DNA of 64,000 nt, from positions 18,816 to 82,815 of IMG/VR virus record IMGVR_UViG_3300031344_000005, one strand, 5' to 3'. The notes under the pieces are model-generated. The model was not told the origin of the DNA. It saw nothing but the letters and a program-made list of their open reading frames with translations, and ran no database searches. This DNA comes from a virus. The translations under genes were made by a program, and so were the position numbers. This document shows, one piece after another, positions 1 through 64,000 of the stretch; the stretch's first letter is position 1, and each line of letters opens with the position of its first letter.

Positions 1-148
1 GGGACGGCTTGCCGTCGGCGTCGCGGCGGTCGGCCATCATCTTGGCGAAGTACCAAACCTGCTCAGTGAATGGACACAGGTTGACCAGGTCCTCGTCGCG
101 TGGGTCCGTGGTCTGAGTATGTGGGAAACCCACACAGATGATCCTCAA
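1..148 (-). CDS. Partial hypothetical protein, N-terminus only
   Basis: A leftward reading frame starts at TTG 148-146 and runs off the left edge of the window, giving 49 codons. A good GGAGGT ribosome-binding site lies 6 nt before the TTG, and the start overlaps the stop of the upstream HNH gene as TTGA. The visible protein begins MRIICVGFPHTQTTD and has a mixed, soluble-looking composition. I do not recognise the family. Only the strong Shine-Dalgarno and the overlap support it. Confidence 0.6.
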   Translation of the reverse strand, partial: MRIICVGFPHTQTTDPRDEDLVNLCPFTEQVWYFAKMMADRRDADGKPS

Positions 149-810
149 GATTGCACCTCCAATTCCACGTGTTTCCACGTCTTGCGAGCGAGGATGTCGT
201 AGATATTTCTAACACACACGCCGAAGTCGGCGGCAAGTTGAGGCACGGTCCATCCTTGGGCGCGAAGCTGAAAGACGGAGCGCACCTTCTCATCAGTCAG
301 TTTGGATCTACTGTGCCCTTCTCCACGTGGGCGAGATTCCGGATGCAAGCGTGAGCCGCTGTGTTCACCACGCGCCATTCGCTCTGGGTGCAAGTGGGAC
401 CAATGCGCATCGCCGCGCGCTACACGTTCCGGGTGCCTATGTGACCAGTGCTCGTCGCCATAAGAATGTGGCGGATCACTTTGTCTGCCCTTCGCCATCA
501 TGTCCCTGGTATTGTCCTTCATCGTTCCGAGAAACAAGTGCTCATCGGCAACACAGGGCGGATTGTCGCACTTATGGGGGACGTGCAGGCCATCGGGGAT
601 TGGGCCGTGAGCCAACTCCCATGCTACGCGGTGGGCACTTTCCCCACTGCCAGCGCGTCCCAGACGGCTGCTGAGCCTACCGTACCCATGATAATCCAGC
701 GCGGCCTGCCATTCTAGGCAAGGCGTTGTCATGCCCGGTCTGATGAAATCGGCAAGCTTGGCCTTCGCGAGGAATCGCTGCTTAAGTCGGTCGAGTACGA
801 AGATGCGCAT
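145..810 (-). CDS. HNH homing endonuclease
   Basis: Predicted free-standing HNH endonuclease (HNH_3-like), 221 aa. The core has CLEWQ near residue 31, AHRVAWELAHG near 59-69, and HKCDNPPCV followed by HLFLGT and DN near 79-102, the usual phage HNH arrangement of Cys pair, catalytic His and Asn. Three short tandem units carrying HPE..ARG(D/E) follow, then a C-terminal helix-turn-helix-like segment with WTVPQLAADFGV that probably helps choose the DNA target. Start at 810 is preferred over 822 because GGAG sits 7 nt upstream of it. Probably a mobile selfish gene within the leftward operon; the target site is not identifiable. Confidence 0.88.
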   Translation of the reverse strand: MRIFVLDRLKQRFLAKAKLADFIRPGMTTPCLEWQAALDYHGYGRLSSRLGRAGSGESAHRVAWELAHGPIPDGLHVPHKCDNPPCVADEHLFLGTMKDNTRDMMAKGRQSDPPHSYGDEHWSHRHPERVARGDAHWSHLHPERMARGEHSGSRLHPESRPRGEGHSRSKLTDEKVRSVFQLRAQGWTVPQLAADFGVCVRNIYDILARKTWKHVELEVQS

Positions 811-822
811 GGTTAGCTCCAT

Positions 823-1029
823 TCAATGGCTGCCGTCGTAGCCCGGCGGACGCCCCTGCCATGGCGGTGCGGGCGGGAACATTGGCTCTGGTAGCTTCTC
901 GCCCGGCTCCATCATCCGCACCTCGACCACGTTGTAGTCCAGTTCGACCGCTCGCTGCTGCGCGCGCGCCGGGTCCTCCCATGCCGAGTCGAGGTGCAGA
1001 ACGTTGCGGACGATGAAGATGGTTTTCAT
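823..1029 (-). CDS. Small hypothetical protein (68 aa)
   Basis: Small soluble protein of the leftward operon, start ATG 1029 overlapping the stop of the methyltransferase gene as ATGA and ending just before the HNH gene. The N-terminus (MKTIFIVRNVLHLDSAW) is followed by a proline-rich C-terminus. No family recognised. Longer readings toward 1272 run antisense to the methyltransferase coding frame and are rejected. Confidence 0.6.
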   Translation of the reverse strand: MKTIFIVRNVLHLDSAWEDPARAQQRAVELDYNVVEVRMMEPGEKLPEPMFPPAPPWQGRPPGYDGSH

Positions 1030-1742
1030 GGTCTGCACACAATGTCGTAGCCGTCTCTCCCGTCGCTCGGGTTGAACGGCTGTCCCGTGCGGATGTCCTT
1101 GCATTCCGCCGAGTAGCCAAGCCAGCGCAGCTCCGTCTCCAAGTCGCGGATCGTGAAGCCTGAGAGACCTAGTCCCCAGGAATTGACTTCGACGACCATG
1201 ATGGGCCGGCAGCGCAGAATTGTCCCACGCGCGCCTCGCAGGGCCAACACCTCGTGGCCTTCGATGTCCCACTTGATGAGCGCTGGCGACAGACCGAAGC
1301 TGTCGAGTGTCACCACCTCGACCGGCACGTCACCGTCTGCGTCGATGTGGCTGGCCCCGGCGTTTTCCTCACGCTTGATCTTGAGCGAAGCCACGCGATC
1401 TGACAGGCCGCAGTTGTGGAGCACGACGTTCGGCAGGTCCGCACAGTTCTGCCGGAGGCACTCGAAGGGCTCAACTTGCGGCTCGAAGGCATGCACGGTG
1501 CCGGCCTTCGTCGCATAGGACGAGGCGTGGTCTCCAAGGCTGGCGCCTGCGTCGATGACGGTCGATCCTTCCGGTATCAGGTCGAGCACCAGCGGAATCA
1601 GTTTGATCGGTGGGCACGACAGATCTGCGCCGAGACAGTGGTGCTGTTCGATCCATCGCGACAGGTGCGTGTCGTCCTTCAGAACTGCGATCGAGCGTTC
1701 GCCCGGAAGACCGGGGATGATGCCGGGCGTGTGGATAATCAT
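1026..1742 (-). CDS. FkbM-family SAM-dependent methyltransferase
   Basis: Predicted 238-aa methyltransferase of the FkbM family, which usually O-methylates sugars or small molecules. SAM-binding motif I is VIDAGASLGDH near residues 62-72, the acidic second strand is AFEPQ, and the typical FkbM block IKWDIEGHEVLALRGA lies at about 156-171. Start 1742 is chosen because GAGGGG lies just upstream; the frame is open to 1817 but that extension has no site. It lies between a regulatory HTH gene and an HNH gene and may modify a host surface glycan or phage product. The substrate cannot be read from sequence. Confidence 0.85.
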   Translation of the reverse strand: MIIHTPGIIPGLPGERSIAVLKDDTHLSRWIEQHHCLGADLSCPPIKLIPLVLDLIPEGSTVIDAGASLGDHASSYATKAGTVHAFEPQVEPFECLRQNCADLPNVVLHNCGLSDRVASLKIKREENAGASHIDADGDVPVEVVTLDSFGLSPALIKWDIEGHEVLALRGARGTILRCRPIMVVEVNSWGLGLSGFTIRDLETELRWLGYSAECKDIRTGQPFNPSDGRDGYDIVCRP

Positions 1743-1770
1743 ACTCTGCCCCTCGGATTGGCCAAAGAGA

Positions 1771-1986
1771 TCAAGGTGTCTTCCCCTGTTGGTCTCTCGC
1801 CGCGATCTGATGGGCAAGTAGCAGCGCGGTCCCTCGGTGGATTCGCAATCCGCCCGCTGCGCGTTCGAGGGCCGGCCTGCTCAGACCCAAGTGCCGCGCG
1901 GCTTGGCATGTGCCCTGTGCTTCGATGAGGGCCTTCAGGCGGGTCTGATGCTCTGGGCTCATCTCGGTGTCGTTCTTTTGCTTCAT
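1771..1986 (-). CDS. Small HTH DNA-binding protein, likely autorepressor
   Basis: A 71-aa protein with a compact helix-turn-helix: CQAARHLGLSRPALERAAGG at about residues 25-44, followed by a short C-terminal helix (TALLLAHQIA). It is the first gene of the leftward operon. Its ATG lies inside a perfect 16-bp palindrome that also abuts its own -10 box, so autoregulation is likely. It could set expression of the methyltransferase/HNH operon and, being divergent, of the head operon. Start 1986 is preferred over 2022 because the latter would lie upstream of the -10 box. Confidence 0.72.
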   Translation of the reverse strand: MKQKNDTEMSPEHQTRLKALIEAQGTCQAARHLGLSRPALERAAGGLRIHRGTALLLAHQIAARDQQGKTP

Positions 1987-2029
1987 GGTGCTTGCACCAT
2001 CATAGCAACGAAGTTGGGCCAAAAGTCAA
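1985..2029 (-). promoter_or_regulatory. Leftward promoter with palindromic operator
   Basis: Reading leftward, TTGACT (2029-2024) and TATGAT (2004-1999) form a sigma70-like promoter with a rather long 19-bp spacer. The perfect palindrome ATGGTGCTTGCACCAT (1985-2000) overlaps the edge of the -10 box, the expected transcription start and the start codon of the HTH gene. A repressor bound there would block its own promoter. The predicted 5' leader is only about 6 nt. Confidence 0.6.
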
Positions 2030-2079
2030 GCTTACATTTTCGTGAGGCACGAATTGTGTTACCTCGGAAGTACACGACC

Positions 2080-2619
2080 ATGACCAGCCAAGTTGACCCG
2101 AAGAAGCTCAAGTCGCTGCTGAACAAGTCACAGACCGAACTCGATCCGCCAGAGGACGAGGGTGGAGGTGGGGATCCCGCCGACACTGGAGCGGCCTCGG
2201 ACGACGGCTCCGACGACGACGAGGAAGAGGGCGGCGAAGAGGAAGAGCAGACGGTCGAGTCGCTGACGGCGTCGCTGAAGGAAGCCGTTCCAACGATCAA
2301 CGAGATCATCGACGAGTTCCGCACGGGCAGCGACGCGCAGCCGAAGGCCGGCGTCGAACAACTCGAAGAAGAACTCGATGCCGAGGCGGTGCACGGGTTC
2401 TGTGGCTGGACCGAGGAAGCGGGCAAGAAGGACTTTCGCAAGCTGGGCGAAGCGCTCGACGTGGAAGACGTCGATGGCTTCGTCGGCTGGTGCCGGGCCG
2501 TCCGCAAGATGGAGGAGGAAGACGGCGAGGGCGGGGAGAGCGGCGGCGAGGAAGGGGCGACCGAAGAAGAGCCCGAAGGTGGCGAGCCCGAAGGCGAAGA
2601 GGAACCCGAGGCCGAGTGA
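2080..2619 (+). CDS. Highly acidic protein of the head gene cluster
   Basis: First gene of the rightward structural operon, 179 aa. It has two long Asp/Glu-rich, low-complexity stretches, at about residues 25-60 and again at the C-terminus from about 145 on, flanking a central part with the repeated pattern (A/D)-(x)-GF-(C/V)-GW. GGAAG lies just upstream of ATG 2080. Its position ahead of the head genes suggests an accessory head or assembly role; the extreme charge would also fit a DNA mimic or chaperone. No family is recognised. Confidence 0.7.
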   Translation: MTSQVDPKKLKSLLNKSQTELDPPEDEGGGGDPADTGAASDDGSDDDEEEGGEEEEQTVESLTASLKEAVPTINEIIDEFRTGSDAQPKAGVEQLEEELDAEAVHGFCGWTEEAGKKDFRKLGEALDVEDVDGFVGWCRAVRKMEEEDGEGGESGGEEGATEEEPEGGEPEGEEEPEAE

Positions 2620-2891
2620 TGCCGGGCAACCTCAAAAACGCCTTGCGCGCAGAGCCCGCTGGCGGGACCGTCAATGTGGATCTGACGAGAACGACGCCCA
2701 AGGCTGACCCGCGGTTTATGCCCGAGCAGGCGCCCCCGGAATCTGATTCCGCGATGGACGCTCCGGGCCTGACCGTCACTGGGAAGTCACCCAATGCTCG
2801 CATCGCACTACCGGCAAGCCAGAAGCTGCCCAATTTGCCACCGGCCAGGAACCCGAATTTGTTCGAGGCAACCCCGAGGAAGCGAACATGA
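2619..2891 (+). CDS. Hypothetical head-region protein (90 aa)
   Basis: Starts at ATG 2619, sharing one base with the previous stop (TGATG), and ends inside an ATGA overlap with the next gene. The protein is basic, rich in Pro, Ala and Asn, with no membrane segment and low predicted order. Tight coupling to neighbours supports it as a real gene; function unknown. Confidence 0.6.
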   Translation: MPGNLKNALRAEPAGGTVNVDLTRTTPKADPRFMPEQAPPESDSAMDAPGLTVTGKSPNARIALPASQKLPNLPPARNPNLFEATPRKRT

Positions 2892-3097
2892 GCGAAGCTC
2901 TTTCACCAGGTCGACGGCGCGCGCTTGAGCTTGGCCGCAAGTTCGGGACGATTCGCGAAGACAAGCCTCGCACCGCCCCTGACGGTCTGACCGGCGGGCG
3001 GGGAGCCTCCGAGATGGCGAAGGCTGAGAAACCACTACTCGAAGGCGCGAGCGTGAAGCCCGCCGTCGAAAAACCGCTCCCGTTTCGACGGGGGTAA
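2888..3097 (+). CDS. Small protein with KPLPF tail (69 aa)
   Basis: Short basic protein beginning MSEALSPGRRRALELG and ending with VEKPLPFRRG. The start overlaps the preceding stop (ATGA). The terminal KPLPF motif recurs near the C-terminus of the next small gene, suggesting a shared binding partner or a duplicated tail. No known family. Confidence 0.6.
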   Translation: MSEALSPGRRRALELGRKFGTIREDKPRTAPDGLTGGRGASEMAKAEKPLLEGASVKPAVEKPLPFRRG

Positions 3098-3107
3098 GGA
3101 GAACCAG

Positions 3108-3266
3108 ATGAGCGACGAGAGCACCCCTGTCAAAGAGTACGACGCAAAGCACGGTTCCTACAAGCCCAGCGGACTGGAAGTCAACACGGCTTCTTCGGTG
3201 CTTCCGGCGAAAGATAAGCCGCTGCCGTTCAAGTCGACGGTTGGCAACACGAACGCCGACAAGTGA
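3108..3266 (+). CDS. Small protein with KPLPF motif (52 aa)
   Basis: A 52-aa frame with a good upstream GGTAAGGAG site. It reads MSDESTPVKEYDAKHG at the N-terminus and has AKDKPLPFKST near the C-terminus, matching the KPLPF ending of the previous protein. It fills the space between two head-cluster genes with tight spacing. Function unknown, probably a structural accessory peptide. Confidence 0.6.
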   Translation: MSDESTPVKEYDAKHGSYKPSGLEVNTASSVLPAKDKPLPFKSTVGNTNADK

Positions 3267-3304
3267 TCGGCGGCATCAGTCACTGATTTGAGGAGAGACA
3301 TTCC

Positions 3305-4177
3305 ATGGCCATCAACGACACCACGACCCACTCCAGCACAGTTCGCGACGCCTACAACACCGGCATTCTGGGCAAAGAGTCCGACGCCAGCCAGAAGGCG
3401 CCTCTGGGCGACATCCTCTCGGTGTTGCTCGACGTCGCCAACACGGCCGTCTCGGTTTCGGCCGTCACCGTCGGAACCGCCGTCACCCCTACGCTCACGC
3501 CGACGGCAACGTCCGGGGCGACTGGGATCATCCCCACGGCAACTGCCGTAGTTACGGTCTCCGCTTCGTCGGTTTCAGTTGCGACGGCGGTTTCGACGGC
3601 CGCCGTTGCCTACGCATCGCCCGATCAGACGATTCTGGCGAACCTGGCAAACGCCAACTACGTCTCGGTGAACCAGTGCGTGACCGACATCAAGGCTCTG
3701 ATCACCAAGGTCAACGCCGCAGTGGTGGACATCAGCGCGACCGATGCCAAGCTGAGTGCGGTTCTGGTGGACCTCAGCGCCGCCAAGGTCGACAACACCG
3801 CACTGGCTGCGCAGGTCAATGCCGCGCTCGTCGACATCAAGTCGCTGCGAGCCTGTATGGCGGCCACCGCCGCCAACGGCACAATGGGCGGCTGCACCGA
3901 GCCGAGCCTCACCGTGACGAGCTACCTCACCGGGACGCTGACCTACACGCCGTCATCGATCATCAGCATCCACGGCTACGGCACGACCCCGGGCGTCCTG
4001 AAGCTCATCCGCGATCCGAACCACACGCTCTCGACTGGTGAAGTTTTTTGGGATGGCTATCGCGGTCTGAAGTTCTGCGCCGCCGACCTCCTGACCACCT
4101 ACGACGCCATCTACGCCAAGGCCGACAGCTCGCAGAAGGTGAGTTGCCTCATGGCCTCGATTGCGGACATCGTCTAA
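3305..4177 (+). CDS. Putative virion structural protein with helical repeats
   Basis: A 290-aa protein with a good GAGGAGAG site. After the N-terminus (MAINDTTTHSSTVRDAY) comes a Ala/Val/Thr-rich stretch, then at about residues 115-190 several heptad-like helical units (DIKALITKVNAAVVDI, DLSAAKVDNTALAAQV) that look like a coiled-coil stalk. The last 90 residues form a compact mixed domain. Position ahead of the scaffold and capsid genes suggests a head or decoration protein; family not recognised. Confidence 0.65.
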   Translation: MAINDTTTHSSTVRDAYNTGILGKESDASQKAPLGDILSVLLDVANTAVSVSAVTVGTAVTPTLTPTATSGATGIIPTATAVVTVSASSVSVATAVSTAAVAYASPDQTILANLANANYVSVNQCVTDIKALITKVNAAVVDISATDAKLSAVLVDLSAAKVDNTALAAQVNAALVDIKSLRACMAATAANGTMGGCTEPSLTVTSYLTGTLTYTPSSIISIHGYGTTPGVLKLIRDPNHTLSTGEVFWDGYRGLKFCAADLLTTYDAIYAKADSSQKVSCLMASIADIV

Positions 4178-4199
4178 CCGACGGAGTCAGTAGCGCCAC

Positions 4200-4355
4200 A
4201 TGAAACCTTTCAGCGGGACACACGCCAACCTGAGATTCACTCAGGGCGCCTCTGTCCCGCGCAACGTGGCTCGATACCTTGCGTGCCCGCCCGTTGAAGT
4301 CGTCACTCGTGACGACGGCGACGATACAGCCGGTGACCGCGACGTAAACGAGTAG
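4200..4355 (+). CDS. Small hypothetical protein (51 aa)
   Basis: Frame beginning MKPFSGTHANLRFTQG, with a Asp-rich tail, between the structural gene at 3305 and the scaffold gene. A GGAG lies about 12 nt before the ATG, so the ribosome site is modest. Codon use is like the neighbours. Function unknown. Confidence 0.45.
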   Translation: MKPFSGTHANLRFTQGASVPRNVARYLACPPVEVVTRDDGDDTAGDRDVNE

Positions 4356-4371
4356 CTCCGAGGAGCGAGTC

Positions 4372-5226
4372 ATGCCGAACGAAAACCAACCCGATCCGAA
4401 TCAACCGCCAGCCCCAGGAACACCGCCAGTAAGCACTCCGCCCGTCGGAGCCGCACCTCCCGCCCCCCAGGGCAAGAACGTCATGATCCCCCAAGCCGCA
4501 TTTGACAAGCGAGTCGAGCAGGCGAAGAGAAGCGGTCGAACCGCCTACCAAGCCGAACTCGACGCGGCTGCCGTGGCCAAGGGATACGCGAACCACACCG
4601 CACTGATGGCCCACGTCGATGGGTTGCTCACTCGACGAGCCGCCGCGCCGAAGTCACCGCAGGCCCAGCCGCAGGGCCAGGCCAGCGGATCACCTCCTCC
4701 CCCGGTCCCGCCCAAGAACCGCAATGACCGCCAGGCCATGCAGCAATTCGAGCGAGACAAGGCGAGGGCGCAGCGCGAGCGAGAACAGTCCGAACGACGA
4801 TTGGCAGACGAGCAGAAGCGACGCCGCAGGGCCGAGCGAGAACGCGATGCCATCGAAGCCCGGTCCAACCTCGAACGCATTGCCGGCCGGTGTGGCGTCA
4901 AGGACGTCGACTACGCGATCCATCTGTACACCCAGCACTGCCAAGGGAAATCCGAGGACGAGCTGAGCAAGATGGACGAAGATAAATTCTTCAAGGAGTT
5001 GCGGCAAGGACACCCCTACATCTTTGGGGAAACGGTCGTGCCCGCGACGACCGGGACCGTGGGAGCGCCCCCCGGCTCTCATGTACCGCCATCGGCCGCG
5101 GGAACCGCAGCCGCTGCCGGGCAGGCCGGAACCATCGACGTTACGAAGATGAACAAGGAACAGTACCGCGAGTATAGGCGGAATCGCGGCTACGACCGAC
5201 CGCTCCTGACAGGCAGAGCAAGCTGA
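4372..5226 (+). CDS. Probable capsid scaffolding protein
   Basis: A 284-aa protein directly before the major capsid gene, the usual place for a scaffold. Order: Pro/Gln-rich disordered N-terminus (1-35), a basic helical section (about 40-85), a Pro-rich linker, a long highly charged coiled coil (about 118-165, RERDAIEARSNLERIAGRCG), a small helical domain, and a Gly/Ala-rich linker leading to a short C-terminal helix (KMNKEQYREYRRNRG) that would suit capsid binding. Scaffold identity is inferred from context and architecture rather than a recognised family. Confidence 0.7.
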   Translation: MPNENQPDPNQPPAPGTPPVSTPPVGAAPPAPQGKNVMIPQAAFDKRVEQAKRSGRTAYQAELDAAAVAKGYANHTALMAHVDGLLTRRAAAPKSPQAQPQGQASGSPPPPVPPKNRNDRQAMQQFERDKARAQREREQSERRLADEQKRRRRAERERDAIEARSNLERIAGRCGVKDVDYAIHLYTQHCQGKSEDELSKMDEDKFFKELRQGHPYIFGETVVPATTGTVGAPPGSHVPPSAAGTAAAAGQAGTIDVTKMNKEQYREYRRNRGYDRPLLTGRAS

Positions 5227-5271
5227 AACTGACGGCCAACAGCCGACGAACACCAACGAAAGAGGAAATCC

Positions 5272-6687
5272 ATGGACTTCTCAGTCATCCAACAGTCGCC
5301 CCAGGTCCGAGAACTGGTGCAGCAGAACGTGCTGCAGCGGGAGTTCAAGGACGCCCTGTACCCCCGCAATCTGTTCCGCGGCGAAGCCGAGCCGGTGGAA
5401 TGGCCCGCCAACATCGGCGACAGCATGGTGTTCACCGGCCGCGGCCTGATGAAGCCGTCGACCAAGCCCTTGAAGCCCGGTGACGAGCCGCGGGCGAAGA
5501 GCGTCGAGTATGAACAGTGGTCCGCCCAGCTCCATCAGTGGGTCGGCCGCGCCCCGGACATCTCGACTGTGACCGACCTCGTGTCGATCGCGCGACTGTT
5601 CGTGAGCAACGTCCAGGCCCTCGGGTTGGATGCTGGCATGTCGCTCAACCGCATCGTACGCGATCGGTTGTACAACGCCGCGCTGAGCGGCCAGACGGTC
5701 GCGACAGTGACCGCGACTTCGGGCCACACCATCACGGTGGCGCGCTTGAACGGTTTCACGACCGCGCGGCGCCCCGACCTGTCGACTGGATCGACGGTCA
5801 AGTTCGACACCGTGTCGAGCAACAACCCGCTGATCGCCTACACCAAGCACGCCTCCGGCGCCACGCTGACCCTCACCATCACGGGCTTCACCCCGACCTA
5901 CACGGGCGACGAAACCGGGCCAGGCACCCTGACGGTTGCCGAAACCTTGAGCGGGAGCAACGTCACGGCGCGGGATCCGATCTGGACCGCTGACGCCAGC
6001 TTCATCAACCGCGCGGGCGCTGGCCTGAGCGTCGATGCCGTCACGAGCACGGGCCACGGCTTCACGTTCGACCTGTACCGCAGTTCGGTGGGCCACATGG
6101 CGGACAACAACGTGCCGAAGATGTCTGACGGCTTCTACCACGCGCACTTCAACAACTACTCCAAGGGCCAACTGTTCAGCAGCGACGAGAGCCAGCGGCT
6201 CTTGACCAGCTTGCCGGACTACTACTGGTACAAGGAGTTCACGATCGGCGAGGTGCTGGGTGGCCTGGTGTTCGAGGACACCGAGACCCCGCAGGCGTCG
6301 AACGTCCAAGGTGGCACCTCCAACGTGTACGACGGCTCCGACACCGGCGAAGCGTTCGGCGGCGAGATGTACAACTACACCAGCGACCTCATCCAACGCC
6401 CGATCTTCATCGGCGCCGAAGCGGTCTACGAATACTACCGGCCCCTCGGCGGTCTCGTGACTGAGGCCGGCGTCAACGGGCAGGTGGGTGAGTTCACCGG
6501 CCTGACCAACAACGGCATCGAGGTGAATGTGGATCGCGTGCAGGTCTACCTGCGAGCGCCCGTGAACGTGACGGGCGACATCGTGACGTCGGTGTGGAAG
6601 AGCGTGATGGATTGGCCCTGCCGAACCGACGTGCTCACCGGCGACAGCGCCAGGTTTAAGCGGTGCGTCGTGGTGGAACATATCTAG
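5272..6687 (+). CDS. Major capsid protein (HK97-type fold, N4 gp56-like)
   Basis: A 471-aa protein whose N-terminal third (FKDALYPRNLF, a VEWPANIGDS strand, a long spine-like helix near 105-135) and C-terminus (VNVDRVQVYLRAPVNVTGD) resemble N4 gp56-type HK97-fold capsid proteins. Residues about 140-225 form a Thr/Gly-rich beta segment (TLTLTITGFTPTYTGDETG) that looks like an inserted surface domain. GAAAGAGG precedes the ATG. The gene follows the putative scaffold and is followed by the folded noncoding region. High confidence as capsid, lower for the exact subfamily. Confidence 0.85.
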   Translation: MDFSVIQQSPQVRELVQQNVLQREFKDALYPRNLFRGEAEPVEWPANIGDSMVFTGRGLMKPSTKPLKPGDEPRAKSVEYEQWSAQLHQWVGRAPDISTVTDLVSIARLFVSNVQALGLDAGMSLNRIVRDRLYNAALSGQTVATVTATSGHTITVARLNGFTTARRPDLSTGSTVKFDTVSSNNPLIAYTKHASGATLTLTITGFTPTYTGDETGPGTLTVAETLSGSNVTARDPIWTADASFINRAGAGLSVDAVTSTGHGFTFDLYRSSVGHMADNNVPKMSDGFYHAHFNNYSKGQLFSSDESQRLLTSLPDYYWYKEFTIGEVLGGLVFEDTETPQASNVQGGTSNVYDGSDTGEAFGGEMYNYTSDLIQRPIFIGAEAVYEYYRPLGGLVTEAGVNGQVGEFTGLTNNGIEVNVDRVQVYLRAPVNVTGDIVTSVWKSVMDWPCRTDVLTGDSARFKRCVVVEHI

Positions 6688-6704
6688 CGAAACGCGCGTC
6701 ACAG

Positions 6705-7202
6705 CCTGAGAAGGAAATGTGCTTTTCCCGCGACTATCCCGACACGACGAGCGCACCGGCGCCACGGGATAGTCGCGCCTCAGTTTTGCCCTTCGGGGCA
6801 ATTAAAGGGCCTGGAGCTTCGGCTCGTAAACACACGCGGTCGTGTCGCTGTGTTCTGGCCCGCCGGCATGGTGGCGGCGCTTCGGTGCTTGCCCATACGA
6901 ACGTGCCGGTTCATGTCCGCGCTGGTCGCCCGATTGTGACGGGATTGCGCTTGCCCGCTTTGGTCAGTGGACATTCGCGCCCATCTATGACGGCGAACTC
7001 AACCGAGCTTTGTGCTCTGGATGAGTTGTTGCGCGGCTATCGGGAGACGCCAACCCTGGCCCTTGGCCATGGAACCGCGTCGCCCTCTGGCGGCCCCACT
7101 TCTAGAGAGTGGTCGGTGGCTTCGGCCATGACTCTGGACTCGCGCTCAAGCAGATCCCATCAGCGTGGGTTAAACGCTGTCACTGCTAGTGCCTGAGTCC
7201 GG
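6705..7202 (+). ncRNA. Candidate large structured RNA, about 500 nt
   Basis: The 549 nt between the capsid gene and the next gene carry no convincing protein frame but fold extensively. Helices include 6729-6741/6765-6777 (13 bp, perfect) inside 6706-6710/6779-6783; 6807-6811/6857-6861 closing two hairpins; 6913-6918/6969-6974 enclosing a nested hairpin; 6975-6980/7031-7036 enclosing 6996-7000/7023-7027 and 7003-7008/7014-7020; and 7134-7141/7195-7202 enclosing an H-type pseudoknot (7156-7159/7166-7169 with 7161-7165/7175-7179). Four hairpins are capped by C(UUCG)G loops at 6792, 6818, 6881 and 7121. A T5 run follows at 7214-7218. It fits neither tRNA nor tmRNA consensus; relation to ROOL or GOLLD phage RNAs cannot be judged by eye. 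Confidence 0.8.
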
Positions 7203-7236
7203 TGCCCCGCCTCTTTTTGACCAACAGGAGAATCCG

Positions 7237-7626
7237 ATGAGCCTGATGAGCGACAGAGCAGCAGCGAAGCAAAAGGATGCCAAGCCGGCGTCAGTGAAAG
7301 CTCAGGAACCGCCGGCCGCTCCGGTAGTCTCTCCTCCGCCACCCGTAGATCCGGTGGCAGCCTTCGCCGTGACGGCCGAGGAGTTCTCTGCCAAGGATGC
7401 GCCCATCGAAGCGCTCGACATCGTGGTGCCTCCGCCGGAGGCGCTAGCCCCGAAGGTCGCGCTTGCTCCTACCCGTCGCGTGCGCGTGCTGGCGGACGGC
7501 AAGGTGTTGCTGGGTGCTTGCATGCACAGATTCCGCGCAGGCAACGTTCTGGACGCCAATCAGTACGATAACCACGTGTTCGGCCAACTCCTGAAGGCCC
7601 TCAAGACGGAGCCGATCGAGAACTGA
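7237..7626 (+). CDS. Hypothetical structural protein, Pro/Ala-rich N-terminus
   Basis: A 129-aa protein starting after the folded region, with CAGGAG 6 nt before ATG 7237. Residues 1-85 are Pro/Ala-rich and probably disordered; the C-terminal 45 residues (RRVRVLADGKVLLG, ending LLKALKTEPIEN) look like a small folded module. Sits in the head-completion block. No family recognised. Confidence 0.65.
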   Translation: MSLMSDRAAAKQKDAKPASVKAQEPPAAPVVSPPPPVDPVAAFAVTAEEFSAKDAPIEALDIVVPPPEALAPKVALAPTRRVRVLADGKVLLGACMHRFRAGNVLDANQYDNHVFGQLLKALKTEPIEN

Positions 7627-7628
7627 CG

Positions 7629-8045
7629 ATGGCCCTCACGCTTTCAGAGAAGGCCCGTGTCCGCTACCACTTCGGCTATCCGAATACGTCGATGAATGCT
7701 TCTCTGTCGATTGGGATCCCGCTGGACACGCAGTTCATGTTTTTGCTGGACCGGGCGATGAACCTGATTCTGCCGGAAGCGGAAGAGACCGTGCGGATGC
7801 TGATCGGACGGCTCGACCAGACTGACGATGCGATCTTCCAATGCCAGCTCCGAATGCAGGTCAGCAAGGTCGACGGAATCGAACTGCGGGCCGACGAAAT
7901 GGATGCGCTTGAAAACGCCTACTACGGGCAGGCCACGCGCCTGGCTGACATGCTGCACACGCCGCTGTACCCGTTCTCGGCTCGATTCCAGGGCAGGGGC
8001 GGGGTGACGAGCGCGCCCCAAACCGGAATGGTCGCGAGGCACTGA
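7629..8045 (+). CDS. Head-tail connector-type protein (putative)
   Basis: A 138-aa, largely helical protein beginning MALTLSEKARVRYHFGYPN, followed by helices rich in Met, Leu and Asp. Length, helical content and place right after the capsid region fit a head-completion/adaptor protein. It ends in an overlap with the next start (TGATG). The assignment is from context; no diagnostic motif is visible. Confidence 0.6.
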   Translation: MALTLSEKARVRYHFGYPNTSMNASLSIGIPLDTQFMFLLDRAMNLILPEAEETVRMLIGRLDQTDDAIFQCQLRMQVSKVDGIELRADEMDALENAYYGQATRLADMLHTPLYPFSARFQGRGGVTSAPQTGMVARH

Positions 8046-8437
8046 TGTCAACGCCCATCATCGTCAACCACGCAGGAGTCGCGGTCGGGACCAGCTCGGG
8101 CGGCTCGTTCGGCTGCGGCCCGTTCGACACCAGCTTCAACGCGACCTATGCGGCGCAGAAGAGTGGCCAGGACGATGTGGTGAGCGCGACCTTGGGGGCC
8201 CCCCTCGTGCTGCCCCTGGAGAACGTGGCGGGTGTTCGGGTGCTCATCATCAGCGTGAGCGGGAACAGCGTGACGTTGCTACTCACCAGCGCGTCGGGCA
8301 CCTTGCAGAAGATTCCGCTCAGCAGCGGGGGGATCATGATTTTCCACCAGCCGACCCTGGGCGACGAGTTCACGGCGATTGAAATCGTCGGCAACGGCGC
8401 CACCGTCAGCTACTTCGTCGCGGGAGACCTCGCCTGA
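8045..8437 (+). CDS. Hypothetical virion protein, beta-rich (130 aa)
   Basis: A 130-aa protein of alternating hydrophobic and small residues (VRVLIISVSGNSVTLLLTSAS) predicting a beta sandwich. It overlaps the previous stop and the following start by one base each. Probably a minor head or decoration protein. No family recognised. Confidence 0.6.
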   Translation: MSTPIIVNHAGVAVGTSSGGSFGCGPFDTSFNATYAAQKSGQDDVVSATLGAPLVLPLENVAGVRVLIISVSGNSVTLLLTSASGTLQKIPLSSGGIMIFHQPTLGDEFTAIEIVGNGATVSYFVAGDLA

Positions 8438-9030
8438 TGCTGCAGGATCGTACCAGCCCGAGCGACGTGAAGGCCGAAGTGCCGTCCCTGTCGGGGCAGG
8501 TGCATCCCGAGCCCACCGTCAGGCGCAGCCTGGCCGATTCCCTGGTGCCCGCCATTGACCGGATCCGTCAGATCAAAACGGACCTCGGCTTTTCGCCATA
8601 TCGCGTCTTCTTGGTCCACTGGCGCTGGCCCGGCAAGCGCGGCATCGGGCGCCCGGTCGAAACCGCCCGGATCGAAATTCAGCCGACCCCTCGTGTCCAG
8701 GACATGCTCAGCACGTCCTTCGGCGTCTCGGCGTTCGGCCTGACGGAGGGCGGTGGGCTGTTTGTCGACCGCATCAGCGCACGATTCAGCGAGGCGGACC
8801 TGACGGGCCGCACGCCTGACCTGATGGACCCAGCGCGCCCGCAGACCAGCGCCAGCAACGCAGAGTTCTTCTGGGAGGTGCGGGAGACGCGCCGAACGAC
8901 GCCGCCGACGAAGCCCCGCCGCTACGCCGTGAGCGGCGTTCCAATGCTCAACAAGACGGGCCTCCACTGGCGCGTCAACCTGACCAAGCAGGACACATCC
9001 TGCGAAGTCGAGCCCGAGGTGGCGTCGTGA
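8437..9030 (+). CDS. Hypothetical head/neck protein (197 aa)
   Basis: A 197-aa protein in the head-completion block, starting in a TGATG overlap and ending in a GTGA overlap with the next gene. A helical N-terminal third leads to a mixed domain containing VFLVHWRWPGKRGIG. Context suggests a neck or head-closure protein. No motif permits a firmer call. Confidence 0.55.
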   Translation: MLQDRTSPSDVKAEVPSLSGQVHPEPTVRRSLADSLVPAIDRIRQIKTDLGFSPYRVFLVHWRWPGKRGIGRPVETARIEIQPTPRVQDMLSTSFGVSAFGLTEGGGLFVDRISARFSEADLTGRTPDLMDPARPQTSASNAEFFWEVRETRRTTPPTKPRRYAVSGVPMLNKTGLHWRVNLTKQDTSCEVEPEVAS

Positions 9031-9635
9031 TTCGCACGGTCCACATCCGCGACCTGGGCGGGTACGTGTCGAAGATGCCCAAGGAGCGCCACGCGGCGGC
9101 CGTGCGGGCCGTCCGCAGGTGCATGCGCAGCCGCGGGCGAGTCATCGTCAACGAGGAGATCAATGCGACGAAGCCACGGCCGCCCGTCGACCGCCGCACC
9201 TACGCGAACTCCTGGGAGACGCTAGCGATCGACGATGGCTGCCGCATCTATTCGACAGATCCCAAGGCGTCCGTCATCGACCGCGGCCGACGTCCTGGCT
9301 TCGGAATCGGCCGGGCCGGCATCGAGGCCCTGATGGGCTGGGTCCACCGGCACGGCATGGATACCGTGAGCCACCCGGCAGCCCAGCGAGTTTCTCAGCG
9401 GCAGATGTTGCAGCGGGCACTCGGTCAGCGCGTGATGACCCTCAGAGCCGCCAAGAGCGAACAGGTGGGAGCGGCTGCCCGTTCCATCGCGTACGCCATC
9501 GCGGCCGCCATCAAGAAGCGCGGTCTGTGGATGCCCAAGGGTCTGCAGGTATTCGCTCGCGCCAGCAAGCGCATCGTCGAGGAGTGCCGAACGGCCGTTC
9601 GGCGGGCTATCGCGGGCGCTGAGGGGGGCAACTGA
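9027..9635 (+). CDS. HK97 gp10-like tail-completion protein (putative)
   Basis: A 202-aa basic protein starting with GTG in a GTGA overlap. The N-terminal helix with KERHAAAVRAVRRCMRSRG, a central RTYANSWETLAIDDGCRIYS strand set and a C-terminal helix-rich tail resemble HK97 gp10/neck proteins that act between head closure and tail terminator. Context before the terminator and sheath genes agrees. Similarity is judged by pattern, so moderate confidence. Confidence 0.58.
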   Translation: MIRTVHIRDLGGYVSKMPKERHAAAVRAVRRCMRSRGRVIVNEEINATKPRPPVDRRTYANSWETLAIDDGCRIYSTDPKASVIDRGRRPGFGIGRAGIEALMGWVHRHGMDTVSHPAAQRVSQRQMLQRALGQRVMTLRAAKSEQVGAAARSIAYAIAAAIKKRGLWMPKGLQVFARASKRIVEECRTAVRRAIAGAEGGN

Positions 9636-10336
9636 TGTACGCCTCCCAATTCTTTCCCTTGGCCATCTGCGACGTGCGGGACGCCTGCGCGTTGGCTCTC
9701 AGTCGGGTCATCGAGGCCATTGACACTACGATTGGCGGCCAGCGCATCAAGTTCAACCACGTGTTCGATGAGTGGCCGACTCAGGACGACAAGTACGACC
9801 CACCGGCCGCCTGCGTGATCGCACCTCCCGAGTGGGAATACTCGGACAGCGGCGAGCCGAAGCTGTTGGAGGACACGGTTCAAAGCTTCACTACGGGCGC
9901 GGATGACCCGCCGTCCTACGGACTCTACAAGACGGCCGAAATGCTGGACCAGTTCGGGCTGCAGATTCGGGCAGGAAGCGCCGCCATGCGGTCCATGCTG
10001 AAGCTGGCCGTCGAGGACGCCTTTCAGCTTCGCGAAGCCGCCATGTACCCCCTGAGACAGCGGTACGGCCTGCAGTTGGATCTACCTGAGTATTGGGGAC
10101 TGACCGCACGCGCATCGCTGCTCAAGGGCAGCAACACCGATTCCGAGGACGCGGCCATGCGAAATCAGCGCGAGGCTTCGTTCGTGATTTCCATGCAGGC
10201 CCCCAAGGTGCAGCTCATGGCCATCTGGCCGATGAGCATCACCGTTACCGAGAAGACCTTCACGGGCGATGGGCGGCTCATCAATAGCGCCACCATCAAG
10301 CCCAGCGACGATCCGCCAACCATGACCAGGAGCTAA
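9635..10336 (+). CDS. Putative tail terminator / neck protein
   Basis: A 233-aa protein directly upstream of the tail sheath gene, where myophages often encode the tail terminator. It starts in a TGATG overlap, with internal segments such as RIKFNHVFDEWPTQDDKY and a C-terminal beta strand pair. Function is inferred from gene order only. Confidence 0.5.
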   Translation: MYASQFFPLAICDVRDACALALSRVIEAIDTTIGGQRIKFNHVFDEWPTQDDKYDPPAACVIAPPEWEYSDSGEPKLLEDTVQSFTTGADDPPSYGLYKTAEMLDQFGLQIRAGSAAMRSMLKLAVEDAFQLREAAMYPLRQRYGLQLDLPEYWGLTARASLLKGSNTDSEDAAMRNQREASFVISMQAPKVQLMAIWPMSITVTEKTFTGDGRLINSATIKPSDDPPTMTRS

Positions 10337-10339
10337 CCC

Positions 10340-12178
10340 ATGTTCATTTACCGCACAACCACGATGCCGACCCTGGCGAAGCTCACGGAACTGGAGCGCA
10401 TCGTCGCCGTCGACGGCGCAGGTCCCAACCAACCAGTGAGCGGCGGAACCGTCCGCGCTTGCGCGGTGGGCGAGTGCCTGCAGGGGCCGTTCGTTCCTAC
10501 GGTGGTCAACGCCCCCAGCGACATCGAGAACTACTTCGTTGGCGACCGCACCCGGTTCGCTCTGCTCAGCCAGAGCGGGTTCGACCCCGCGACGGCCGTG
10601 CAAGACGGATCCGGCGTGACGTTCGACGGCAACGTCTGGGCCGAACTGAAGGGCAAGACGTTCAGCGGGCTTGTGATTCAGCGGGTCGACTGCGACATGG
10701 TGACGGCGACGGCGTCGGTCACGACCAAGGCGTTCGTCGCCTTCACGCTCACGGTGAACTCCGCCGACTACACGACGGTCAGCAACGTCCAGTATACCAA
10801 CAAGGACATCGTGATTCCGTCGGGAACTCGGTTCTCCGATGCGGCCAACGTCGTGATCGCAACCTCTCAGCAGATCACGATCCCAACTGGAACCATCATC
10901 ACGACTGGCGCGCTGGCGCTTGCCATCAGCTTCACGCAGAACGCAGCGTCGGGCGCTCTGACGTACGTTGCCTCGGGTGCAACGACTGGCGCCACCTGTT
11001 TTTTCGTCAAGGGCACCACGAAGGCCATCGCCGGCATCAATACGGCAGTCGACGTCGTGTTGCCAGGCGTGAACGCCGGCACGGTGATTGCGGCTTCTGG
11101 TGTGTCGACCATCAACATCACACCCGCCGCCACCGCCATCTTCGCCCCGACGGGCGGCGGGGCGGCTCCGAGCGGCGACACCCTGTCCAACCGCATCATC
11201 CTGAACTACCCCGCAGCCATCACGAAGACGCTGCCGGGTGTGGCGGCCACGAACGACATCGTGGCCATCTGGTCGGCTCGCAACTACCAGTCCAGCACGG
11301 CAGACACCGGCAAGACCATGCGGGCGAACCTTTGGGCCAACGCCATCGCAGCGAGTACCACAGGCCGTGGGCGCGCCGCCTGTGTGACGGGTGCTCCAGT
11401 GGTGGGAATCACCGCGAGCGACCAGACGACCGCCAAGGGCCTCTACGAGGCAATCATCGGCACCACCGACACCATCACGGGCGCCGACGCAGACCGCTAC
11501 TGGCTCAGCGGTCCCTACATCCAGGTCTTCAGCAGCGAGCTGAACGCCGACATCGTCATCAGCGTCTGTGGCACCCGGGCCTGCATGAAGGTCAATCTGG
11601 CGAACGCCGGCAAGTCCGAATACCAGACGAGCGTGGGGAGCCCGGAGAACGACAGCATCCAGGCCGTCGACGCCCAGGAGCCCTGCTTCGCCGCCAACCC
11701 GATGGTCGAGGCGGACTTCACCGCCATGAAGGCCGCGGGGGTCGCGTGGTTCGTGAAGGATCGTACGGCCGGCTGGTGGTTCTACAGCGGCGTGACGGGC
11801 GCGAATCGCATCACCTACCAGAACCGCGTGTCCGACAACCGCCGCAGCTTTGCGGACGAGATCCAGGACATGATCTTCGGGCTCGGGACGCCGTACTCGA
11901 AGAAGCCCGGTACGCCACAGCGAGCCGACTCCTACATGCAGGACATCACGGCATATGTGGACATGCTGGTGAAGCCTCCGATCGGTGACAGCCGTGCCAT
12001 GGCGGCCACTGTGCTCGACGGCGCGGCGGCGGGCAACAGTCAATATCTCAACGCCCACGGCGTCTATCTGTTCGAGACCGACGTGGCGATGTACGGCGAC
12101 ATGAACGCCATCGTCATCAAGACCATGATCGGTCCCAACGTCATCATCAGCCAGGCCACCTCTCAGGCCGGCACGTAA
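10340..12178 (+). CDS. Tail sheath protein
   Basis: Contractile sheath subunit, 612 aa. The C-terminal half carries sheath-like features: GVAWFVKDRTAGWWFYSGVT, NRRSFADEIQDMIFG and a final beta strand (AIVIKTMIGPNVIIS) that would join neighbouring subunits. About residues 115-260 form an inserted Thr/Ala/Val-rich domain with IPSGTRF, ITIPTGTIITTG and VLPGVNAGTV, which looks like the beta module seen in baseplate J proteins. It is followed at once by the tube gene, the classic myophage order. Confidence 0.88.
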   Translation: MFIYRTTTMPTLAKLTELERIVAVDGAGPNQPVSGGTVRACAVGECLQGPFVPTVVNAPSDIENYFVGDRTRFALLSQSGFDPATAVQDGSGVTFDGNVWAELKGKTFSGLVIQRVDCDMVTATASVTTKAFVAFTLTVNSADYTTVSNVQYTNKDIVIPSGTRFSDAANVVIATSQQITIPTGTIITTGALALAISFTQNAASGALTYVASGATTGATCFFVKGTTKAIAGINTAVDVVLPGVNAGTVIAASGVSTINITPAATAIFAPTGGGAAPSGDTLSNRIILNYPAAITKTLPGVAATNDIVAIWSARNYQSSTADTGKTMRANLWANAIAASTTGRGRAACVTGAPVVGITASDQTTAKGLYEAIIGTTDTITGADADRYWLSGPYIQVFSSELNADIVISVCGTRACMKVNLANAGKSEYQTSVGSPENDSIQAVDAQEPCFAANPMVEADFTAMKAAGVAWFVKDRTAGWWFYSGVTGANRITYQNRVSDNRRSFADEIQDMIFGLGTPYSKKPGTPQRADSYMQDITAYVDMLVKPPIGDSRAMAATVLDGAAAGNSQYLNAHGVYLFETDVAMYGDMNAIVIKTMIGPNVIISQATSQAGT

Positions 12179-12187
12179 GGAGCTACC

Positions 12188-12634
12188 ATGGCGACTGACT
12201 ATCGAGTTCTCGGCCGAGACACGAACATCCGGATCACCCAGAGCGGTATCCTGCTGACCGAGATCACGGCCATCAAGAATCTGGACTTCGGGCCCGAGTT
12301 GACTTTGCTGTCCGAGGGCTTCCTGGGCGAGTCTGCCGAGCGCCACCGGGAAGTCTTCAAGTCGGTGGACGTCAACTTTGTCGTCGAACCCGAAGGCGAG
12401 TCAATCTTCCAACTGCAGTATGCGATCTACCAGCGGGCGCGAAGCGGCCAGGCGAACGATCTGCAGATCAACCTGGGGTACAGGATTCAATTCCCGTCCG
12501 GGACCATCTTCCGCATGACCCTGCCGGACCTGCGGTTCAGCGACCCCGGCAAGCTCGCGAACGCGGGCCGCGAGTCGTTCCTCTCGCAGTCCTTCGCGGC
12601 CAAGACCGACCGCTACATTCCCAACTTCACCTGA
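12188..12634 (+). CDS. Tail tube protein
   Basis: A 148-aa protein directly after the sheath, preceded by AAGGAG. Compact beta-rich sequence with GILLTEITAIKNLDFGPE and later TIFRMTLPDLRFSDPGK, as in phage tail tube monomers, which stack as hexamers inside the sheath. Size and position match the family well. Confidence 0.82.
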   Translation: MATDYRVLGRDTNIRITQSGILLTEITAIKNLDFGPELTLLSEGFLGESAERHREVFKSVDVNFVVEPEGESIFQLQYAIYQRARSGQANDLQINLGYRIQFPSGTIFRMTLPDLRFSDPGKLANAGRESFLSQSFAAKTDRYIPNFT

Positions 12635-12661
12635 TCCCCCAACCCGACATAGGAGGCCACC

Positions 12662-13060
12662 ATGTCCGATCCACTGAACCTAGGGATGCAAGCTGCGGCA
12701 GCGATCGCAGCCTTGCCCCGCACGACCTTCACGGTCCCCGAAACCGCTCGCACCGCCACGGACCCCAAGACCGTCACGATTCGCCAACTGACGTTCGCCG
12801 AAGAGAAGGCGGCTCTGGAGGCCAAGGGGCACGGCGGCCACTCGTTCGAGTACGAGGGCGCCAAGCGGGCGCTCTGTGCCATTGACGGCCAGCCCATCAC
12901 GTGGACCGACAACCAGATCGAGAACGTCTTCATGGGCCTGTCGAACAAGGTGCGCGACATGGTGATCCGTGGCTTCTCCCTCGTCTGCCTGCCGAGCCAG
13001 AAAGAGGCGGACGATTTTTTAGCCAGCGCGAGCGCCACGGACTCAGCGAACAACTCCTAG
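12662..13060 (+). CDS. Tail assembly chaperone, short form
   Basis: A 132-aa zero-frame product between the tube and tape-measure genes, the site of lambda G-like chaperones. Good AGGAGG site upstream. The frame contains the slippery heptamer at 13015-13021 and then stops at 13060; the -1 frame continues to 13209. The short form should be the more abundant and should coat the tape measure during tail assembly together with the long form. Confidence 0.8.
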   Translation: MSDPLNLGMQAAAAIAALPRTTFTVPETARTATDPKTVTIRQLTFAEEKAALEAKGHGGHSFEYEGAKRALCAIDGQPITWTDNQIENVFMGLSNKVRDMVIRGFSLVCLPSQKEADDFLASASATDSANNS

Positions 13061-13209
13061 ACGCCCTATGGGACGACGTCGTCTATATAGCTCGATACGC
13101 ACACCAGGACTTCGACAAGATACTCAGCCGACCGCGTTCTGAAATCATCAAGATCAAAGAAGCCCTCGGGCGGCTGGTGGACCAAGAGAACAACAAGAAA
13201 CCCACCTAA
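12662..13209 (+). CDS. Tail assembly chaperone, -1 frameshift fusion (G-T type)
   Basis: Predicted 182-aa frameshift product. Ribosomes read 120 codons from ATG 12662, slip back one base on T_TTT_TTA at 13015-13021, then read AGC and continue for 62 residues to the stop at 13209. The extension contains SEQLLDALWDDVVYIARYAH and a charged helical tail, typical of the T domain that binds tube subunits. Lambda G/GT and most long-tailed phages use the same -1 device at this locus. Frame arithmetic is exact; efficiency is unknown. Confidence 0.8.
13015..13021 (+). promoter_or_regulatory. Programmed -1 ribosomal slippery site
   Basis: Heptamer T TTT TTA in the zero frame (GAT TTT TTA), matching X XXY YYZ exactly. 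It lies 39 nt before the zero-frame stop, and the -1 frame is open from well upstream (at least from 12901) through 13209. A GC-rich region downstream may aid pausing; no clear pseudoknot was worked out. Confidence 0.82.
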
Positions 13210-13215
13210 GCCGCC

Positions 13216-15048
13216 ATGAGCGAGAATACGACACAGGTTGAGGGCCTAGACTTTACGGTCAAGGACCACGCGACGCCGGCCGCCGAGCACATGGCGAAGG
13301 CGTTCGAGCACGTCCACCACGCGGCCTCGGCTACGACCCAGAAGTTCAGTCAGATGACCCACAGCGCCGCCATGTCGGGCCTCGCCATGGTGGGACTTGG
13401 GTTCGGGTTCCGCGAGGTGGCGAAGTTCGCGGGCGACGCCAACCTGGAGCTTGAGAACGCGGTCAAGAGGATCGCGGGCGTTCAGTTCACGTTCGGCCAC
13501 TGGAAGGCCGGCACGACGGCACAGGAGAAGTGGAACGAGTCGCTGACGGAGGGGAATGAGATCGTCGGCAAGTTGGAGGCGTCCGAGGGCAAGCTGAAGA
13601 TGAAACGGGCCGAGTTGGCCGAGGTTTACTCGTCTCAGGCGATGATGTCGGAGCGCTACCACCAGACGCAGGCGCAGCAGATCGATCTGACCGAGAAGCT
13701 TGGCGCTACGCAGAAGGTGCTGGGCATCAGCGCGGAGGCGGCGGGCGACATGATCGGCCGCGCCGCCATGACGGGCGCCATTCCACTGCGCAGCCATCTT
13801 GGACGCCAACTCGCCAGCAGCATCGGGGATCTGAAGAAGTTCAAGCACGCCTCCGAGGCGGTGCGGTTCGAGAAGCTCAAGAAGGCGCTGGGCGACATGA
13901 TGCCGGCGGCCGAAGGGATGGGGAAGGGACTGGCGGGTTCCATGTTCGACGTGCGCAAAGCCGTAGAGGATCTCACGCGGGATCTGACGGGAGGCGTCTT
14001 CAAGCAAGTCACGAAGGACTTCGCCGACTGGGCGCACAAGCTGACAGACGTGCGGGAGAGCGGCCAGAGCGTCGCGAAGGTTTGGGGCGAGAAGCTCGTG
14101 ACGGATTTCGGCTACCTGAAGGACGCGACGGCATTCATCGCCGATCATTGGAAGGCCATTGCCGGCATCTTCGTGGCCACCAAGTTTGCGGGTACCATGC
14201 AGGGGCTGGCGGGGCGCTTCGGGGCTGGGGGCGTAGCGGGGGCGGCCGGGGGAGCGGCGGCGGGTGCCGGGCTGGCCGGCGTGATGAACGTGAAGGCCGG
14301 TACCGTGAACGTCCAGGGAGGCGCAGCGGCGGCACTGGGGGCCACCACGGCTTCCGAGATTGGGGCGAAACTCAAACCCAGCTTGTCGGAGACCGTCACC
14401 AAATTCAGTAACATGGCGGCCAGGGTCGGAATAGTCACAGAGGCCCTTGGGGGGCTCTACATTGGTCTGGACGCTCTCGCCAAGTGGGCACTGTCGAAGC
14501 AAGACGAGGGCATGGCCAGGAGCGCGGCGGCTCCGCGGGCTATGTCATCGCTCACCGCTGGTGCTAAGGCCATGTCGTCCGCACTGCATGAGGAATCGGT
14601 CGAGAAGACATTCGGCCACCTAAAGTCGGCCTTTGAAGCCTACGGCCTGAAGCCTGGGCAGATGCTCGACCGGGCGACGCTGTCCGCCGAATTGCGAGCG
14701 ATGGAGCCTGGTCTCGCGGCCAAGCAGATCGCCATGTACGGCATCAAGGGCGCTTCCGCCAAGAGCGTCCAGGCCCCTGGCATGTTGGACGAGGCCGCCG
14801 GCAGGATCACGACGCTCCTGAACAACTATGCCGCGCAGTTGTTGGCGGCGAATCCCGATCTGGCCAAGGGAGTCTCACAGCGGAAGACCACGGCCGCACC
14901 CGTGACGAACATCAACGTCCAGCACCTCGAAATCACCCAGGACTTCAAGCAAGCCGATCCTGACCGCGTCTTCCACAACGTCCCGCGAGACATCGCCGAC
15001 ATGGTCCGCAACCCGCGCGGCAGCAACATCGGGGCGGTGTCAGGATGA
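13216..15048 (+). CDS. Tape measure protein
   Basis: A 610-aa protein after the chaperone genes, in the tape-measure position. N-terminal helices (about 20-230) are long and charged; about residues 310-380 hold membrane-like Gly/Ala-rich segments (IAGIFVATKFAG, GGVAGAAGGAAAGAGLAG) as in tape measures that insert into the host membrane. The C-terminus ends in a compact segment overlapping the next gene (ATGA). At 610 aa it would specify a fairly short tail. No peptidase domain is seen. Confidence 0.8.
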   Translation: MSENTTQVEGLDFTVKDHATPAAEHMAKAFEHVHHAASATTQKFSQMTHSAAMSGLAMVGLGFGFREVAKFAGDANLELENAVKRIAGVQFTFGHWKAGTTAQEKWNESLTEGNEIVGKLEASEGKLKMKRAELAEVYSSQAMMSERYHQTQAQQIDLTEKLGATQKVLGISAEAAGDMIGRAAMTGAIPLRSHLGRQLASSIGDLKKFKHASEAVRFEKLKKALGDMMPAAEGMGKGLAGSMFDVRKAVEDLTRDLTGGVFKQVTKDFADWAHKLTDVRESGQSVAKVWGEKLVTDFGYLKDATAFIADHWKAIAGIFVATKFAGTMQGLAGRFGAGGVAGAAGGAAAGAGLAGVMNVKAGTVNVQGGAAAALGATTASEIGAKLKPSLSETVTKFSNMAARVGIVTEALGGLYIGLDALAKWALSKQDEGMARSAAAPRAMSSLTAGAKAMSSALHEESVEKTFGHLKSAFEAYGLKPGQMLDRATLSAELRAMEPGLAAKQIAMYGIKGASAKSVQAPGMLDEAAGRITTLLNNYAAQLLAANPDLAKGVSQRKTTAAPVTNINVQHLEITQDFKQADPDRVFHNVPRDIADMVRNPRGSNIGAVSG

Positions 15049-16349
15049 CGACCTTCGCCGAACTGAATGCGCAGGGCGACGCCGCCGACAAGGACTCGAC
15101 GGCGCAGGGCCATATCCAGATCATCCCGCTCGAAGGCACCCTGCCGACCATCGACCTATGGGCCGACGCCATGCCGTTCAAAGGCATGGAGTTCGCGGGC
15201 GAGCAGCGGATCTCGACGAAATACTACGTTGGCAACCCGGTGGCGACACAGCAGATCGGCGGTCCCATCAAGACCCCCAGTACATGGATGGGGCATTGGA
15301 TGGACGTCGACCTGGGCGAAGGCGGGGCCCGTGCGTTGGTGCTGCAGTTCGAGAACCTGCGCGACCTCGGGATCCCGGTGGAGGTGCGGTGGGGCGGCCG
15401 AAATCTCGCGGCCGGCGAAGACCCCGCGGTGGTTCGTCGCGGGCTCATCAAAAAATTCACGCCGAAGTACAACCGCCTCCAAGACATCGAATGGTCCTGT
15501 GAGTGGGAATGGCGGGGCGAAACCCTGCAGACCAAGCCGCCGACGTTCGCGTCAGATGCCTTCGCGACCAGCCAAGACTTCTCGGCGCTGCGGGAGCAAC
15601 TGGCCGAAACACAGGACGAAACGACGTCCTGGAGAGACGTTGCGTGGGACATCCTGGGCACTGGCGCCAACGCCATGTTGACCGTCTCGGATGCGCTGGA
15701 CGATGTACAGAGTTCCATCGCCGCGGCCATCGACGTGGTGGACGGGGCGAGCGACATGTTGTCGCAGGTCGCCAGTCTGCCAAGTGACATTGCCGACCGC
15801 ATGCGCGGTGTCTGCGCTCGCGTGGTGATTGCGTGTGCCAATGGTCGCGCGGCCGTAGGGGATTTCTGCGGGCTCTGGCCCGGCGTCGAGGGCATCGCGA
15901 TTGGGGTGGACATCACGGAGGCCGGCATGTTCATCCGCCGGCAGGCCGGTATGGCGAAGCTCGCGATGTTCCCGCATGACAACCCCATGGAGCACCTCGA
16001 CGGCCAAACGGCTCAATACGACCTGATCCGGTCTTGGGACCTGCTGGCCCAGCAGGCGGCGGTGGCCTCCGCGACGCTTGCGAGTCAGCAGGTCCCAGAC
16101 ATTATCGCGACCGTGCGACCGCCAGCCGGCACTGACCTGCGGGACCTCGCCGTCAAATACTACGGCAATGCAGATCTGTGGATCTTGATTGCCGACTACA
16201 ACGACCTTGACAGCTCGGAGGTACCGGCGACGCCAGCCGGCGTGAGCGACAACGGCGCGCCGCCGATCTATATCCCGCGACAGACAGCATTTGTCGCGAT
16301 GCTAAATGAACTATGGGGCAGCGGCGGCGCTACGGGGGCCTCGCCATGA
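15045..16349 (+). CDS. LysM-type baseplate/tail protein
   Basis: A 434-aa protein overlapping the tape measure by ATGA. The C-terminus has a LysM-like module: LRDLAVKYYGNADLWILIAD, then a hydrophobic IYIPRQ strand at about 360-415, as in tail protein X or T4 gp53-like baseplate proteins. The N-terminal 170 residues form a beta-rich domain (WMDVDLGEGG, VEVRWGGRNL). The middle is helical. It probably links tube end and hub. Confidence 0.72.
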   Translation: MTTFAELNAQGDAADKDSTAQGHIQIIPLEGTLPTIDLWADAMPFKGMEFAGEQRISTKYYVGNPVATQQIGGPIKTPSTWMGHWMDVDLGEGGARALVLQFENLRDLGIPVEVRWGGRNLAAGEDPAVVRRGLIKKFTPKYNRLQDIEWSCEWEWRGETLQTKPPTFASDAFATSQDFSALREQLAETQDETTSWRDVAWDILGTGANAMLTVSDALDDVQSSIAAAIDVVDGASDMLSQVASLPSDIADRMRGVCARVVIACANGRAAVGDFCGLWPGVEGIAIGVDITEAGMFIRRQAGMAKLAMFPHDNPMEHLDGQTAQYDLIRSWDLLAQQAAVASATLASQQVPDIIATVRPPAGTDLRDLAVKYYGNADLWILIADYNDLDSSEVPATPAGVSDNGAPPIYIPRQTAFVAMLNELWGSGGATGASP

Positions 16350-18496
16350 GCCAGTCACAGCCCCGCCTTTACCGGCCAGCGTGGTTTCTGCGTTTCCATG
16401 TGCGTCTAGAGGACTTCGGCCAGACCGACGAGTCCGACGCCCAGGACGGCTCGAAGCCCTACACGGACGCCAAAGCGACGCAACTCCAGCTATCGAGCGA
16501 CACCGAGACTCTGCTGGCCCAGCAGGCGGCGGCTGGCGGGTACAGAAAGTCAAGTCAGATCGGCCTGCTGAAACTATCGAGCGGGCTGCGTCGGGACGCC
16601 GCCAGGGTCGGCGCCAAGTCATCGGCGGGCGATGGTGGCAAGGCCGATCCGTTCTCGGTGGAGTTCGTCACGGCCCCCATGGAGCTGTCGATCGAAGACA
16701 AGGGCTTCCGCGAGGCGGACGTTCTGGAGGCCAGCTTCCCCTTCATCGACATGCCGCTCAACCCGCTAATCGTTCGCGAGATTCGCGTCGAGGGCTGGGT
16801 CGGGACCGTGAAGGCCGCCGACTTTGCGACCCCGCAGAACTGGCACCTGGAGCCGCGGATGTCGAAGACCAGCGTGCTGCGGTTCAACGGGTACGTGGAC
16901 TTGCCCGAGATGGAAGCCGACGAGAACGCCAACACGGTGCACATCAAGGCCCGCAGCTACATCTCGGTGCTCATCGACGGCAAGATCAATCCGCACGCCA
17001 AGGCGTACCGGATCCAAGGGAAAGAAGAACTGCTGACCGCCTACATCAACCGCATCCTGTCGCTGTACCCGCCGACATCGGGCGACACTGGCGGCGACCC
17101 TTTCCGCGCCTACTGGTACGCGAGCCCGTCCGAGAAAGAGCCGACGCTGAGCCGCAAGACCCTGTTGCGGTCGCTTCAGAGCGCGAAGAGCCGCAACCAA
17201 GCGGCCGGGCAATCACCCGGCAGCGACAGCAGTGCGCAGCCGGACCCCGCGGGCGAAGCCCCCGATCCAGCCGGGCTGGGTGACGCTGCCAGCGGTGGCG
17301 CACCGGCGATGCCTCCCAAGGCCGTGAGCGAAGAAGGAATTTCGATCTGGGATCTCATCACGCAGGCGTGCGAGCTGTGCGGTGTGCTCCCGATGTACAA
17401 GCCGAGCCTGCCGCCGTTCAAGGGGCCAGATGGGAAAGACATCGATCCCGTCAACTGCCTGCTCGTCACCCCGCCGGAAGCGTTCTTCGATGATATTTCG
17501 AGCGCCGTGCAGATCGCTGGCGGTGCGCGGGACGGCTTCACACGCGACTTCAGCCTTGAGACAGGCGGCGCGTTTACCTCGGACGTCCGCTTCATGGTGT
17601 GGGGACAGAACCTCAGCAAGATGAAGCTAGCCCGTCAGATGGGGAAGGTACGTCCAACCGCCGTCGAGGTGCGCGGCTACAACATCGACGCCAGCGACAA
17701 AGGCGGCGAGATGGTGGCGCGCTTCCCAGCCCACAATCCCAGGAAGCCCAAGGGCAAGGGACGCTCGGCGCACAAGATGACCGAGAAGGGCGGCGGGAAA
17801 ATCGATGCGATCCGCACGTTCGTCTTGAAGGGCATTCGCAGTCCGCAGATGCTCATGGACGCCGCCAAGTCCATCTATCACCAACTCTGCCGGCCCGAGC
17901 TGACCATGAGCTTGGAGACCGACGAACTGGCCAGCTACATCGACCCCGCAGCGTCCATGCAGGCGGGTACGCTGGTCGAGAACCACAACGACAACCCCGA
18001 CATCCTGCGACTTTGTGCCGGCACGCCCGTACATGTCGTGGTGGCGAAGAAGTCGAAAGATCCCAACAACCTCACGATCTGCAGCCTCTCAGAATTCTAC
18101 GACCTGAAGGGCGACCAGATCGTAGAGCTGCTGACCAAACAAAACGACCGCTGGGGTGCCTTCCACACCGACGGGACACTCGACCAGCAAGGCATCGAAG
18201 CCACGGCGCAGAAGATTCAGGCGGCGTACCGGGCGGCCAAGCTCCCGAGCGTCTACTACTGCAAGGCCGTTCGCTTGCAGTTCAAGGCGGACGATGAGTT
18301 CTTTCACTGTTCGATGGAGCTGGCGAACTACATGCCGACGAATGACCCGGCCAACATGGATGCCGACACGCATGCCCTAAACGACGAGCGCAGGATGAAG
18401 CCAACGTCGTCGGCCGCCAGGCGGGCGGCAGCACAAGCCAAACAGTCAGACGACATCACGAACCGAGCTGCGCGCCAGTCTTCGGGGGGTGTCTGA
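16346..18496 (+). CDS. Baseplate hub protein (gpD/gp27-like)
   Basis: A 716-aa protein starting in an ATGA overlap at 16346. N-terminal beta strands (YRPAWFLRFHVRLED, ILVREIRVEGW) and a central hub-like part are split by a Gln/Gly/Pro-rich linker near 285-330. Size and position between the LysM protein and the spike fit the phage late-control/hub protein. An upstream ATG at 16313 lies inside the LysM gene and lacks a better site. Confidence 0.68.
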   Translation: MSQSQPRLYRPAWFLRFHVRLEDFGQTDESDAQDGSKPYTDAKATQLQLSSDTETLLAQQAAAGGYRKSSQIGLLKLSSGLRRDAARVGAKSSAGDGGKADPFSVEFVTAPMELSIEDKGFREADVLEASFPFIDMPLNPLIVREIRVEGWVGTVKAADFATPQNWHLEPRMSKTSVLRFNGYVDLPEMEADENANTVHIKARSYISVLIDGKINPHAKAYRIQGKEELLTAYINRILSLYPPTSGDTGGDPFRAYWYASPSEKEPTLSRKTLLRSLQSAKSRNQAAGQSPGSDSSAQPDPAGEAPDPAGLGDAASGGAPAMPPKAVSEEGISIWDLITQACELCGVLPMYKPSLPPFKGPDGKDIDPVNCLLVTPPEAFFDDISSAVQIAGGARDGFTRDFSLETGGAFTSDVRFMVWGQNLSKMKLARQMGKVRPTAVEVRGYNIDASDKGGEMVARFPAHNPRKPKGKGRSAHKMTEKGGGKIDAIRTFVLKGIRSPQMLMDAAKSIYHQLCRPELTMSLETDELASYIDPAASMQAGTLVENHNDNPDILRLCAGTPVHVVVAKKSKDPNNLTICSLSEFYDLKGDQIVELLTKQNDRWGAFHTDGTLDQQGIEATAQKIQAAYRAAKLPSVYYCKAVRLQFKADDEFFHCSMELANYMPTNDPANMDADTHALNDERRMKPTSSAARRAAAQAKQSDDITNRAARQSSGGV

Positions 18497-19272
18497 TGGG
18501 CCACGCATTCGGCACCGAGATCCGGCGCAACATCGACGCCAAGGCGCTCGGCAAGGCCATCTCGGCGCCGGGCCTCGACCTGCGGTACTGGTGCAGTCTT
18601 GCCGTGGTCTGCACCCACGATCCCGAGACGGGCGAAAAGGACCTGACCGACAAGCTCGCCATCTACAACGACAGCGCAGGCGTGGACGTCGACGTGGAGT
18701 TGCAGCCGCTTGGCCAGCCCTGTACGTGCAAGTACGCCGGCATCCAGGCCGGCGACGTGACGATTTGCGCGCCCATTCGGCCCGGTGACATCGTATTGGT
18801 GGAGTGCCCGGACGGCGACCTGTACACGCCCGTCATCACGCACATCGTGCACAGCCGAGCGAAGCGCCAGCCGACAGAGGACGGGAAACCCATCTTCGAC
18901 AACAACCGCCTGCTCATCTATGCCAAGAACGTTCCGATTGACATTCGCACGGCCGGCGGTGTGCGGATGCTGCTTGATCAAGATGGCAATGTGAACGTCA
19001 CGGCATCCACCGTCACCACCACCGCCACGACGTTCACCACCAAGGCCGAGACCAAGCTGGGCGATGAGAATGCTTCACAGCACGTGATGCACGGCGAATT
19101 GTTCACGACCGACTTGTCTGCCGCTCTCACCGCGATTCTGGCGGACCTAGTTCTGGCGTTTACGATGCTGGGGCTAACTCCGCCGGGGCCAACGTCCACG
19201 GATCCCGTCACACAGGTGCTCACCGGTATCGCGTCCGGCACCTATCTCGCGACGAAAGTGACCGCCACATGA
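18496..19272 (+). CDS. Baseplate spike protein (gpV-like)
   Basis: A 258-aa protein following the hub gene. After an N-terminal part comes an OB-fold-like region ([20 protein letters not shown]), then a repetitive strand stretch ([22 protein letters not shown] at about 175-196) typical of a trimeric beta-helix spike. It would sit at the tip of the tail and pierce the outer membrane. No metal-binding HxH tip is obvious in the final residues. Confidence 0.72.
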
Positions 19273-19534
19273 GCGCCGCGGGGAATGCCATCGGGACGGC
19301 CATCGTAGCCTACGAGAAAACGGCGTTAGCTGCGTTCGTGGCTGCGCGCAAGCCAGGGCCCTATTCGGCGGCCGAGTTGGTTCAACTGCAATTGATCCGG
19401 AATCAAGCCGACGGCAACGCCATTGTGGACAATCTGCCGTCTTCGCAGGGCGGCAGCGGGGCGTCCAACTGGGACGGTGGGCAGGCAAACACCAATTACG
19501 GCGGCATGCCTTCGATCAATGGGGGCAACGTCTA

Positions 19535-19535
<1 letters not shown>
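19269..19535 (+). CDS. Small baseplate-region protein (88 aa)
   Basis: An 88-aa protein starting in an ATGA overlap with the spike gene and ending in a TAATG overlap with the collagen-like fibre. An N-terminal helix ([20 protein letters not shown]) is followed by a Gly/Ser/Asn-rich tail. Possibly a spike or fibre accessory; no family recognised. Confidence 0.6.
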
Positions 19536-21030
<1,495 letters not shown>

Positions 21031-21034
<4 letters not shown>

Positions 21035-22005
21035 CCGAAAAGATCAGTGCAGTCATCTGCACCTACAACGAAGAGGACAACATCGCGGCCTGCATCGAGT
21101 CGGTTGCAGGCGTCGACGAGGTCGTGGTGAGTGACGACTATTCGGAGGACTCGACAAGGGAGATTGCCGAACGCCTCGGCGCCAAGGTATTGTTGCGCAG
21201 CAAGGAAGGCGGTGGTTCACGGCTCGGCGGTGACATCATCACGGAGACGCATGTCAACGACTTCCACGAGCGCTTCGGCTGGGCGCCATCATTCCACGCT
21301 GGCGACCGCATTTGCAACGGCGCCGACAAGGCCCGTGAGGCCGTGGGGTTCGCCCAGGGGGACTGGATCATTAGTCCAGATGCGGACGAGCGTGTCACCT
21401 GGAACTTACCAGCGTTGCGGGAATTGCTTCCGGTCTGTGATCAGATCGTGCACGAGTTCGTCCACTCACACGACGCTGAAGGGAAGCCTCACCGAGTAAG
21501 CACTATCTCAAAACTATTTCGCAAATCCATGACCGGGTTTGGAGGGCGCACGCACACTTGCATGCTGCCGGCGGGGAGGATCCTCCAGACGAACCTGCTT
21601 CGCATTGACCACTACCAAAAACCCCACGACCAGCCGCACGTGCTGCCAACGATGGAGTACAGCGTGCTGACGGACGACGATCAACGAAGTCGGTTTTATC
21701 TCGGGCGCGAATATTACTTCTATCGTCACTACGACAGGGCGCTCGTTCTCTTGGATCTGTACCTCAAGAACGCCACCGGACACATCCCAGAGATTGCACA
21801 GGCACGGTTGTACGCGGCTCATTGCTACTGGGAGGATGGCTCGGGACGTGGCGATGAAGCGCGGCGGAGCTGCATGGAAGCGTTGATCCTCAACCCCGAG
21901 CACCGGGACGCACTGGCATTCATGGCCGAGCTGTATCACGAGCCGTGGAAACACAAATGGCTGCACCTCGCTAGCGTGGCCACAGACGAGGATATTCTAT
22001 TTTGA
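21031..22005 (+). CDS. GT2-family glycosyltransferase with helical C-terminus
   Basis: A 324-aa protein starting in an ATGA overlap with the collagen-like fibre. N-terminal GT-A fold: [20 protein letters not shown] (about 5-24), [12 protein letters not shown], and the metal-binding D-A-D at 117-119 in ISPDADERV. The C-terminal third ([32 protein letters not shown]) looks like TPR-type helices. Inserted in a baseplate/fibre operon, it may glycosylate the fibre rather than the host surface. The donor sugar is unknown. Confidence 0.85.
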
Positions 22006-22838
22006 ACCCATTCGCCCGCGCAGGATTTGAACAAGCCGGACAGATGCTCGGCGAGGGCAGCTCGTTCTACGTCGCGCGGGCCATCAGCGTGGGCGGACAG
22101 ATCGTCCGAATAGTGTTCAGCGGCGAGCCCAAGCACAAAAGTTCGGGTGCGCCAGATGATGCCCTGAACGCGGCGAACTACCAGGTTTCAGTCACGACCG
22201 GGACCGGCAATGATCCGGAGTCCATCGCGACCCTGCTAACCGTTGGGTTCTGGCCAGCCTTCGGGCTGCACGCTGACGGCGAGGCGTACGTCGATTTGCA
22301 AGTGGACCGCCCCCTCATCGTCGGCATGAGCTACACGGTCGCGGTGTCGCATGCACTGGTGGCGGCTGACGGCACTCCGATCGGCTCCCCCTACTCGTGG
22401 ACCTTCAACGGCTCGGCGCGGCCGATTCGTCGACGCCAGCAACGCCGGCAAATCGGGCTAGTAGACTTCGCGAGCGATCCCTTCACGGGCGGCATTAAAG
22501 TCGACCAATCGGGCGACTGGGCGAGCGAGGAAGGTTTGTCCGGCACTCGCAAGCGCGTTTGGCGGACTGCCCTCACGCCATTCGGCGCATTTTCGTTTCT
22601 GCAGAATTTCGGTCTGAAGTACGACATCAAGAAGCCCGGCACGCTCAGCATCCTGGGCAACTTGCGCACCGAACTGAAACAGCAGCTTCTGCAGCAGCCC
22701 GACATCAAGAACGCCAGCTCGTCGGTGGCGATGGACTCGCGTGGCTTTTTGGCTATCACGATCAACACCCAGACCAGCACGGGTGAGAATCTTTCCGATA
22801 CCATGCAGGCAACCCCCAGCGGAATGGTGACAACGTAA
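22002..22838 (+). CDS. GPW/gp25-like baseplate wedge protein with Ig-like N-domain
   Basis: A 278-aa protein with a TTG start overlapping the previous stop (TTGA). The N-terminal half has a fibronectin/Ig-like beta pattern (ALNAANYQVSV, GMSYTVAVSHALVAADG). The C-terminal part (LQNFGLKYDIKKPG, LRTELKQQLLQQPDIKNA, GFLAITINTQT) resembles the gp25/GPW wedge fold that anchors the sheath to the baseplate. The next gene is baseplate J, the usual order. Confidence 0.68.
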   Translation: MNPFARAGFEQAGQMLGEGSSFYVARAISVGGQIVRIVFSGEPKHKSSGAPDDALNAANYQVSVTTGTGNDPESIATLLTVGFWPAFGLHADGEAYVDLQVDRPLIVGMSYTVAVSHALVAADGTPIGSPYSWTFNGSARPIRRRQQRRQIGLVDFASDPFTGGIKVDQSGDWASEEGLSGTRKRVWRTALTPFGAFSFLQNFGLKYDIKKPGTLSILGNLRTELKQQLLQQPDIKNASSSVAMDSRGFLAITINTQTSTGENLSDTMQATPSGMVTT

Positions 22839-23947
22839 TGCCCTCTTCCTTCGTTTCGCGCCAAGACCTCTTCGCGGTTGGCCGCGCCGCCATTGTCGCC
22901 ACGCCTGGAATCCGCATCAACCCAACGATGATCGATGTTCCGGGCAGCGATCTAAACCTCACGGTCGGGGTAGACGCCGTGTTGGGCGAAGAAATATCGA
23001 TGCGTTCTGCCTATGCGATGCGGGGGGCGTTCGCGGAGTTAGCGCGCGGCTCGCAGCTCGACCGAGTGATCTATGACCGATCGGGCCTCCTGCGGTTCGG
23101 CGCCACGCCGGCCAGCGTAGATCTCGTGCTGAGCAGGCCAACCGCAACCGGGGGCGCCGGGACCCTTGACGCTGGCTCAGTGGTCCAAACGGCCGCTGGC
23201 ACGCAGTTCGGGCTGGATTACGCGGTGGTTTTTGGCGATGCGCTTCTCACGACCACGGCGTCCGCGACATCTACAACGTCGGGCGCCGATACCAACGTGG
23301 CAGCCGGGACCGTGACAGGGTTCTCAACTCAGCCGTTCGACACGACTTTGACGGTGACCAACCCCACGAGCGCGGCCGGCGGAACCGATGCCGAGGATGC
23401 CATTGCGTTCCTGGGGCGCTATCGCGGCTACTTCCCGACGCTCAGCAGGGGCACGCTGGGGGCCATCGAATATGGGGCCACGCAGGTGCCTGGCGTTGCC
23501 GTCGCGACCGCCACCGAGGTGGTGAACCCAGGGACGGGCTACCCTGCGGCTATCGTCCAGTTGGTGATCGGTGATGTCTCGGGAAACGCGACCTTCGACA
23601 TGGTGAAGGCCGTGGCCAATATGATGCTGACCTACCGGGCACTCGGTATCTACGTGCAGGTACTGAGCGGCGTCGTATTCCAGCAGGCCGTCGCGTGGTC
23701 GCTCGCGTTCCAAACCGGAGTCAACGAAGCGCTGGCGGTGTCGCGCGTGCGGGCCGTTACGGTGGCGTGCGCGCAATTCCTGGCGCCGGGCGCCACGCTC
23801 TACAGGTCGACTCTTATCAGCGCGGCCCGAAAAGTGCCTGGCGTCATTATCTCGGATTCGTCACTCGTCTACCCGCTCGGAGACGTCGAGCCTACGTCGG
23901 TTCAGCAAATGATCCGTGTCGCAAGCCAGGCGGTCACCTTCCAATGA
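22838..23947 (+). CDS. Baseplate J-like protein
   Basis: A 369-aa wedge protein of the Baseplate_J family. N-terminal helices (YAMRGAFAELARGSQLDRVIYD), then the beta module with FGATPASVDLVL, GTLDAGSVVQTAAGTQFGLD and VTVTNPTSAAGGTDAEDAIAFL-type segments, then helices and a C-terminal strand region. Starts in a TAATG overlap with the wedge gene and ends in ATGA. It forms the periphery of the baseplate hexamer. Confidence 0.85.
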   Translation: MPSSFVSRQDLFAVGRAAIVATPGIRINPTMIDVPGSDLNLTVGVDAVLGEEISMRSAYAMRGAFAELARGSQLDRVIYDRSGLLRFGATPASVDLVLSRPTATGGAGTLDAGSVVQTAAGTQFGLDYAVVFGDALLTTTASATSTTSGADTNVAAGTVTGFSTQPFDTTLTVTNPTSAAGGTDAEDAIAFLGRYRGYFPTLSRGTLGAIEYGATQVPGVAVATATEVVNPGTGYPAAIVQLVIGDVSGNATFDMVKAVANMMLTYRALGIYVQVLSGVVFQQAVAWSLAFQTGVNEALAVSRVRAVTVACAQFLAPGATLYRSTLISAARKVPGVIISDSSLVYPLGDVEPTSVQQMIRVASQAVTFQ

Positions 23948-25437
23948 GTCAGGGCGGTCCTCTCTCGCAGGCTGACCTACTGGCGTTTCTGCGCCGGACG
24001 ACGGATAGCGCTTGGCTGCAGGCCATGCTCGACCAGCCCGATGGCGCTGCCATCATCGCCAGCAAGCTCGCGGTTTTCGAGGCGACCAGCGAAGCCGTCA
24101 TGGCCCAAGCCGATGCCACCATGATTTCAACAGCGCCGACTGGGCGCTCGGGAGTGTGCACGCTGACGCTCAGCCGTAGCAATACCAGCGTGGCCGACAC
24201 AATCCCGAAGGGGTACTCGTTCGTGACCAACCTTGGCGTCGCCCTAACGGTCGCGACCGACACCATCGTGGCGACGTCGCAGAGCACCGTGGCGGTCCCG
24301 CTTGAAACCGTCAGGATGATCGATTTGGTCAACACTCCTGGGCCCGCATTCGACGACCTTCTCACGCCCGGCGGATACGTCGACGCCGCCCTGGGCACCA
24401 ACGGGGCATGTGTGTTCTTCGATGCCCCACACACGTCCGGGACGCTCACCTATGTTTCGTCGACTGCTATCACCGGCGCCGCCGAAGACTGGCTGAGTGC
24501 TCTTGGCGCCGAGCGCGGCTGCTACCGTCAGGACGGCGAGGACGGCGAAGCCTACAGGGCACGAGTCCGCATGATTCCCGATGCCGTGAGCCCCAGAGCT
24601 ATTGCGGCCGCCGTCGATGCCCCGTCGACGGCCTTGCCGCCGCGCTGGCTCGCCGAACCGTTCAACGACGGCGCCGATGTAGACGTCCGGCTGGCCATGA
24701 GCCTGGGATTCTTCGACGCTCCGTTCTGCGACATTGGGACTAACGGCTGGCCGCTCAGCTACTGCGACGATTGGCTTGGCGCGACACTTGCGGCAAAAAA
24801 CCCCGTCGCGACTGTCGAAACCCCCGGCATGCGGGAGAGCCGCGCCTATTTCCGCATCGACCTGGTCGGCCCGTTGTGCGACCCCGATGGCCTGCTCCTC
24901 TATGCGGACGTCGGATATACCGACGACACCGAATGGGGGTTCCCCGACATCGGCTGCCTGCCGGGCTCTTCGATTGGAGTGCATCCCGTCATAGGCGCCG
25001 CCAGCCAGGCCCTTCTGCATGAGGCGCAGACCAAGAAGGCCGGGGGAGTGCAGTTTGACATCTACCTCGAAGACGCAACAATTCTGCAGGCGCAGAACTA
25101 CCACAACGGCACCACCGACCCGACCGGGGCCGTCGTCTGGACGCTCACGCCGGAGTCTGACACCGCATGGTATCTACGCGAAGGGCTCGCGACCGGAGAC
25201 GCTGGCGAAATGATGAATCCCGCAACACAAGGGATCAAGGTGCGGCTCACCCTGGCGGACAGCACCGTCATCGATACCGGGTGGCGCGTCGGCTGCCTCC
25301 CGTTGCGGATGTTCGAGCTGAAAGCCCTTGGGTATCACAGCCAGCGCGTCGCTAAAATCGAGGGCCTGGTGAGGGCCGATGTGCCCGCGTTCTTGAACCT
25401 AGTTGGAAATTTTCTAGTGAGTACGTGCACAATCTGA
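23944..25437 (+). CDS. Second baseplate J-like / wedge protein
   Basis: A 497-aa protein starting in an ATGA overlap with the baseplate J gene. The N-terminal helical part leads to a J-like beta module (LSRSNTSVADTIPKGYSFVT, then VNTPGPAFDDLLTPGG) and a QDGEDGEAYRARVRMI segment as in J proteins. The C-terminal 200 residues are beta-rich with several Cys. It may be a divergent J paralogue or a fused tail protein I. Confidence 0.6.
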   Translation: MSQGGPLSQADLLAFLRRTTDSAWLQAMLDQPDGAAIIASKLAVFEATSEAVMAQADATMISTAPTGRSGVCTLTLSRSNTSVADTIPKGYSFVTNLGVALTVATDTIVATSQSTVAVPLETVRMIDLVNTPGPAFDDLLTPGGYVDAALGTNGACVFFDAPHTSGTLTYVSSTAITGAAEDWLSALGAERGCYRQDGEDGEAYRARVRMIPDAVSPRAIAAAVDAPSTALPPRWLAEPFNDGADVDVRLAMSLGFFDAPFCDIGTNGWPLSYCDDWLGATLAAKNPVATVETPGMRESRAYFRIDLVGPLCDPDGLLLYADVGYTDDTEWGFPDIGCLPGSSIGVHPVIGAASQALLHEAQTKKAGGVQFDIYLEDATILQAQNYHNGTTDPTGAVVWTLTPESDTAWYLREGLATGDAGEMMNPATQGIKVRLTLADSTVIDTGWRVGCLPLRMFELKALGYHSQRVAKIEGLVRADVPAFLNLVGNFLVSTCTI

Positions 25438-25454
25438 CGACATAGGAGATCCCC

Positions 25455-27026
25455 ATGGCAGCCGGTTCTAAGTCACATTTCATTCAGAATCCCCGCGAGA
25501 TGATCGTGTCGACCGACCTCACTCGCATTGGCAAACTGGCAGTCCGCGAACAGCAGGACGCCGACCAGGCCAAGAGCGTTCGCGCGGACTTTTACACGTC
25601 TGCATCGGGCACCATTGACGACTTTGGCCCCGCCAATCGGGCCACTGCGGCGACGCCGATCTCTGGCGCGCTGGTGGCGCCGTCGCTCACCGGGAGCCCG
25701 GGCACGCTCAACATGCTCATAGGAGCAGGCGAAGTCGAGTTCGCGTCGAGCGATACATCTGTACCCGACGTGTCGGCATACCAGACGACGCGGTGGACGG
25801 GTCAAATCGTCACGTGGCCGACGGCCGCCAACCCCGACGCGAACTATCCCAAGATCGCAACTATCTGCGTGACCCCGGGTGATGACGGCTTCGACGTCGC
25901 CAGTCGAAACATTCTACTCAATCCCACGACGCGCCAGTTCGAGCCGCAGAACGTGCCGAAAACCAGCGATCCAACGGGCACCATCTCGGTCGTCGCCGGC
26001 ACCGCCGCCACTACGCCGTTCCCGCCTGCGGTGCCATCTGGCGCCGTCGCGCTGTTCGATGTGCTGATGCATGCCGGTGACACGCAATCATTGTCATTTT
26101 GCATTACTCGCCGCTGCTGGCGGCGCATTGAATTTCCGGGCAGTTCGCAGCATGGAATCCTGAAGGACTGCGTGCCCACGTGGGCCTACGGAGCGGAGTC
26201 CGCAGGGTCAACCACCAAGCTCGTTACCGCCAGTCGGGTACACCGGGCCATCATCGACGGCGAGCTGCTGACGTTCTCGGGAACCGGCTACATCACGCCC
26301 GTCACCGATACGGTCAACGGTCCCACGAGCGCGCCGGCGGGGAACGACATGGCGACGTACCTCTACCTGTGTGGAGGCCGGAATTGGCCGTATGCCCTAC
26401 TGACCAACGGCGGCCTGTCGGCCGTCCCGGTCGTGCTGGTTGAAAGCCTCACGGCACCGGACGCCATGGGTCACCCCAGCGCGGCTCTGGCTTGGGCCGG
26501 ATCCGCAATCCCGCGAGCGGCGGCGCTGTTCATCGGCTGCGCGTTCAGAATTGCCAACACCAGTTTGACGAAGTCCGTGTTCTACGACGGCGACTGGGTG
26601 CGACCGCAGGACAGCACAAGTGGCCCCGCTTTTTTGGGGTTCTATCTGGCTACCATCACGACGATCGCTGATGGATACCCTGTGACAACCCTGGATCTGA
26701 GCGGTGGAGGCGGAGGCATTCCGGCCGTATCGACAGCCCTGGAGTTACAGGCCGACTACAATCCCGGCGCAGCCGGCGCCTACCAGGTAGGCGTTCGCAT
26801 CACCTACCCGTCATCGGGCCCGGTAATACTCCGCCCGACCATGCAGGGACTCAACGGCGGGATCGATAGTATAGGTGAGGTCGTCAGTCCCCCGGCGCGC
26901 ATCCCCTGTTCCGCCGGTGCGGCAACGGTCGGCTATCAAGGGTTTGGAAACAGCCCGACGACGGGTATCGCACTACACATCCGTCCCACCGCCTACAACA
27001 TGAACATCCCGCGCGTCGGCAAGTAG
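25455..27026 (+). CDS. Baseplate/tail fibre protein (523 aa)
   Basis: A large beta-rich protein preceded by TAGGAG. The N-terminus (FIQNPREMIVSTDLTRIGKL) fits phage fibre adaptor domains that dock on the baseplate. Later parts are Gly/Ala/Thr-rich with a Cys cluster (SFCITRRCWRRIEF). It ends 4 nt before the next gene. No enzymatic motif is visible. Confidence 0.65.
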   Translation: MAAGSKSHFIQNPREMIVSTDLTRIGKLAVREQQDADQAKSVRADFYTSASGTIDDFGPANRATAATPISGALVAPSLTGSPGTLNMLIGAGEVEFASSDTSVPDVSAYQTTRWTGQIVTWPTAANPDANYPKIATICVTPGDDGFDVASRNILLNPTTRQFEPQNVPKTSDPTGTISVVAGTAATTPFPPAVPSGAVALFDVLMHAGDTQSLSFCITRRCWRRIEFPGSSQHGILKDCVPTWAYGAESAGSTTKLVTASRVHRAIIDGELLTFSGTGYITPVTDTVNGPTSAPAGNDMATYLYLCGGRNWPYALLTNGGLSAVPVVLVESLTAPDAMGHPSAALAWAGSAIPRAAALFIGCAFRIANTSLTKSVFYDGDWVRPQDSTSGPAFLGFYLATITTIADGYPVTTLDLSGGGGGIPAVSTALELQADYNPGAAGAYQVGVRITYPSSGPVILRPTMQGLNGGIDSIGEVVSPPARIPCSAGAATVGYQGFGNSPTTGIALHIRPTAYNMNIPRVGK

Positions 27027-27030
27027 TTCG

Positions 27031-30000
27031 ATGGGGTTCGCCTCCGCCAGCATTCTGATTTCCGTCAATGGCGACACCCCCGTCGCCCAGTGGCGGCAGG
27101 ACTGCGTGGCGGGTTCGGTCGTCACGGTCGCGCTGTCCGACAACATCGGCGCCAACACGTACCGCTGGCGCCTCATCGGCAGACCCGAGGGCTCCACGAC
27201 CGCCGGCACCGGGCCAGAGCCGTTGTCACTCGGGACCGCCGCCGTTGCGGCTTTCACGATCGATATTCAGGGCACCTACGTGGTCGAGTGTCTGGTGAAC
27301 GGTGGGGCGCCAGACGCGATCATCATCGTCGGCGGCGTGGCGTATCTCGAAACATTCACCAACCCGCTTGGGCTGCTATTGCGCCTCCTGGGTCCAGGCG
27401 AAACCAGCGAGGACAATGCGGACCCGCAGATAGCTCAGGGCTGGATCAAGATGCTGAACCGCTGGCTGAAGGTTCTGCGAGCCTTCGTGAGCCAAGCAGC
27501 TTTGTTCCTGAGCGATCGCATTCCGCTGCCCAATGGAGTTGGCGCTTCCGGCACTGGCAACGAGGCGACGCGATGGGATCACGTCCACCCACTCAAGCCG
27601 GTGCCGGTCCTGACCACGCGGTACTATTTGACCGGCAACCCCTCCGATACTTCGGGCGACTATCTGTTTTCGACGATTCAGCCAGCGCCTGCAGATCTGC
27701 AGCCGCCTAGCGGGTCGACCTACCCGATCATTCAAGATTCCCCCGTCGGCGATCCGGGGATCGCGACGTGGCCAGCGGGCGTCGTGATGGCCCACATTGT
27801 GGCGCGGGTGCTAAATGCCCATGGCGGGGGAATGTCCTATCCCATGAGTTTCGGCACGTCAGGGGAAGGCGCCGCAATTCTGGGGCGCGTTTCAGGCGGC
27901 CGCGGCGGCTTGGCATACCAGACGGCGCCCTGGCCAGATCAGCCGCTGCTGACATCGGATTACCAGACGTTCGTGGTTCCGCTCTACGTGCAAAGCTTGG
28001 ATGGTAGCGCGGGCGACCGGCTAAGGGCTTGGTTCCGCTGCAACCCCACCGGCGGTACCATCACAGACGAGCAATTTGAGATCCATCTCAGTGACAGCTA
28101 CCTCGATACGCTTTTCCCTCCCTCAGATGGTGGCACCGGCGGCGACACCTACAAGGTCAAGCGCGACGTCGATGCCACGCCCGTATATGGGGATCAGTTA
28201 CTCGTCAGTCCGAATGGAAGCCTCTCGCTTGTCAACGATCCCGAGTCCGACTCAATTGACATTCAGGTGGTGTGCAGTTCCGACTTGCCGCTGCCAGACG
28301 ACCCTGTGGCGTCGGCGGGCGACCCCAACGATCGACCCGCCAGCATAAAGCATGTCCACTCCCTCGTCCCCGCCTCCACCAACGGCAGCAAGCTCTGGAC
28401 AGGCCTCATCCCAGCCCTCGGGGAGCTTGCAGCAGTTGACTGCGTGTTCTCGGGCGGCTTGGGCGGTAACAGCGGCTGGAGCCAGAGAGGGACGGGCGTC
28501 TGGCAGTCGAATGGTTACGGCGGGATACCCCCCATCGCGCTCGACTCGGCAATCCCCTTTGTCGGTATGCGGGTATTGGACGCCGTCGATGGTGTCGAAG
28601 CTGGTATCTACGTCCTGACCGATACTGGGCAAGATGTCGTCACGGCCAATACGCCATACTATATCCAGGCCGACGGCTCGCTCGCACTCACACCGCCCAC
28701 GACATCGGGAAATCTGACGGCCACTGTCTCGGGTCAAGCGGCGACCATCGAGATGCAGTCGTCTGCGATTGGTCTCACGACTTGGCCTGGCGGCACAGTT
28801 CCCGTAACCGTAACCGCATGGATAACCGGCGGTTCCGGCGACTACACGTTTGGTTTCATCGTAGGAGAATCCATTGCTTTAGATCGAGGCTACGCTGGCG
28901 GAGGAGGCAGCGCCTACTCCTACTCCGACCACGCGCACCTGCCCTCGACTCAGGCCATTACGAGCACACCCCAGCAATTCACGTTCAACGTGCCGGTCAC
29001 CGGAACGTCGAGTGCTAACCTAACGGACTGGCTCATGTTGGCGCTTACCGCTCATGGCAATGATGGCGCCGTTCTGCACATCGGCTACGACCCTTCACAG
29101 TCCGGTGCTATCACCACGCTGTTCACGACGACGTTCTATCACTTTGCAGTCCTGCAACGCTCTTCCGATGCCAACGCTACCGCCGACTTCAGCAATGGGA
29201 TGTACGTGCTGGTCAACGGCGGCTCTACCCATGCGGGCCAGACGTGGGGAGCGACACTGCCTAGCCCCTTCGAGCTGGACGTCTCATCCCAGTCCTGGAC
29301 GCAGATCAGCCCGCCAACTTCCACGCCTCTCTACCAGCTTCTTACGGCTGCACAGCTTGGCTTCACCAGCCCCAACACCGGGCAAGCATCGGCGGCGGTT
29401 TCGTCGACCACGGGCGAGGTCGTGATTGGGTCGCTGACTTTCGATGAGCGCACCGCCGACCTGGCCGGTACTACGATCCCCGCGACCGGAGTGTGGCGCT
29501 CCCACCTACCACTGAGTTTGGGTGGCGACCTCGCGGCCAACACGGTCGTGAAAGCCTACGCAAAGGGCGCACTCGATGGGACTTGGCACCTTGTCGGTAC
29601 AACGTCGGCACTCCACAGCGCAGGCCCCGGAGTCTTCATCGCGGTAGGCGCCTTTGGCGGCGCCGGCTACTCAATGGGCGGCGCCGAGCCACTGCAGATG
29701 CAATTCACGGCGTCGACGGACTCGACGGACGGCGTGACTGTGGCGTGGACCTACAACGATCCGACGCATCAGTGCTACATCGAAGTCCCGATGGTGCTGG
29801 GGTTCTCGGGAACTGACAACCACCAAGACCTCATCAAGCGCGGCGTGTTCCTCGTCGCTGGCAATGAAACCAAGTATGGGCATCCCCAGAGCTACATCGA
29901 GCCGGGCCGTGTGCATTCGCCATACGGCGACCTGGTGACGACGGTGGGCGGGGTTTTCACGGCGCCCAGAAGCAATTCTGTTCAGATTGATGGCAACGAG

Positions 30001-30276
30001 GATTTCATTGGCATTGACCTAGAAGCCACGGGAAGTGATCCATGGTTACCCGGCGACCGTCTCTGGGTTCACTACGCTAGTGCTCGCAACGTGGTGGCGA
30101 TGCGAACTGTGCCGAGCGGTTGCGGAGCGCTCTGGTTCAATGTTCCCCCCGACCCCTCCGACCCATCAGGTAGCTCGCCTACTGTGAGAGTGGGGACTGG
30201 CTCCGTGATGTGCTTTGTCTGCAACGGCACCCTATGGGTAGCCGCCACACCACCTGCGTTTGGAAATATCGAATGA
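27031..30276 (+). CDS. Large tail protein (1081 aa)
   Basis: Very long beta-rich protein in the fibre block. The N-terminal 100 residues resemble an Ig/PKD-like domain (YRWRLIGRPEGSTT, TYVVECLVNGG); a helical section (about 115-165) and repeated HVH-containing patches (NEATRWDHVHPL, DRPASIKHVHSLVP, YSYSDHAHLPST) follow, motifs common in phage fibre proteins and possibly metal-binding knots. Ends in an ATGA overlap with the next fibre gene. Likely a side fibre or baseplate-associated adhesin. Confidence 0.65.
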   Translation: MGFASASILISVNGDTPVAQWRQDCVAGSVVTVALSDNIGANTYRWRLIGRPEGSTTAGTGPEPLSLGTAAVAAFTIDIQGTYVVECLVNGGAPDAIIIVGGVAYLETFTNPLGLLLRLLGPGETSEDNADPQIAQGWIKMLNRWLKVLRAFVSQAALFLSDRIPLPNGVGASGTGNEATRWDHVHPLKPVPVLTTRYYLTGNPSDTSGDYLFSTIQPAPADLQPPSGSTYPIIQDSPVGDPGIATWPAGVVMAHIVARVLNAHGGGMSYPMSFGTSGEGAAILGRVSGGRGGLAYQTAPWPDQPLLTSDYQTFVVPLYVQSLDGSAGDRLRAWFRCNPTGGTITDEQFEIHLSDSYLDTLFPPSDGGTGGDTYKVKRDVDATPVYGDQLLVSPNGSLSLVNDPESDSIDIQVVCSSDLPLPDDPVASAGDPNDRPASIKHVHSLVPASTNGSKLWTGLIPALGELAAVDCVFSGGLGGNSGWSQRGTGVWQSNGYGGIPPIALDSAIPFVGMRVLDAVDGVEAGIYVLTDTGQDVVTANTPYYIQADGSLALTPPTTSGNLTATVSGQAATIEMQSSAIGLTTWPGGTVPVTVTAWITGGSGDYTFGFIVGESIALDRGYAGGGGSAYSYSDHAHLPSTQAITSTPQQFTFNVPVTGTSSANLTDWLMLALTAHGNDGAVLHIGYDPSQSGAITTLFTTTFYHFAVLQRSSDANATADFSNGMYVLVNGGSTHAGQTWGATLPSPFELDVSSQSWTQISPPTSTPLYQLLTAAQLGFTSPNTGQASAAVSSTTGEVVIGSLTFDERTADLAGTTIPATGVWRSHLPLSLGGDLAANTVVKAYAKGALDGTWHLVGTTSALHSAGPGVFIAVGAFGGAGYSMGGAEPLQMQFTASTDSTDGVTVAWTYNDPTHQCYIEVPMVLGFSGTDNHQDLIKRGVFLVAGNETKYGHPQSYIEPGRVHSPYGDLVTTVGGVFTAPRSNSVQIDGNEDFIGIDLEATGSDPWLPGDRLWVHYASARNVVAMRTVPSGCGALWFNVPPDPSDPSGSSPTVRVGTGSVMCFVCNGTLWVAATPPAFGNIE

Positions 30277-33200
30277 AAAACCCATTTGCAGTGCTCCTCG
30301 CGACTCTTGGCATCGCCATCGGCGGGAGTACACTCGTCTATGGCGCCTCGGTTGGCTACAGCTACCTCTACGGTAACAACTGCTCAGGCTATGGGTGTAC
30401 CAACCCGCTCACAACCGTCACCGGCACCCTCGCCGCCGCACATGGCGACGCTGGAGTCAACGTCATGAACAGCCCCGCGCCCACGGCAGTTGGGCAGGCG
30501 CTGCTCGCAAAATCTATTGGCCCTTCCGCGAGTGCCAATTGGGCAACCATCCCCGGCGCAAATGCAGATATGATCTGGACGATTCGCAGTAGCGCTGCGG
30601 ACAACAGTTGGTACAGCGTCACCTACGGCAACGGTACGTTTGTCGCCGTGGCGCCTACGGGGACGGGCAATCGAGTGATGACGTCGCCCGATGGAATCGC
30701 ATGGACGATCCGCAGCAGCGCTGCGGACAACAGTTGGTCCAGCGTCACCTACGGCAACGGCACGTTTGTCGCCGTGGCGACTACAGGGACGGGCAATCGA
30801 GTGATGACATCACCCGATGGGATCACATGGACGATCCGCAGCAGCGCTGCGGACAACAGTTGGTTCAGCGTCACCTACGGCAACGGTACGTTTGTCGCCG
30901 TGGCGCCTACGGGGACGGGCAATCGAGTGATGACGTCGCCCGATGGAATCGCATGGACGATCCGCAGTAGCGCTGCGGACAACAACTGGTACAGCGTCAC
31001 CTACGGCAACGGTACGTTTGTCGCCGTGGCATACTCGGGGACGGGCAATCGAGTGATGACGTCGCCCGATGGAATCGCATGGACGATTCGCAGTAGCGCC
31101 GCGGACAACGGCTGGATCAGCGTCACCTACGGCAACGGTACGTTTGTCGCCGTGGCATACACGGGGACGGGCAATCGAGTGATGACGTCGCCCGATGGAA
31201 TCGCATGGACGATCCGCAGCAGCGCTGCGGACAACAGTTGGCACAGCGTCACCTACGGCAACGGCACGTTTGTCGCCGTGGCGAATACAGGGACGGGCAA
31301 TCGAGTGATGACGTCGCCACCTTGGACCAACACGCCGCTATCCTCGTCGGTGCCTCCACTCGTCGCCGCAGGCCCCGGTGTGGCCGGCACGGGAACAAGC
31401 GCCCAGCGGTCTGATAGCCAGCAAGGGCTCTCCGCGACCAACCCCAACAAGGGCGACTTCTTCCGCTCGCCCGTAGGAACCGATAGCGCCACGAATACCA
31501 GCATCGGATGGGATCACGCCTTGGATCTCGTGCGCTACGCGGGCAGTGGTACGGCAGATCCAACGGCTGGGGCAGGCGTGCCTTGCCTACTGGCCTCTGG
31601 GTCTCCGCTTAGCATGTGCCTGTACTACCAGACGGTCCATTGCAACGACGGTGGATGTAGCTACGCGATTTGGTGGAAATCGGGCAGTGGTGATACCCAA
31701 TGGACGCAGTTTGGCACGGGTGGGGGAGGTGGAGGAGGTACCATCGCGCTCACGTCACCGCTTGGAACCATCAACATCGGCGCAGGTGGTGGCCTGACGA
31801 CCGAGGACGTGGTCTACGGCCATGCGATTCATACAGCGCTGCAGGGTTCCGAATGGAACGTGGCCAGCGGTGTCTGTCCTCTCGACCCGAATACCATGGT
31901 TCCGCTGGCGAATCTGTACCCCAGCACCGAATCGCACGCCGGCACCATGAGCGCGGCTGACAAGACCAAGCTCGACGGCATCTCAGCCGGCGCAACCGTT
32001 GATGCCTTCACCGTCAAGGCTGCTTCGGGCTCAACGCCAGGCTATCTCGGTGCCGTCTGCGAATCCACCGACAGCAGTATCACCATTGGCCAGACCGGCG
32101 ACTACGTGACGTTCGCCGCGAACTTCGGCACCGGCGCGGCTCAGGTCTGCAGCGGTGCTACCTGCGCGGGCCTGCAGAGTCAGCTTCCCGCGTGCGCGCC
32201 TGGACAGATCGAAATCTTTGGCACAGTTACACAGACCGGGACGGCCACAGGGACGGTTACGAGCCGCACTTGCCAGAATTCGCCCTATCAGCCGGTGGGC
32301 AGCTATCAACCGGCGCTACCACCTGGGACAAACAACCAGGTGCTGGCCTACTCTGTGACGGGCACGGGGACCGGAACCAATATCGTAGCCAAAACTCCCA
32401 GCGTGAATGCTGGCAATGGCATCTCGGTGAGTGGCACCAACCCGGTCACGGGCCTCACAATTTCGGCCAACATCGCCAGCAGCCGCAACATCTCCACCGC
32501 GACTGCTAGCACGACTGCCGTGTCAACGGCTACCACGATGTACGGGTCTGACTCACAGGTGGTGCTGCCTGTGGCCAACGCGACCACGCAGGGCATCTCC
32601 AAGGTTGCCAGCAATGCCGCTATCGCCAGCTCGACCAATACAGGCACGGCGTCGTCGACGGCGGGTGCCACCTGCATGCCGGCAGATGCGACGGCCAACG
32701 GTGATCACCGGGTCAGCGTGGCGTCTGGGTCGACCCCGTACTACCTGGGGGACGCCGTCATAGCGGCGGCGAGTCCCGCGGTCGGTGGGGCTCCGATCGC
32801 CTTGAGTATAGACGACGAAGGCGGTGGTGTGAAGTATCTGATGCTCGGTGCGCGCGCGGGCTCCTCCTCGGTGAGCGGCATGGTGCGGCTCGACCCCAAC
32901 GCACCCCCTGCCCTCGACGGCGGCCCGGCCACCACGGGCTCGCGTGGGCTTGCGGCTGATTCAGGCAACAAACCCAAGCTGGGCGGCAACTCGCCCACGC
33001 CGCGGCAAGCGCTCATCGGCGGGACCTGCAGCAACACCGCCACGGGGACCAACACCACAACCGCGATCAATTTCTGCCCATTGCAAGTCACGGACGTCAA
33101 CGGCGCGGTGGGCGGCAGTGGGTCGACCAGCCATTACTCCAAGTGGACTGCTGGCAGTCAGCTTGGCAACGCCTTCATCACCGAAGACGCCGCCCAGCCT

Positions 33201-34001
33201 CAAATGAATGGCAGCTTCTCGGCGGGCACGACCTCGATTGACTATGTGGGACCCGCGCAATACAGCGCGATGGAATTGCCACGAGGCGAGCTGCTATTCA
33301 GCAACACCAATGCATCCAATCAGGCGTACCTGGTCAGCAACGCTTACGAGAAGTCAGACGGGACGCAGGCTTACCGCTACACGGGACCAGCGGCAGGGCT
33401 GGGGATGCAAGACGGGATTATCTACGCTTTGACGGCGCCGAGCGGGACGCAGAATGCGGCGATTTCGTGGGTGACACAGGCGACGATTTCGTCAACAGGG
33501 ATTGCGGGCAGCAACATCACGGCCACACCAACGGCGAATGCGATTCCCAAGGCCGATGGTAGCGGGACACTCAATGCGTGGGTGACAAATCACGCCAGCA
33601 TCTTTCACGACACTTCGCTGGCCACCACCGTAGCGATCGGAGACTATCCTACCTGGCACACCATTCTGACATTTAACACAGGCGGAACTGCTGGAGCCAT
33701 TGTTGTTCACGCCACGGTGACGGTCAAGTGTAATGGCGGGGGTAGTAGCGCAATCGCTTATGTGAGGCTTGCGATGGGTGCCGCCCAACTCGATGGGCAG
33801 TATTTGGCGACCGTGCCAGCCGCTGCATACGGGTACTACGGATACGCGACGTTAAGCGCCAACAGCTACGCGCCATTTTCGGCGGGAGCACACACGGTAG
33901 GTCTGCAAGCGTACACCGACACCACTAGCTGCGTCGTCCAGGGAAACGATCAGATCACGGGCGGCTCTGCTGTCCTCGTAGCCACCGAATACACGAACTA
34001 G
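30273..34001 (+). CDS. Tail fibre with N-terminal hydrophobic segment and six WTIRSS propeller repeats
   Basis: A 1242-aa protein. The first 25 residues (MKNPFAVLLATLGIAIGGST) are hydrophobic, like a signal or membrane anchor, which is odd for a virion fibre. Residues about 102-349 are six near-identical 42-residue units (WTIRSSAADN, VTYGNGTFVAVA, NRVMTSPDGIAW), a pattern that fits a six-bladed beta propeller. Later segments (TKLDGISAGATVDAF, several Gly/Thr repeats) are typical of fibre shafts, with a terminal adhesin-like domain. Probably a receptor-binding fibre; the anchor could instead indicate display on the infected cell. Confidence 0.72.
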   Translation: MKNPFAVLLATLGIAIGGSTLVYGASVGYSYLYGNNCSGYGCTNPLTTVTGTLAAAHGDAGVNVMNSPAPTAVGQALLAKSIGPSASANWATIPGANADMIWTIRSSAADNSWYSVTYGNGTFVAVAPTGTGNRVMTSPDGIAWTIRSSAADNSWSSVTYGNGTFVAVATTGTGNRVMTSPDGITWTIRSSAADNSWFSVTYGNGTFVAVAPTGTGNRVMTSPDGIAWTIRSSAADNNWYSVTYGNGTFVAVAYSGTGNRVMTSPDGIAWTIRSSAADNGWISVTYGNGTFVAVAYTGTGNRVMTSPDGIAWTIRSSAADNSWHSVTYGNGTFVAVANTGTGNRVMTSPPWTNTPLSSSVPPLVAAGPGVAGTGTSAQRSDSQQGLSATNPNKGDFFRSPVGTDSATNTSIGWDHALDLVRYAGSGTADPTAGAGVPCLLASGSPLSMCLYYQTVHCNDGGCSYAIWWKSGSGDTQWTQFGTGGGGGGGTIALTSPLGTINIGAGGGLTTEDVVYGHAIHTALQGSEWNVASGVCPLDPNTMVPLANLYPSTESHAGTMSAADKTKLDGISAGATVDAFTVKAASGSTPGYLGAVCESTDSSITIGQTGDYVTFAANFGTGAAQVCSGATCAGLQSQLPACAPGQIEIFGTVTQTGTATGTVTSRTCQNSPYQPVGSYQPALPPGTNNQVLAYSVTGTGTGTNIVAKTPSVNAGNGISVSGTNPVTGLTISANIASSRNISTATASTTAVSTATTMYGSDSQVVLPVANATTQGISKVASNAAIASSTNTGTASSTAGATCMPADATANGDHRVSVASGSTPYYLGDAVIAAASPAVGGAPIALSIDDEGGGVKYLMLGARAGSSSVSGMVRLDPNAPPALDGGPATTGSRGLAADSGNKPKLGGNSPTPRQALIGGTCSNTATGTNTTTAINFCPLQVTDVNGAVGGSGSTSHYSKWTAGSQLGNAFITEDAAQPQMNGSFSAGTTSIDYVGPAQYSAMELPRGELLFSNTNASNQAYLVSNAYEKSDGTQAYRYTGPAAGLGMQDGIIYALTAPSGTQNAAISWVTQATISSTGIAGSNITATPTANAIPKADGSGTLNAWVTNHASIFHDTSLATTVAIGDYPTWHTILTFNTGGTAGAIVVHATVTVKCNGGGSSAIAYVRLAMGAAQLDGQYLATVPAAAYGYYGYATLSANSYAPFSAGAHTVGLQAYTDTTSCVVQGNDQITGGSAVLVATEYTN
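30576..31319 (+). repeat. Six tandem 126-bp repeats in fibre gene
   Basis: Units start at the Trp codon at 30576, 30702, 30828, 30954, 31080 and 31206; the sixth is truncated. Most differences are silent. Amino-acid differences gather at the codons flanking the second Trp (preceding AGT/AAC/GGC, following TAC, TCC, TTC, TAC, ATC, CAC) and at two codons after VAVA (CCT, ACT, CCT, TAC, TAC, AAT; then ACG/ACA/TCG). Confidence 0.92.
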
Positions 34002-34008
34002 GACCACC

Positions 34009-34212
34009 ATGCCCAAACGCAACCCTCGAACCATCTACGCGACCGGCTGGGGCGCCACCACGTCGCAACTCGCGCGCGACCGCAAGAGCATCTTGCTGCG
34101 CACGCCGGCCAACCCGGTCCTCAACCTGGCCGACGCGCGGCTACTGGCGGAGGGGATACTGCGGCTAATCGAAGAAGCGAAGAACCCACCCACGAAGAAT
34201 GTGATAGACTGA
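34009..34212 (+). CDS. Small basic protein (67 aa)
   Basis: A 67-aa protein between fibre genes, MPKRNPRTIYATGWGATT at the N-terminus and a Leu-rich helix (LADARLLAEGILRLIEEA) at the C-terminus. No strong Shine-Dalgarno. Could be a fibre-assembly peptide; no family recognised. Confidence 0.5.
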   Translation: MPKRNPRTIYATGWGATTSQLARDRKSILLRTPANPVLNLADARLLAEGILRLIEEAKNPPTKNVID

Positions 34213-34228
34213 ACGAAAGGATCCCACC

Positions 34229-34645
34229 ATGCCGATTACCCCCGCAACAAAGTACGACGTCAGCACCTCGCTGAATTTTTCGTTAGCTTTCTACCTGTCG
34301 GGCACCGCGACCCCGGCGACCGACATGAGCGCCGCCATGCGCACCAGCTGGATCTGCAAGTCGTCCCATGAGCTGTCGCTGTGGCTGAAATGGCCAGGCA
34401 CCAGCGCAGGCGTGACCGCTCCTACCGGGACATGGTCCATCGAAGTGACGAACGACAGTTCCGAGGCGACGGGGATTGCTATCCCGCCAGCCGACATCCC
34501 CGGCCTGACGGCGGGACAGCCTGCGGGCACGTCCGGCCGGCTGGTCATCGACCCGCTTTCGATCGCCTCGACCTATTTCGCGGTCGTCTACACGCCGTCG
34601 AGTGGCGGCAGTGGCGCGGTCGCGACCGGCGCCGTGGGAGCGTGA
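34229..34645 (+). CDS. Small beta-rich virion protein (138 aa)
   Basis: A 138-aa protein with GAAAGGAT before ATG 34229. Strand-rich with Ser/Thr (LNFSLAFYLSGTATPATD), ending in Gly/Ala. Similar small beta proteins lie among phage fibre genes as caps or trimer modules. Function unknown. Confidence 0.58.
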   Translation: MPITPATKYDVSTSLNFSLAFYLSGTATPATDMSAAMRTSWICKSSHELSLWLKWPGTSAGVTAPTGTWSIEVTNDSSEATGIAIPPADIPGLTAGQPAGTSGRLVIDPLSIASTYFAVVYTPSSGGSGAVATGAVGA

Positions 34646-34649
34646 CGCC

Positions 34650-36296
34650 ATGGCCGATACTCACGCTCGCAGCAAGCAGTCACTCGGTGGACTCACCCAG
34701 GACGACATCCCCGACGGCACGACGGCCAAGCAGTTCGTCCCCACCGCCGTCGCCATGACAGGCGGCACCTCAACCGACGTTGTCTCCTCCGACACGGTGA
34801 CGTCTGGCGCTCTCGTCGTGGCAGGTGCAGCAGTAGGCCCGGCTCCCACTACGCAGAAGTGGAGCGCGGCCAGTGCAGCGTCAGCCAGCTCCCCTGGTAT
34901 CTGCGGCGGCGTAGCGGTGGCGGCCGTGGGTGCAACTGACCTGGCGCTCAAGGTTCAAAGTGTTGGCATCACCGGCGTGATTGCCGATGCCCTCTGGGAC
35001 TCCCTACCCGCTACGTCCGACGCGGGCAAGCCGGTCTACCTGAGCAAGACCGTCGGTCACTACACACTGGATGTCTCGGCCTACGTGACGACCGACCGCG
35101 TGCAGTCTCTCGGCATTCTCCATGCGGGCGGCACCGGGGCGTGTCGGATCAAGCTGGCGATTGGGCAGTCCCTCACGGCTTTGCAGTGGGTCGCCTTGCT
35201 CGCGGGCAACGCATCTATCAAGGACATCCCCGTCACGGCGCTGACGTTCACGCCGGCATACTTGACCGGGGCGACCGATGCAACATCAGTGGTGGCGACC
35301 TGGCAGGCTGTGACTGCTGGAAGTTTCGCGGTCACGATTGACGGCACGGCCCGCACCATTTCAGGGCTCAACTTCTCAACCGATACCACAATGGCGCTCG
35401 TAGCGAGTCGTATTCAAGCAGCGATTCGCGTGGCTACGAGTGCGCTGGAAACCTTCACTTGGTCGACTGACCACTTCGTCCTGACTTCGGCGAGCACGGC
35501 CAATACCAGCGCCGTCACGGTTACGAGCGCCACCGGGTCGGGGACGGACATCAGCGGCGCGGCCGGTGGTTCGCGCTTCTTGTCCTGCAACTCCAGCAAG
35601 GGAGTCGTTACGGCCCGCGCACACGGTGTCTACACGCTCCTCACGACCGACCGCCGCTTGCGTCTATCCTGCACCGCTACTGACCCCGTCTGGCTGCTTC
35701 TCCCGACGTGCACTGCCGCCGGTGACGGCAAGCAATACATATTCGTCGATACCGGGTACCTCTCGGCGACGAACGTGATCACCCTCGTCCACAACGGGGC
35801 AGAGACGATCGCGAATGTCGCAGCAGACATCACGCTAGCGGCAAACGGCGGGGAGATCATTGTCACCTGCGACCTAGTCCACACCAACTGGACCAAGAAC
35901 GTGGGCAGCATGGCGCAACTGGCGGCCACTCCTACGGCACTACTCGGTAGCGCTCAGGCCAATGCAGTCGCTGGGACCGTTGCGCCTCCCTCCACTGTGA
36001 ACACGAACACATACACCCCGGTGTTGACCGACGCCTTTCTACCCAAATGGATGACCTATGCTGGCGCAAGCGCCGTCACGCTTCCGCAGGATTCTGACCT
36101 GGCGTTCCCCATTGGCAGCTCAATTTCTTTCAAGTGCGCGAACGCCGCAGGCAAGATCACGTTTGCGGCCGGCTCAGGAGCGACGCTAGTGGTGGCTCGC
36201 ACCGGATGTGCATCGCTAATTCCGCAAAACCCATGGGGCGAGGTCTACAAGTCCGCGGCGAATACGTGGGAACTCATCGGGCCGTTCGTAGGGTGA
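34650..36296 (+). CDS. Tail fibre protein (548 aa)
   Basis: Begins at ATG 34650; the N-terminus MADTHARSKQSLGGLTQDDI has the short conserved-looking start of phage fibre adaptors. The body is repetitive, Ala/Thr/Ser/Val-rich beta sequence with alternating strands (TADATSV-type and TNTYTPVLTDAFLPKWMTYA), consistent with a trimeric shaft. A longer start at 34602 lies in the previous gene and is rejected. Confidence 0.65.
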   Translation: MADTHARSKQSLGGLTQDDIPDGTTAKQFVPTAVAMTGGTSTDVVSSDTVTSGALVVAGAAVGPAPTTQKWSAASAASASSPGICGGVAVAAVGATDLALKVQSVGITGVIADALWDSLPATSDAGKPVYLSKTVGHYTLDVSAYVTTDRVQSLGILHAGGTGACRIKLAIGQSLTALQWVALLAGNASIKDIPVTALTFTPAYLTGATDATSVVATWQAVTAGSFAVTIDGTARTISGLNFSTDTTMALVASRIQAAIRVATSALETFTWSTDHFVLTSASTANTSAVTVTSATGSGTDISGAAGGSRFLSCNSSKGVVTARAHGVYTLLTTDRRLRLSCTATDPVWLLLPTCTAAGDGKQYIFVDTGYLSATNVITLVHNGAETIANVAADITLAANGGEIIVTCDLVHTNWTKNVGSMAQLAATPTALLGSAQANAVAGTVAPPSTVNTNTYTPVLTDAFLPKWMTYAGASAVTLPQDSDLAFPIGSSISFKCANAAGKITFAAGSGATLVVARTGCASLIPQNPWGEVYKSAANTWELIGPFVG

Positions 36297-36299
36297 TGC

Positions 36300-37241
36300 A
36301 TGTTGTCCATCGGCATACATGCAAGCACGTGGAAGGTAGGACGATTCGGCTATATCCTTGGAGGGTTTGCTGCATCCCCTGTCGCTACTGCGGACTGTAC
36401 AACATTCTCCACACAGATCACCGCTGCCCTGGCAAGCGCGAATCTGTCGCAGAATAACTATAACGCGTGCTCTTTGAGTGACGCCGTGAGATACGGCTAC
36501 GCGCTTGGAGGATACAACGCGATTTACCTCATTTCAACTGATCAAATCACTCTCTCCACACAGGTCACCGCCTTGCTCGCTACCTGCAATCTATCGCAAT
36601 CCAGGTATCGCGCTGGGTCGCTAAGCGACGGATTTCAATTTGGTTATGTCTTAGGGGGGACGAATGGCGCCCCTGTCGCTACTGCCGACTGTACAACATT
36701 CTCCACGCAGGTCACCGCTGCCTTGGCAAGCGCGAATCTGTCAGAGGCTCGTTATGGTCTAAGCGGTCTGAGTGACGCCGTGAGATACGGCTACGCGCTT
36801 GGAGGATACACCTCCACCTACGTGGCCACGGGTGGGTGTTTGACGTTCAGTACCCAATCACTAGCCGCCCTAGCAAGCGCCAACTTATCACAGGCTCGTA
36901 GGTACGCTTGCTCAATGGGCGACCCTGTAAGGTACGTTGGCTATACGATAGGCGGTTCCAATGGGAACGATCTAGCTACTGCGGACTGTACAACATTCTC
37001 CACACAGGTCACCGCTGCCTTGACAAGCGCGAATCTGTCGCAGGCTCGTTATGGCGTTTCCGGCATGATCGACGGACTTCAATTTGGTTATGTCTTAGGT
37101 GGAGCCAATTCTGGAGGGAATCTAGCTACTGCGGACTGTACAACATTCTCCACACAGATCACCGCTGCCCTGGCAAGCGCGAATCTGTCGGCAGGGAACG
37201 CGCGAAGGTATGTGTCATCCGTGAGTGACTACAATGTTTAA
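36300..37241 (+). CDS. Kelch-like propeller receptor-binding protein (313 aa)
   Basis: A 313-aa protein made of about six imperfect units of 45-52 residues, each with (F/Y)GY(I/V/A)LGG, ATADCTTFSTQ and ASANLSQARYG, followed by LSD. The GG pair and Arg-Tyr-x-x-x-x pattern are kelch-like, so a small beta propeller is likely. Lies directly downstream of a fibre gene, where receptor-binding tips are often encoded. No signal peptide. Confidence 0.7.
   Translation: MLSIGIHASTWKVGRFGYILGGFAASPVATADCTTFSTQITAALASANLSQNNYNACSLSDAVRYGYALGGYNAIYLISTDQITLSTQVTALLATCNLSQSRYRAGSLSDGFQFGYVLGGTNGAPVATADCTTFSTQVTAALASANLSEARYGLSGLSDAVRYGYALGGYTSTYVATGGCLTFSTQSLAALASANLSQARRYACSMGDPVRYVGYTIGGSNGNDLATADCTTFSTQVTAALTSANLSQARYGVSGMIDGLQFGYVLGGANSGGNLATADCTTFSTQITAALASANLSAGNARRYVSSVSDYNV
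36336..37190 (+). repeat. Imperfect tandem repeats coding for kelch-like units
   Basis: Blocks such as GCGGACTGTACAACATTC and GCAAGCGCGAATCTGTC recur almost unchanged five to six times, separated by more variable stretches. The blocks are nearly identical in DNA as well as protein, which implies recent duplication or homogenisation between units. Confidence 0.85.
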
Positions 37242-37800
37242 CCCGCCCCCTGAACTGCTGGCGGCATTTGCGGAAATCCAGCAACCGCGCAGTCGGTATG
37301 CACTAGACAAACTGGTGGTTGGGCAGAAGTTTACGCCAGAGGCGCAGTATGCTCAATGCGTGCTGGAAGCACAGATCAAGTGGGTCAACATCCGTCTAGG
37401 TCGATTGGAAATGGAGCGTATTGATCTTGAAATTGCAGCCATCACAACGCCGGGCCGGCTCGGCGAAATTGAACGCGAAAAGAAGCAGATAGAAAAAGAA
37501 CAGACCATGCACGCCATGCTGGGAGCCGAGCGAGAGTTAGCGTGTCTATGCGACATCTTCGGGCAATTCCCTTCAAAGTTCACCTACGAGGAGTTGCAAG
37601 CTGCACAACCTGAGGAACACCGTCAACGTCTGTGCATGCACGCCATCCAAGACATTGCGGCGTTCGGCTACGTGACGCCCGGCAACCAGGATGCCCTGCG
37701 GATGATCAAGGCCGCACTGGTCATCAACGAAGTCAACGGCAAGAAACAAATCACAATTGAATTGGCGACCGAAACAAATCAACTGAGGGCTCTTCCATGA
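37234..37800 (+). CDS. Hypothetical protein with coiled coil (188 aa)
   Basis: Starts at ATG 37234 (GTG 37225 is an alternative) inside the end of the kelch-like gene. The central part is a charged helix (GEIEREKKQIEKEQTMHAML) and the C-terminus has GYVTPGNQDALRMIKAAL. Ends in an ATGA overlap with the next gene. Possibly a fibre chaperone, which phages often encode after the receptor-binding gene; unproven. Confidence 0.55.
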   Translation: MFNPPPELLAAFAEIQQPRSRYALDKLVVGQKFTPEAQYAQCVLEAQIKWVNIRLGRLEMERIDLEIAAITTPGRLGEIEREKKQIEKEQTMHAMLGAERELACLCDIFGQFPSKFTYEELQAAQPEEHRQRLCMHAIQDIAAFGYVTPGNQDALRMIKAALVINEVNGKKQITIELATETNQLRALP

Positions 37801-38195
37801 TCAACTTGACTACGAACATCACCATCACGAACGACATTCCCCGCATTGTCAAATGGCAGGTAGCGGACGCGCACGATTGCGCGAACCAGACGCCGCCGTG
37901 CCTGACTCTTGCTCTCAACCTGATCGGCCCTGGCGCTGTCATCTTCGGGTCGTACAATCTGGCAATCTTCGATACCTTGGCCAGCACGACCCTCACCGTG
38001 AATCCTACGCCACAGGGAATCAGCGACCAGTTTCTCTACGGGTCGGCGGTGCTTACCGGCAACCAATACACGGCTCTTTCGGCAATCTGGAACGGCAATT
38101 GCTCGGGTACAGGAACTAGAGCTAAGCGGCTGGCGGCCCTTGAGGCGGCTATTGTATCTGCGGGAGTTCTGTCCGCAGCGTTCTCGGGCACCTAA
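37797..38195 (+). CDS. Hypothetical protein (132 aa)
   Basis: A 132-aa protein starting in an ATGA overlap. Strand-rich N-terminus (INLTTNITITNDIPRIVKW) and a helix-rich C-terminus (RLAALEAAIVSAGVLSAAF). Two Cys pairs. No recognised family. Confidence 0.5.
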   Translation: MINLTTNITITNDIPRIVKWQVADAHDCANQTPPCLTLALNLIGPGAVIFGSYNLAIFDTLASTTLTVNPTPQGISDQFLYGSAVLTGNQYTALSAIWNGNCSGTGTRAKRLAALEAAIVSAGVLSAAFSGT

Positions 38196-38197
38196 CC

Positions 38198-38488
38198 ATG
38201 CGGACAATACTCACGGCTTGCATTCTTCTATCCCTGTCCTGCGCAACCGTCCCGCCGACTCCTGCGCCTGCCTACACCTGTGCCACGGCCTGCGCTCGCG
38301 GCACTGTACTCGACTGCGACTGGGCACGGTGGAATCCCGACGTCGGCAACTGCGCTTCTCAGTGCGTGGACTGGCGCGACACTTGGGGGTATGACGTGGC
38401 ATGTATGAGTAAGGTCGCGACCTGTGAGGCGGCAGAGCATTGCCAGGGCCACACGTACGGAGTGCACAGGCTGAGTAAGAAGAAGTAG
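38198..38488 (+). CDS. Cys-rich predicted lipoprotein (96 aa)
   Basis: N-terminal signal-like segment MRTILTACILLSLSC, with Cys15 in a poor but possible lipobox (L-S-L-S-C). The mature part has about nine more Cys, suggesting disulphides in the periplasm. It opens a run of small membrane-associated genes, so a lysis (Rz1-like spanin) or superinfection-exclusion role is possible. Confidence 0.5.
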   Translation: MRTILTACILLSLSCATVPPTPAPAYTCATACARGTVLDCDWARWNPDVGNCASQCVDWRDTWGYDVACMSKVATCEAAEHCQGHTYGVHRLSKKK

Positions 38489-38493
38489 CACCC

Positions 38494-38949
38494 ATGGAGT
38501 ACCGCCGTCCCACACGAGAGGTTGCCACGCCGAGGGCGGTGGACGACTCGGAACACGTTGTGTGGTGCTGGGAAGGCGCAGGGCCGGGTGCACGATTGCG
38601 ATTGCACGTTGACCAGGTGAAGAACAACATGAGCCAGCAGATTGACGGTGTAGCCAAGGAATCGCGCAAGGACATCACGGCTATCAACAAGCGCCTGTGG
38701 TACATCAGCGGTGGGGCGGCGGTGGTTGGGCTGCTCGCCCCTGTCGTCCTGGGAGTCTGGCTCAGCTATAGGCTCAAGGACAGCGATGACCGCGCCGTGA
38801 AGCGTGCCGATGTGGAGCAGGCCGTCCAGAAAAGCGCTGCGATGGCAACGGCAAAGAGCCTCGACGATATGGGGCTGTTCAAACAGATGCTCGACAAGCA
38901 AGCCGCCGACATCGCACTGCCGACGGTGACGCCAAGGAACCGAAAATGA
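38494..38949 (+). CDS. Single-pass membrane protein with coiled regions (151 aa)
   Basis: One transmembrane helix near residues 70-93 (WYISGGAAVVGLLAPVVLGV), with charged helical regions on both sides. An internal ATG (MSQQIDGVAKES) at 38629, with AGGTG upstream, is an alternative start that would give 106 aa. The stop overlaps the next tiny membrane gene (ATGA). Could be a spanin inner-membrane subunit. Confidence 0.55.
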   Translation: MEYRRPTREVATPRAVDDSEHVVWCWEGAGPGARLRLHVDQVKNNMSQQIDGVAKESRKDITAINKRLWYISGGAAVVGLLAPVVLGVWLSYRLKDSDDRAVKRADVEQAVQKSAAMATAKSLDDMGLFKQMLDKQAADIALPTVTPRNRK

Positions 38950-39032
38950 TCTGGACGTTCCTGCGAATCTTCGGCGTGCTCGTGGCCTTCGGCGTGCTGT
39001 GCATCGTGTGTTGGTGGTGGAGCAACAAGTAA
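38946..39032 (+). CDS. Tiny membrane peptide (28 aa)
   Basis: MIWTFLRIFGVLVAFGVLCI followed by VCWWWSNK: a single hydrophobic helix, start overlapping the previous stop as ATGA. Similar one-helix peptides occur in phage lysis and membrane-stress modules. Too short for a confident role. Confidence 0.45.
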   Translation: MIWTFLRIFGVLVAFGVLCIVCWWWSNK

Positions 39033-39048
39033 ACCAAGGAACATCACA

Positions 39049-39531
39049 ATGACCCCGTCCATCATCCAAGTCGCATCAGGCCCCGGCTGGGCCATGGTGA
39101 TCGTGTTACTCGTCGGGCTCGCGGCTATCGTGGGCATCTTCGGTGCGCTGCTCAAAGGGATGTTGGAAAAATTCCACTTGCGCGCTTCTGAGGATGGCCA
39201 GATTACACGCGCCTCCATGTTGGCCGCAACCGACACCATGAGAGATATTCGTGAGTCCTGCACCACGTGCCAACAAAGCGTCCTCGTCGTGATCAAGACT
39301 GTGATGGGGGAGCAGGTAGAGCGGGTCCTCATGGACATCCGTGTCGAGCACGACGACACTCGAGCCTGTCTGTACGAGTTGCATAAGGACGGCGGGCGCG
39401 AGACAGATAGACTCATTGAGAAGCTTGATCAAATCAACAACACGATGCTGACATTGTCTACGCAGGGCGACTCGCCCCCGGTGCTCGGAGTGGGTTCCCA
39501 GGTTCGTGAAAGCGTGGCGTCGACGAAATGA
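39049..39531 (+). CDS. Single-pass membrane protein (160 aa)
   Basis: One N-terminal transmembrane helix (about 14-37, WAMVIVLLVGLAAIVGIFG) then a soluble helical region with a CTTCQ pair and a coiled tail. AAGGAA lies upstream. In the membrane/lysis cluster; possible inner-membrane spanin (Rz-like), since the tail gene-free proteins of that type share this layout. Not proven. Confidence 0.5.
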   Translation: MTPSIIQVASGPGWAMVIVLLVGLAAIVGIFGALLKGMLEKFHLRASEDGQITRASMLAATDTMRDIRESCTTCQQSVLVVIKTVMGEQVERVLMDIRVEHDDTRACLYELHKDGGRETDRLIEKLDQINNTMLTLSTQGDSPPVLGVGSQVRESVASTK

Positions 39532-39845
39532 TATGGCTCGCCCTCGCCCTCGTCGTCCTGGCAATCGTCGTCGGCGCGTTCGCGCTGGGCTGGCGGGCCT
39601 CGGCATGGTACTGCCAGCAAGCGACTCCGAGCTGTCCGCGGTGGCGCCCCCAGTGGCTTGCCATGTGGATCGCTGGCCTGAAGAAGCAATACCCCAACGG
39701 CTCGCATGAGCGGCGCCCTACGCCCGCGCCCACGCCGGGAGCGGTCCCGATGGCTAGGCTTGACAACGAATGGCGCGCGGGGATACCATCTCAACGAATG
39801 GACACGCCGGTAACGGGCTGCGAAAATCCAAAGCGAAAAACATGA
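39528..39845 (+). CDS. Small membrane-anchored protein (105 aa)
   Basis: N-terminal transmembrane segment (MIWLALALVVLAIVVGAFAL) followed by a Trp/Pro-rich soluble part. Starts in an ATGA overlap, and its stop overlaps the HNH gene by ATGA. Function unknown. Confidence 0.5.
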   Translation: MIWLALALVVLAIVVGAFALGWRASAWYCQQATPSCPRWRPQWLAMWIAGLKKQYPNGSHERRPTPAPTPGAVPMARLDNEWRAGIPSQRMDTPVTGCENPKRKT

Positions 39846-40360
39846 AAGAAATCCCCCTCACGCAGGGCAAGGTCGCGCTCGTCGATGACGAGGACTTCGA
39901 GGTGCTGAACGCGTTCAAGTGGTGCGCGGGACGAGATAAACGAACCTTCTACGTCATGCGGCGTGTACGTAGGCCGAGCGGAGGGTGGACAACGGAGAAA
40001 ATGCACCGAGTGATTCTCATGCGTAAGCTAGGCCATTCGCTTGCCAAGGACGAACAGAGTGACCACGTCAATGGCGATGGCCTCGACAACCGACGCGAGA
40101 ACCTGCAGATGGCTACAACAGCGCAGAATCAACGAAACTGTCATCGGTTCATGCACACGGTAACTAGCCGATATCTAGGAGTGTGCTGGCACAAGCATTT
40201 TGCAAAGTGGACGCCGCGAGTTGGAGTTGCCAGAAAGCGCGTCAGCCTAGGCTATTATCGCACCGAATCCGAAGCCGCCCTTGCTCGCGAGTTCTACATC
40301 GCCGCACACCCCGAGCTACAGGCACGTAGCAACTTTGCAGGGCATGAACTGACACTGTGA
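39842..40360 (+). CDS. HNH homing endonuclease with AP2-type DNA-binding domain
   Basis: A 172-aa protein. Residues about 1-35 form the family's N-terminal strand pair (MKEIPLTQGKVALVDDEDFE), about 45-105 the HNH core (MHRVILMRKL, DHVNGDGLDNRRENLQ), and the C-terminus an AP2-like domain (SRYLGVCWHKHFAKWTPRV, then SEAALAREFYIAAHPE). This fusion is a classic mobile endonuclease of phages and bacteria. Start 39842 overlaps the previous stop; a start at 39770 lies inside the upstream gene. Confidence 0.9.
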   Translation: MKEIPLTQGKVALVDDEDFEVLNAFKWCAGRDKRTFYVMRRVRRPSGGWTTEKMHRVILMRKLGHSLAKDEQSDHVNGDGLDNRRENLQMATTAQNQRNCHRFMHTVTSRYLGVCWHKHFAKWTPRVGVARKRVSLGYYRTESEAALAREFYIAAHPELQARSNFAGHELTL

Positions 40361-40374
40361 AAGGGACCACACAC

Positions 40375-41259
40375 ATGCGCATAAATCTGAACACAATCCT
40401 GATCGTGCTCGCTGGGTTGGGCGTATTTTCCCCCGACATTGCCTCGGTGGCCGCGTGGCTCGCGTCCATGAACGTCGCGTGGCTGGGGACCGTCGTGAAA
40501 GGGCTAGGCCTGCTCGCGGCGTTCTGTAGCGCCGCGCCCCTGGTGGTTCCTCGGTTGCGCTCGTTCCTGGCGCTGCTTGGCCTGGCGACTCCTCCCGGGG
40601 CGGTGGCCCCATGGGACCCGACACGAGACGCGGGACCGGGCGCTGCCCCTCGCGCGACCACCACGACGAACGTCGTGGCTCTCCCTGGCAACCCAACTCC
40701 TCCTGCCGGTACTCCGCGACGTGGCCCCTACGGGCCCGGCCCGCTGGCACTGCTGGTCCTGGCTGGCTCGCTGCTGTGGGGCTCTACCGCGAGGGCGCAG
40801 ACACAACCGACTAGCCCCCAGCTTGGTGGATGCATCGCTAACGGCGAGATGTGTTTTGGAACCGCTGCCGACGTGGTGCTGACCAAGATAGGATTGTCGG
40901 GCGACAACAAGGGAATCTCGGGCGGCTTCTCGACAGGCGTGGGTTACGGTGCGACCTTCGCCCCTGACAAGTTCTACGCGACCGGGCTGGACCTGTTTTT
41001 GAATGTCAACCTGAGCGGAACTTCTGGTGTTGCAAGCCGTGTCTCACCCGCAATCATGCTCCATGCGATGAACTACCTGTTCCTGGGCTTGGGCCTGGAC
41101 ATCATCGCTCCAACCGATACCGTGAGCAGCTACGGGACAGGGTGGTCGCTGTTGCTCGGATTCGGTTCGACCATCACCAGTATCACGCCGGGGTACGCAA
41201 AGAAGGAAGCCATTCGACAACTGGCAGCAGAGCGGGCCAGCGCGGAGGCAGGCAAGTGA
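40375..41259 (+). CDS. Membrane/exported protein with beta-barrel-like C-terminus (294 aa)
   Basis: Two hydrophobic segments at about 5-20 and 35-60, a Pro/Ala/Thr-rich linker, then a second hydrophobic segment LALLVLAGSLLWGSTARA resembling a signal peptide, and a C-terminal 150-residue domain with alternating hydrophobic strands (GLDLFLNVNLSG). AAAGGG is 9 nt before ATG 40375. Could be an outer-surface or lysis-inhibition protein; unclear. Confidence 0.5.
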   Translation: MRINLNTILIVLAGLGVFSPDIASVAAWLASMNVAWLGTVVKGLGLLAAFCSAAPLVVPRLRSFLALLGLATPPGAVAPWDPTRDAGPGAAPRATTTTNVVALPGNPTPPAGTPRRGPYGPGPLALLVLAGSLLWGSTARAQTQPTSPQLGGCIANGEMCFGTAADVVLTKIGLSGDNKGISGGFSTGVGYGATFAPDKFYATGLDLFLNVNLSGTSGVASRVSPAIMLHAMNYLFLGLGLDIIAPTDTVSSYGTGWSLLLGFGSTITSITPGYAKKEAIRQLAAERASAEAGK

Positions 41260-41456
41260 ACGAGGAGGAGATCCAAACTCGCATCCGGCAGGGCATCGCC
41301 GACGGCATTCGCAAGCTCGAAGAGGGCCGGAGACTGGACGTGCTGTTCGCCGCAATTCGCGCGATCGAAGATCGCGACGAGCGCGTACGTGCCGTGCGAA
41401 AAATCTTCGAGGTCTTCGGGCCAGCGGCGGGACCGAACACAGGAGGAACGACATGA
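41256..41456 (+). CDS. Small helical protein (66 aa)
   Basis: Starts with GTG in a GTGA overlap and is almost entirely helical and charged (EEIQTRIRQGIADGIRKLEE). Ends in an ATGA overlap with the next gene. No family recognised. Confidence 0.5.
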   Translation: MNEEEIQTRIRQGIADGIRKLEEGRRLDVLFAAIRAIEDRDERVRAVRKIFEVFGPAAGPNTGGTT

Positions 41457-41920
41457 TTGGTGATCTTGCTTCTGGCTTCGCTCGTGGCTGTCTTGGCGTG
41501 GTGATGCTGCTCGGGCTTGCGGGCGCTCAGTGTGCGCAGCCGCAGCCCATCCCTACGCCGCCGCAGGTGGTTGATGCCGCGCCACCTCCTCCGTTTACTG
41601 GCCTCATTGTCAACTGCGGTGAAGTGCGAGCCCAGGTCGTAGCCGCTCGCCCAGCGGTACAGACCTGTCTGGCGACACAACCACCTGTCGCAACCATCCC
41701 ACCTGTTCCCGCAGCGGTGGACAATGCGCTACCGGCCGACGGCTGCATGGTAGACCTACTGTCCACGTGGGGCCCTGGCCCACTGGCGTGCGCCGTGCGG
41801 GCCGAGGGCATGCAGGCGTTTGCCCGCGGGCACACCGACGCTGGGACCAACACTGACCAGGCCGTGGCGCATGCGTCGCGACTTTGGATCACGAGCCACG
41901 GCATCGGGTACAAGGATTGA
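41453..41920 (+). CDS. Predicted exported or lipo-protein (155 aa)
   Basis: N-terminal hydrophobic segment (CLGVVMLLGLAGAQC) with a Cys at the expected cleavage point, although Gln at -1 makes the lipobox imperfect. The rest is Pro/Val/Ala-rich with about five more Cys, suggesting a folded periplasmic part. Located before the papain-like peptidase gene. Confidence 0.5.
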   Translation: MIGDLASGFARGCLGVVMLLGLAGAQCAQPQPIPTPPQVVDAAPPPPFTGLIVNCGEVRAQVVAARPAVQTCLATQPPVATIPPVPAAVDNALPADGCMVDLLSTWGPGPLACAVRAEGMQAFARGHTDAGTNTDQAVAHASRLWITSHGIGYKD

Positions 41921-41922
41921 CC

Positions 41923-42708
41923 ATGAACAAGATGCGCTTTCTCGGCAAGCTACCGTTTCAGCCTGACCACCGCGACCTGAAGCTGGCCAAGTACATCGAC
42001 AAGGCCAAGTTGATCGAGGCTGCGCAGGTTCCCGGCGCCGTGGACTGGGGCGTCTTCCCGACGCCGGACGGTTCGGATCCAGCGCCCGACACTGACCCGC
42101 TTGGCAACGACAAGGCCGGTGATTGCGTGTACGCGGCCCCTGGACACATGGTCAATCTTGTGGCCCAGCTCACCGGGGCACCCGTGAGGGTCACGACCGC
42201 TATGGCGATTGGAGCCTACTCGGAAGACACCGGATACGACCCGGTCACCGGCGCCAACGACAACGGCGCCAACATCCGCGACATGCTAAACCGCTGGCGG
42301 AAGCGGGGCCTGTACGGCACGACCCTCGCGGTCTACTGCGCGGTAGACCGGAACGACGCCGACGAGGTCACGATCGCAACCTGGCTCTGCGGTGGGCTCA
42401 TCGGCGGATACAACTTGCCCAAGTCGGTTTGGGCACAAAATCCAGATTGGTACGTGCCCGACCCACTCACGCCAGACGATGAGACAATCATCGGGGGCCA
42501 TTGCGTGTTCTGGCATGGGACATCGCCAGGGCTCGACAACGGCACATCTTGGGGTGAGGACACAAGCGCGACGCCACCGTGGCGGAGACGGCACTGCGAG
42601 GAGCTTTGGGCGCCGCTACTCAGCATGTGGGTGCTGCGCTCGGGCCGGGCGCCAAACGGGTTTGCATGGGGGGATCTGCTTGCGGATGTGAGCGCGAGGG
42701 GCGAATGA
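41923..42708 (+). CDS. Papain-like (C1-type) cysteine peptidase
   Basis: A 261-aa protein with the papain triad in order: Cys68 in AGDCVYAAPGHMV, His193 in GGHCVFWHG and Asn206 in LDNGTSWGED, where Asn-x-x-x-Trp matches the usual Asn-Ser-Trp. No long prodomain is visible (about 60 residues before Cys68). Such phage peptidases may act on host or virion proteins or on peptidoglycan-linked peptides. The lysis-region location suggests a host-directed role, but the target is unknown. The first ATG at 41884 lies within the previous gene. Confidence 0.75.
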   Translation: MNKMRFLGKLPFQPDHRDLKLAKYIDKAKLIEAAQVPGAVDWGVFPTPDGSDPAPDTDPLGNDKAGDCVYAAPGHMVNLVAQLTGAPVRVTTAMAIGAYSEDTGYDPVTGANDNGANIRDMLNRWRKRGLYGTTLAVYCAVDRNDADEVTIATWLCGGLIGGYNLPKSVWAQNPDWYVPDPLTPDDETIIGGHCVFWHGTSPGLDNGTSWGEDTSATPPWRRRHCEELWAPLLSMWVLRSGRAPNGFAWGDLLADVSARGE

Positions 42709-42878
42709 TCCGCTCCCTCCTACTCGAAAACGCGCTCCGGACCCACCGGCTGCGGATCTTCGCACGACTACCCGGCGCGCCGCTACCGTGTCCGCTAGAA
42801 GAACTCGACGAGGTCACGCGGGCTTGCTGGGAGCTGCTGTTCGACTTCGAGCGACGAAACCAGGAGGTGCGGCCGTGA
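42705..42878 (+). CDS. Small hypothetical protein (57 aa)
   Basis: A helical protein (MIRSLLLENALRTHRLRIFA) starting in an ATGA overlap and ending in a GTGA overlap. No membrane segment. Function unknown; coupling to the peptidase gene may mean joint expression. Confidence 0.5.
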   Translation: MIRSLLLENALRTHRLRIFARLPGAPLPCPLEELDEVTRACWELLFDFERRNQEVRP

Positions 42879-43324
42879 CTCGCACCGGCCAGGCCCACCA
42901 GCTCTATGCCGAGGGCAAGACCGCGCGGGAAGTTGCGGGCATCATGCACCTTGGACTCGACAGCGCGCGCAACCTCAAGTACAAGCCCGCCAGCACACGT
43001 GAGGCCCGTGCGCCCATCCCGGCCGCTACCGAGGCGGCCTGCGTGGCGCTGCTCAATGACAGGCGCACGACAAGAGCCATCGCCGATGAGCTGCACATCT
43101 CGCCTGCGTCGGTATACGCGATTCGCGATCGGAACGGACTGACGACCAACCGGCGCAAGAAGCGGCACCTGATGTCCGACCAGGACACGCGCGCGGGCCT
43201 GCCGACCTGCCAGTGGTGCCCAATGCTAGCGCCTTGTACCTGTACCGGGCCGATGCGTGCGGCGGACTTCGTCGGGCGCGCCGGCGAGTCGCGTGGCTCG
43301 CTCGTACTGCCGAGGCCGTTCTGA
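42875..43324 (+). CDS. HTH protein with Cys-rich tail (149 aa)
   Basis: GTG start in a GTGA overlap. Two resolvase/sigma-like HTH segments are visible: AREVAGIMHLGLDSARNLK near 17-35 and TRAIADELHISPASVYAIRD near 66-85. The C-terminal part holds CQWCPMLAPCTCTG, a possible zinc site. Possibly a late regulator or terminase-small-subunit-like DNA binder; the latter fits the two-HTH layout but no large terminase is adjacent. Confidence 0.55.
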   Translation: MTRTGQAHQLYAEGKTAREVAGIMHLGLDSARNLKYKPASTREARAPIPAATEAACVALLNDRRTTRAIADELHISPASVYAIRDRNGLTTNRRKKRHLMSDQDTRAGLPTCQWCPMLAPCTCTGPMRAADFVGRAGESRGSLVLPRPF

Positions 43325-43337
43325 GTGGAGGTGAGAC

Positions 43338-43910
43338 TTGCTGATTCCTCAGTTTGTCCAGGCCCTGCACTACCAGGCGGCGAGCCGTAGCGCAATCAGT
43401 TGGGTTGTTCTCCACACCATGGAGGCCCCCTGCGTGACCGGCATGGCCCAGCGGTGCGCGCACAGCATGACGGGTGGCGGACGCATCGATAGCGCCCACT
43501 ATGCCTGCGACCCTGCCAACGTGATCCAGATGGTGCGCGAGCAGGACATTGCATGGCACTGCCGCAGCGATGCGACAGGCACGGTCAACCGTCTGAGTAT
43601 CGGCGTCGAGCACGCGGGATACACGCTCGGCACTCCAACCGACTGGCCGCACGACCCACACGCGCAGGGCATGATGGACCTGAGCGCTCAGCTCGTGGCG
43701 GACATCTGCAGCCGCTACAACGTGCCGGTGGTGCGCTTGACGGTCGAGCAGATTCAGGCGGGCCAGCGGGGCATCATTGCCCATATCGACGCGACCCACG
43801 CCTTCAACGTGCCGGGCGGGCACGTCGACGGCTCCACGTGGCCGTGGGATCAATACCTGCCCGTAGTGCAAGCGCTGGTCAAAACGCCAGACGTCGAGAT
43901 GATGTCATAG
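43338..43910 (+). CDS. N-acetylmuramoyl-L-alanine amidase (endolysin)
   Basis: A 190-aa Amidase_2 endolysin with a TTG start and GGAGGTGAG just upstream. Zinc and catalytic landmarks: His26 in WVVLHTMEA, Glu in LSIGVEHAG, His in GIIAHIDATH, and the terminal GGHVDGSTWPWDQYL that corresponds to the H-x-D...W/FPW signature. It cuts the amide bond between MurNAc and L-Ala in peptidoglycan. No signal peptide is seen, so release probably depends on the adjacent holin candidate. Confidence 0.86.
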   Translation: MLIPQFVQALHYQAASRSAISWVVLHTMEAPCVTGMAQRCAHSMTGGGRIDSAHYACDPANVIQMVREQDIAWHCRSDATGTVNRLSIGVEHAGYTLGTPTDWPHDPHAQGMMDLSAQLVADICSRYNVPVVRLTVEQIQAGQRGIIAHIDATHAFNVPGGHVDGSTWPWDQYLPVVQALVKTPDVEMMS

Positions 43911-43943
43911 AGGCGAGCATCCAAACAGAGGAGGGCCTTCGTC

Positions 43944-44108
43944 ATGTGGTTGTTCTTTTCGATTCCTGTCATTTTCATCATCATGGGTCTTGTCATCTGG
44001 GTGGCAGCGGCCAAGCCCAAGGTCAGCGAGTTCGGCAAGATGGCGGTATTCGTCGGGCTGTTCTGGTTGTGCTCGTCGTTGACGACACACTACTTCCCCC
44101 ACCGCTGA
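43944..44108 (+). CDS. Holin candidate, two membrane helices (54 aa)
   Basis: MWLFFSIPVIFIIMGLVIWV then a short polar loop (AAAKPKVSEFGK) and a second hydrophobic helix (MAVFVGLFWLCSSL). Size, two helices and position 33 nt after the amidase match class II holins. GAGGAGGG lies upstream. It would form membrane lesions that let the amidase out. Confidence 0.62.
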   Translation: MWLFFSIPVIFIIMGLVIWVAAAKPKVSEFGKMAVFVGLFWLCSSLTTHYFPHR

Positions 44109-44172
44109 CCGCTTGACAGCCACCGCGCGACGGGCGACACTGCCGCAATGGACGCCGACAAGCTCCGCGAAC

Positions 44173-44538
44173 ATGCCTAAGTTCTTCATCCCCGGCCCGC
44201 TTCCCGGCCTCAACGAAATGATCGACCAGGCCAAGGGCTGCGGTGGCCGCGGTGCCCGGTACGCGCGAATCAAGGACCAGTGGACGCAGACCTGCGCGCT
44301 CCATGCCCTGGCTGCCGAGCTCAAGCCCATGGCCCGTGTGCAGCTAGAATTCCACTGGATAGAGCGCACCCGCCAGCGCAACCCCGACAACATCGCAGCA
44401 GCGCACAAGTACATCCTGGACGGTCTGGTTACCGCCAAGGTGCTGGCGAACGACGGCTGGAAGCAGGTGGCAGGCTGGTCAGATTCGTTCGAGGTTGGTG
44501 ACCGGCTCGGCGTGTGGGTCACGGTCGAGCCGGTCTGA
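44173..44538 (+). CDS. RusA-like Holliday-junction endonuclease
   Basis: A 121-aa protein (if ATG 44173) with RusA signature: PGPLPGLNEMIDQAKG at the N-terminus, WIERTRQRNPDNIAAAHKYILDGL with the catalytic D-N/D pair, and a C-terminal GW..V strand. RusA dimers resolve Holliday junctions in phage recombination. An upstream TTG at 44113 would overlap a -35-like TTGACA. It stands apart from the other recombination genes, near the end of the late region. Confidence 0.8.
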   Translation: MPKFFIPGPLPGLNEMIDQAKGCGGRGARYARIKDQWTQTCALHALAAELKPMARVQLEFHWIERTRQRNPDNIAAAHKYILDGLVTAKVLANDGWKQVAGWSDSFEVGDRLGVWVTVEPV

Positions 44539-45090
44539 CCTCGGCGCGCGCGGTGGCGATTGGGATAGGCCCACGCTCCAAGGGGCAGACAGCCGAACGG
44601 CCCGAGGTACAAGTTCTTGACTTGCGCCGCCGGGCCGTTCAAACTGTCGCTTGATGAGAACTACAAGGGTAAAGTCCCACGTAGTTATCCCGCTGTCAAG
44701 CGGGTTGAAAGGCGCCTCGAAGGGCGCTGTTGTTGCGCAAGCATCGTCCGGTCTCGTCAGGTCAACGGCGGCAGCCGAAATACTCCGCGCCCAATCGGGC
44801 GAGCACTCGAAACGCCGGCTCAGGATCCTCGGGCCACAGGGACGCTACCGCTGTCCTTGGCGCCGGCGCGAACCACCGCAACGGCTCACACGTGGATGCG
44901 TACCAAGCCAGCCCGCACGAAGAGTGACGGCTCGCCGGCGTACGGGACACGTGACAGCGCGTGTATGGGGCGAGCGCGCGACATAGAGCTGACCCGACGC
45001 AAAAAGACCCGCCGGCGTCAGTAGCAGCAGAGGACACGGAGCAAGAGGCAGAGCAGACCCAGACTCTCTTGGGTCAGGAAGAGCGGTCTG
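44539..45090. ncRNA. Second gene-free, hairpin-rich region; candidate structured RNA or DNA site
   Basis: No convincing protein frame; strand cannot be fixed from structure alone. Helices include 44595-44604/44631-44640 (10 bp, perfect) with inner 44610-44614/44620-44624; 44648-44654/44696-44702 with inner 44659-44664/44681-44686; 44711-44717/44722-44728 (short loop CGAA); 44788-44792/44797-44801; 44813-44819/44862-44868 enclosing 44837-44843/44853-44859; 44930-44936/44969-44975 enclosing 44947-44951/44960-44964; 44996-45000/45015-45019; 45056-45061/45070-45075. It may be an RNA, but an origin or packaging site is also possible. Long-range closure is less coherent than at 6705-7202. Confidence 0.5.
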
Positions 45091-45100
45091 TCAATTGTGC

Positions 45101-45128
45101 TTGACGGCTAGCGTGAGTATGGTAACAT
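45101..45128 (+). promoter_or_regulatory. Sigma70-like promoter for 45135 gene, possibly leaderless
   Basis: TTGACG (45101-45106), a 16-bp spacer, and TAACAT (45123-45128). Transcription would start about 7 nt downstream, which is the A of ATG 45135. No Shine-Dalgarno lies before that ATG, so the transcript may be leaderless. An in-frame ATG at 45129 overlaps the -10 box and is unlikely to be the real start. Confidence 0.6.
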
Positions 45129-45134
45129 ATGGCC

Positions 45135-45335
45135 ATGGGCCAGGTATCAAAGCGCTTCCGCCTGAGCTTCGTCGTGCTGGACGAGGACGCCGAGGCCTGC
45201 CTGGACATCGACCTTGCGCCCGGTGACCTGCCTGGCGCGAGCGTAGACGGCCACGGGGCCATCCCGGTGCAGCTCACGGTGACAGACCGCCAGGGCGTGA
45301 CCCGCACGGTCCAGGCCGAGGCGCGGCCGGTCTAG
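45135..45335 (+). CDS. Small hypothetical protein (66 aa)
   Basis: Rightward frame MGQVSKRFRLSFVVLDEDAE..., mixed strand and acidic sequence, stopping 4 nt inside the end of the convergent ASCH-like gene (45332). Driven by the promoter at 45101-45128. Function unknown; being the only rightward gene here, it may be a regulator or an early protein. Confidence 0.55.
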   Translation: MGQVSKRFRLSFVVLDEDAEACLDIDLAPGDLPGASVDGHGAIPVQLTVTDRQGVTRTVQAEARPV

Positions 45336-45955
45336 GGCCTGACCCGGCGAAACGTCAGCGTCCAGGCCCAGGGGTTTGACGCCCACGAGGCGCGCTTGCC
45401 GTTGATGCGGTCCCAGGCGTTCGCAAAGCAACGCTTGTGCGCGTCGTAAATCGTTCCAGGGTCTCCATCTGGCCAATGCACGGAGTGGTCTCCCGGTGTG
45501 CCCTCTGCCCGCGCATCCTCCTCGGTGATGTTCTGGAGCCGCTGCACGCGCACATCTGTGATTTCCAGGTCGATGCGTGAATCCTTGCGCTTGAGAAACC
45601 ATGGGGACCGCCAGCGCGGACATTCTGGGTCGTCACGTTCTTCGCTGGGCCATTCACCAGGCAAGCGCTCCGGGTCTCCATCGGCGCGGAATTCGATGTG
45701 CGAAGGGTCACCATCGTCAAACGGTGCAACGTCGTAGATTTGCGCCCAAGTCTCACGCACCCAGAGCCGGTCGCCGACGTACCATGGAATGCGAATGCCG
45801 CGCCCATGGCCATCTTCGAGACCGCTCGGCACAAATGGGCTTCGCCGCACGCCCGCGCTTGGCTGCGGCTTGACCAGCCTCCTGGTCTGCGTTTTTGCTC
45901 CACTCAGCAGCGCGCGGACACTCTCGGCCGTAAATATGATGGGTCGTTCTTTCAT
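45332..45955 (-). CDS. ASCH-like RNA-binding protein
   Basis: A 207-aa leftward protein beginning MKERPIIFTAESVRALLSG then KTQTRRLVKPQ, the start pattern of phage ASCH/PUA-like proteins, which are thought to bind RNA. Later, RLWVRETWAQ and ITDVRVQRLQNITEEDARAEG match other members. CGGGAG lies 9 nt before ATG 45955. The frame is open upstream to 46090 without an ATG near a site. Last gene of the leftward operon. Confidence 0.75.
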   Translation of the reverse strand: MKERPIIFTAESVRALLSGAKTQTRRLVKPQPSAGVRRSPFVPSGLEDGHGRGIRIPWYVGDRLWVRETWAQIYDVAPFDDGDPSHIEFRADGDPERLPGEWPSEERDDPECPRWRSPWFLKRKDSRIDLEITDVRVQRLQNITEEDARAEGTPGDHSVHWPDGDPGTIYDAHKRCFANAWDRINGKRASWASNPWAWTLTFRRVRP

Positions 45956-46086
45956 GTGTTGTTCTCCCGTTCCCGTCGCGACGATGCAGGCCGAAGCCGA
46001 GATGTTGCCGGTCTGACTAGGGCTGCTCCCAGGGGTGGCAAGGCGCGCCGCCGCGCCTCGCTCAGCCGGCCTTTGCTGCCTGCCAA

Positions 46087-46284
46087 TCAATCGTCGTCGA
46101 GCCCGCCCCCATTCGCGAGCCGGTAGTCGTCTTCTGGTGACGTTAGGTTCTTGATCAGGACGTAGTGTCCAGGCTCAAGCAGGCGCATGGCAGATATCGG
46201 GCCGATGCCGACCGAGGCACAGATTGCCAGGTGTTCCGACAATCCACCGGACGGCATGGGCATCGTCGGCAGGCGTTCGTTCAT
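46087..46284 (-). CDS. Small hypothetical protein (65 aa)
   Basis: A leftward protein, MNERLPTMPMPSGGLSEH at the N-terminus, with an acidic tail (SPEDDYRLANGGGLDDD). Start overlaps the upstream stop (ATGA). Function unknown. Confidence 0.5.
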   Translation of the reverse strand: MNERLPTMPMPSGGLSEHLAICASVGIGPISAMRLLEPGHYVLIKNLTSPEDDYRLANGGGLDDD

Positions 46285-46505
46285 GGCTCCATCTTCCTAA
46301 TCTGTTGCTCTCGGGTTGGGACAGGCCGCCGGCAGTCGCCAGGCTCGCGGGTCGCGTCTGCTGCGTCCAGGGCTGCGGCTGCCATGCGTCCTATGGTTGG
46401 ATTATCCCGGGCCTCAGTCTCGACATGGCGGAGCTTTTTGATCGACGGGTACAGCGCCCGTACGACGGCGCAGGCGACTGCGTGAATGCGTTCGTCGCGA
46501 GTCAT
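46281..46505 (-). CDS. Small helical protein (74 aa)
   Basis: Leftward, helical and basic (ERIHAVACAVVRALYPSIKK). Ends in an ATGA overlap with the next gene, 3 nt after the previous one. No family recognised. Confidence 0.5.
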   Translation of the reverse strand: MTRDERIHAVACAVVRALYPSIKKLRHVETEARDNPTIGRMAAAALDAADATREPGDCRRPVPTREQQIRKMEP

Positions 46506-46508
46506 GGG

Positions 46509-46664
46509 CTAGATGCTCTCCTTGAGCAAGCGAATCTGCTTCGCCACATCGGCCCCAATGCCGTCCACGAAGATGGCGCAGTCTTCGTAGCCCTTGCGGA
46601 CGCCGTTCACGTGGTCATCGTGGGGCGTGATTTCTCTGCCTGTTCTCGTTGAAACTCGCTTCAT
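46509..46664 (-). CDS. Small hypothetical protein (51 aa)
   Basis: Leftward, start ATG 46664 overlapping the upstream stop (ATGA). N-terminus MKRVSTRTGREITPHDDHV, rest soluble helical. A longer start at 46712 lies inside the neighbour. Function unknown. Confidence 0.45.
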   Translation of the reverse strand: MKRVSTRTGREITPHDDHVNGVRKGYEDCAIFVDGIGADVAKQIRLLKESI

Positions 46665-46873
46665 GGCGTCCTCGGCGCAGGTATCCAGTTCACCTGCGCG
46701 CGCGCGAGGCAATATCCGCAGATGCGGTCAGTAGGCAGCGCGGAACCGTCGTCTTCACCGTCGCATCGCCCACAGATGGAAAAGCGGTTTCCATTGAGGT
46801 ACAGGTGGGCCACTCCCGAGGAGTTACCGAGCAGCTCATAGTCGTCGTTGAATTGTAGCGTCACTGTTCTCAT
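46661..46873 (-). CDS. Zinc-ribbon-like protein (70 aa)
   Basis: Leftward, with CGRCDGEDDGSALPTDRICGYC forming two CxxC pairs at about residues 34-55, typical of a zinc ribbon (the DNA spells C-G-R-C and C-G-Y-C). Strands at the N-terminus. Overlaps neighbours by ATGA. May bind nucleic acid or a protein partner. Confidence 0.6.
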   Translation of the reverse strand: MRTVTLQFNDDYELLGNSSGVAHLYLNGNRFSICGRCDGEDDGSALPTDRICGYCLARAQVNWIPAPRTP

Positions 46874-47277
46874 GGTTGCACCTCGTTCCCCTTTTCGTCG
46901 ACCACCAGCACGGTCACGCGGCAGCGCCTGGGAATGGTGGCCGGCCTCCCAGTCGGCCTGGTGGGGGTCGGCGACGTACAGTCGTCTAGACCCACTGGGC
47001 AGGATCGAACCTCGCCGGGCTGCCCCATGGTCGGCGATGCCCCCAACAGGCGTTTGGGCGGCTGTTGACCCGCCACGCTCGGAATCTCAAGTTGCGCATC
47101 GGCCGGCAGTTCTCGCGCCGCCTTGGTGATGGCCGCCTCAGTCGCGCGCAGTAGCCTACGCCGTGGCGTCCCGTCGCCGTTTGCCTGACGATAGCGCAGA
47201 ACGGTCAACTCGCTGACCAGGGCCGCGCTCGCTACGTCGGCCACACGTGCGGCTGGGATGTGGATTCTCTCAGGCAT
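46870..47277 (-). CDS. HTH-like protein with Pro/Thr-rich linker (135 aa)
   Basis: Leftward, starting MPERIHIPAARVADVASAAL, followed by VSELTVLRYRQANGDGTPRR, a helix-turn-helix-like stretch, a helical section and a disordered PTPTRPTGRPAT linker, then a small C-terminal strand module. The start lies within the preceding gene's last codons. May act as a regulator; no certain family. Confidence 0.5.
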   Translation of the reverse strand: MPERIHIPAARVADVASAALVSELTVLRYRQANGDGTPRRRLLRATEAAITKAARELPADAQLEIPSVAGQQPPKRLLGASPTMGQPGEVRSCPVGLDDCTSPTPTRPTGRPATIPRRCRVTVLVVDEKGNEVQP

Positions 47278-47536
47278 GCTTGCCCTTCCGTTGCTCTGCG
47301 GTGAATCCCGCATCCCACGCGGCGTACAGGTACGGCACTACCGCGGCGTGGCCTTCTCGAATGAGTTTCTCGATCATCTCGGCCAGGTCGGTCCTGCGTT
47401 GGTCCTGTGGCGTCGCCACTGGTCGCGAGGGCACCGGCGTCGCTTCGTTGCCCACACAGCACGGGCACAATTCGCACTTCCCGCGCCGATGCCGGCACAG
47501 CGAGTGACCGCAGCGCTGGCAGAGCAGCGGAGGCAT
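47270..47536 (-). CDS. Zinc-finger-like protein (88 aa)
   Basis: Leftward, start ATG 47536 overlapping the upstream stop (TAATG). Begins MPPLLCQRCGHSLCRHRRGK and contains CQRCGHSLC and CELCPCC, giving four metal-ligand pairs within 25 residues; the rest is a helix with DLAEMIEKLIREG. A small zinc-binding protein of unknown role. Confidence 0.6.
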   Translation of the reverse strand: MPPLLCQRCGHSLCRHRRGKCELCPCCVGNEATPVPSRPVATPQDQRRTDLAEMIEKLIREGHAAVVPYLYAAWDAGFTAEQRKGKHA

Positions 47537-48153
47537 TAGCGGACCTCTCCAAAGTCGAAGACTTCTTGGCTCAGACGCTTGGCTGCAATCTCGCAGTAGC
47601 GCTCTTCGATTTCGATACCCACCGCGCGGCGACCGAGTTCCTTGGCTGCAACAAGAAAGGATCCGCTCCCAGTAAACGGATCTACGATCAACCCCTGATC
47701 CGGCGATGCATGTCTGACCAGCCAACTGCACAGACGCGGTTGTTTTGGAGATGGATGCTCGATCCACTTCGGCGCCGACTGCTGGATAGCGTGAATTGTC
47801 AGAACGTCCGTAGGCCACTTAGCCTTTCCGTACACGAGGATCGGAGTCCAGTGACTAAACCCTCCACTGGTAGCGCGAGAATTGGCCGCCTCTCGATGGC
47901 AGCAAAGAACCCAGTCTGCCCTAGGATAGTCCCACATTGTCGTTGGGCCAGTTGTGAAACACACCACCGGGGCAACGTGGCGGGCAAGCTCCAGCCAGCC
48001 TGACGGGATGTCTGCGTCCCACAGCGCACCCTTGAAATCGAGACCATATGGAGGATCGGTTATGACGGCGTCAGCGCGTTCAATCGTCGGCAGAATCTCG
48101 CGGCAATCGCCGTGGAAAATCTGGATTCCCGCATGGTCATAGTAGGGTTTCAC
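47536..48153 (-). CDS. DNA methyltransferase (N6-adenine/N4-cytosine class)
   Basis: A 205-aa beta-class DNA methyltransferase with a GTG start in a GTGA overlap. Catalytic motif IV is TDPPYG near residue 33-38, and the SAM-binding motif I is VDPFTGSGSFLVAA near 158-171, so the order of motifs places the catalytic block before the SAM block. No target-recognition domain is obvious, which is common in phage enzymes. It would methylate phage DNA against restriction or regulate its own genes. Confidence 0.9.
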   Translation of the reverse strand: MKPYYDHAGIQIFHGDCREILPTIERADAVITDPPYGLDFKGALWDADIPSGWLELARHVAPVVCFTTGPTTMWDYPRADWVLCCHREAANSRATSGGFSHWTPILVYGKAKWPTDVLTIHAIQQSAPKWIEHPSPKQPRLCSWLVRHASPDQGLIVDPFTGSGSFLVAAKELGRRAVGIEIEERYCEIAAKRLSQEVFDFGEVR

Positions 48154-48377
48154 GCAATCCCCTCCGGCACGAGCCGCATCACCGGCGTCTCGCTAGCCGC
48201 GCAGACGTCGCAAATCGTAGGCCCCTGCATCGGCTCGTGGCAGACGCAGCAGCGCTCCTGATCGAAGATGGCTTCGATGCAGGCAGCGGCCAGAGTCTCC
48301 ACGTTGGCAGTCCATGGGCAGGCCCGGAGGGCATCCGCCACTTTGTGGATGAGGAGGCGGTCGACCGGCGCGCTCAT
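48150..48377 (-). CDS. Small zinc-binding protein (75 aa)
   Basis: Leftward. Helical N-terminus, then CCVCHEPMQGPTICDVC, a pair of CxxC-type sites. Overlaps both neighbours by 4 nt. Function unknown; zinc motif visible. Confidence 0.55.
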   Translation of the reverse strand: MSAPVDRLLIHKVADALRACPWTANVETLAAACIEAIFDQERCCVCHEPMQGPTICDVCAASETPVMRLVPEGIA

Positions 48378-48547
48378 GTCCCGCGCTCCAATCGCATCGC
48401 CCGCCTGGCGACCCGGAGCCAGTATGCTTTCGTGGCTTCCCCGCATAGCGTCCAGCGCACGGCTATGCCAGCGCGAGGGTACCTACCGCCAGCACTGGCC
48501 AACTCCATCGCGAGCTGAGTAACGGTGAGTCGCTTGGGGCGGGTCAT
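48374..48547 (-). CDS. Small basic protein (57 aa)
   Basis: Leftward frame MTRPKRLTVTQLAMELASAG..., basic and helical. Start and stop both overlap neighbours by 4 nt, which supports it. The N-terminal TVTQLAMELASAGGRYP could be an HTH. No family recognised. Confidence 0.5.
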   Translation of the reverse strand: MTRPKRLTVTQLAMELASAGGRYPRAGIAVRWTLCGEATKAYWLRVARRAMRLERGT

Positions 48548-48777
48548 CGTCCGCGCTCCAATCCCGCCAGCACCGCATCGACCCGCTTGGCGAAATCGCC
48601 CAGGTCGGTTTCCTCGCGCGCGATGGTGCGGATCTGCAACAGCGCCTCGGCCGCGTCGAGCAGGAGGCCCAGCGTCTTCGACGTGACGAGGTTGATCTGC
48701 TGGCCGCCAATCGTCGGAGCGTTTCTCTGTGCGGCGCGAAGTCCCTCAAGCAGCTTCGGCGTCAGTTCGTTCGGCAT
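48544..48777 (-). CDS. First gene of leftward early operon (77 aa, hypothetical)
   Basis: Leftward, MPNELTPKLLEGLRAAQRNA then a charged helical body (LLLDAAEALLQIRTIAREE). Its promoter must lie in the 40-nt gap to the RHH gene, inside or next to the palindrome 48787-48809, so it is likely repressed by the RHH protein. No family recognised. Confidence 0.55.
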   Translation of the reverse strand: MPNELTPKLLEGLRAAQRNAPTIGGQQINLVTSKTLGLLLDAAEALLQIRTIAREETDLGDFAKRVDAVLAGLERGR

Positions 48778-48786
48778 GCCAGAATC

Positions 48787-48809
48787 GTGGCTAGCAATTT
48801 GCAAGCCAC
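48787..48809. promoter_or_regulatory. Palindromic operator in divergent gap
   Basis: A 23-bp near-perfect palindrome: 10 of 11 base pairs match across 48787-48797 and 48799-48809, with arms GTGGCT and AGCCAC at the ends. It sits in the 40-bp gap between the leftward gene (start 48777) and the rightward RHH gene (start 48818), close to both. Probable binding site of the RHH protein controlling both directions. Confidence 0.65.
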
Positions 48810-48817
48810 TTAGCGGC

Positions 48818-49039
48818 ATGAGCAAAACGCAAGGCAAGCCCGAGAAAGTCAATCACTGGTCCCGTTACCCAGAGCAGCTAGCCGGAATTCGCATTTCCAC
48901 CGAGCTTTCCACGGCTATCGAGGCCCGCGCCAAGTCCCGCAAGCTACGCGTTTCGGACTACGTGCGCGCCGTGTTAGAGACTGACTGCGGTCTGGTAGGT
49001 GCGCAATCTGGCGCGCACTTTGACGCGGAAACTGCGTAG
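48818..49039 (+). CDS. Ribbon-helix-helix transcriptional regulator (73 aa)
   Basis: A 73-aa protein with a basic N-terminus (MSKTQGKPEKVNHWSRYPEQ) then the RHH pattern: strand GIRIST, helix ELSTAIEARAKSRKL, turn, helix RVSDYVRAVLET. This is the Arc/MetJ type, which binds palindromic operators as dimers or tetramers. The adjacent operator at 48787-48809 fits. Longer upstream frame (48587) is antisense to the leftward gene. Likely a repressor of the divergent early genes. Confidence 0.75.
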   Translation: MSKTQGKPEKVNHWSRYPEQLAGIRISTELSTAIEARAKSRKLRVSDYVRAVLETDCGLVGAQSGAHFDAETA

Positions 49040-49045
49040 CGGACT

Positions 49046-49078
49046 GCGCGCAACTGCGAAGCAAAATGCGCGCTTTTT
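49046..49078 (+). terminator. Possible intrinsic terminator
   Basis: Two GCGCGC arms (49046-49051 and 49068-49073) separated by 16 nt, followed by TTTTT (49074-49078). It lies 7 nt after the RHH stop. Both arms are self-complementary and the loop is long, so the hairpin is of moderate quality. Confidence 0.4.
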
Positions 49079-49155
49079 ATGCGCTGTATGCATACGCACC
49101 ACGAAAACGCGCCATCGATTGCGCCGCGAATTGCGGCACGCCAAATGCTTTACCA

Positions 49156-49530
49156 ATGCCCATGACGACTTCAACAAAGACCACGACTCGACTCTCCACG
49201 ACGATTGCCGCTCACGCGGCGGCTGCCCACCAGACAATCGCCGAGTACCTGGCCGACGAGGCAATGCGAATCTCGGCCATCCGTCTAGGACGCGCGACCG
49301 AGGCCGCGCTCGCTCTGCCACGCCAGCAGACACGAGCGTGGCTGGCCACGACACATGGCAAAAAAGGCATCCCGGCGCTGCCGGCAATCGAGGATGACGA
49401 TCCCGACACGCTGGACGAGTTGTACTACCCGGCCGAGCTGCCCAACGCGCAGACCGTCGACGGCGAAATGACTGGCCTACACCGAGTGCTCGTGACTGCG
49501 GTTTTTGGCGCAACTACACGGAGGAGCTAA
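49156..49530 (+). CDS. Hypothetical early protein (124 aa)
   Basis: Starts at ATG 49156 (or 49162). N-terminal Met/Thr-rich start, then an alpha-helical region (STTIAAHAAAAHQTIAEYLA) and an acidic segment (AIEDDDPDTLDELYYPAELP). A longer frame from 49066 has poor start context. Function unknown. Confidence 0.5.
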   Translation: MPMTTSTKTTTRLSTTIAAHAAAAHQTIAEYLADEAMRISAIRLGRATEAALALPRQQTRAWLATTHGKKGIPALPAIEDDDPDTLDELYYPAELPNAQTVDGEMTGLHRVLVTAVFGATTRRS

Positions 49531-49533
49531 CCT

Positions 49534-49707
49534 ATGATCGATACCCGAGCCGCCCGTGAGCACGCATGCGACGCTGACTGCGCCGACACCATCGACGAGA
49601 CCAGCACCTGCACAGTCTGTGGCGCCTACCACGGCGACCCGTGCCCGGATTGCGGCGGACGCGGCTATCATTCCGCGGATTGCAACCACGTAGACGAGGA
49701 GACCTGA
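49534..49707 (+). CDS. DnaJ-type zinc-finger-like small protein (57 aa)
   Basis: GGAGGAG 8 nt upstream of ATG. Contains CTVCGAYHGDPCPDCGGRGY, which includes the CxxCGG.G pattern of DnaJ central domains, plus a third Cys-rich piece. Likely a small zinc-binding protein; too short to be a DnaJ itself. Confidence 0.6.
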   Translation: MIDTRAAREHACDADCADTIDETSTCTVCGAYHGDPCPDCGGRGYHSADCNHVDEET

Positions 49708-49709
49708 CC

Positions 49710-49934
49710 ATGACGACTAACACATACGAGGCGCTGCGAAAGGCCGAGGAGTTTTTGTTTCAGGCAGCCAGTTGGCTGAAGATAGCCCGCAACGGAAAAT
49801 TGGCCGACGCTCGTGCAGCCTGCGACAAACGCGGCGAGAACGCAATCAACGCGCATGCCTCCGCGCTGCTCTGCAGTCGTGCTCTGATACGCGCCGAGGC
49901 CCTAGTGCTCGAAGCGCGCGAGATAATCGCCTAG
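49710..49934 (+). CDS. Small hypothetical protein (74 aa)
   Basis: Starts two nt after the previous stop at ATG 49710. Helical sequence MTTNTYEALRKAEEFLFQAA with paired Cys later. No family recognised. Confidence 0.5.
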   Translation: MTTNTYEALRKAEEFLFQAASWLKIARNGKLADARAACDKRGENAINAHASALLCSRALIRAEALVLEAREIIA

Positions 49935-49945
49935 GAGGATTGACC

Positions 49946-50422
49946 ATGCTGCCCCAAATCCTACTCGCCGCAATCCTGGCCCAGGACGCTGGCCGCTTGA
50001 CCACTGCAGATTTCCTCGAATCGGCCGAACGGCTCGACCACGCGGCGACGATGGCCGGCGCGCTTGAGGCAGATTTTGAGGTCGAGACGGCGGCTGACGC
50101 TGTACTGGCCACACCACAGGGCCAAGCGCTCGTACTGTCCACACTGCTCTGCGAGGCCCGGCAGACTCAGGACGACCTAGCCGACCTACTGGCGCGCGGG
50201 GGCGAACGCGGCTACGTGTCCCGCCAGATGCGGATTGCGGCCGCGCGCGAACAGCGGGCCCGGCTGGGGTTGTCGATGGGTCTGGCGCCGCTGGCCTGCG
50301 ACGATGCGGCGGTGGTGGCACTGCTACAGTGCCTGTCAATCTACGCGCCGGCCGAGTGCGCGACTGATAACGGGCTGGCCACCCAGGTGCGAGCGGCCAC
50401 GCGACTGACGGAGACGCCTTGA
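49946..50422 (+). CDS. Helical early protein (158 aa)
   Basis: ATG 49946 with AGGAGG upstream. Entirely helical and Ala-rich (ADFLESAERLDHAATMAGAL), with EARQTQDDLADLLARGG later. Possible regulator or recombination accessory; no family recognised. Confidence 0.5.
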   Translation: MLPQILLAAILAQDAGRLTTADFLESAERLDHAATMAGALEADFEVETAADAVLATPQGQALVLSTLLCEARQTQDDLADLLARGGERGYVSRQMRIAAAREQRARLGLSMGLAPLACDDAAVVALLQCLSIYAPAECATDNGLATQVRAATRLTETP

Positions 50423-50532
50423 TGGATACCAAGCGCTTCTGGCCCTGGTTCGTCGTCCCACCCATGTGGCCGGTGCTCGCGGTGTTGTTGGCGACCTATG
50501 CGGTGGCGACACTCGTGGAATGGCAAAGGTAG
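50422..50532 (+). CDS. Tiny membrane peptide (36 aa)
   Basis: MDTKRFWPWFVVPPMWPVLA continuing through VLLATYAVATLVEWQR: a single hydrophobic helix, sharing one base with the previous stop (TGATG). Membrane peptide of unknown role. Confidence 0.4.
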   Translation: MDTKRFWPWFVVPPMWPVLAVLLATYAVATLVEWQR

Positions 50533-50534
50533 TC

Positions 50535-50858
50535 ATGCACACCATCCCGCGCTTTTGCGTCTTGTGCGGCAACCACGTGGCCGGCATGTGGCGGCTGCCC
50601 CGCGACGAGGATTGGAACGTGGCGCGCGTCCTGCTCCTGTGCTCCGAGTGCGCGGCGAACGAGGGCGCGTACTGCGTGCATGTCGACGGGATGGACGACT
50701 GCGAGCCATCGCGGCCGTTTGTCGACGTGGCGGATTTGCCTGCGCTCGTCGCGGCTGGCGTCTGCTGGTGCGTGCCTAATGTGCTGGTGCCGTGGTGCCC
50801 GGCTCATGGGTGCAATTTGGCAGACGAGCGAATGGTGCAAGACGAAATGGAGGAATGA
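50535..50858 (+). CDS. Cys-rich zinc protein (107 aa)
   Basis: Starts at ATG 50535. Cys pairs: FCVLCGNHV, LLLCSECAAN, AGVCWCVPN and PWCPAHGC, probably binding two zinc ions. Acidic elsewhere (DGMDDCEPSRPF). No recognised family; an alternative start at 50520 overlaps the previous gene. Confidence 0.55.
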   Translation: MHTIPRFCVLCGNHVAGMWRLPRDEDWNVARVLLLCSECAANEGAYCVHVDGMDDCEPSRPFVDVADLPALVAAGVCWCVPNVLVPWCPAHGCNLADERMVQDEMEE

Positions 50859-50863
50859 CCACA

Positions 50864-51355
50864 ATGAAACACATTGTATACGTACTGGACAAGCCACTGA
50901 ACGAGACCTGGACCAAAGAGGAAATCTCCCGTCTGGCCGAGGAGAAGGCGCGCAAGCGGGCCGCCGACTTGGCCGCTCTCCTGGACACGGCCCCGGAGCA
51001 CATGAGCCTCAAGAATGAGGCTGCATGGAAGAAATACGTAGAGGTGAACAAGACCGACAGTTACAGCAACGGCGTCATTGTGTTTGCGAAGTTGTGGGCG
51101 CGTCTCATGGAAGCCAACATCGCGGCCGGGAAGACCATCGAGGACTGTGCCGACGAATGCAGCCACCTTGCCGACACGGACGGGATCACGGGGTTCATGT
51201 ACGGATGCGCGGTTTCCATCCTGGCGCAAGTTTGGCTTCATGGCGAAATTCTACGGCGATGGCACAACAAGAAAACGCAGATAGGGACTGAAGGCGACAA
51301 GGCCAACGAGACCGGCGGCGTTCTTAACCCAGCGTTGCTGTCGATAAGAGCTTGA
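50864..51355 (+). CDS. Hypothetical early protein (163 aa)
   Basis: Start ATG 50864 with GGAGG about 10 nt upstream; an ATG at 50855 overlaps the previous stop. Charged helical N-terminus (EEKARKRAADLAALLDTAPE), then a hydrophobic helical core (SNGVIVFAKLWARLMEANIA). The fold is not recognised. Confidence 0.55.
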   Translation: MKHIVYVLDKPLNETWTKEEISRLAEEKARKRAADLAALLDTAPEHMSLKNEAAWKKYVEVNKTDSYSNGVIVFAKLWARLMEANIAAGKTIEDCADECSHLADTDGITGFMYGCAVSILAQVWLHGEILRRWHNKKTQIGTEGDKANETGGVLNPALLSIRA

Positions 51356-51360
51356 CCACA

Positions 51361-51555
51361 ATGACCACCGCCGACCGCAACCGCCTTCTCGTCAGACTGC
51401 GTGTGCTAATCTACGAGGCCGAGGACCACGTGCGCGACCTGGAACATCAAATCGCACACCAGGAAACAAAGGCGGCAAACGTGCTGCTGTCGGGCTGGAA
51501 GGAAGTGGCGCAGGTGTGGAGAGAGCGGAAGGCGAAAGTCGAGGATGGGCAATGA
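51361..51555 (+). CDS. Small coiled-coil protein (64 aa)
   Basis: Starts MTTADRNRLLVRLRVLIYEA and continues as a long amphipathic helix to the stop. TTG 51352 is an alternative start overlapping the previous stop. Function unknown. Confidence 0.5.
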   Translation: MTTADRNRLLVRLRVLIYEAEDHVRDLEHQIAHQETKAANVLLSGWKEVAQVWRERKAKVEDGQ

Positions 51556-51776
51556 GCGCCTGGGTGTGGCGTTGCTACCTATCCGCTTACCTTCGACGCT
51601 TGTGGTATCGAGGCTCGACGCAGGCGTGCACTTGCCCAGGCTGCCCGGAAATCATCCCGCGTTGGTGGGCCAATGGAATGTGCCGAGACTGCTCGTGCGA
51701 AGATTGCGAACACGATAGCGAAGACACCCAGCGCCAGCGGGACGAATGGATGCAATACGAAAGGGACACACGATGA
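51552..51776 (+). CDS. Cys-rich small protein (74 aa)
   Basis: Start ATG 51552 in an ATGA overlap. Contains CTCPGCPEIIPRWWANGMCR then DCSCEDCEHD, giving about eight Cys in 30 residues, so zinc binding is likely. N-terminal Trp/Tyr-rich helix. No family recognised. Confidence 0.55.
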   Translation: MSAWVWRCYLSAYLRRLWYRGSTQACTCPGCPEIIPRWWANGMCRDCSCEDCEHDSEDTQRQRDEWMQYERDTR

Positions 51777-51961
51777 TCCGCGCACACGAATGCTTCCGCT
51801 GTGGCCATCGTTGTGAATGTAAATCAGGCAATCGCGGCGGTGACTGCGATGGCTGCGGACGGTGCGACAGACGCGCTTTTGTTGATTCTTGGCCCGGCGT
51901 GACAATCGCTGCCATCCTGCTGGGGGAGATTGTAGCGATGGCGTGGTGCTGGCTCGGGTAG
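51773..51961 (+). CDS. Cys-rich small membrane protein (62 aa)
   Basis: Start ATG 51773 in an ATGA overlap. N-terminal zinc-like part (HECFRCGHRCECKSG, DCDGCGRCD) followed by a single membrane helix (VTIAAILLGEIVAMAWCWLG). The combination of zinc site and membrane anchor is unusual; function unknown. Confidence 0.5.
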   Translation: MIRAHECFRCGHRCECKSGNRGGDCDGCGRCDRRAFVDSWPGVTIAAILLGEIVAMAWCWLG

Positions 51962-52022
51962 CCGCGCGACGGGCGGACGAATTCTCTTGATTTCATTTTG
52001 TGGGAATTGTAGAAAGGACGAC

Positions 52023-52253
52023 ATGGGCAAGGTGAACAAGGGACTGATTTACGAGATGCGCGCCAAGGGATTCGTGACCATAGTGGAGGCAGCCAGGATT
52101 GTGCGGCGGTCGAAATGGACTGTCTACTACTGGGCTGAGCATATACTCGGATTGCCGGACGTGAGGCGCCTTGGCAAATCGTGGTTTGTGTGCAAGGTCG
52201 CGGTGCAGATGTTGGCCCATGGGCGTAGGGCTGGGGGTGGAGGGCGGCCATGA
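52023..52253 (+). CDS. Excisionase/MerR-like HTH protein (76 aa)
   Basis: AAAGGA is 7 nt upstream of ATG 52023. The sequence EAARIVRRSKWTVYYWAEH followed by GLPDVRRLGKSWFVCKVAV matches small winged-helix excisionase/AlpA-type proteins: a helix-turn-helix then a wing. No integrase is present in the window, so excision is not implied; it may regulate transcription. Confidence 0.65.
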   Translation: MGKVNKGLIYEMRAKGFVTIVEAARIVRRSKWTVYYWAEHILGLPDVRRLGKSWFVCKVAVQMLAHGRRAGGGGRP

Positions 52254-52480
52254 ACCGCAAAATGACGATAGCGTGGCACGAGGAGCGGCTTAGGAAGCGT
52301 CGCTTGAGCCTGGCCAATGAACGCAACAGAGTCAACGCTATGCTGGAGGCCGTTCTCCGCTCAGAAGAAGAGGCTGATAGCTTAGCGGCTAGAATAGCGT
52401 GCGCAAAAGCGAAGGGTCTTACCGGGTTTGACCCTGATCGCTTTGGAATTTCACGTAAGGCAGGGGGGGGGAAGCCATGA
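52250..52480 (+). CDS. Small helical protein with G9 tract (76 aa)
   Basis: ATGA overlap with the HTH gene. Basic helix (HEERLRKRRLSLANERNRVN) and a short tail. A run of nine G (52463-52471) lies 6 nt before the stop overlap, giving Gly-Gly-Gly; it could be slippage-prone or act as a Shine-Dalgarno for the next gene. Confidence 0.5.
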   Translation: MNRKMTIAWHEERLRKRRLSLANERNRVNAMLEAVLRSEEEADSLAARIACAKAKGLTGFDPDRFGISRKAGGGKP

Positions 52481-52689
52481 CCGCCAAACAAGCCGCCGCA
52501 GCCGCTCGGGCCAAGAAGCTCGAAGCCGAGACGATTGAGCGCATGGCGGCCACGTATCGGCAGTATGTCTATGCCTGTCGCGGGGAAGTGCCGCTGGGCA
52601 ACTATTACGACGCCAGCGAGGAGGCCAAGGAGACCTGGCGAGAGCAGGCCGAAGAGGCGGCGAAGACGGGCGGGCTGGTTAAACAATGA
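52477..52689 (+). CDS. Small helical protein (70 aa)
   Basis: Starts in an ATGA overlap. MTAKQAAAAARAKKLEAETI then a Glu/Lys-rich helical body. No family recognised. Confidence 0.5.
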   Translation: MTAKQAAAAARAKKLEAETIERMAATYRQYVYACRGEVPLGNYYDASEEAKETWREQAEEAAKTGGLVKQ

Positions 52690-52889
52690 AGACCTGCGGG
52701 CAGTGCAAAAACTGGGGTAAGTGGCGGCCCATGTATTGCGGAGCAAACGCGCCAGCGTGGGCCGACAACCACTACACCAGTAGTTTCCGCTGGTGCGCCA
52801 GCGACAACGAACAGGCAGATGGTTGCGATTGCTTCGTTCGGCGCGAGCCCAAGCCCACGACTGAACCAAACAAGGAGACCGACCGATGA
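52686..52889 (+). CDS. Small zinc-binding protein (67 aa)
   Basis: ATGA overlap. Contains MKTCGQCKNWGKW and later RWCASDNEQADGCDC, giving two Cys pairs. Likely zinc binding; no known family. Ends in an overlap with the SMC-like ATPase gene. Confidence 0.5.
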   Translation: MKTCGQCKNWGKWRPMYCGANAPAWADNHYTSSFRWCASDNEQADGCDCFVRREPKPTTEPNKETDR

Positions 52890-54148
52890 AGATCGTTGAA
52901 TTGCACGCAGAAAACGTCAAACGGTTGCGAGTTGTCGACATCACGCCAAAGAGCAATGTCGTCATCGTGGGCGGCAAGAATGGCGCCGGCAAGTCCACGG
53001 TGCTGGACTGCATCCGCATGGCATTCAGCGGAGCCAAAGGCGTGGACGCGGTCCCGGTGCGAACCGGCCAGACTGCCGCCAAGATCATCGTCGACACCGG
53101 CGAGCTGAAGATCGAACGTCGATTCTCTACCGCAACCGGGACGCAGCTCATCGTCACGGGAGCGGACGGCAAGCGCATTGCGAGCCCTCAGACCGTGCTG
53201 GACAAGCTATACTCGTCGGTGGCGTTCGACCCCTTGGAATTCGCACGGGCGAAGCCGGCCGAACAGGCGGCTACGTTGCGTCGGATCGTGGGCCTGGATT
53301 TTTCCGCGCTGGATGCAGAGCGGGCGCGTATCTACCAGGAGCGCGAAGCGTGCGGAAGGTTGGGGACGCAGGCGAAGGCGCGGCTTGCCGCCATGCCGGA
53401 ACCGGCGGCGGACGTTCCAGCAGAAGAGGTCAGCGTCGCGGATCTGATGGCCGAGAAGGAAAAGGGTGACCAGATCAATTTGGTCCACGCACAGGTACGG
53501 CGGCAACACGAGAGAGACGCGGAGACAGTTGAAGCAAAGGCTAGAATTGTGGAGCGAAAACGTCAGGAACTGACCGAAGCCGAGGACCACTTAGCGTTTG
53601 CGAAAGCCGTTGAAGCCACTGCTCAGAAGGTTGTGGATGCTCTTGATGATGACATCGACACCGCTCCCCTCGTCGAGAAGATCAAGGGTGCCGCGACCGT
53701 CAACCGAGCCATCCAGGAGAAGGCTGCACGGGCTCGCGAGGCCACGCAGTATGATGCGCTTCGGACCCAATACGCCAGCGCCACCAAGGCAATCGAGGCC
53801 ATCGACGCCGAGAAGGAAAGCAAGCTCACGTCTGCCAAGTGGCCAATCGAGGGGCTCGGCTTCTCGCCCAACGGCGTGACCTACAGGGGTCTGCCCTTTG
53901 AGCAGGCGAGCGAGTCGGAGCGCGTGCGGGTCAGCGTGTCCATTGGGTGCGCGCAGAACCCGGAGCTGAAAGTCATGCTCATCAAAGAGGGCTGCCAGCT
54001 CGATGACGACAGCATGGCGGAGGTGTGCCGGATGGCAGGGGAGAAAGATGCGATGGTCTGGATTGAAAGAGTTGGGACGAAAGACCAGGGCGCCGTCATC
54101 CTCGAAGACGGCGAAGTGAAGCCAGACGACAACAAGGGAGGGGAATGA
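52886..54148 (+). CDS. SMC/RecF-like ATPase (recombination)
   Basis: A 420-aa protein with Walker A GGKNGAGKSTVLDCIRMAF (about 30-48), a long coiled coil in the middle (about 190-300) and a C-terminal ABC-type end with KVMLIKEGCQLDDDSMAEV, the Walker B/D-loop equivalent. This is the short RecF/SbcC-like form seen beside phage exonuclease genes. It likely uses ATP to help load or process DNA ends. Starts in an ATGA overlap. Confidence 0.8.
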   Translation: MKIVELHAENVKRLRVVDITPKSNVVIVGGKNGAGKSTVLDCIRMAFSGAKGVDAVPVRTGQTAAKIIVDTGELKIERRFSTATGTQLIVTGADGKRIASPQTVLDKLYSSVAFDPLEFARAKPAEQAATLRRIVGLDFSALDAERARIYQEREACGRLGTQAKARLAAMPEPAADVPAEEVSVADLMAEKEKGDQINLVHAQVRRQHERDAETVEAKARIVERKRQELTEAEDHLAFAKAVEATAQKVVDALDDDIDTAPLVEKIKGAATVNRAIQEKAARAREATQYDALRTQYASATKAIEAIDAEKESKLTSAKWPIEGLGFSPNGVTYRGLPFEQASESERVRVSVSIGCAQNPELKVMLIKEGCQLDDDSMAEVCRMAGEKDAMVWIERVGTKDQGAVILEDGEVKPDDNKGGE

Positions 54149-54151
54149 CCA

Positions 54152-55093
54152 ATGGATGTTCGGCTCACAAAATACGATTCCCGCGAAGAGTGGCTGGCGT
54201 CGCGCACCTCAACTATCGGCGCGTCTGAATCTGCGGCGCTGCTGGGGCTGGCCCCCGATGGCCGCGAGTCCGAGTTCTCATTGTGGACAAAGAAGACCGG
54301 GCTTGTGCCTCCCGAGGAACTCGACGGCGAATGGCTGGAATGGGGCCAGATCCTCGAAGATCCTATTGCCCAGCGGTACGCGAAGCGCACGGGCAACGTG
54401 CTCTGGACGCCGCCTACCCCATGGTGTGTGGCGGTCCATCCGCGTTTCCCCTTCCTGACTGCGACGGTCGACCGCTGGATCATCGAGGCAACTGGTCACG
54501 AAGACCGCGGCGACCTGGAGATCAAGAACGTCGGCGCCTTCAATTCAGACTGGCGCGACGGCAAGGACGTCTCGCTTCCCTTGTACGTACAAGCCCAAGT
54601 TCAGCACCAGCTCGCTGTCACGGGTTTCGGCTGGGCGGTCGTAGCGGCGCTCATCGGCGGGAATAGCCTCAAGACAATCGAGGTCGCGCGCAATCAGGAG
54701 TTCATCGACGAATTGGAAGCCAAGGCGGTTGAATTCTGGGACCGGGTACAGCGGAAGGAAGCGCCGGCAATTGATGGCAGCGTGGCTAGTAATAACGCCG
54801 TCAAAGTTCTCCACATGGACGATTCGGGCGAGACGGTCGACCTGGACGAGGATGCCCGCAGCCTTGCCGACGGGTGGGAGGAAGCGAAGGAGGATGAGAA
54901 GACTGCCAAGGCGCACGCACTGGAAGCCGACAACAAGCTTCGGGCCATGCTCGGGAAGGCAACGTTTGGCAAGCTTCCAGACGGGCGGATCGTCAGTCTC
55001 AAGACCACCGAGCGCAAGGGCTACACGTCGGTAGTGGAGCCCACAAAATTCAGAACCCTCAAGATCATCGAACCGAAAGGAAAGAAGACATGA
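54152..55093 (+). CDS. YqaJ/lambda-exonuclease-family 5'-3' exonuclease
   Basis: A 313-aa nuclease: GASESAALLGLAPDG near the N-terminus, WGQILEDPIAQRYAKRTG, then TATVDRWIIEA and GDLEIKNVGA with catalytic D..ExK geometry, and QVQHQLAVTGF. These are the hallmark steps of the YqaJ fold, which chews double-stranded ends to 3' overhangs for annealing. Lies between the ATPase and the annealing protein, the expected SynExo pair. C-terminal tail is a charged helix. Confidence 0.85.
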   Translation: MDVRLTKYDSREEWLASRTSTIGASESAALLGLAPDGRESEFSLWTKKTGLVPPEELDGEWLEWGQILEDPIAQRYAKRTGNVLWTPPTPWCVAVHPRFPFLTATVDRWIIEATGHEDRGDLEIKNVGAFNSDWRDGKDVSLPLYVQAQVQHQLAVTGFGWAVVAALIGGNSLKTIEVARNQEFIDELEAKAVEFWDRVQRKEAPAIDGSVASNNAVKVLHMDDSGETVDLDEDARSLADGWEEAKEDEKTAKAHALEADNKLRAMLGKATFGKLPDGRIVSLKTTERKGYTSVVEPTKFRTLKIIEPKGKKT

Positions 55094-56073
55094 CCGACAA
55101 GACCGAAATGGTGCGCGTCCCGAACGCGGGCGAGATTGCAAGGCAGGAATTCGGAGCTTCAGGGCTCGAACACCGGGCAGAGACCGCCAGCACGGCCCTC
55201 GCCGAACAGGCAAAGGCGGCAGTGCAGGCCCGCTACGTCATGGCGCTGCAGCGCCCGCGCGACCTATTCCAGGTGCGCGAGAAGCTGCTGGCCGACTGCA
55301 AGCGCCCATTGTTCGCCGAGAAGGCGATCTACAACAAGCCCATCGGCAAGGGCGTCGAGGGGCCGTCCATCCGCATGGCAGAAGCCGCCAGTCGGGCCAT
55401 GACCAACGTGTTCACCGACGTGTTTGCCATCTACGACGATTCAAGCAAGCGCATCGTGCGCGTGTGTGCCAGCGACCTGGAGGCGAATGTCACGTACACC
55501 AAGGACGTCACGGTCAACAAGACCATCGAACGCCGGGCGCAGTTGGAAGGCCGCAAGATACTTAGCCAGCGGATCAACTCCAAGGGCGACACCACCTACA
55601 CATTCGAGGCGACCGACGACGAAATCCTCGACCGCGAGAACGCACTAGCGTCCAAGGCGATGCGGACTTGCCTGCTGCGCCTCGTGCCGGGCGACATCCT
55701 TGAGGAGGCAATCGCGGCCTGCTACGCCACCATGGAGAACAAAGACGCAGCCGACCCAGCGGCGGCACGCAAGGGGATGTGTGATGCGTTCGCAGACATG
55801 GGCGTCCCAGTCGCAGCGCTCGTCGAATACCTCGGGCACACCATCGAACTGACGACTGCGGCCGAGATGAAGACGCTGCGCGGGCTATTCAACGCCCTCA
55901 AGGACGGCGAGACCACGTGGGCGCAGGCCATCGAAGCGAAAGGGAACAAGCCGGCCGAGAAGACGCCAGCGCCAGAGGTCAAGACTGGCGCGAAACCGCA
56001 GACACTTGGAGACGCGGCGGCAGCATCGAAGGCCAAGCGCGAGGGCAAGCCTGAACCCGGCTCGGCCGGCTGA
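55090..56073 (+). CDS. RecT-like single-strand annealing protein
   Basis: A 327-aa protein starting in an ATGA overlap with the exonuclease. Features: EQAKAAVQARYVMALQRPRD, PIGKGVEGPSIRMAEAASRA, and VRVCASDLEANVTYTKD, patterns of phage annealing proteins. The C-terminus is disordered (EKTPAPEVKTGAKP). Pairing with the YqaJ exonuclease supports recombination-dependent replication. Exact SSAP subfamily is uncertain. Confidence 0.68.
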   Translation: MTDKTEMVRVPNAGEIARQEFGASGLEHRAETASTALAEQAKAAVQARYVMALQRPRDLFQVREKLLADCKRPLFAEKAIYNKPIGKGVEGPSIRMAEAASRAMTNVFTDVFAIYDDSSKRIVRVCASDLEANVTYTKDVTVNKTIERRAQLEGRKILSQRINSKGDTTYTFEATDDEILDRENALASKAMRTCLLRLVPGDILEEAIAACYATMENKDAADPAAARKGMCDAFADMGVPVAALVEYLGHTIELTTAAEMKTLRGLFNALKDGETTWAQAIEAKGNKPAEKTPAPEVKTGAKPQTLGDAAAASKAKREGKPEPGSAG

Positions 56074-56257
56074 CTTTGAAGCCGTCCCGGCGGCGCTAGC
56101 CTTGGCGGCAGCAATCCGGGAAGGCGCCGGCATGGTGTCGGCGCCAACTTTTCAGAGGAGCAACCAACAACTCGCCGCGTCTCGTGTTTGAACTGCCCGC
56201 CGGAGTAGCGGCGCCAGAACCGGACGGGCGGCACTGGTGGCAAGAAAGGGAACGAAC

Positions 56258-56671
56258 ATGAGCAACGAAGTCTTCTACGATTCACCCGAGGCGGCCCAAC
56301 AGGTGACGGTCACGTGCTGGAAATCCAGAACCGGCGCGCTGTTCGATTCCGAAGAGACCGCTCGCAACGACGGGGCCACGCACCGAAAATGCGAGAGCTG
56401 TAAGTCAGCCATAGCCAAGACGCAATTCTACTGCGAGGGATGCCAGAAGCGTCAAGCGGTCGAGAGGCAGTTGGCGCGTGATTCCGCTATCAGGGAGCTA
56501 AGAGTCGCTGATGTATCACTCGCCACCGCGCGGGCGGAGTGGTTGCGCGACCCACAGTCACAGTTTCCGCCAAACCCGGCACAATACGCGGCGGCTGCCC
56601 TTGAAGCCATCATCGCGGCCGACTGTACCGCGCCCGACAAGGCTTGCCCGCGCTGTGGCAACCGACACTAG
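56258..56671 (+). CDS. Zinc-binding hypothetical protein (137 aa)
   Basis: Start ATG 56258 with GGGAAC upstream. Cys pairs in CESCKSAIAKTQFYCEGCQK and in ACPRCGNRH suggest two zinc modules around a helical middle. A longer start at 56237 lacks a better site. The 184 nt before it hold no gene that I can support. Confidence 0.55.
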   Translation: MSNEVFYDSPEAAQQVTVTCWKSRTGALFDSEETARNDGATHRKCESCKSAIAKTQFYCEGCQKRQAVERQLARDSAIRELRVADVSLATARAEWLRDPQSQFPPNPAQYAAAALEAIIAADCTAPDKACPRCGNRH

Positions 56672-56682
56672 GAGACAAGCAC

Positions 56683-57198
56683 ATGAGCGAGCCTACGGTA
56701 ATTCAGAAGCGAGCCATTGACGTTACCCCTCACAACCATGCCTTGTGGTGTTCGGTTGAGGGGCTCAACAAGGGAGAGCCGTTCGCCAACACCATCGAGT
56801 TTCGGGATTGGGGAGAGGATGATAGCTACATCATTTTCGGGATCGACACTCACAACGGATTCAGCGCGGATCCCAACGAATTTATGAGCGTCGTCGAAGT
56901 GGATCCAGGTGTCTCGGCTGTTTTGCTCGCCGAGTGGCTCAAGACCGACGCCGACAGGATGGCGAAGCGCCCGGTGCCGACCGTAGCGTGTCCGCACTGT
57001 GGAGGTGCCAAAATGAGCAATCCAACACAGGATGAAATAGACGCCGTCAAGCCAGCCATCATCACGGCGATCCAGGAGTGTGCCAATCTCGATGACCACT
57101 GGGGAGGCGTTGCCCGCGCGGCCATCGTCGCCCTCGACAGGGTCCGCGGGCTCGACGACAAGACGCCGGTGGTCCAGACCGACCGAAGGAAGCTATGA
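56683..57198 (+). CDS. Two-part hypothetical protein (171 aa)
   Basis: GGAG about 8 nt before ATG 56683. The first 110 residues form an acidic beta-rich domain (DSYIIFGIDTHNGFSADPN); then CPHCGGAKMSNPTQDEI, a zinc-like pair, and a helical C-terminus. The Met at 57013 could be an internal start. No family recognised. Confidence 0.5.
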   Translation: MSEPTVIQKRAIDVTPHNHALWCSVEGLNKGEPFANTIEFRDWGEDDSYIIFGIDTHNGFSADPNEFMSVVEVDPGVSAVLLAEWLKTDADRMAKRPVPTVACPHCGGAKMSNPTQDEIDAVKPAIITAIQECANLDDHWGGVARAAIVALDRVRGLDDKTPVVQTDRRKL

Positions 57199-57398
57199 GG
57201 TTCCATCGCACTACCTGCGCGGCCTGCGGCGCCGCATGCACCGACCACCTGACTGTCAATCGCGATGGCCCTGGGCTCGGGCCGGCGGTTGCGGTCTGCG
57301 AGACGTGCGCGCCATGCGGGCAGCCGGTGGAGGTGTTGTGGGAGGCGATGCGCCGGGCGAGCGCCCAGCGGGAACTGTTCGAGCCGGGGGAAACATGA
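57195..57398 (+). CDS. Small zinc-binding protein (67 aa)
   Basis: ATGA overlap. Cys pairs TTCAACGAAC and VCETCAPCGQP, then a helix ending RASAQRELFEPGET. Overlaps the methyltransferase gene by ATGA. No family recognised. Confidence 0.55.
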   Translation: MRFHRTTCAACGAACTDHLTVNRDGPGLGPAVAVCETCAPCGQPVEVLWEAMRRASAQRELFEPGET

Positions 57399-58327
57399 AC
57401 GCGCCTTTCCCATTCTTTGGCGGTAAGCGCGAGATTACCGACATCATCTGGGCGCGCCTGGGTTCGCCGAGGCAGTACATCGAGCCGTTCTGTGGTTCGG
57501 CGGCTGTCCTGTTGGCAGCTCCCTCGCCCGCCTCGCTCGAAGTCGTCAACGACCTGAATGGATTCATCGCGAATTTCTGGCGCGCAGTGAAACACCAACC
57601 GGGTGCCGTCGCCGCCGAAGCTGACTATCCCGTCTCGCACATTGACCTGGGCGCCCGCCATGTGTGGCTGATGCAACAGCGTGATCGTATCGGCGCTGAG
57701 ATGCAGGACCCGCACTGGCCCGGCGACCCGCAGGTGGCCGGCTGGTGGCTGTGGGGACAGTGCTCATGGATTGGATCTGGCTGGTGCGAATGGGATCGCC
57801 AAATCCCGCACGTGAGCAACGCGGGGATGGGCGTGCAGGCGCTGGGCAAAATCCCGCACGTGAGCAACGCGGGGAGGGGTGTACAGGCGCTGGGCCAAGT
57901 TCCACACGTGAGCGACGCGGGGATGGGACTCCTCACGAGCGCCGGCCGTGTCGCCTGGAAGTGGCTGCATGAGCTGGCGGAGCGCCTCGAACGCGTGCGG
58001 GTCGTGCATGGCGAGTGGTCGCGCTGTCTCAATAACCACTACGGCGACACAGACACCGCCGTCTTCCTGGACCCGCCCTACCGAGAGTATGGTGCCCTGT
58101 ACGGCGCCGAAGCCGTGGCTGACGAAGTGGCGGCATGGGCGCGTGAACACGCAGACCTGCGCGTCTGCCTGTGCGGTCACGTCGGAGACTACGAGATGGG
58201 CGACGGGTGGGTGGTCGTACCGTGGAAACGCCCGCGGCTCACCTACTCGGGCAGCAACACGACCGACAAGGAAGCGCTGTGGTTCTCGCCACCGTGTGCG
58301 GGTGCTCGGCAGGGGCAACTATTTTGA
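57395..58327 (+). CDS. Dam-like D12-class N6-adenine DNA methyltransferase
   Basis: A 310-aa enzyme of the D12/Dam class. SAM-binding FFGGKREITDIIWARLG at about 7-23 and IEPFCGSAAVLL near 29-40; catalytic DPPY in FLDPPYREYG near 227-236. The middle holds three tandem 16-residue repeats (IPHVSNAGMGVQALG type) in what should be the target-recognition part. Starts in an ATGA overlap. It would modify phage DNA and is a second DNA methyltransferase in this window. Confidence 0.86.
   Translation: MNAPFPFFGGKREITDIIWARLGSPRQYIEPFCGSAAVLLAAPSPASLEVVNDLNGFIANFWRAVKHQPGAVAAEADYPVSHIDLGARHVWLMQQRDRIGAEMQDPHWPGDPQVAGWWLWGQCSWIGSGWCEWDRQIPHVSNAGMGVQALGKIPHVSNAGRGVQALGQVPHVSDAGMGLLTSAGRVAWKWLHELAERLERVRVVHGEWSRCLNNHYGDTDTAVFLDPPYREYGALYGAEAVADEVAAWAREHADLRVCLCGHVGDYEMGDGWVVVPWKRPRLTYSGSNTTDKEALWFSPPCAGARQGQLF
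57802..57942 (+). repeat. Three tandem 48-bp repeats in methyltransferase gene
   Basis: Units encode IPHVSNAGMGVQALG, IPHVSNAGRGVQALG and VPHVSDAGMGLLTSAG. The first two are nearly identical in DNA; the third is diverged. Repeats of this type in D12 enzymes lie in the DNA-recognition part, so copy number could alter specificity. Confidence 0.88.
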
Positions 58328-58409
58328 TCCGAAGTAGCCCCACGCCGCCCGCGCGCGATGAGCGACGAAGGAGATTGACAGCGCGCAGAGAATGCGCAAT
58401 GGTATTTGG

Positions 58410-58479
58410 ACCACCCATGAACGAACATGATCGCGCCTTGAAATCCCTCGCCGTTCCCGCTACGTCGTTCATGGGTGGT
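58410..58479 (+). other. Leader hairpin A (inverted repeat over small-ORF start)
   Basis: A 15-bp perfect inverted repeat, 58410-58424 pairing with 58465-58479 (ACCACCCATGAACGA / TCGTTCATGGGTGGT), with a 40-nt loop. The start codon of the 41-aa leader ORF (58417) is inside the left arm. The same layout, with different arm sequence, is found at 59306-59375. Confidence 0.75.
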
Positions 58480-58542
58480 ACCTGGACCGACGCGGTTGAA
58501 GCGGCGATGGGTTTGAGGGCGCGAGAGAGGAGAGACCAATGA
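58417..58542 (+). CDS. Leader peptide/paralogous small ORF A (41 aa)
   Basis: MNEHDRALKSLAVPATSFMG then GTWTDAVEAAMGLRARERRD. Its stop overlaps the ATG of the next gene as ATGA (58539). It matches small ORF B at 59313 at LKS-x-AVPATS-x-M-x-x-TW-x-DAV. Coupled leader of the 58539 gene, either a real protein or a sequence whose translation opens the hairpin and the downstream site. Confidence 0.65.
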   Translation: MNEHDRALKSLAVPATSFMGGTWTDAVEAAMGLRARERRDQ

Positions 58543-59096
58543 AGATGCATCGTAAATACCGTCCCGAATTGCTCGTGTCGAAGGACGCAACCAGGCCGCA
58601 GTTAGTCTGCCTGCATCTGGACACGAAGGCCAAGGTTCTCGTCGCGACGAACGGACGAGGCATGGTGACCGTTCCTGTCGATGTCGACAACAAAGATGTT
58701 GACGGTCCGGTGTTTATTGAGGCAATGGCCGAGGCTCGGAAGGTGCAAAGAGCGTCCATGAAGAAGGAGGTAACCTGGCTCCACGTGCGAGCGTTGCACA
58801 AGTTATTGGACGTCGGAAGGATGCTGTTTCGTCGCCCGACTGACCATAGGTATCCGGAGTGGGAGAACGTCAAGCCGTCATTCAAGGCCAAGGACGCCGG
58901 TACAATTACCTTTGCGCTTGACCCGGCTTTGCTTTTGAACATCGCAAATGCGATCGACCATTCGTCGAAGTTTGTTCGTGTAACAATGGCAGTATCCAAG
59001 AAGGATCCAACCGTCTCCGACGAATGCGAGCCCATGATTGTCACGACCGACGACGATGAGCCAGCGGTCGGAGTTATGATGCAGGTTAGGTGGTGA
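58539..59096 (+). CDS. Early hypothetical protein, possible sliding-clamp-like fold (185 aa)
   Basis: Starts in ATGA with leader ORF A. Features such as LDTKAKVLVATNGRGMVTVPV and later ITFALDPALLLNIANAI recall the clamp-type beta-alpha pattern, but the match is weak. Highly basic and acidic patches alternate. It may act with the DNA polymerase machinery; the family is unproven. Confidence 0.5.
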   Translation: MKMHRKYRPELLVSKDATRPQLVCLHLDTKAKVLVATNGRGMVTVPVDVDNKDVDGPVFIEAMAEARKVQRASMKKEVTWLHVRALHKLLDVGRMLFRRPTDHRYPEWENVKPSFKAKDAGTITFALDPALLLNIANAIDHSSKFVRVTMAVSKKDPTVSDECEPMIVTTDDDEPAVGVMMQVRW

Positions 59097-59296
59097 ACAC
59101 CTCGATCGAGTCGCTGGCATGGTGGAAGGTGCACATGGCGGCCCAGCGCAAGGCCACGGCTGCCGGTGCGTGCTGGTCGTGCGCGGCCGAGATGGGGTGC
59201 AGGGCCACGGACAGTCCAGGAGAGCAGCGCGGGGTCGAGCTGCACCCGGAGTGCGCACGGAAGATTGGCTTGACTTTTCCAGCGGAGTCGGCGTAG
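59093..59296 (+). CDS. Small Cys-rich protein (67 aa)
   Basis: GTG start in a GTGA overlap. Sequence has ACWSCAAEMGCRATDSPG and PECARKIGL, giving Cys and His that may bind zinc. Helical N-terminus. Function unknown. Confidence 0.5.
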   Translation: MNTSIESLAWWKVHMAAQRKATAAGACWSCAAEMGCRATDSPGEQRGVELHPECARKIGLTFPAESA

Positions 59297-59305
59297 AGTA
59301 GCGAC

Positions 59306-59375
59306 GCTAGCCATGATGAACCATTTTCGTACTCTGAAGAGTGCCGCCGTTCCCGCCACGTCCATCATGGCTAGC
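59306..59375 (+). other. Leader hairpin B (inverted repeat over small-ORF start)
   Basis: A 13-bp perfect inverted repeat, 59306-59318 (GCTAGCCATGATG) with 59363-59375 (CATCATGGCTAGC), loop 44 nt. The ATG of leader ORF B (59313) is within the left arm. The arms differ in sequence from hairpin A but sit at the matching place, so they co-vary while pairing is kept. Confidence 0.75.
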
Positions 59376-59429
59376 ACCTGGTCGGATGCGGTTGCAGCGA
59401 CGGCACCCTTGAGGGTACGAGGAGTCTGA
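59313..59429 (+). CDS. Leader peptide/paralogous small ORF B (38 aa)
   Basis: MMNHFRTLKSAAVPATSIMA then STWSDAVAATAPLRVRGV. Homologous to leader ORF A. The GAGGAG near its end serves as ribosome site for the TTG-started replication gene at 59432, 2 nt after the stop. Coupled leader; many differences between A and B in the conserved part are synonymous, so protein-level selection is plausible. Confidence 0.65.
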   Translation: MMNHFRTLKSAAVPATSIMASTWSDAVAATAPLRVRGV

Positions 59430-59431
59430 CC

Positions 59432-60430
59432 TTGTCCTGGGTGAAGCTCGATGACGGTTTTTTCTCTAACCGCAAGGTTCGTAGCGTGAGCGCAACGGCA
59501 GCGCTTTTTGATATCGCTTCCTTTTGCTTCTGTGCCCAGTCGGAAAACGACGGGCATGTCCTAACCGGAGACGTCCAGATGATCGCCGCAATGGTCCGAG
59601 TTAGGTCACCGGCGAAATACGTCAAGGAGTTGGTGCAGGTAGGTCTATGGGATGTTGAGCCAGGCGGTTACAACGTCCACGATTTCCTTGAATACAATCC
59701 AAGCCACGCTGAGCTAATCGAGAAGAGGAGAGTGGCCAACGAACGATCCGAAATGCGAGCTGACGCATCCCTGATGGGACGCATAAGAGCAAGGGACAAT
59801 TCTGCGTGTAGGTACTGTGGGAGGCAGGTCAACTGGAAAGATAGACGCGGAGAACTCGGTGGGACCTACGATCACGTGATTCCGATGTCGAAGGGAGGTC
59901 CGAGTACCTACGGAAACGTCGTCGTCGCGTGTAGGGCCTGCAACTCAAAGAAGCGTGACAAGACGCTAGAAGAAGCTGGAATGGTGTTGCAGGACATTGG
60001 TAACTTACCAGTAAATATACCGATAACTATTCAGTCATCCCCTCCCGTCCCCTCCGGATCCCCCCTGTCTTTCAGTGCTTCCGGATCCGGAGCGCGCGTA
60101 GCAACTGGCGGGCCAATCAAGCCAGACACGGCCTACAGCTTGGTCTGGGCAATCAAGACGGCGGTTGAGGCGGCGCAGCCCAAGAACGGCATGTGGGCGC
60201 CCGATACGTTCGCCCAGGAGAACGCCTCGCGCCTGCTGGTGGGGCTGGGGGATGCGGCGAAGGCCATGCCAGAGCTTGAGCGCAAGATCGGGCTGTTCGC
60301 CGCGGACCCTGAGATGCAGCCATGGACGGTCAAGAAGTTCTGCGACCAGTACAACGGCATCGGGCACGATAAGCCAGGGCGGGCGGCCCAGCCGCGGGCC
60401 GTGCACCATCCGCGCTTAGGGGGCCGCTGA
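59432..60430 (+). CDS. Replication initiator with embedded HNH domain
   Basis: A 332-aa TTG-started protein, GAGGAG upstream. N-terminal part (MSWVKLDDGFFSNRKVRSVS, then YNVHDFLEYNPSHAELIEKR) is a phage replisome-organiser domain (winged helix). About residues 112-180 are an HNH endonuclease: CRYCG, DHVIPMSKGG, CRACNSKKRDK. The C-terminal part is a helical helicase-loader-like tail. Followed directly by DnaB. The HNH insert may nick DNA at the origin or be a selfish element. Confidence 0.82.
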   Translation: MSWVKLDDGFFSNRKVRSVSATAALFDIASFCFCAQSENDGHVLTGDVQMIAAMVRVRSPAKYVKELVQVGLWDVEPGGYNVHDFLEYNPSHAELIEKRRVANERSEMRADASLMGRIRARDNSACRYCGRQVNWKDRRGELGGTYDHVIPMSKGGPSTYGNVVVACRACNSKKRDKTLEEAGMVLQDIGNLPVNIPITIQSSPPVPSGSPLSFSASGSGARVATGGPIKPDTAYSLVWAIKTAVEAAQPKNGMWAPDTFAQENASRLLVGLGDAAKAMPELERKIGLFAADPEMQPWTVKKFCDQYNGIGHDKPGRAAQPRAVHHPRLGGR

Positions 60431-61917
60431 TGGAACTCGACGGCCTTTCCCGTGTCCCCCCGCACGACTTAGTGGCTGAGGCCAGTGTGCTTGGCTGCGT
60501 TCTGTTGGGGGCCGACAGGGCCCTCGCGCTGGTGTCTGACCTGCGCGCCGATGACTTCTTCCTTCCGGAGCACCGTGAGGCGTGGGCAGGCATCGGCGCC
60601 CTGGTCGAGCGCGGCGTGCCGGTGGACATCGTGAGCCTGGGCGATGAGATCAAGGCACGGGGAGTGGCGGGGCGTTTCGAGGGTGGTTGGCAGACCTGGG
60701 CGGTTGCGACGGCCGGCGGGGTGTCGACTTGGCAGAATGTAGGTCACCATGCAACGATCGTGCGTGAGAAGGCAACATTGCGGAAGCTCTTAACCATCTG
60801 CACGGAAGTGGTTTGCCGCTGCTACCAGAGCGAGTCGGCGGACGAGGTGCTGGGACAGGCTCGGGAGGGAGTAGCGGCGCTAGAAGTCGACGGACATGAG
60901 GGCGGCCCAGTCAAGATCGGGACGGCCCTGAGCGGCGTCATTGAGGTCATCCAATCGCGAGCCGCCGGCAAGGTAAGCGAGCATATGGTGCTGACGGGGA
61001 TCGAAACGCTTGACTATGAGATCGGCGGCATGGCACCCGAGGAGGTTGTGGTGGTAGCCGGTAGACCTGGACAAGGTAAGACCGCTTTTGCTGACTGCGT
61101 GGCGACCTACAACGGCCTCGCCGACGTTCCGTGTCTGTTTTTCTCGTTGGAGATGTCGCTCCAGCAGCTCATCGAGCGCGTGCTGTCCTTGCGGAGTGAT
61201 ATACCCGCCAGCCACCTCCGCTCGGGCCGTGGCGAAGGCTACAAGCGGTTGGACAAGGCCGCATTTACGAAGCTGACCGCCGCATCCGAGGAGTTGTACA
61301 ACGTGCCGCTGTGGATCGAGCCGCGGGCGCTACCACTTGGGCGCATCGTGGGAGAGTCGCGCCGATGGCACGCCCGCCACGTGCGCGGCAAGGGTAAGAC
61401 GCTCGGGCTCATCGCCGTGGACTACCTGCAACTGGTGGCCGTAGAAACCAAAAACCGCGATCGTAGTCGGGAAGAACAGGTGGCGAGGATTTCCAAGACC
61501 CTGAAGATGCTGGCCAAGGAGCTGCAGGTGCCACTGATGGAACTGTCGCAGCTCAACCGCGCGATCGAAAGACGCGGCGGCGAGCCGGTCATGTCGGACA
61601 TCCGCGAGTCAGGCGCCATTGAACAGGATGCCAGCATCATCCTGTGTCCATGGAGGGGTGAGGCGGCCGACGATCCAGACAAGAAGAACGAAGACGGCGA
61701 CGCGGACATCATCATCCTAAAAAACCGTGGCGGTCAGACAGGTAAAGCACCGGCTCACTGGCTTTCAAAGACGATGGAGTATCGGCACGATTGGGGGCGC
61801 ACGGCGCATGGAAGGCCGGCGGACTTCGGTGGAGAGCGCTCGCTAATTGACGACTACCAGATCAAGCAGCCACTTGATCCCCACGCCTCCCCGCCATCCT
61901 GGCACGACAAGGACTGA
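60430..61917 (+). CDS. Replicative DNA helicase (DnaB family)
   Basis: A 495-aa helicase sharing one base with the initiator stop (TGATG). N-terminal helical domain (LVAEASVLGCVLLGADRALA, HREAWAGIGALVERGV), then the RecA-like motor with Walker A VVVAGRPGQGKTAFADCVA, LFFSLEMSLQQL, Walker B LIAVDYLQLVAV, and REEQVARISKTLKMLAKEL with LSQLNRAIERR. All DnaB landmarks are in order. It unwinds duplex DNA at the phage fork, loaded by the initiator/AAA+ partners. Confidence 0.93.
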   Translation: MELDGLSRVPPHDLVAEASVLGCVLLGADRALALVSDLRADDFFLPEHREAWAGIGALVERGVPVDIVSLGDEIKARGVAGRFEGGWQTWAVATAGGVSTWQNVGHHATIVREKATLRKLLTICTEVVCRCYQSESADEVLGQAREGVAALEVDGHEGGPVKIGTALSGVIEVIQSRAAGKVSEHMVLTGIETLDYEIGGMAPEEVVVVAGRPGQGKTAFADCVATYNGLADVPCLFFSLEMSLQQLIERVLSLRSDIPASHLRSGRGEGYKRLDKAAFTKLTAASEELYNVPLWIEPRALPLGRIVGESRRWHARHVRGKGKTLGLIAVDYLQLVAVETKNRDRSREEQVARISKTLKMLAKELQVPLMELSQLNRAIERRGGEPVMSDIRESGAIEQDASIILCPWRGEAADDPDKKNEDGDADIIILKNRGGQTGKAPAHWLSKTMEYRHDWGRTAHGRPADFGGERSLIDDYQIKQPLDPHASPPSWHDKD

Positions 61918-61947
61918 CGAAACCAACAACGAACGAAAGGAGACCCA

Positions 61948-62397
61948 ATGGCCAAGGACAGCAAGAAAAAGAACGACCAAGTCAAGGTTACAATCACGAG
62001 CATGCGGCTCCCCGTGAAGCTCAACGACGACGAACTGCTGGCGCGCGGGCGGCAGCTCGTAGAGAACATGCGCAAGACGGCGACGGCCGAAGAAGCGCGC
62101 GAGGTGGAGAACAAGAAGCGCAAGAGTGAAATCGAGTTGCTCGAAGAAGTCACGGCGAAGCTGTCTGGCAGCATTTCCAGCGGCAGCGAAGAGCGCGAAG
62201 TCGAGTGCGAGATGCGCAAGGACTACGTCCATGGCAACGTCACCACGGTCAGAAGCGACACGGGAGAAGTGGTCGACGAGCGCATCATGTCGGCAGACGA
62301 GCGGCAGGAGGTCATGCCATTCATTCCGCCGCGTGAACCAGCCAAGGGCAAAGGCGGCGATCCATTCAAGGAAAGCGACCCAGTCGACGAGAGCTAG
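61948..62397 (+). CDS. Charged helical early protein (149 aa)
   Basis: GAAAGGAG about 7 nt before ATG. Lys/Glu-rich helical body (EEAREVENKKRKSEIELLEE) with an acidic tail (SDPVDES). Between helicase and loader genes; may be a helicase accessory. No family recognised. Confidence 0.55.
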   Translation: MAKDSKKKNDQVKVTITSMRLPVKLNDDELLARGRQLVENMRKTATAEEAREVENKKRKSEIELLEEVTAKLSGSISSGSEEREVECEMRKDYVHGNVTTVRSDTGEVVDERIMSADERQEVMPFIPPREPAKGKGGDPFKESDPVDES

Positions 62398-62400
62398 ACC

Positions 62401-63126
62401 GTGCAGATCCTATCAGGCAAAACCTTGGAGCAACTCAGACCGGACGGCCTAACCCACTGGGTGCGCGTGCAGGATACGCGGCACCCGTGGGCAAGGCCCG
62501 AGACGCTCGACGAGCTACGCGGATGGATTCGCGAGGCCGAGAACGGGGACAAGCTGGCGGAAGCGGGCGAGAAGGTCATGCCGTTGTTGCTCTCGGGGGA
62601 AACCCGGTGTGGGAAGACGTCGACGCTCTGCTGGCTCGCGCATAGTTACTTCGAGGTAGAAACCTACCGGGCTTCGATTGGCTCGATGATTGACAGCCTA
62701 ATGGGGAAGACGGTCAAGAACTTCGGCGAGGCGCTTACGGAAGCCTGCAACGGGCCGCCGGGGCTCTACCTGATGGACGAGGTCGACGGTATCTTTCAGC
62801 AGCGGGTACAGGAAAGGGCCGGAGGGGGAGCGGTACAGGAATTGAACTCGGCCATCGCGGCGGCTCTGTCGATGATCGAGAATCTTCCCCAGCATCTGAT
62901 GTTGGCGGCGACGAGCAACGAGCCCGGCATTCTTGACCGCGCGATGCTAGCCAGGTTCACCCACGTGCGGTTCCCGAGCTGGGAGGAACTGGAGCGCGAA
63001 GAGCGCAGGGAATTCGCTTGCTCGCACAGGTACGAGCCCGGGGCGGCGCGGGCCTCCTATGCCGAGTGCGTGCAAGAGGCAAGGCGCGAACGGATACGCA
63101 GGATTCTGGGGGACGAGCGCGACTGA
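62401..63126 (+). CDS. AAA+ ATPase, helicase-loader-like
   Basis: A 241-aa GTG-started AAA+ protein. Walker A LLLSGETRCGKTSTLCWLAH, Walker B PGLYLMDEVDGIF, sensor-type AATSNEPGILDRAMLARFTH. DnaC/IstB-like loaders have this size and neighbour DnaB in many phages. It would load the helicase onto initiator-opened DNA. C-terminal residues are a basic helix. Confidence 0.8.
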   Translation: MQILSGKTLEQLRPDGLTHWVRVQDTRHPWARPETLDELRGWIREAENGDKLAEAGEKVMPLLLSGETRCGKTSTLCWLAHSYFEVETYRASIGSMIDSLMGKTVKNFGEALTEACNGPPGLYLMDEVDGIFQQRVQERAGGGAVQELNSAIAAALSMIENLPQHLMLAATSNEPGILDRAMLARFTHVRFPSWEELEREERREFACSHRYEPGAARASYAECVQEARRERIRRILGDERD

Positions 63127-63139
63127 GAAAGGACCAACG

Positions 63140-63211
63140 ATGCCAGATTTCAAGCAGCTACTTCGCGACCGCTACCCGAAGCAGAGCTATGCCCTGCGGT
63201 GGCGATGGTAA
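63140..63211 (+). CDS. Tiny ORF (23 aa)
   Basis: MPDFKQLLRDRYPKQSYALR then WRW, with GAAAGGA before the ATG. Short but in the tight early operon. Low confidence. Confidence 0.35.
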   Translation: MPDFKQLLRDRYPKQSYALRWRW

Positions 63212-63220
63212 GGCCAATCT

Positions 63221-63427
63221 GTGAACCCGCGCTACTTCCGCAACAGCCCGCAATTCACCGACTTCGCCGACGTCGAGCAGTACGCCGATGCGCTGGCCGC
63301 AATCGCGGTACGGGGCTACACAGGCCCAGACGGCACCCTTAGAGCCTGCTGCGAAATTCCGAGCGAGGCGGCGGAACGGGAACGCATAAATATACTTGAC
63401 AAGCCTAAACAACGGGCGCAAGGATAG
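63221..63427 (+). CDS. Small hypothetical protein (68 aa)
   Basis: GTG start. Mixed helical sequence (FADVEQYADALAAIAVRG, then RINILDKPKQRAQG). Function unknown. Confidence 0.45.
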   Translation: MNPRYFRNSPQFTDFADVEQYADALAAIAVRGYTGPDGTLRACCEIPSEAAERERINILDKPKQRAQG

Positions 63428-63444
63428 ACGCAGGAGGATCGAAC

Positions 63445-64000
63445 ATGTGCAAGACGTTCTCGTTCTACGCCGCAAAAACCGGCGATTTCTATTCGCTGAC
63501 CGACCACACAGACGCGCATTCGATGATCGCTACCGTGTTTGGTCTGCGCGACAATGACGTGAGCTACTACGCCGAGAATTTGGCGAAGGGTGAATTTACC
63601 CCACCCGAAGACACGAAGTTGTGGTCAGACCTGAGCAAGTGGACGTTGACCGTCGACGAGAAAGAAACCCCGGTATGGTTAGATCAAGAGAAGGCTCGGG
63701 CGTACATGGAGCGGCTGATTCGCCCTATGTTCGTGACGAATGAGCGGCAATGGCTCGTCGGTGGATGTTGGATTTTCGACGGCGAGAAGGCGACGGCCAA
63801 AGGAGTTCTGAACGGTCGGATCGTTGGAGTGATCAACGGGGCGTACTTGGCCGGGGCGAACTTGGACGGGGCGAACTTGGCCGGGGCGTACTTGGCCGGG
63901 GCGAACTTGGACAGGGCGTACTTGGCCGGGGCGAACTTGGCCAGGGCGTACTTGGCCAGGGCGAACTTGGCCAGGGCGTACTTGGCCGGGGCGAACTTGG
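63445..64000 (+). CDS. Pentapeptide-repeat protein, partial at window edge
   Basis: CAGGAGG upstream of ATG 63445. N-terminal domain of about 125 residues (SFYAAKTGDFYSLTDHTD, AKGEFTPPEDTKLWSDL), then NGRIVGVINGAYLAGANLDG, the start of pentapeptide repeats of A(Y/N)L(A/D)(G/R) type that run off the window. Pentapeptide repeats form a right-handed beta helix; some mimic DNA and inhibit gyrase, others have unrelated roles. The true C-terminus is not seen. Confidence 0.78.
   Translation, partial: MCKTFSFYAAKTGDFYSLTDHTDAHSMIATVFGLRDNDVSYYAENLAKGEFTPPEDTKLWSDLSKWTLTVDEKETPVWLDQEKARAYMERLIRPMFVTNERQWLVGGCWIFDGEKATAKGVLNGRIVGVINGAYLAGANLDGANLAGAYLAGANLDRAYLAGANLARAYLARANLARAYLAGANL
63836..64000 (+). 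repeat. 15-bp tandem repeats coding for pentapeptides
   Basis: Units such as GGGGCGAACTTGGCC and GGGGCGTACTTGGCC repeat at least ten times and continue past the edge. They alternate AAC and TAC at the second codon and GGG/AGG at the first, with high DNA identity. Confidence 0.9.

Follow-up and report, generated by a model that had tools for sequence, protein, structure and literature searches.

Tailed phages of a deep clade carry a new large structured RNA between the major capsid protein gene and the next head gene

GOLLD and ROOL, two large multi-domain RNAs of phages for which a function is still lacking, are often encoded near tRNA islands. The pseudoknot in the leader of T4 gene 32 is an autogenous translational operator. 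Mu-gpT-DE, to judge by its name, is presumably an RNA element downstream of the major capsid gene (Mu gpT), and we take it to be much shorter than the RNA described here. It is catalogued as RF03012 (PMC7657543). As an RNA that takes its name from its place after a capsid gene, it sets a precedent. GOLLD has a conserved 3' part and a variable 5' part, and ROOL contains multiple pseudoknots (PMC12286853). The pRNA of phi29 is also a structured RNA of a tailed phage.

A large structured RNA of a new family lies in the head operon of tailed phages that form a deep clade, in the interval between the major capsid protein (MCP) gene and the gene that follows. It is described here from the 82.8-kb IMG/VR virus record IMGVR_UViG_3300031344_000005, in a window of 64,000 nt (bases 18816–82815 of that record), where it occupies about 490 nt of the + strand (6730–7218). 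GOLLD and ROOL are its nearest counterparts in kind, but it has no sequence or covariance match to either, is shorter, adjoins the capsid gene and in one clade is overlapped by a stop-free reading frame. The tRNA-island setting is also absent, as no tRNA or tmRNA was found in the 64-kb window. Mu-gpT-DE has no covariance match in the window. The RNA differs from phi29 pRNA in position and architecture and in having no Rfam match, and a tie to head function is shared with pRNA only within one of the hypotheses considered below. Like the T4 gene 32 leader, it places an H-type pseudoknot upstream of the ribosome site of a phage gene; unlike that leader, it is much larger and has no known ligand.

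The MCP gene (5272–6687, +) encodes an HK97-type head protein (phrog_1357 major head protein, E 1.7e-7). It ends at 6687 and the next ATG is at 7237, leaving the 549-nt gap that had stood out as exceptional in the sequence-only reading of this DNA. The next gene (7237–7626, +) encodes a small head-operon protein of 129 aa with no Pfam or PHROG match. Small head genes come after it, tail genes follow these, and farther along a baseplate wedge protein and a DnaB helicase are encoded. A terminase large subunit gene of the ordinary type (phrog_38, E 1.7e-67) and an SPP1-like portal gene are found upstream in the record. The same record also encodes several HNH endonucleases, a ParB-like protein, a PAPS-reductase-like gene and a glycosyltransferase (window 145–822 and 59432–60430, and L227, G000 1–18900).

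The gap encodes a real, conserved, structured RNA. Its folding energy is better than that of shuffled sequences (z −2.7), evidence that would be weak if alone, with 1 of 100 shuffles folding equally well. No Rfam family reached its gathering score in the window, and 6660–7260 matched none even at E≤10, which excludes the known families that had been put forward for checking (GOLLD, ROOL, tmRNA, RNase P, group I intron), as well as group II introns and others. No description of this RNA was found in an open-access literature collection that omits most subscription papers and preprints; the claim of novelty holds against Rfam release 15 and that literature only.

About 50 phage contigs have a homologue directly 3' of the MCP gene, with MCP identity down to ~38–50%, in line with the suggestion that they be sought beside capsid genes. 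Eighteen IMG/VR loci were found with the MCP protein, and two DNA patterns taken from well-conserved segments added more; all of those loci that contain the RNA scored 150–570 bits against a profile of the region. Each near-clade RNA locus has an MCP gene upstream on the same strand (57–100% identical). MCP alignment extended the relatives to ~36% identity (36–100% among all MCP homologues). Where the RNA is present, the MCP gene always lies just upstream. Several relatives with 43–50% identical MCPs have a gap of 400–600 nt that is very different in sequence but shares motifs. A search with a single motif, GCAAACCCT(8-20)AYGGAACCGC, returned 52 contigs, and a same-strand MCP gene lay 176–855 nt upstream wherever an MCP relative could be found, so the linkage to MCP is independently demonstrated. 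The few motif contigs with no MCP gene are mostly contig ends, and two of the matches, L181 and L215, look like chance. The region was unmatched in phages of the phage and plasmid collections, where a 23-nt chance match in two plasmids was the only hit, and a collection of genome contigs scanned with MCP peptides and the near-clade RNA pattern gave none.

On a tree of the MCP (a quick tree rather than a careful maximum-likelihood one), the distribution of RNA-bearing rows needs 6 changes, versus 20.5 in shuffles. One supported clade contains 60 rows – 48 with the RNA, 6 undecided, and 6 lacking or unreadable, including L163, whose sequence stops at the contig edge. This pattern is compatible with a single gain followed by a few losses. 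The RNA is missing from the cultured relatives Kromp and phiKX1 (MCP 27% identical), where MCP is followed by 58 nt and by no gap; the clade that carries it consists of widespread yet uncultured phages. The large RNAs of phages thereby gain a family that Rfam release 15 does not contain; it covaries strongly, is predicted to form a pseudoknot and has a fixed place beside the MCP gene.

A structure model of 128 pairs was written on an alignment (A2) of 18 near-clade sequences. Double changes occur at 72 of the 128 pairs (245 such cells), and 91% of cells are paired. None of 500 shuffles gave as many double changes, and sliding the partners by 1–3 columns lowered pairing to 37–42%. Under a phylogeny-based null that is given no structure, the five column pairs of lowest E in the whole alignment are all complementary, and helices P7a and P3b supply the three lowest-E pairs among all columns. 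Compensatory base-pair changes therefore exceed the controls, as in a conserved structured RNA, and the comparison indicates that the fold is kept through deep evolution by paired mutations. The coherent + strand fold of the sequence-only reading is upheld on this basis, by covariation and not by folding alone; it had named absent covariation as the result that would count against it, and the helices covary. Its 13-bp hairpin, three-way junction (6807–6811/6857–6861) and 8-bp stem (7134–7141/7195–7202) all recur in the comparative model. So do its four C(UUCG)G loops, rightly judged unlikely by chance – the + strand of the region has 4 copies where 0.27 are expected at the window's own rate, and every one is the loop of a conserved hairpin.

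The 5' part of the RNA begins with the hairpin P1/P1a (6730–6776, +; 6730–6741/6765–6776 and 6751–6754/6759–6762), in which 10 of the 12 pairs of P1 show double changes and ACACGA (6742–6747) forms a conserved internal loop. P2 (6786–6801, +) is a hairpin with a UUCG loop (CTTCGG in 17 of 18 sequences), with 98% of cells paired and double changes at 3 pairs. The P3 three-way junction (6807–6861, +) encloses P3a (6814–6825) and P3b/c (6830–6853) and is likewise supported by covariation. The P3c loop UCGUGU (6840–6845) is invariant and complementary to two other conserved loops, ACACGA of P1/P1a (in 89% of rows) and AUACGA at 6895–6900 (in 100%), which makes it a candidate for a tertiary or intermolecular contact. 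P4/P4a/P4b (6863–6909, +) has 99–100% of cells paired, with double changes, around the conserved internal loop GGUGG...CCCAUACGAAC. The second strand of this loop (6893–6903) resembles CCCAUNCCGAAC, a conserved sequence in loop C of 5S rRNA, though probably by coincidence; an identification as loop C had no covariance-model support and was rejected. The P5 domain (6917–7036, +) contains P5a, P5b, P5c and P5d. Here two abutting coaxial helices (6913–6918/6969–6974 and 6975–6980/7031–7036) had been proposed, but the homologues support a different helix, 6917–6922 with 7031–7036 (P5), which has 100% of cells paired and double changes at 4 of 6 pairs.

Three elements of the 3' half, all missed by the sequence-only reading, include the parts that are shared most widely. 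The first is the core hairpin P6 (7041–7086, +), GCAAACCCUGG..CCAYGGAACCGC, with a covarying outer stem. A covariance model built from distant relatives only (R2) matches the window at 7041–7086 (E 9.2e-9) and has zero matches in unrelated contigs, and in 37 sequences the outer and apical stems covary around an invariant internal loop. P6 is not universal, as it is missing in L034, L052 and L127, but most very diverged homologues keep it. The second is P7 (7089–7093/7207–7211; 97.8% of cells paired), which closes a 3' domain (7089–7211, +) containing P7a (7096–7112, three pairs with double changes), P7b (7116–7129), P8 (7134–7141/7195–7202) and P9 (7149–7153/7183–7187).

The third is an H-type pseudoknot (7156–7179, +), formed by S1, CCC(A)/(U)GGG (7156–7159/7166–7169), and S2 (7161–7166/7174–7179). 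Distant relatives have the same order, a-b-a'-b', as CCC-N(0-4)-stem-GGG-A-rich loop-stem', with a stem that is almost wholly different between lineages. Paired variants of S1 include UCCG/CGGA, CCGC/GCGG, CGCG/CGCG and UCCC/GGGA. The sequences in this set were selected for a readable order, so a permutation number is not a fair test, and the paired changes are the evidence. The close relatives L183 and L222 have a compensating change in a stem read by eye as the pseudoknot stem. The automatic scan misassigned L158, L183 and L212, among several distant sequences; L158 and L183 were then read by eye, which is weaker, and in L212 the pseudoknot was not readable by eye. No part of the RNA is more widespread than the pseudoknot domain, which is kept almost throughout the very diverged homologues. 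Across the family, the 3' pseudoknot domain is conserved, most lineages have P6 with its invariant internal loop, and the 5' domains vary from clade to clade.

Nearly all relatives have a pyrimidine tail after P7, UCUUUUU (7212–7218, +). Pairing of this tail with the Shine–Dalgarno sequence AGGAG of the next gene (7226–7230) can be drawn in 28 of 35 sequences, with a stability no better than in shuffles, and masking of that site by the tail is possible. A closing helix followed by a U-rich tail, and a position right after MCP, would also suit a 3'-UTR element of the MCP mRNA, a terminator or exonuclease barrier behind high MCP expression. This explanation is unlikely. A pattern scan gave no terminator-like site at the 3' end of the RNA. 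A strong simple hairpin, moreover, follows MCP (within the first 140 nt after the stop) in nearly all of these phages, both RNA-bearing ones and sister phages with no RNA, with a mean z of about 4 and only sometimes a U-tract. A hairpin at the 3' end of MCP is thus the common ground state, to which the large RNA is an addition, and the RNA is not needed for such a role.

In three lineages the RNA is also split from MCP by HNH genes, always inserted 5' of it (L066:9154–9699, L150:3867–4520, and L189, where the gene after MCP was called by its CxxC...CxxC sequence). In L066 the post-MCP hairpin is present and P1 is still with the RNA. A guide RNA of a mobile element (IscB/TnpB type) was considered and excluded, since the linkage is to MCP rather than to a nuclease; the HNH genes, present in few lineages only and as insertions, also disfavor it.

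One forward frame is open across most or all of the RNA in all near-clade lineages. In the window this frame runs from 6717 to 7196 (+). It contains 0 stops in the near clade versus 11.8 expected from column permutation, and stop depletion over the whole span has a z of −4.9, whereas 11 controls that used other frames and codon sets gave −2.7 to +0.8. The frame begins with an aligned ATG (GTG in two sequences, none in L066) within an otherwise unconserved stretch, and in L017, L028, L010, L004 and L034 its end overlaps the next gene by ATGA. An extension of MCP by frameshifting, of the T7 gp10B type, is excluded, because the frame relative to MCP differs between lineages. The depletion of stops, the conserved start and the ATGA overlap would suit an ordinary protein gene with an mRNA structured by chance, an explanation that is nevertheless very improbable. 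The pN/pS of the frame is 0.98 (0.94 and 0.87 in the other frames), with no amino acid constraint; substitutions are spread equally over the three codon positions, indels are of 1–2 nt, GC3 is 0.61 versus 0.73–0.89 in real genes, and no protein-family match was found. Compensatory base-pair change is massive. Some members of the distant clade have a long open frame, and it is absent in many others that keep the RNA.

Of what had been said earlier about protein frames across the gap, the coding-unlike composition stands; the lack of a ribosome site does not, as the ATG at 6717 is preceded by AGAAGGAA and opens a frame depleted of stops. An open frame together with a pN/pS near 1 suggests selection against stops rather than for a peptide: selection appears to keep ribosomes from stopping in the frame, and the peptide appears not to be maintained. 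Tentatively, then, and with the balance tilted against it, the RNA may be under two constraints, a multi-domain fold and, in one clade, a frame that ribosomes can pass with irrelevant amino acids, so that translation would be what unfolds an RNA switch placed between the capsid gene and the remainder of the head operon.

The packaged RNA, packaging RNA analogue and regulator named as roles in the sequence-only reading are not separable by sequence alone, though the RNA probably controls head-gene expression. The distance from the pseudoknot to the next start has a median of 82 nt and is mostly 75–87 nt (the three outliers, L139, L224 and L198, probably reflect wrongly called starts or genuine insertions). 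The distance from the MCP stop to the pseudoknot is 168–472 nt, and up to 988 nt where an HNH gene is inserted. With its 3' end anchored to the downstream start, and with the stop-free frame of the near clade, a cis regulator is favored. That the RNA is a cis-acting leader of the downstream head gene, including coupling through the stop-free frame in the near clade, has close to an even chance of being correct.

As such a leader, the RNA would be transcribed as a unit with its neighbors and act within the late polycistronic mRNA. Folding during transcription would put the pseudoknot domain and the pyrimidine tail directly 5' of the downstream ribosome site, and the fold would set the dose of the downstream protein relative to that of MCP, which is very abundant. 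This dose might respond to a phage or host factor bound by the invariant loops of P6 and P4. In the near clade, ribosomes would enter at the conserved ATG near the 5' end of the RNA, cross the stop-free frame, melt the fold and halt at or near the next start codon, where several lineages have the ATGA overlap. The downstream gene would thereby be turned on through translational coupling, and the peptide itself would be irrelevant. The coupling part cannot be general, since some distant lineages lack the stop-free frame. Three points count against a cis-acting leader as a whole: among cis regulators an RNA of about 490 nt would be a large one, pairing of the tail with the Shine–Dalgarno sequence is no more stable than in shuffles, and tight gene packing of a trans-acting RNA would also give fixed spacing. 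If the RNA does act in cis, capsid stoichiometry in these phages is tuned by an unusually large and complex RNA.

The main rival to a cis-acting leader, possible but less likely than not, is a structural RNA that acts in trans in head assembly or DNA packaging. It would be cut out of the late mRNA, might self-associate via UCGUGU with ACACGA/AUACGA, and would work with the capsid like phi29 pRNA or as a GOLLD/ROOL-like particle. A large, multi-domain RNA with a conserved 3' and a variable 5' part, as reported for GOLLD (PMC12286853), would suit this role, as would the permanent linkage to the MCP gene and the complementarity of one invariant loop to two other conserved loops. The phrog_38 terminase and the SPP1-like portal are ordinary, however, which makes a packaging RNA of the phi29 type less likely; phi29 has a gp16-type packaging ATPase in place of an ordinary terminase. 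DNA is packaged with no such RNA in the cultured relatives and several sister lineages, and both the anchoring of the 3' end to the downstream start and the near-clade stop-free frame count against a trans-acting RNA. If it does act in trans, a capsid or packaging RNA would exist beyond the phi29 group. GOLLD and ROOL are still without a function; for the RNA described here the strict operon position, the few losses in sister lineages and the ribosome-passable frame give concrete hypotheses that can be tested.

Gaps of 300–400 nt also follow MCP in L154, L156, L169 and L172, and may hold very diverged versions of the RNA; the gap in L154, for example, includes CUACC-GGCGUU-ACA-GGUAG-GG-AACGCC.
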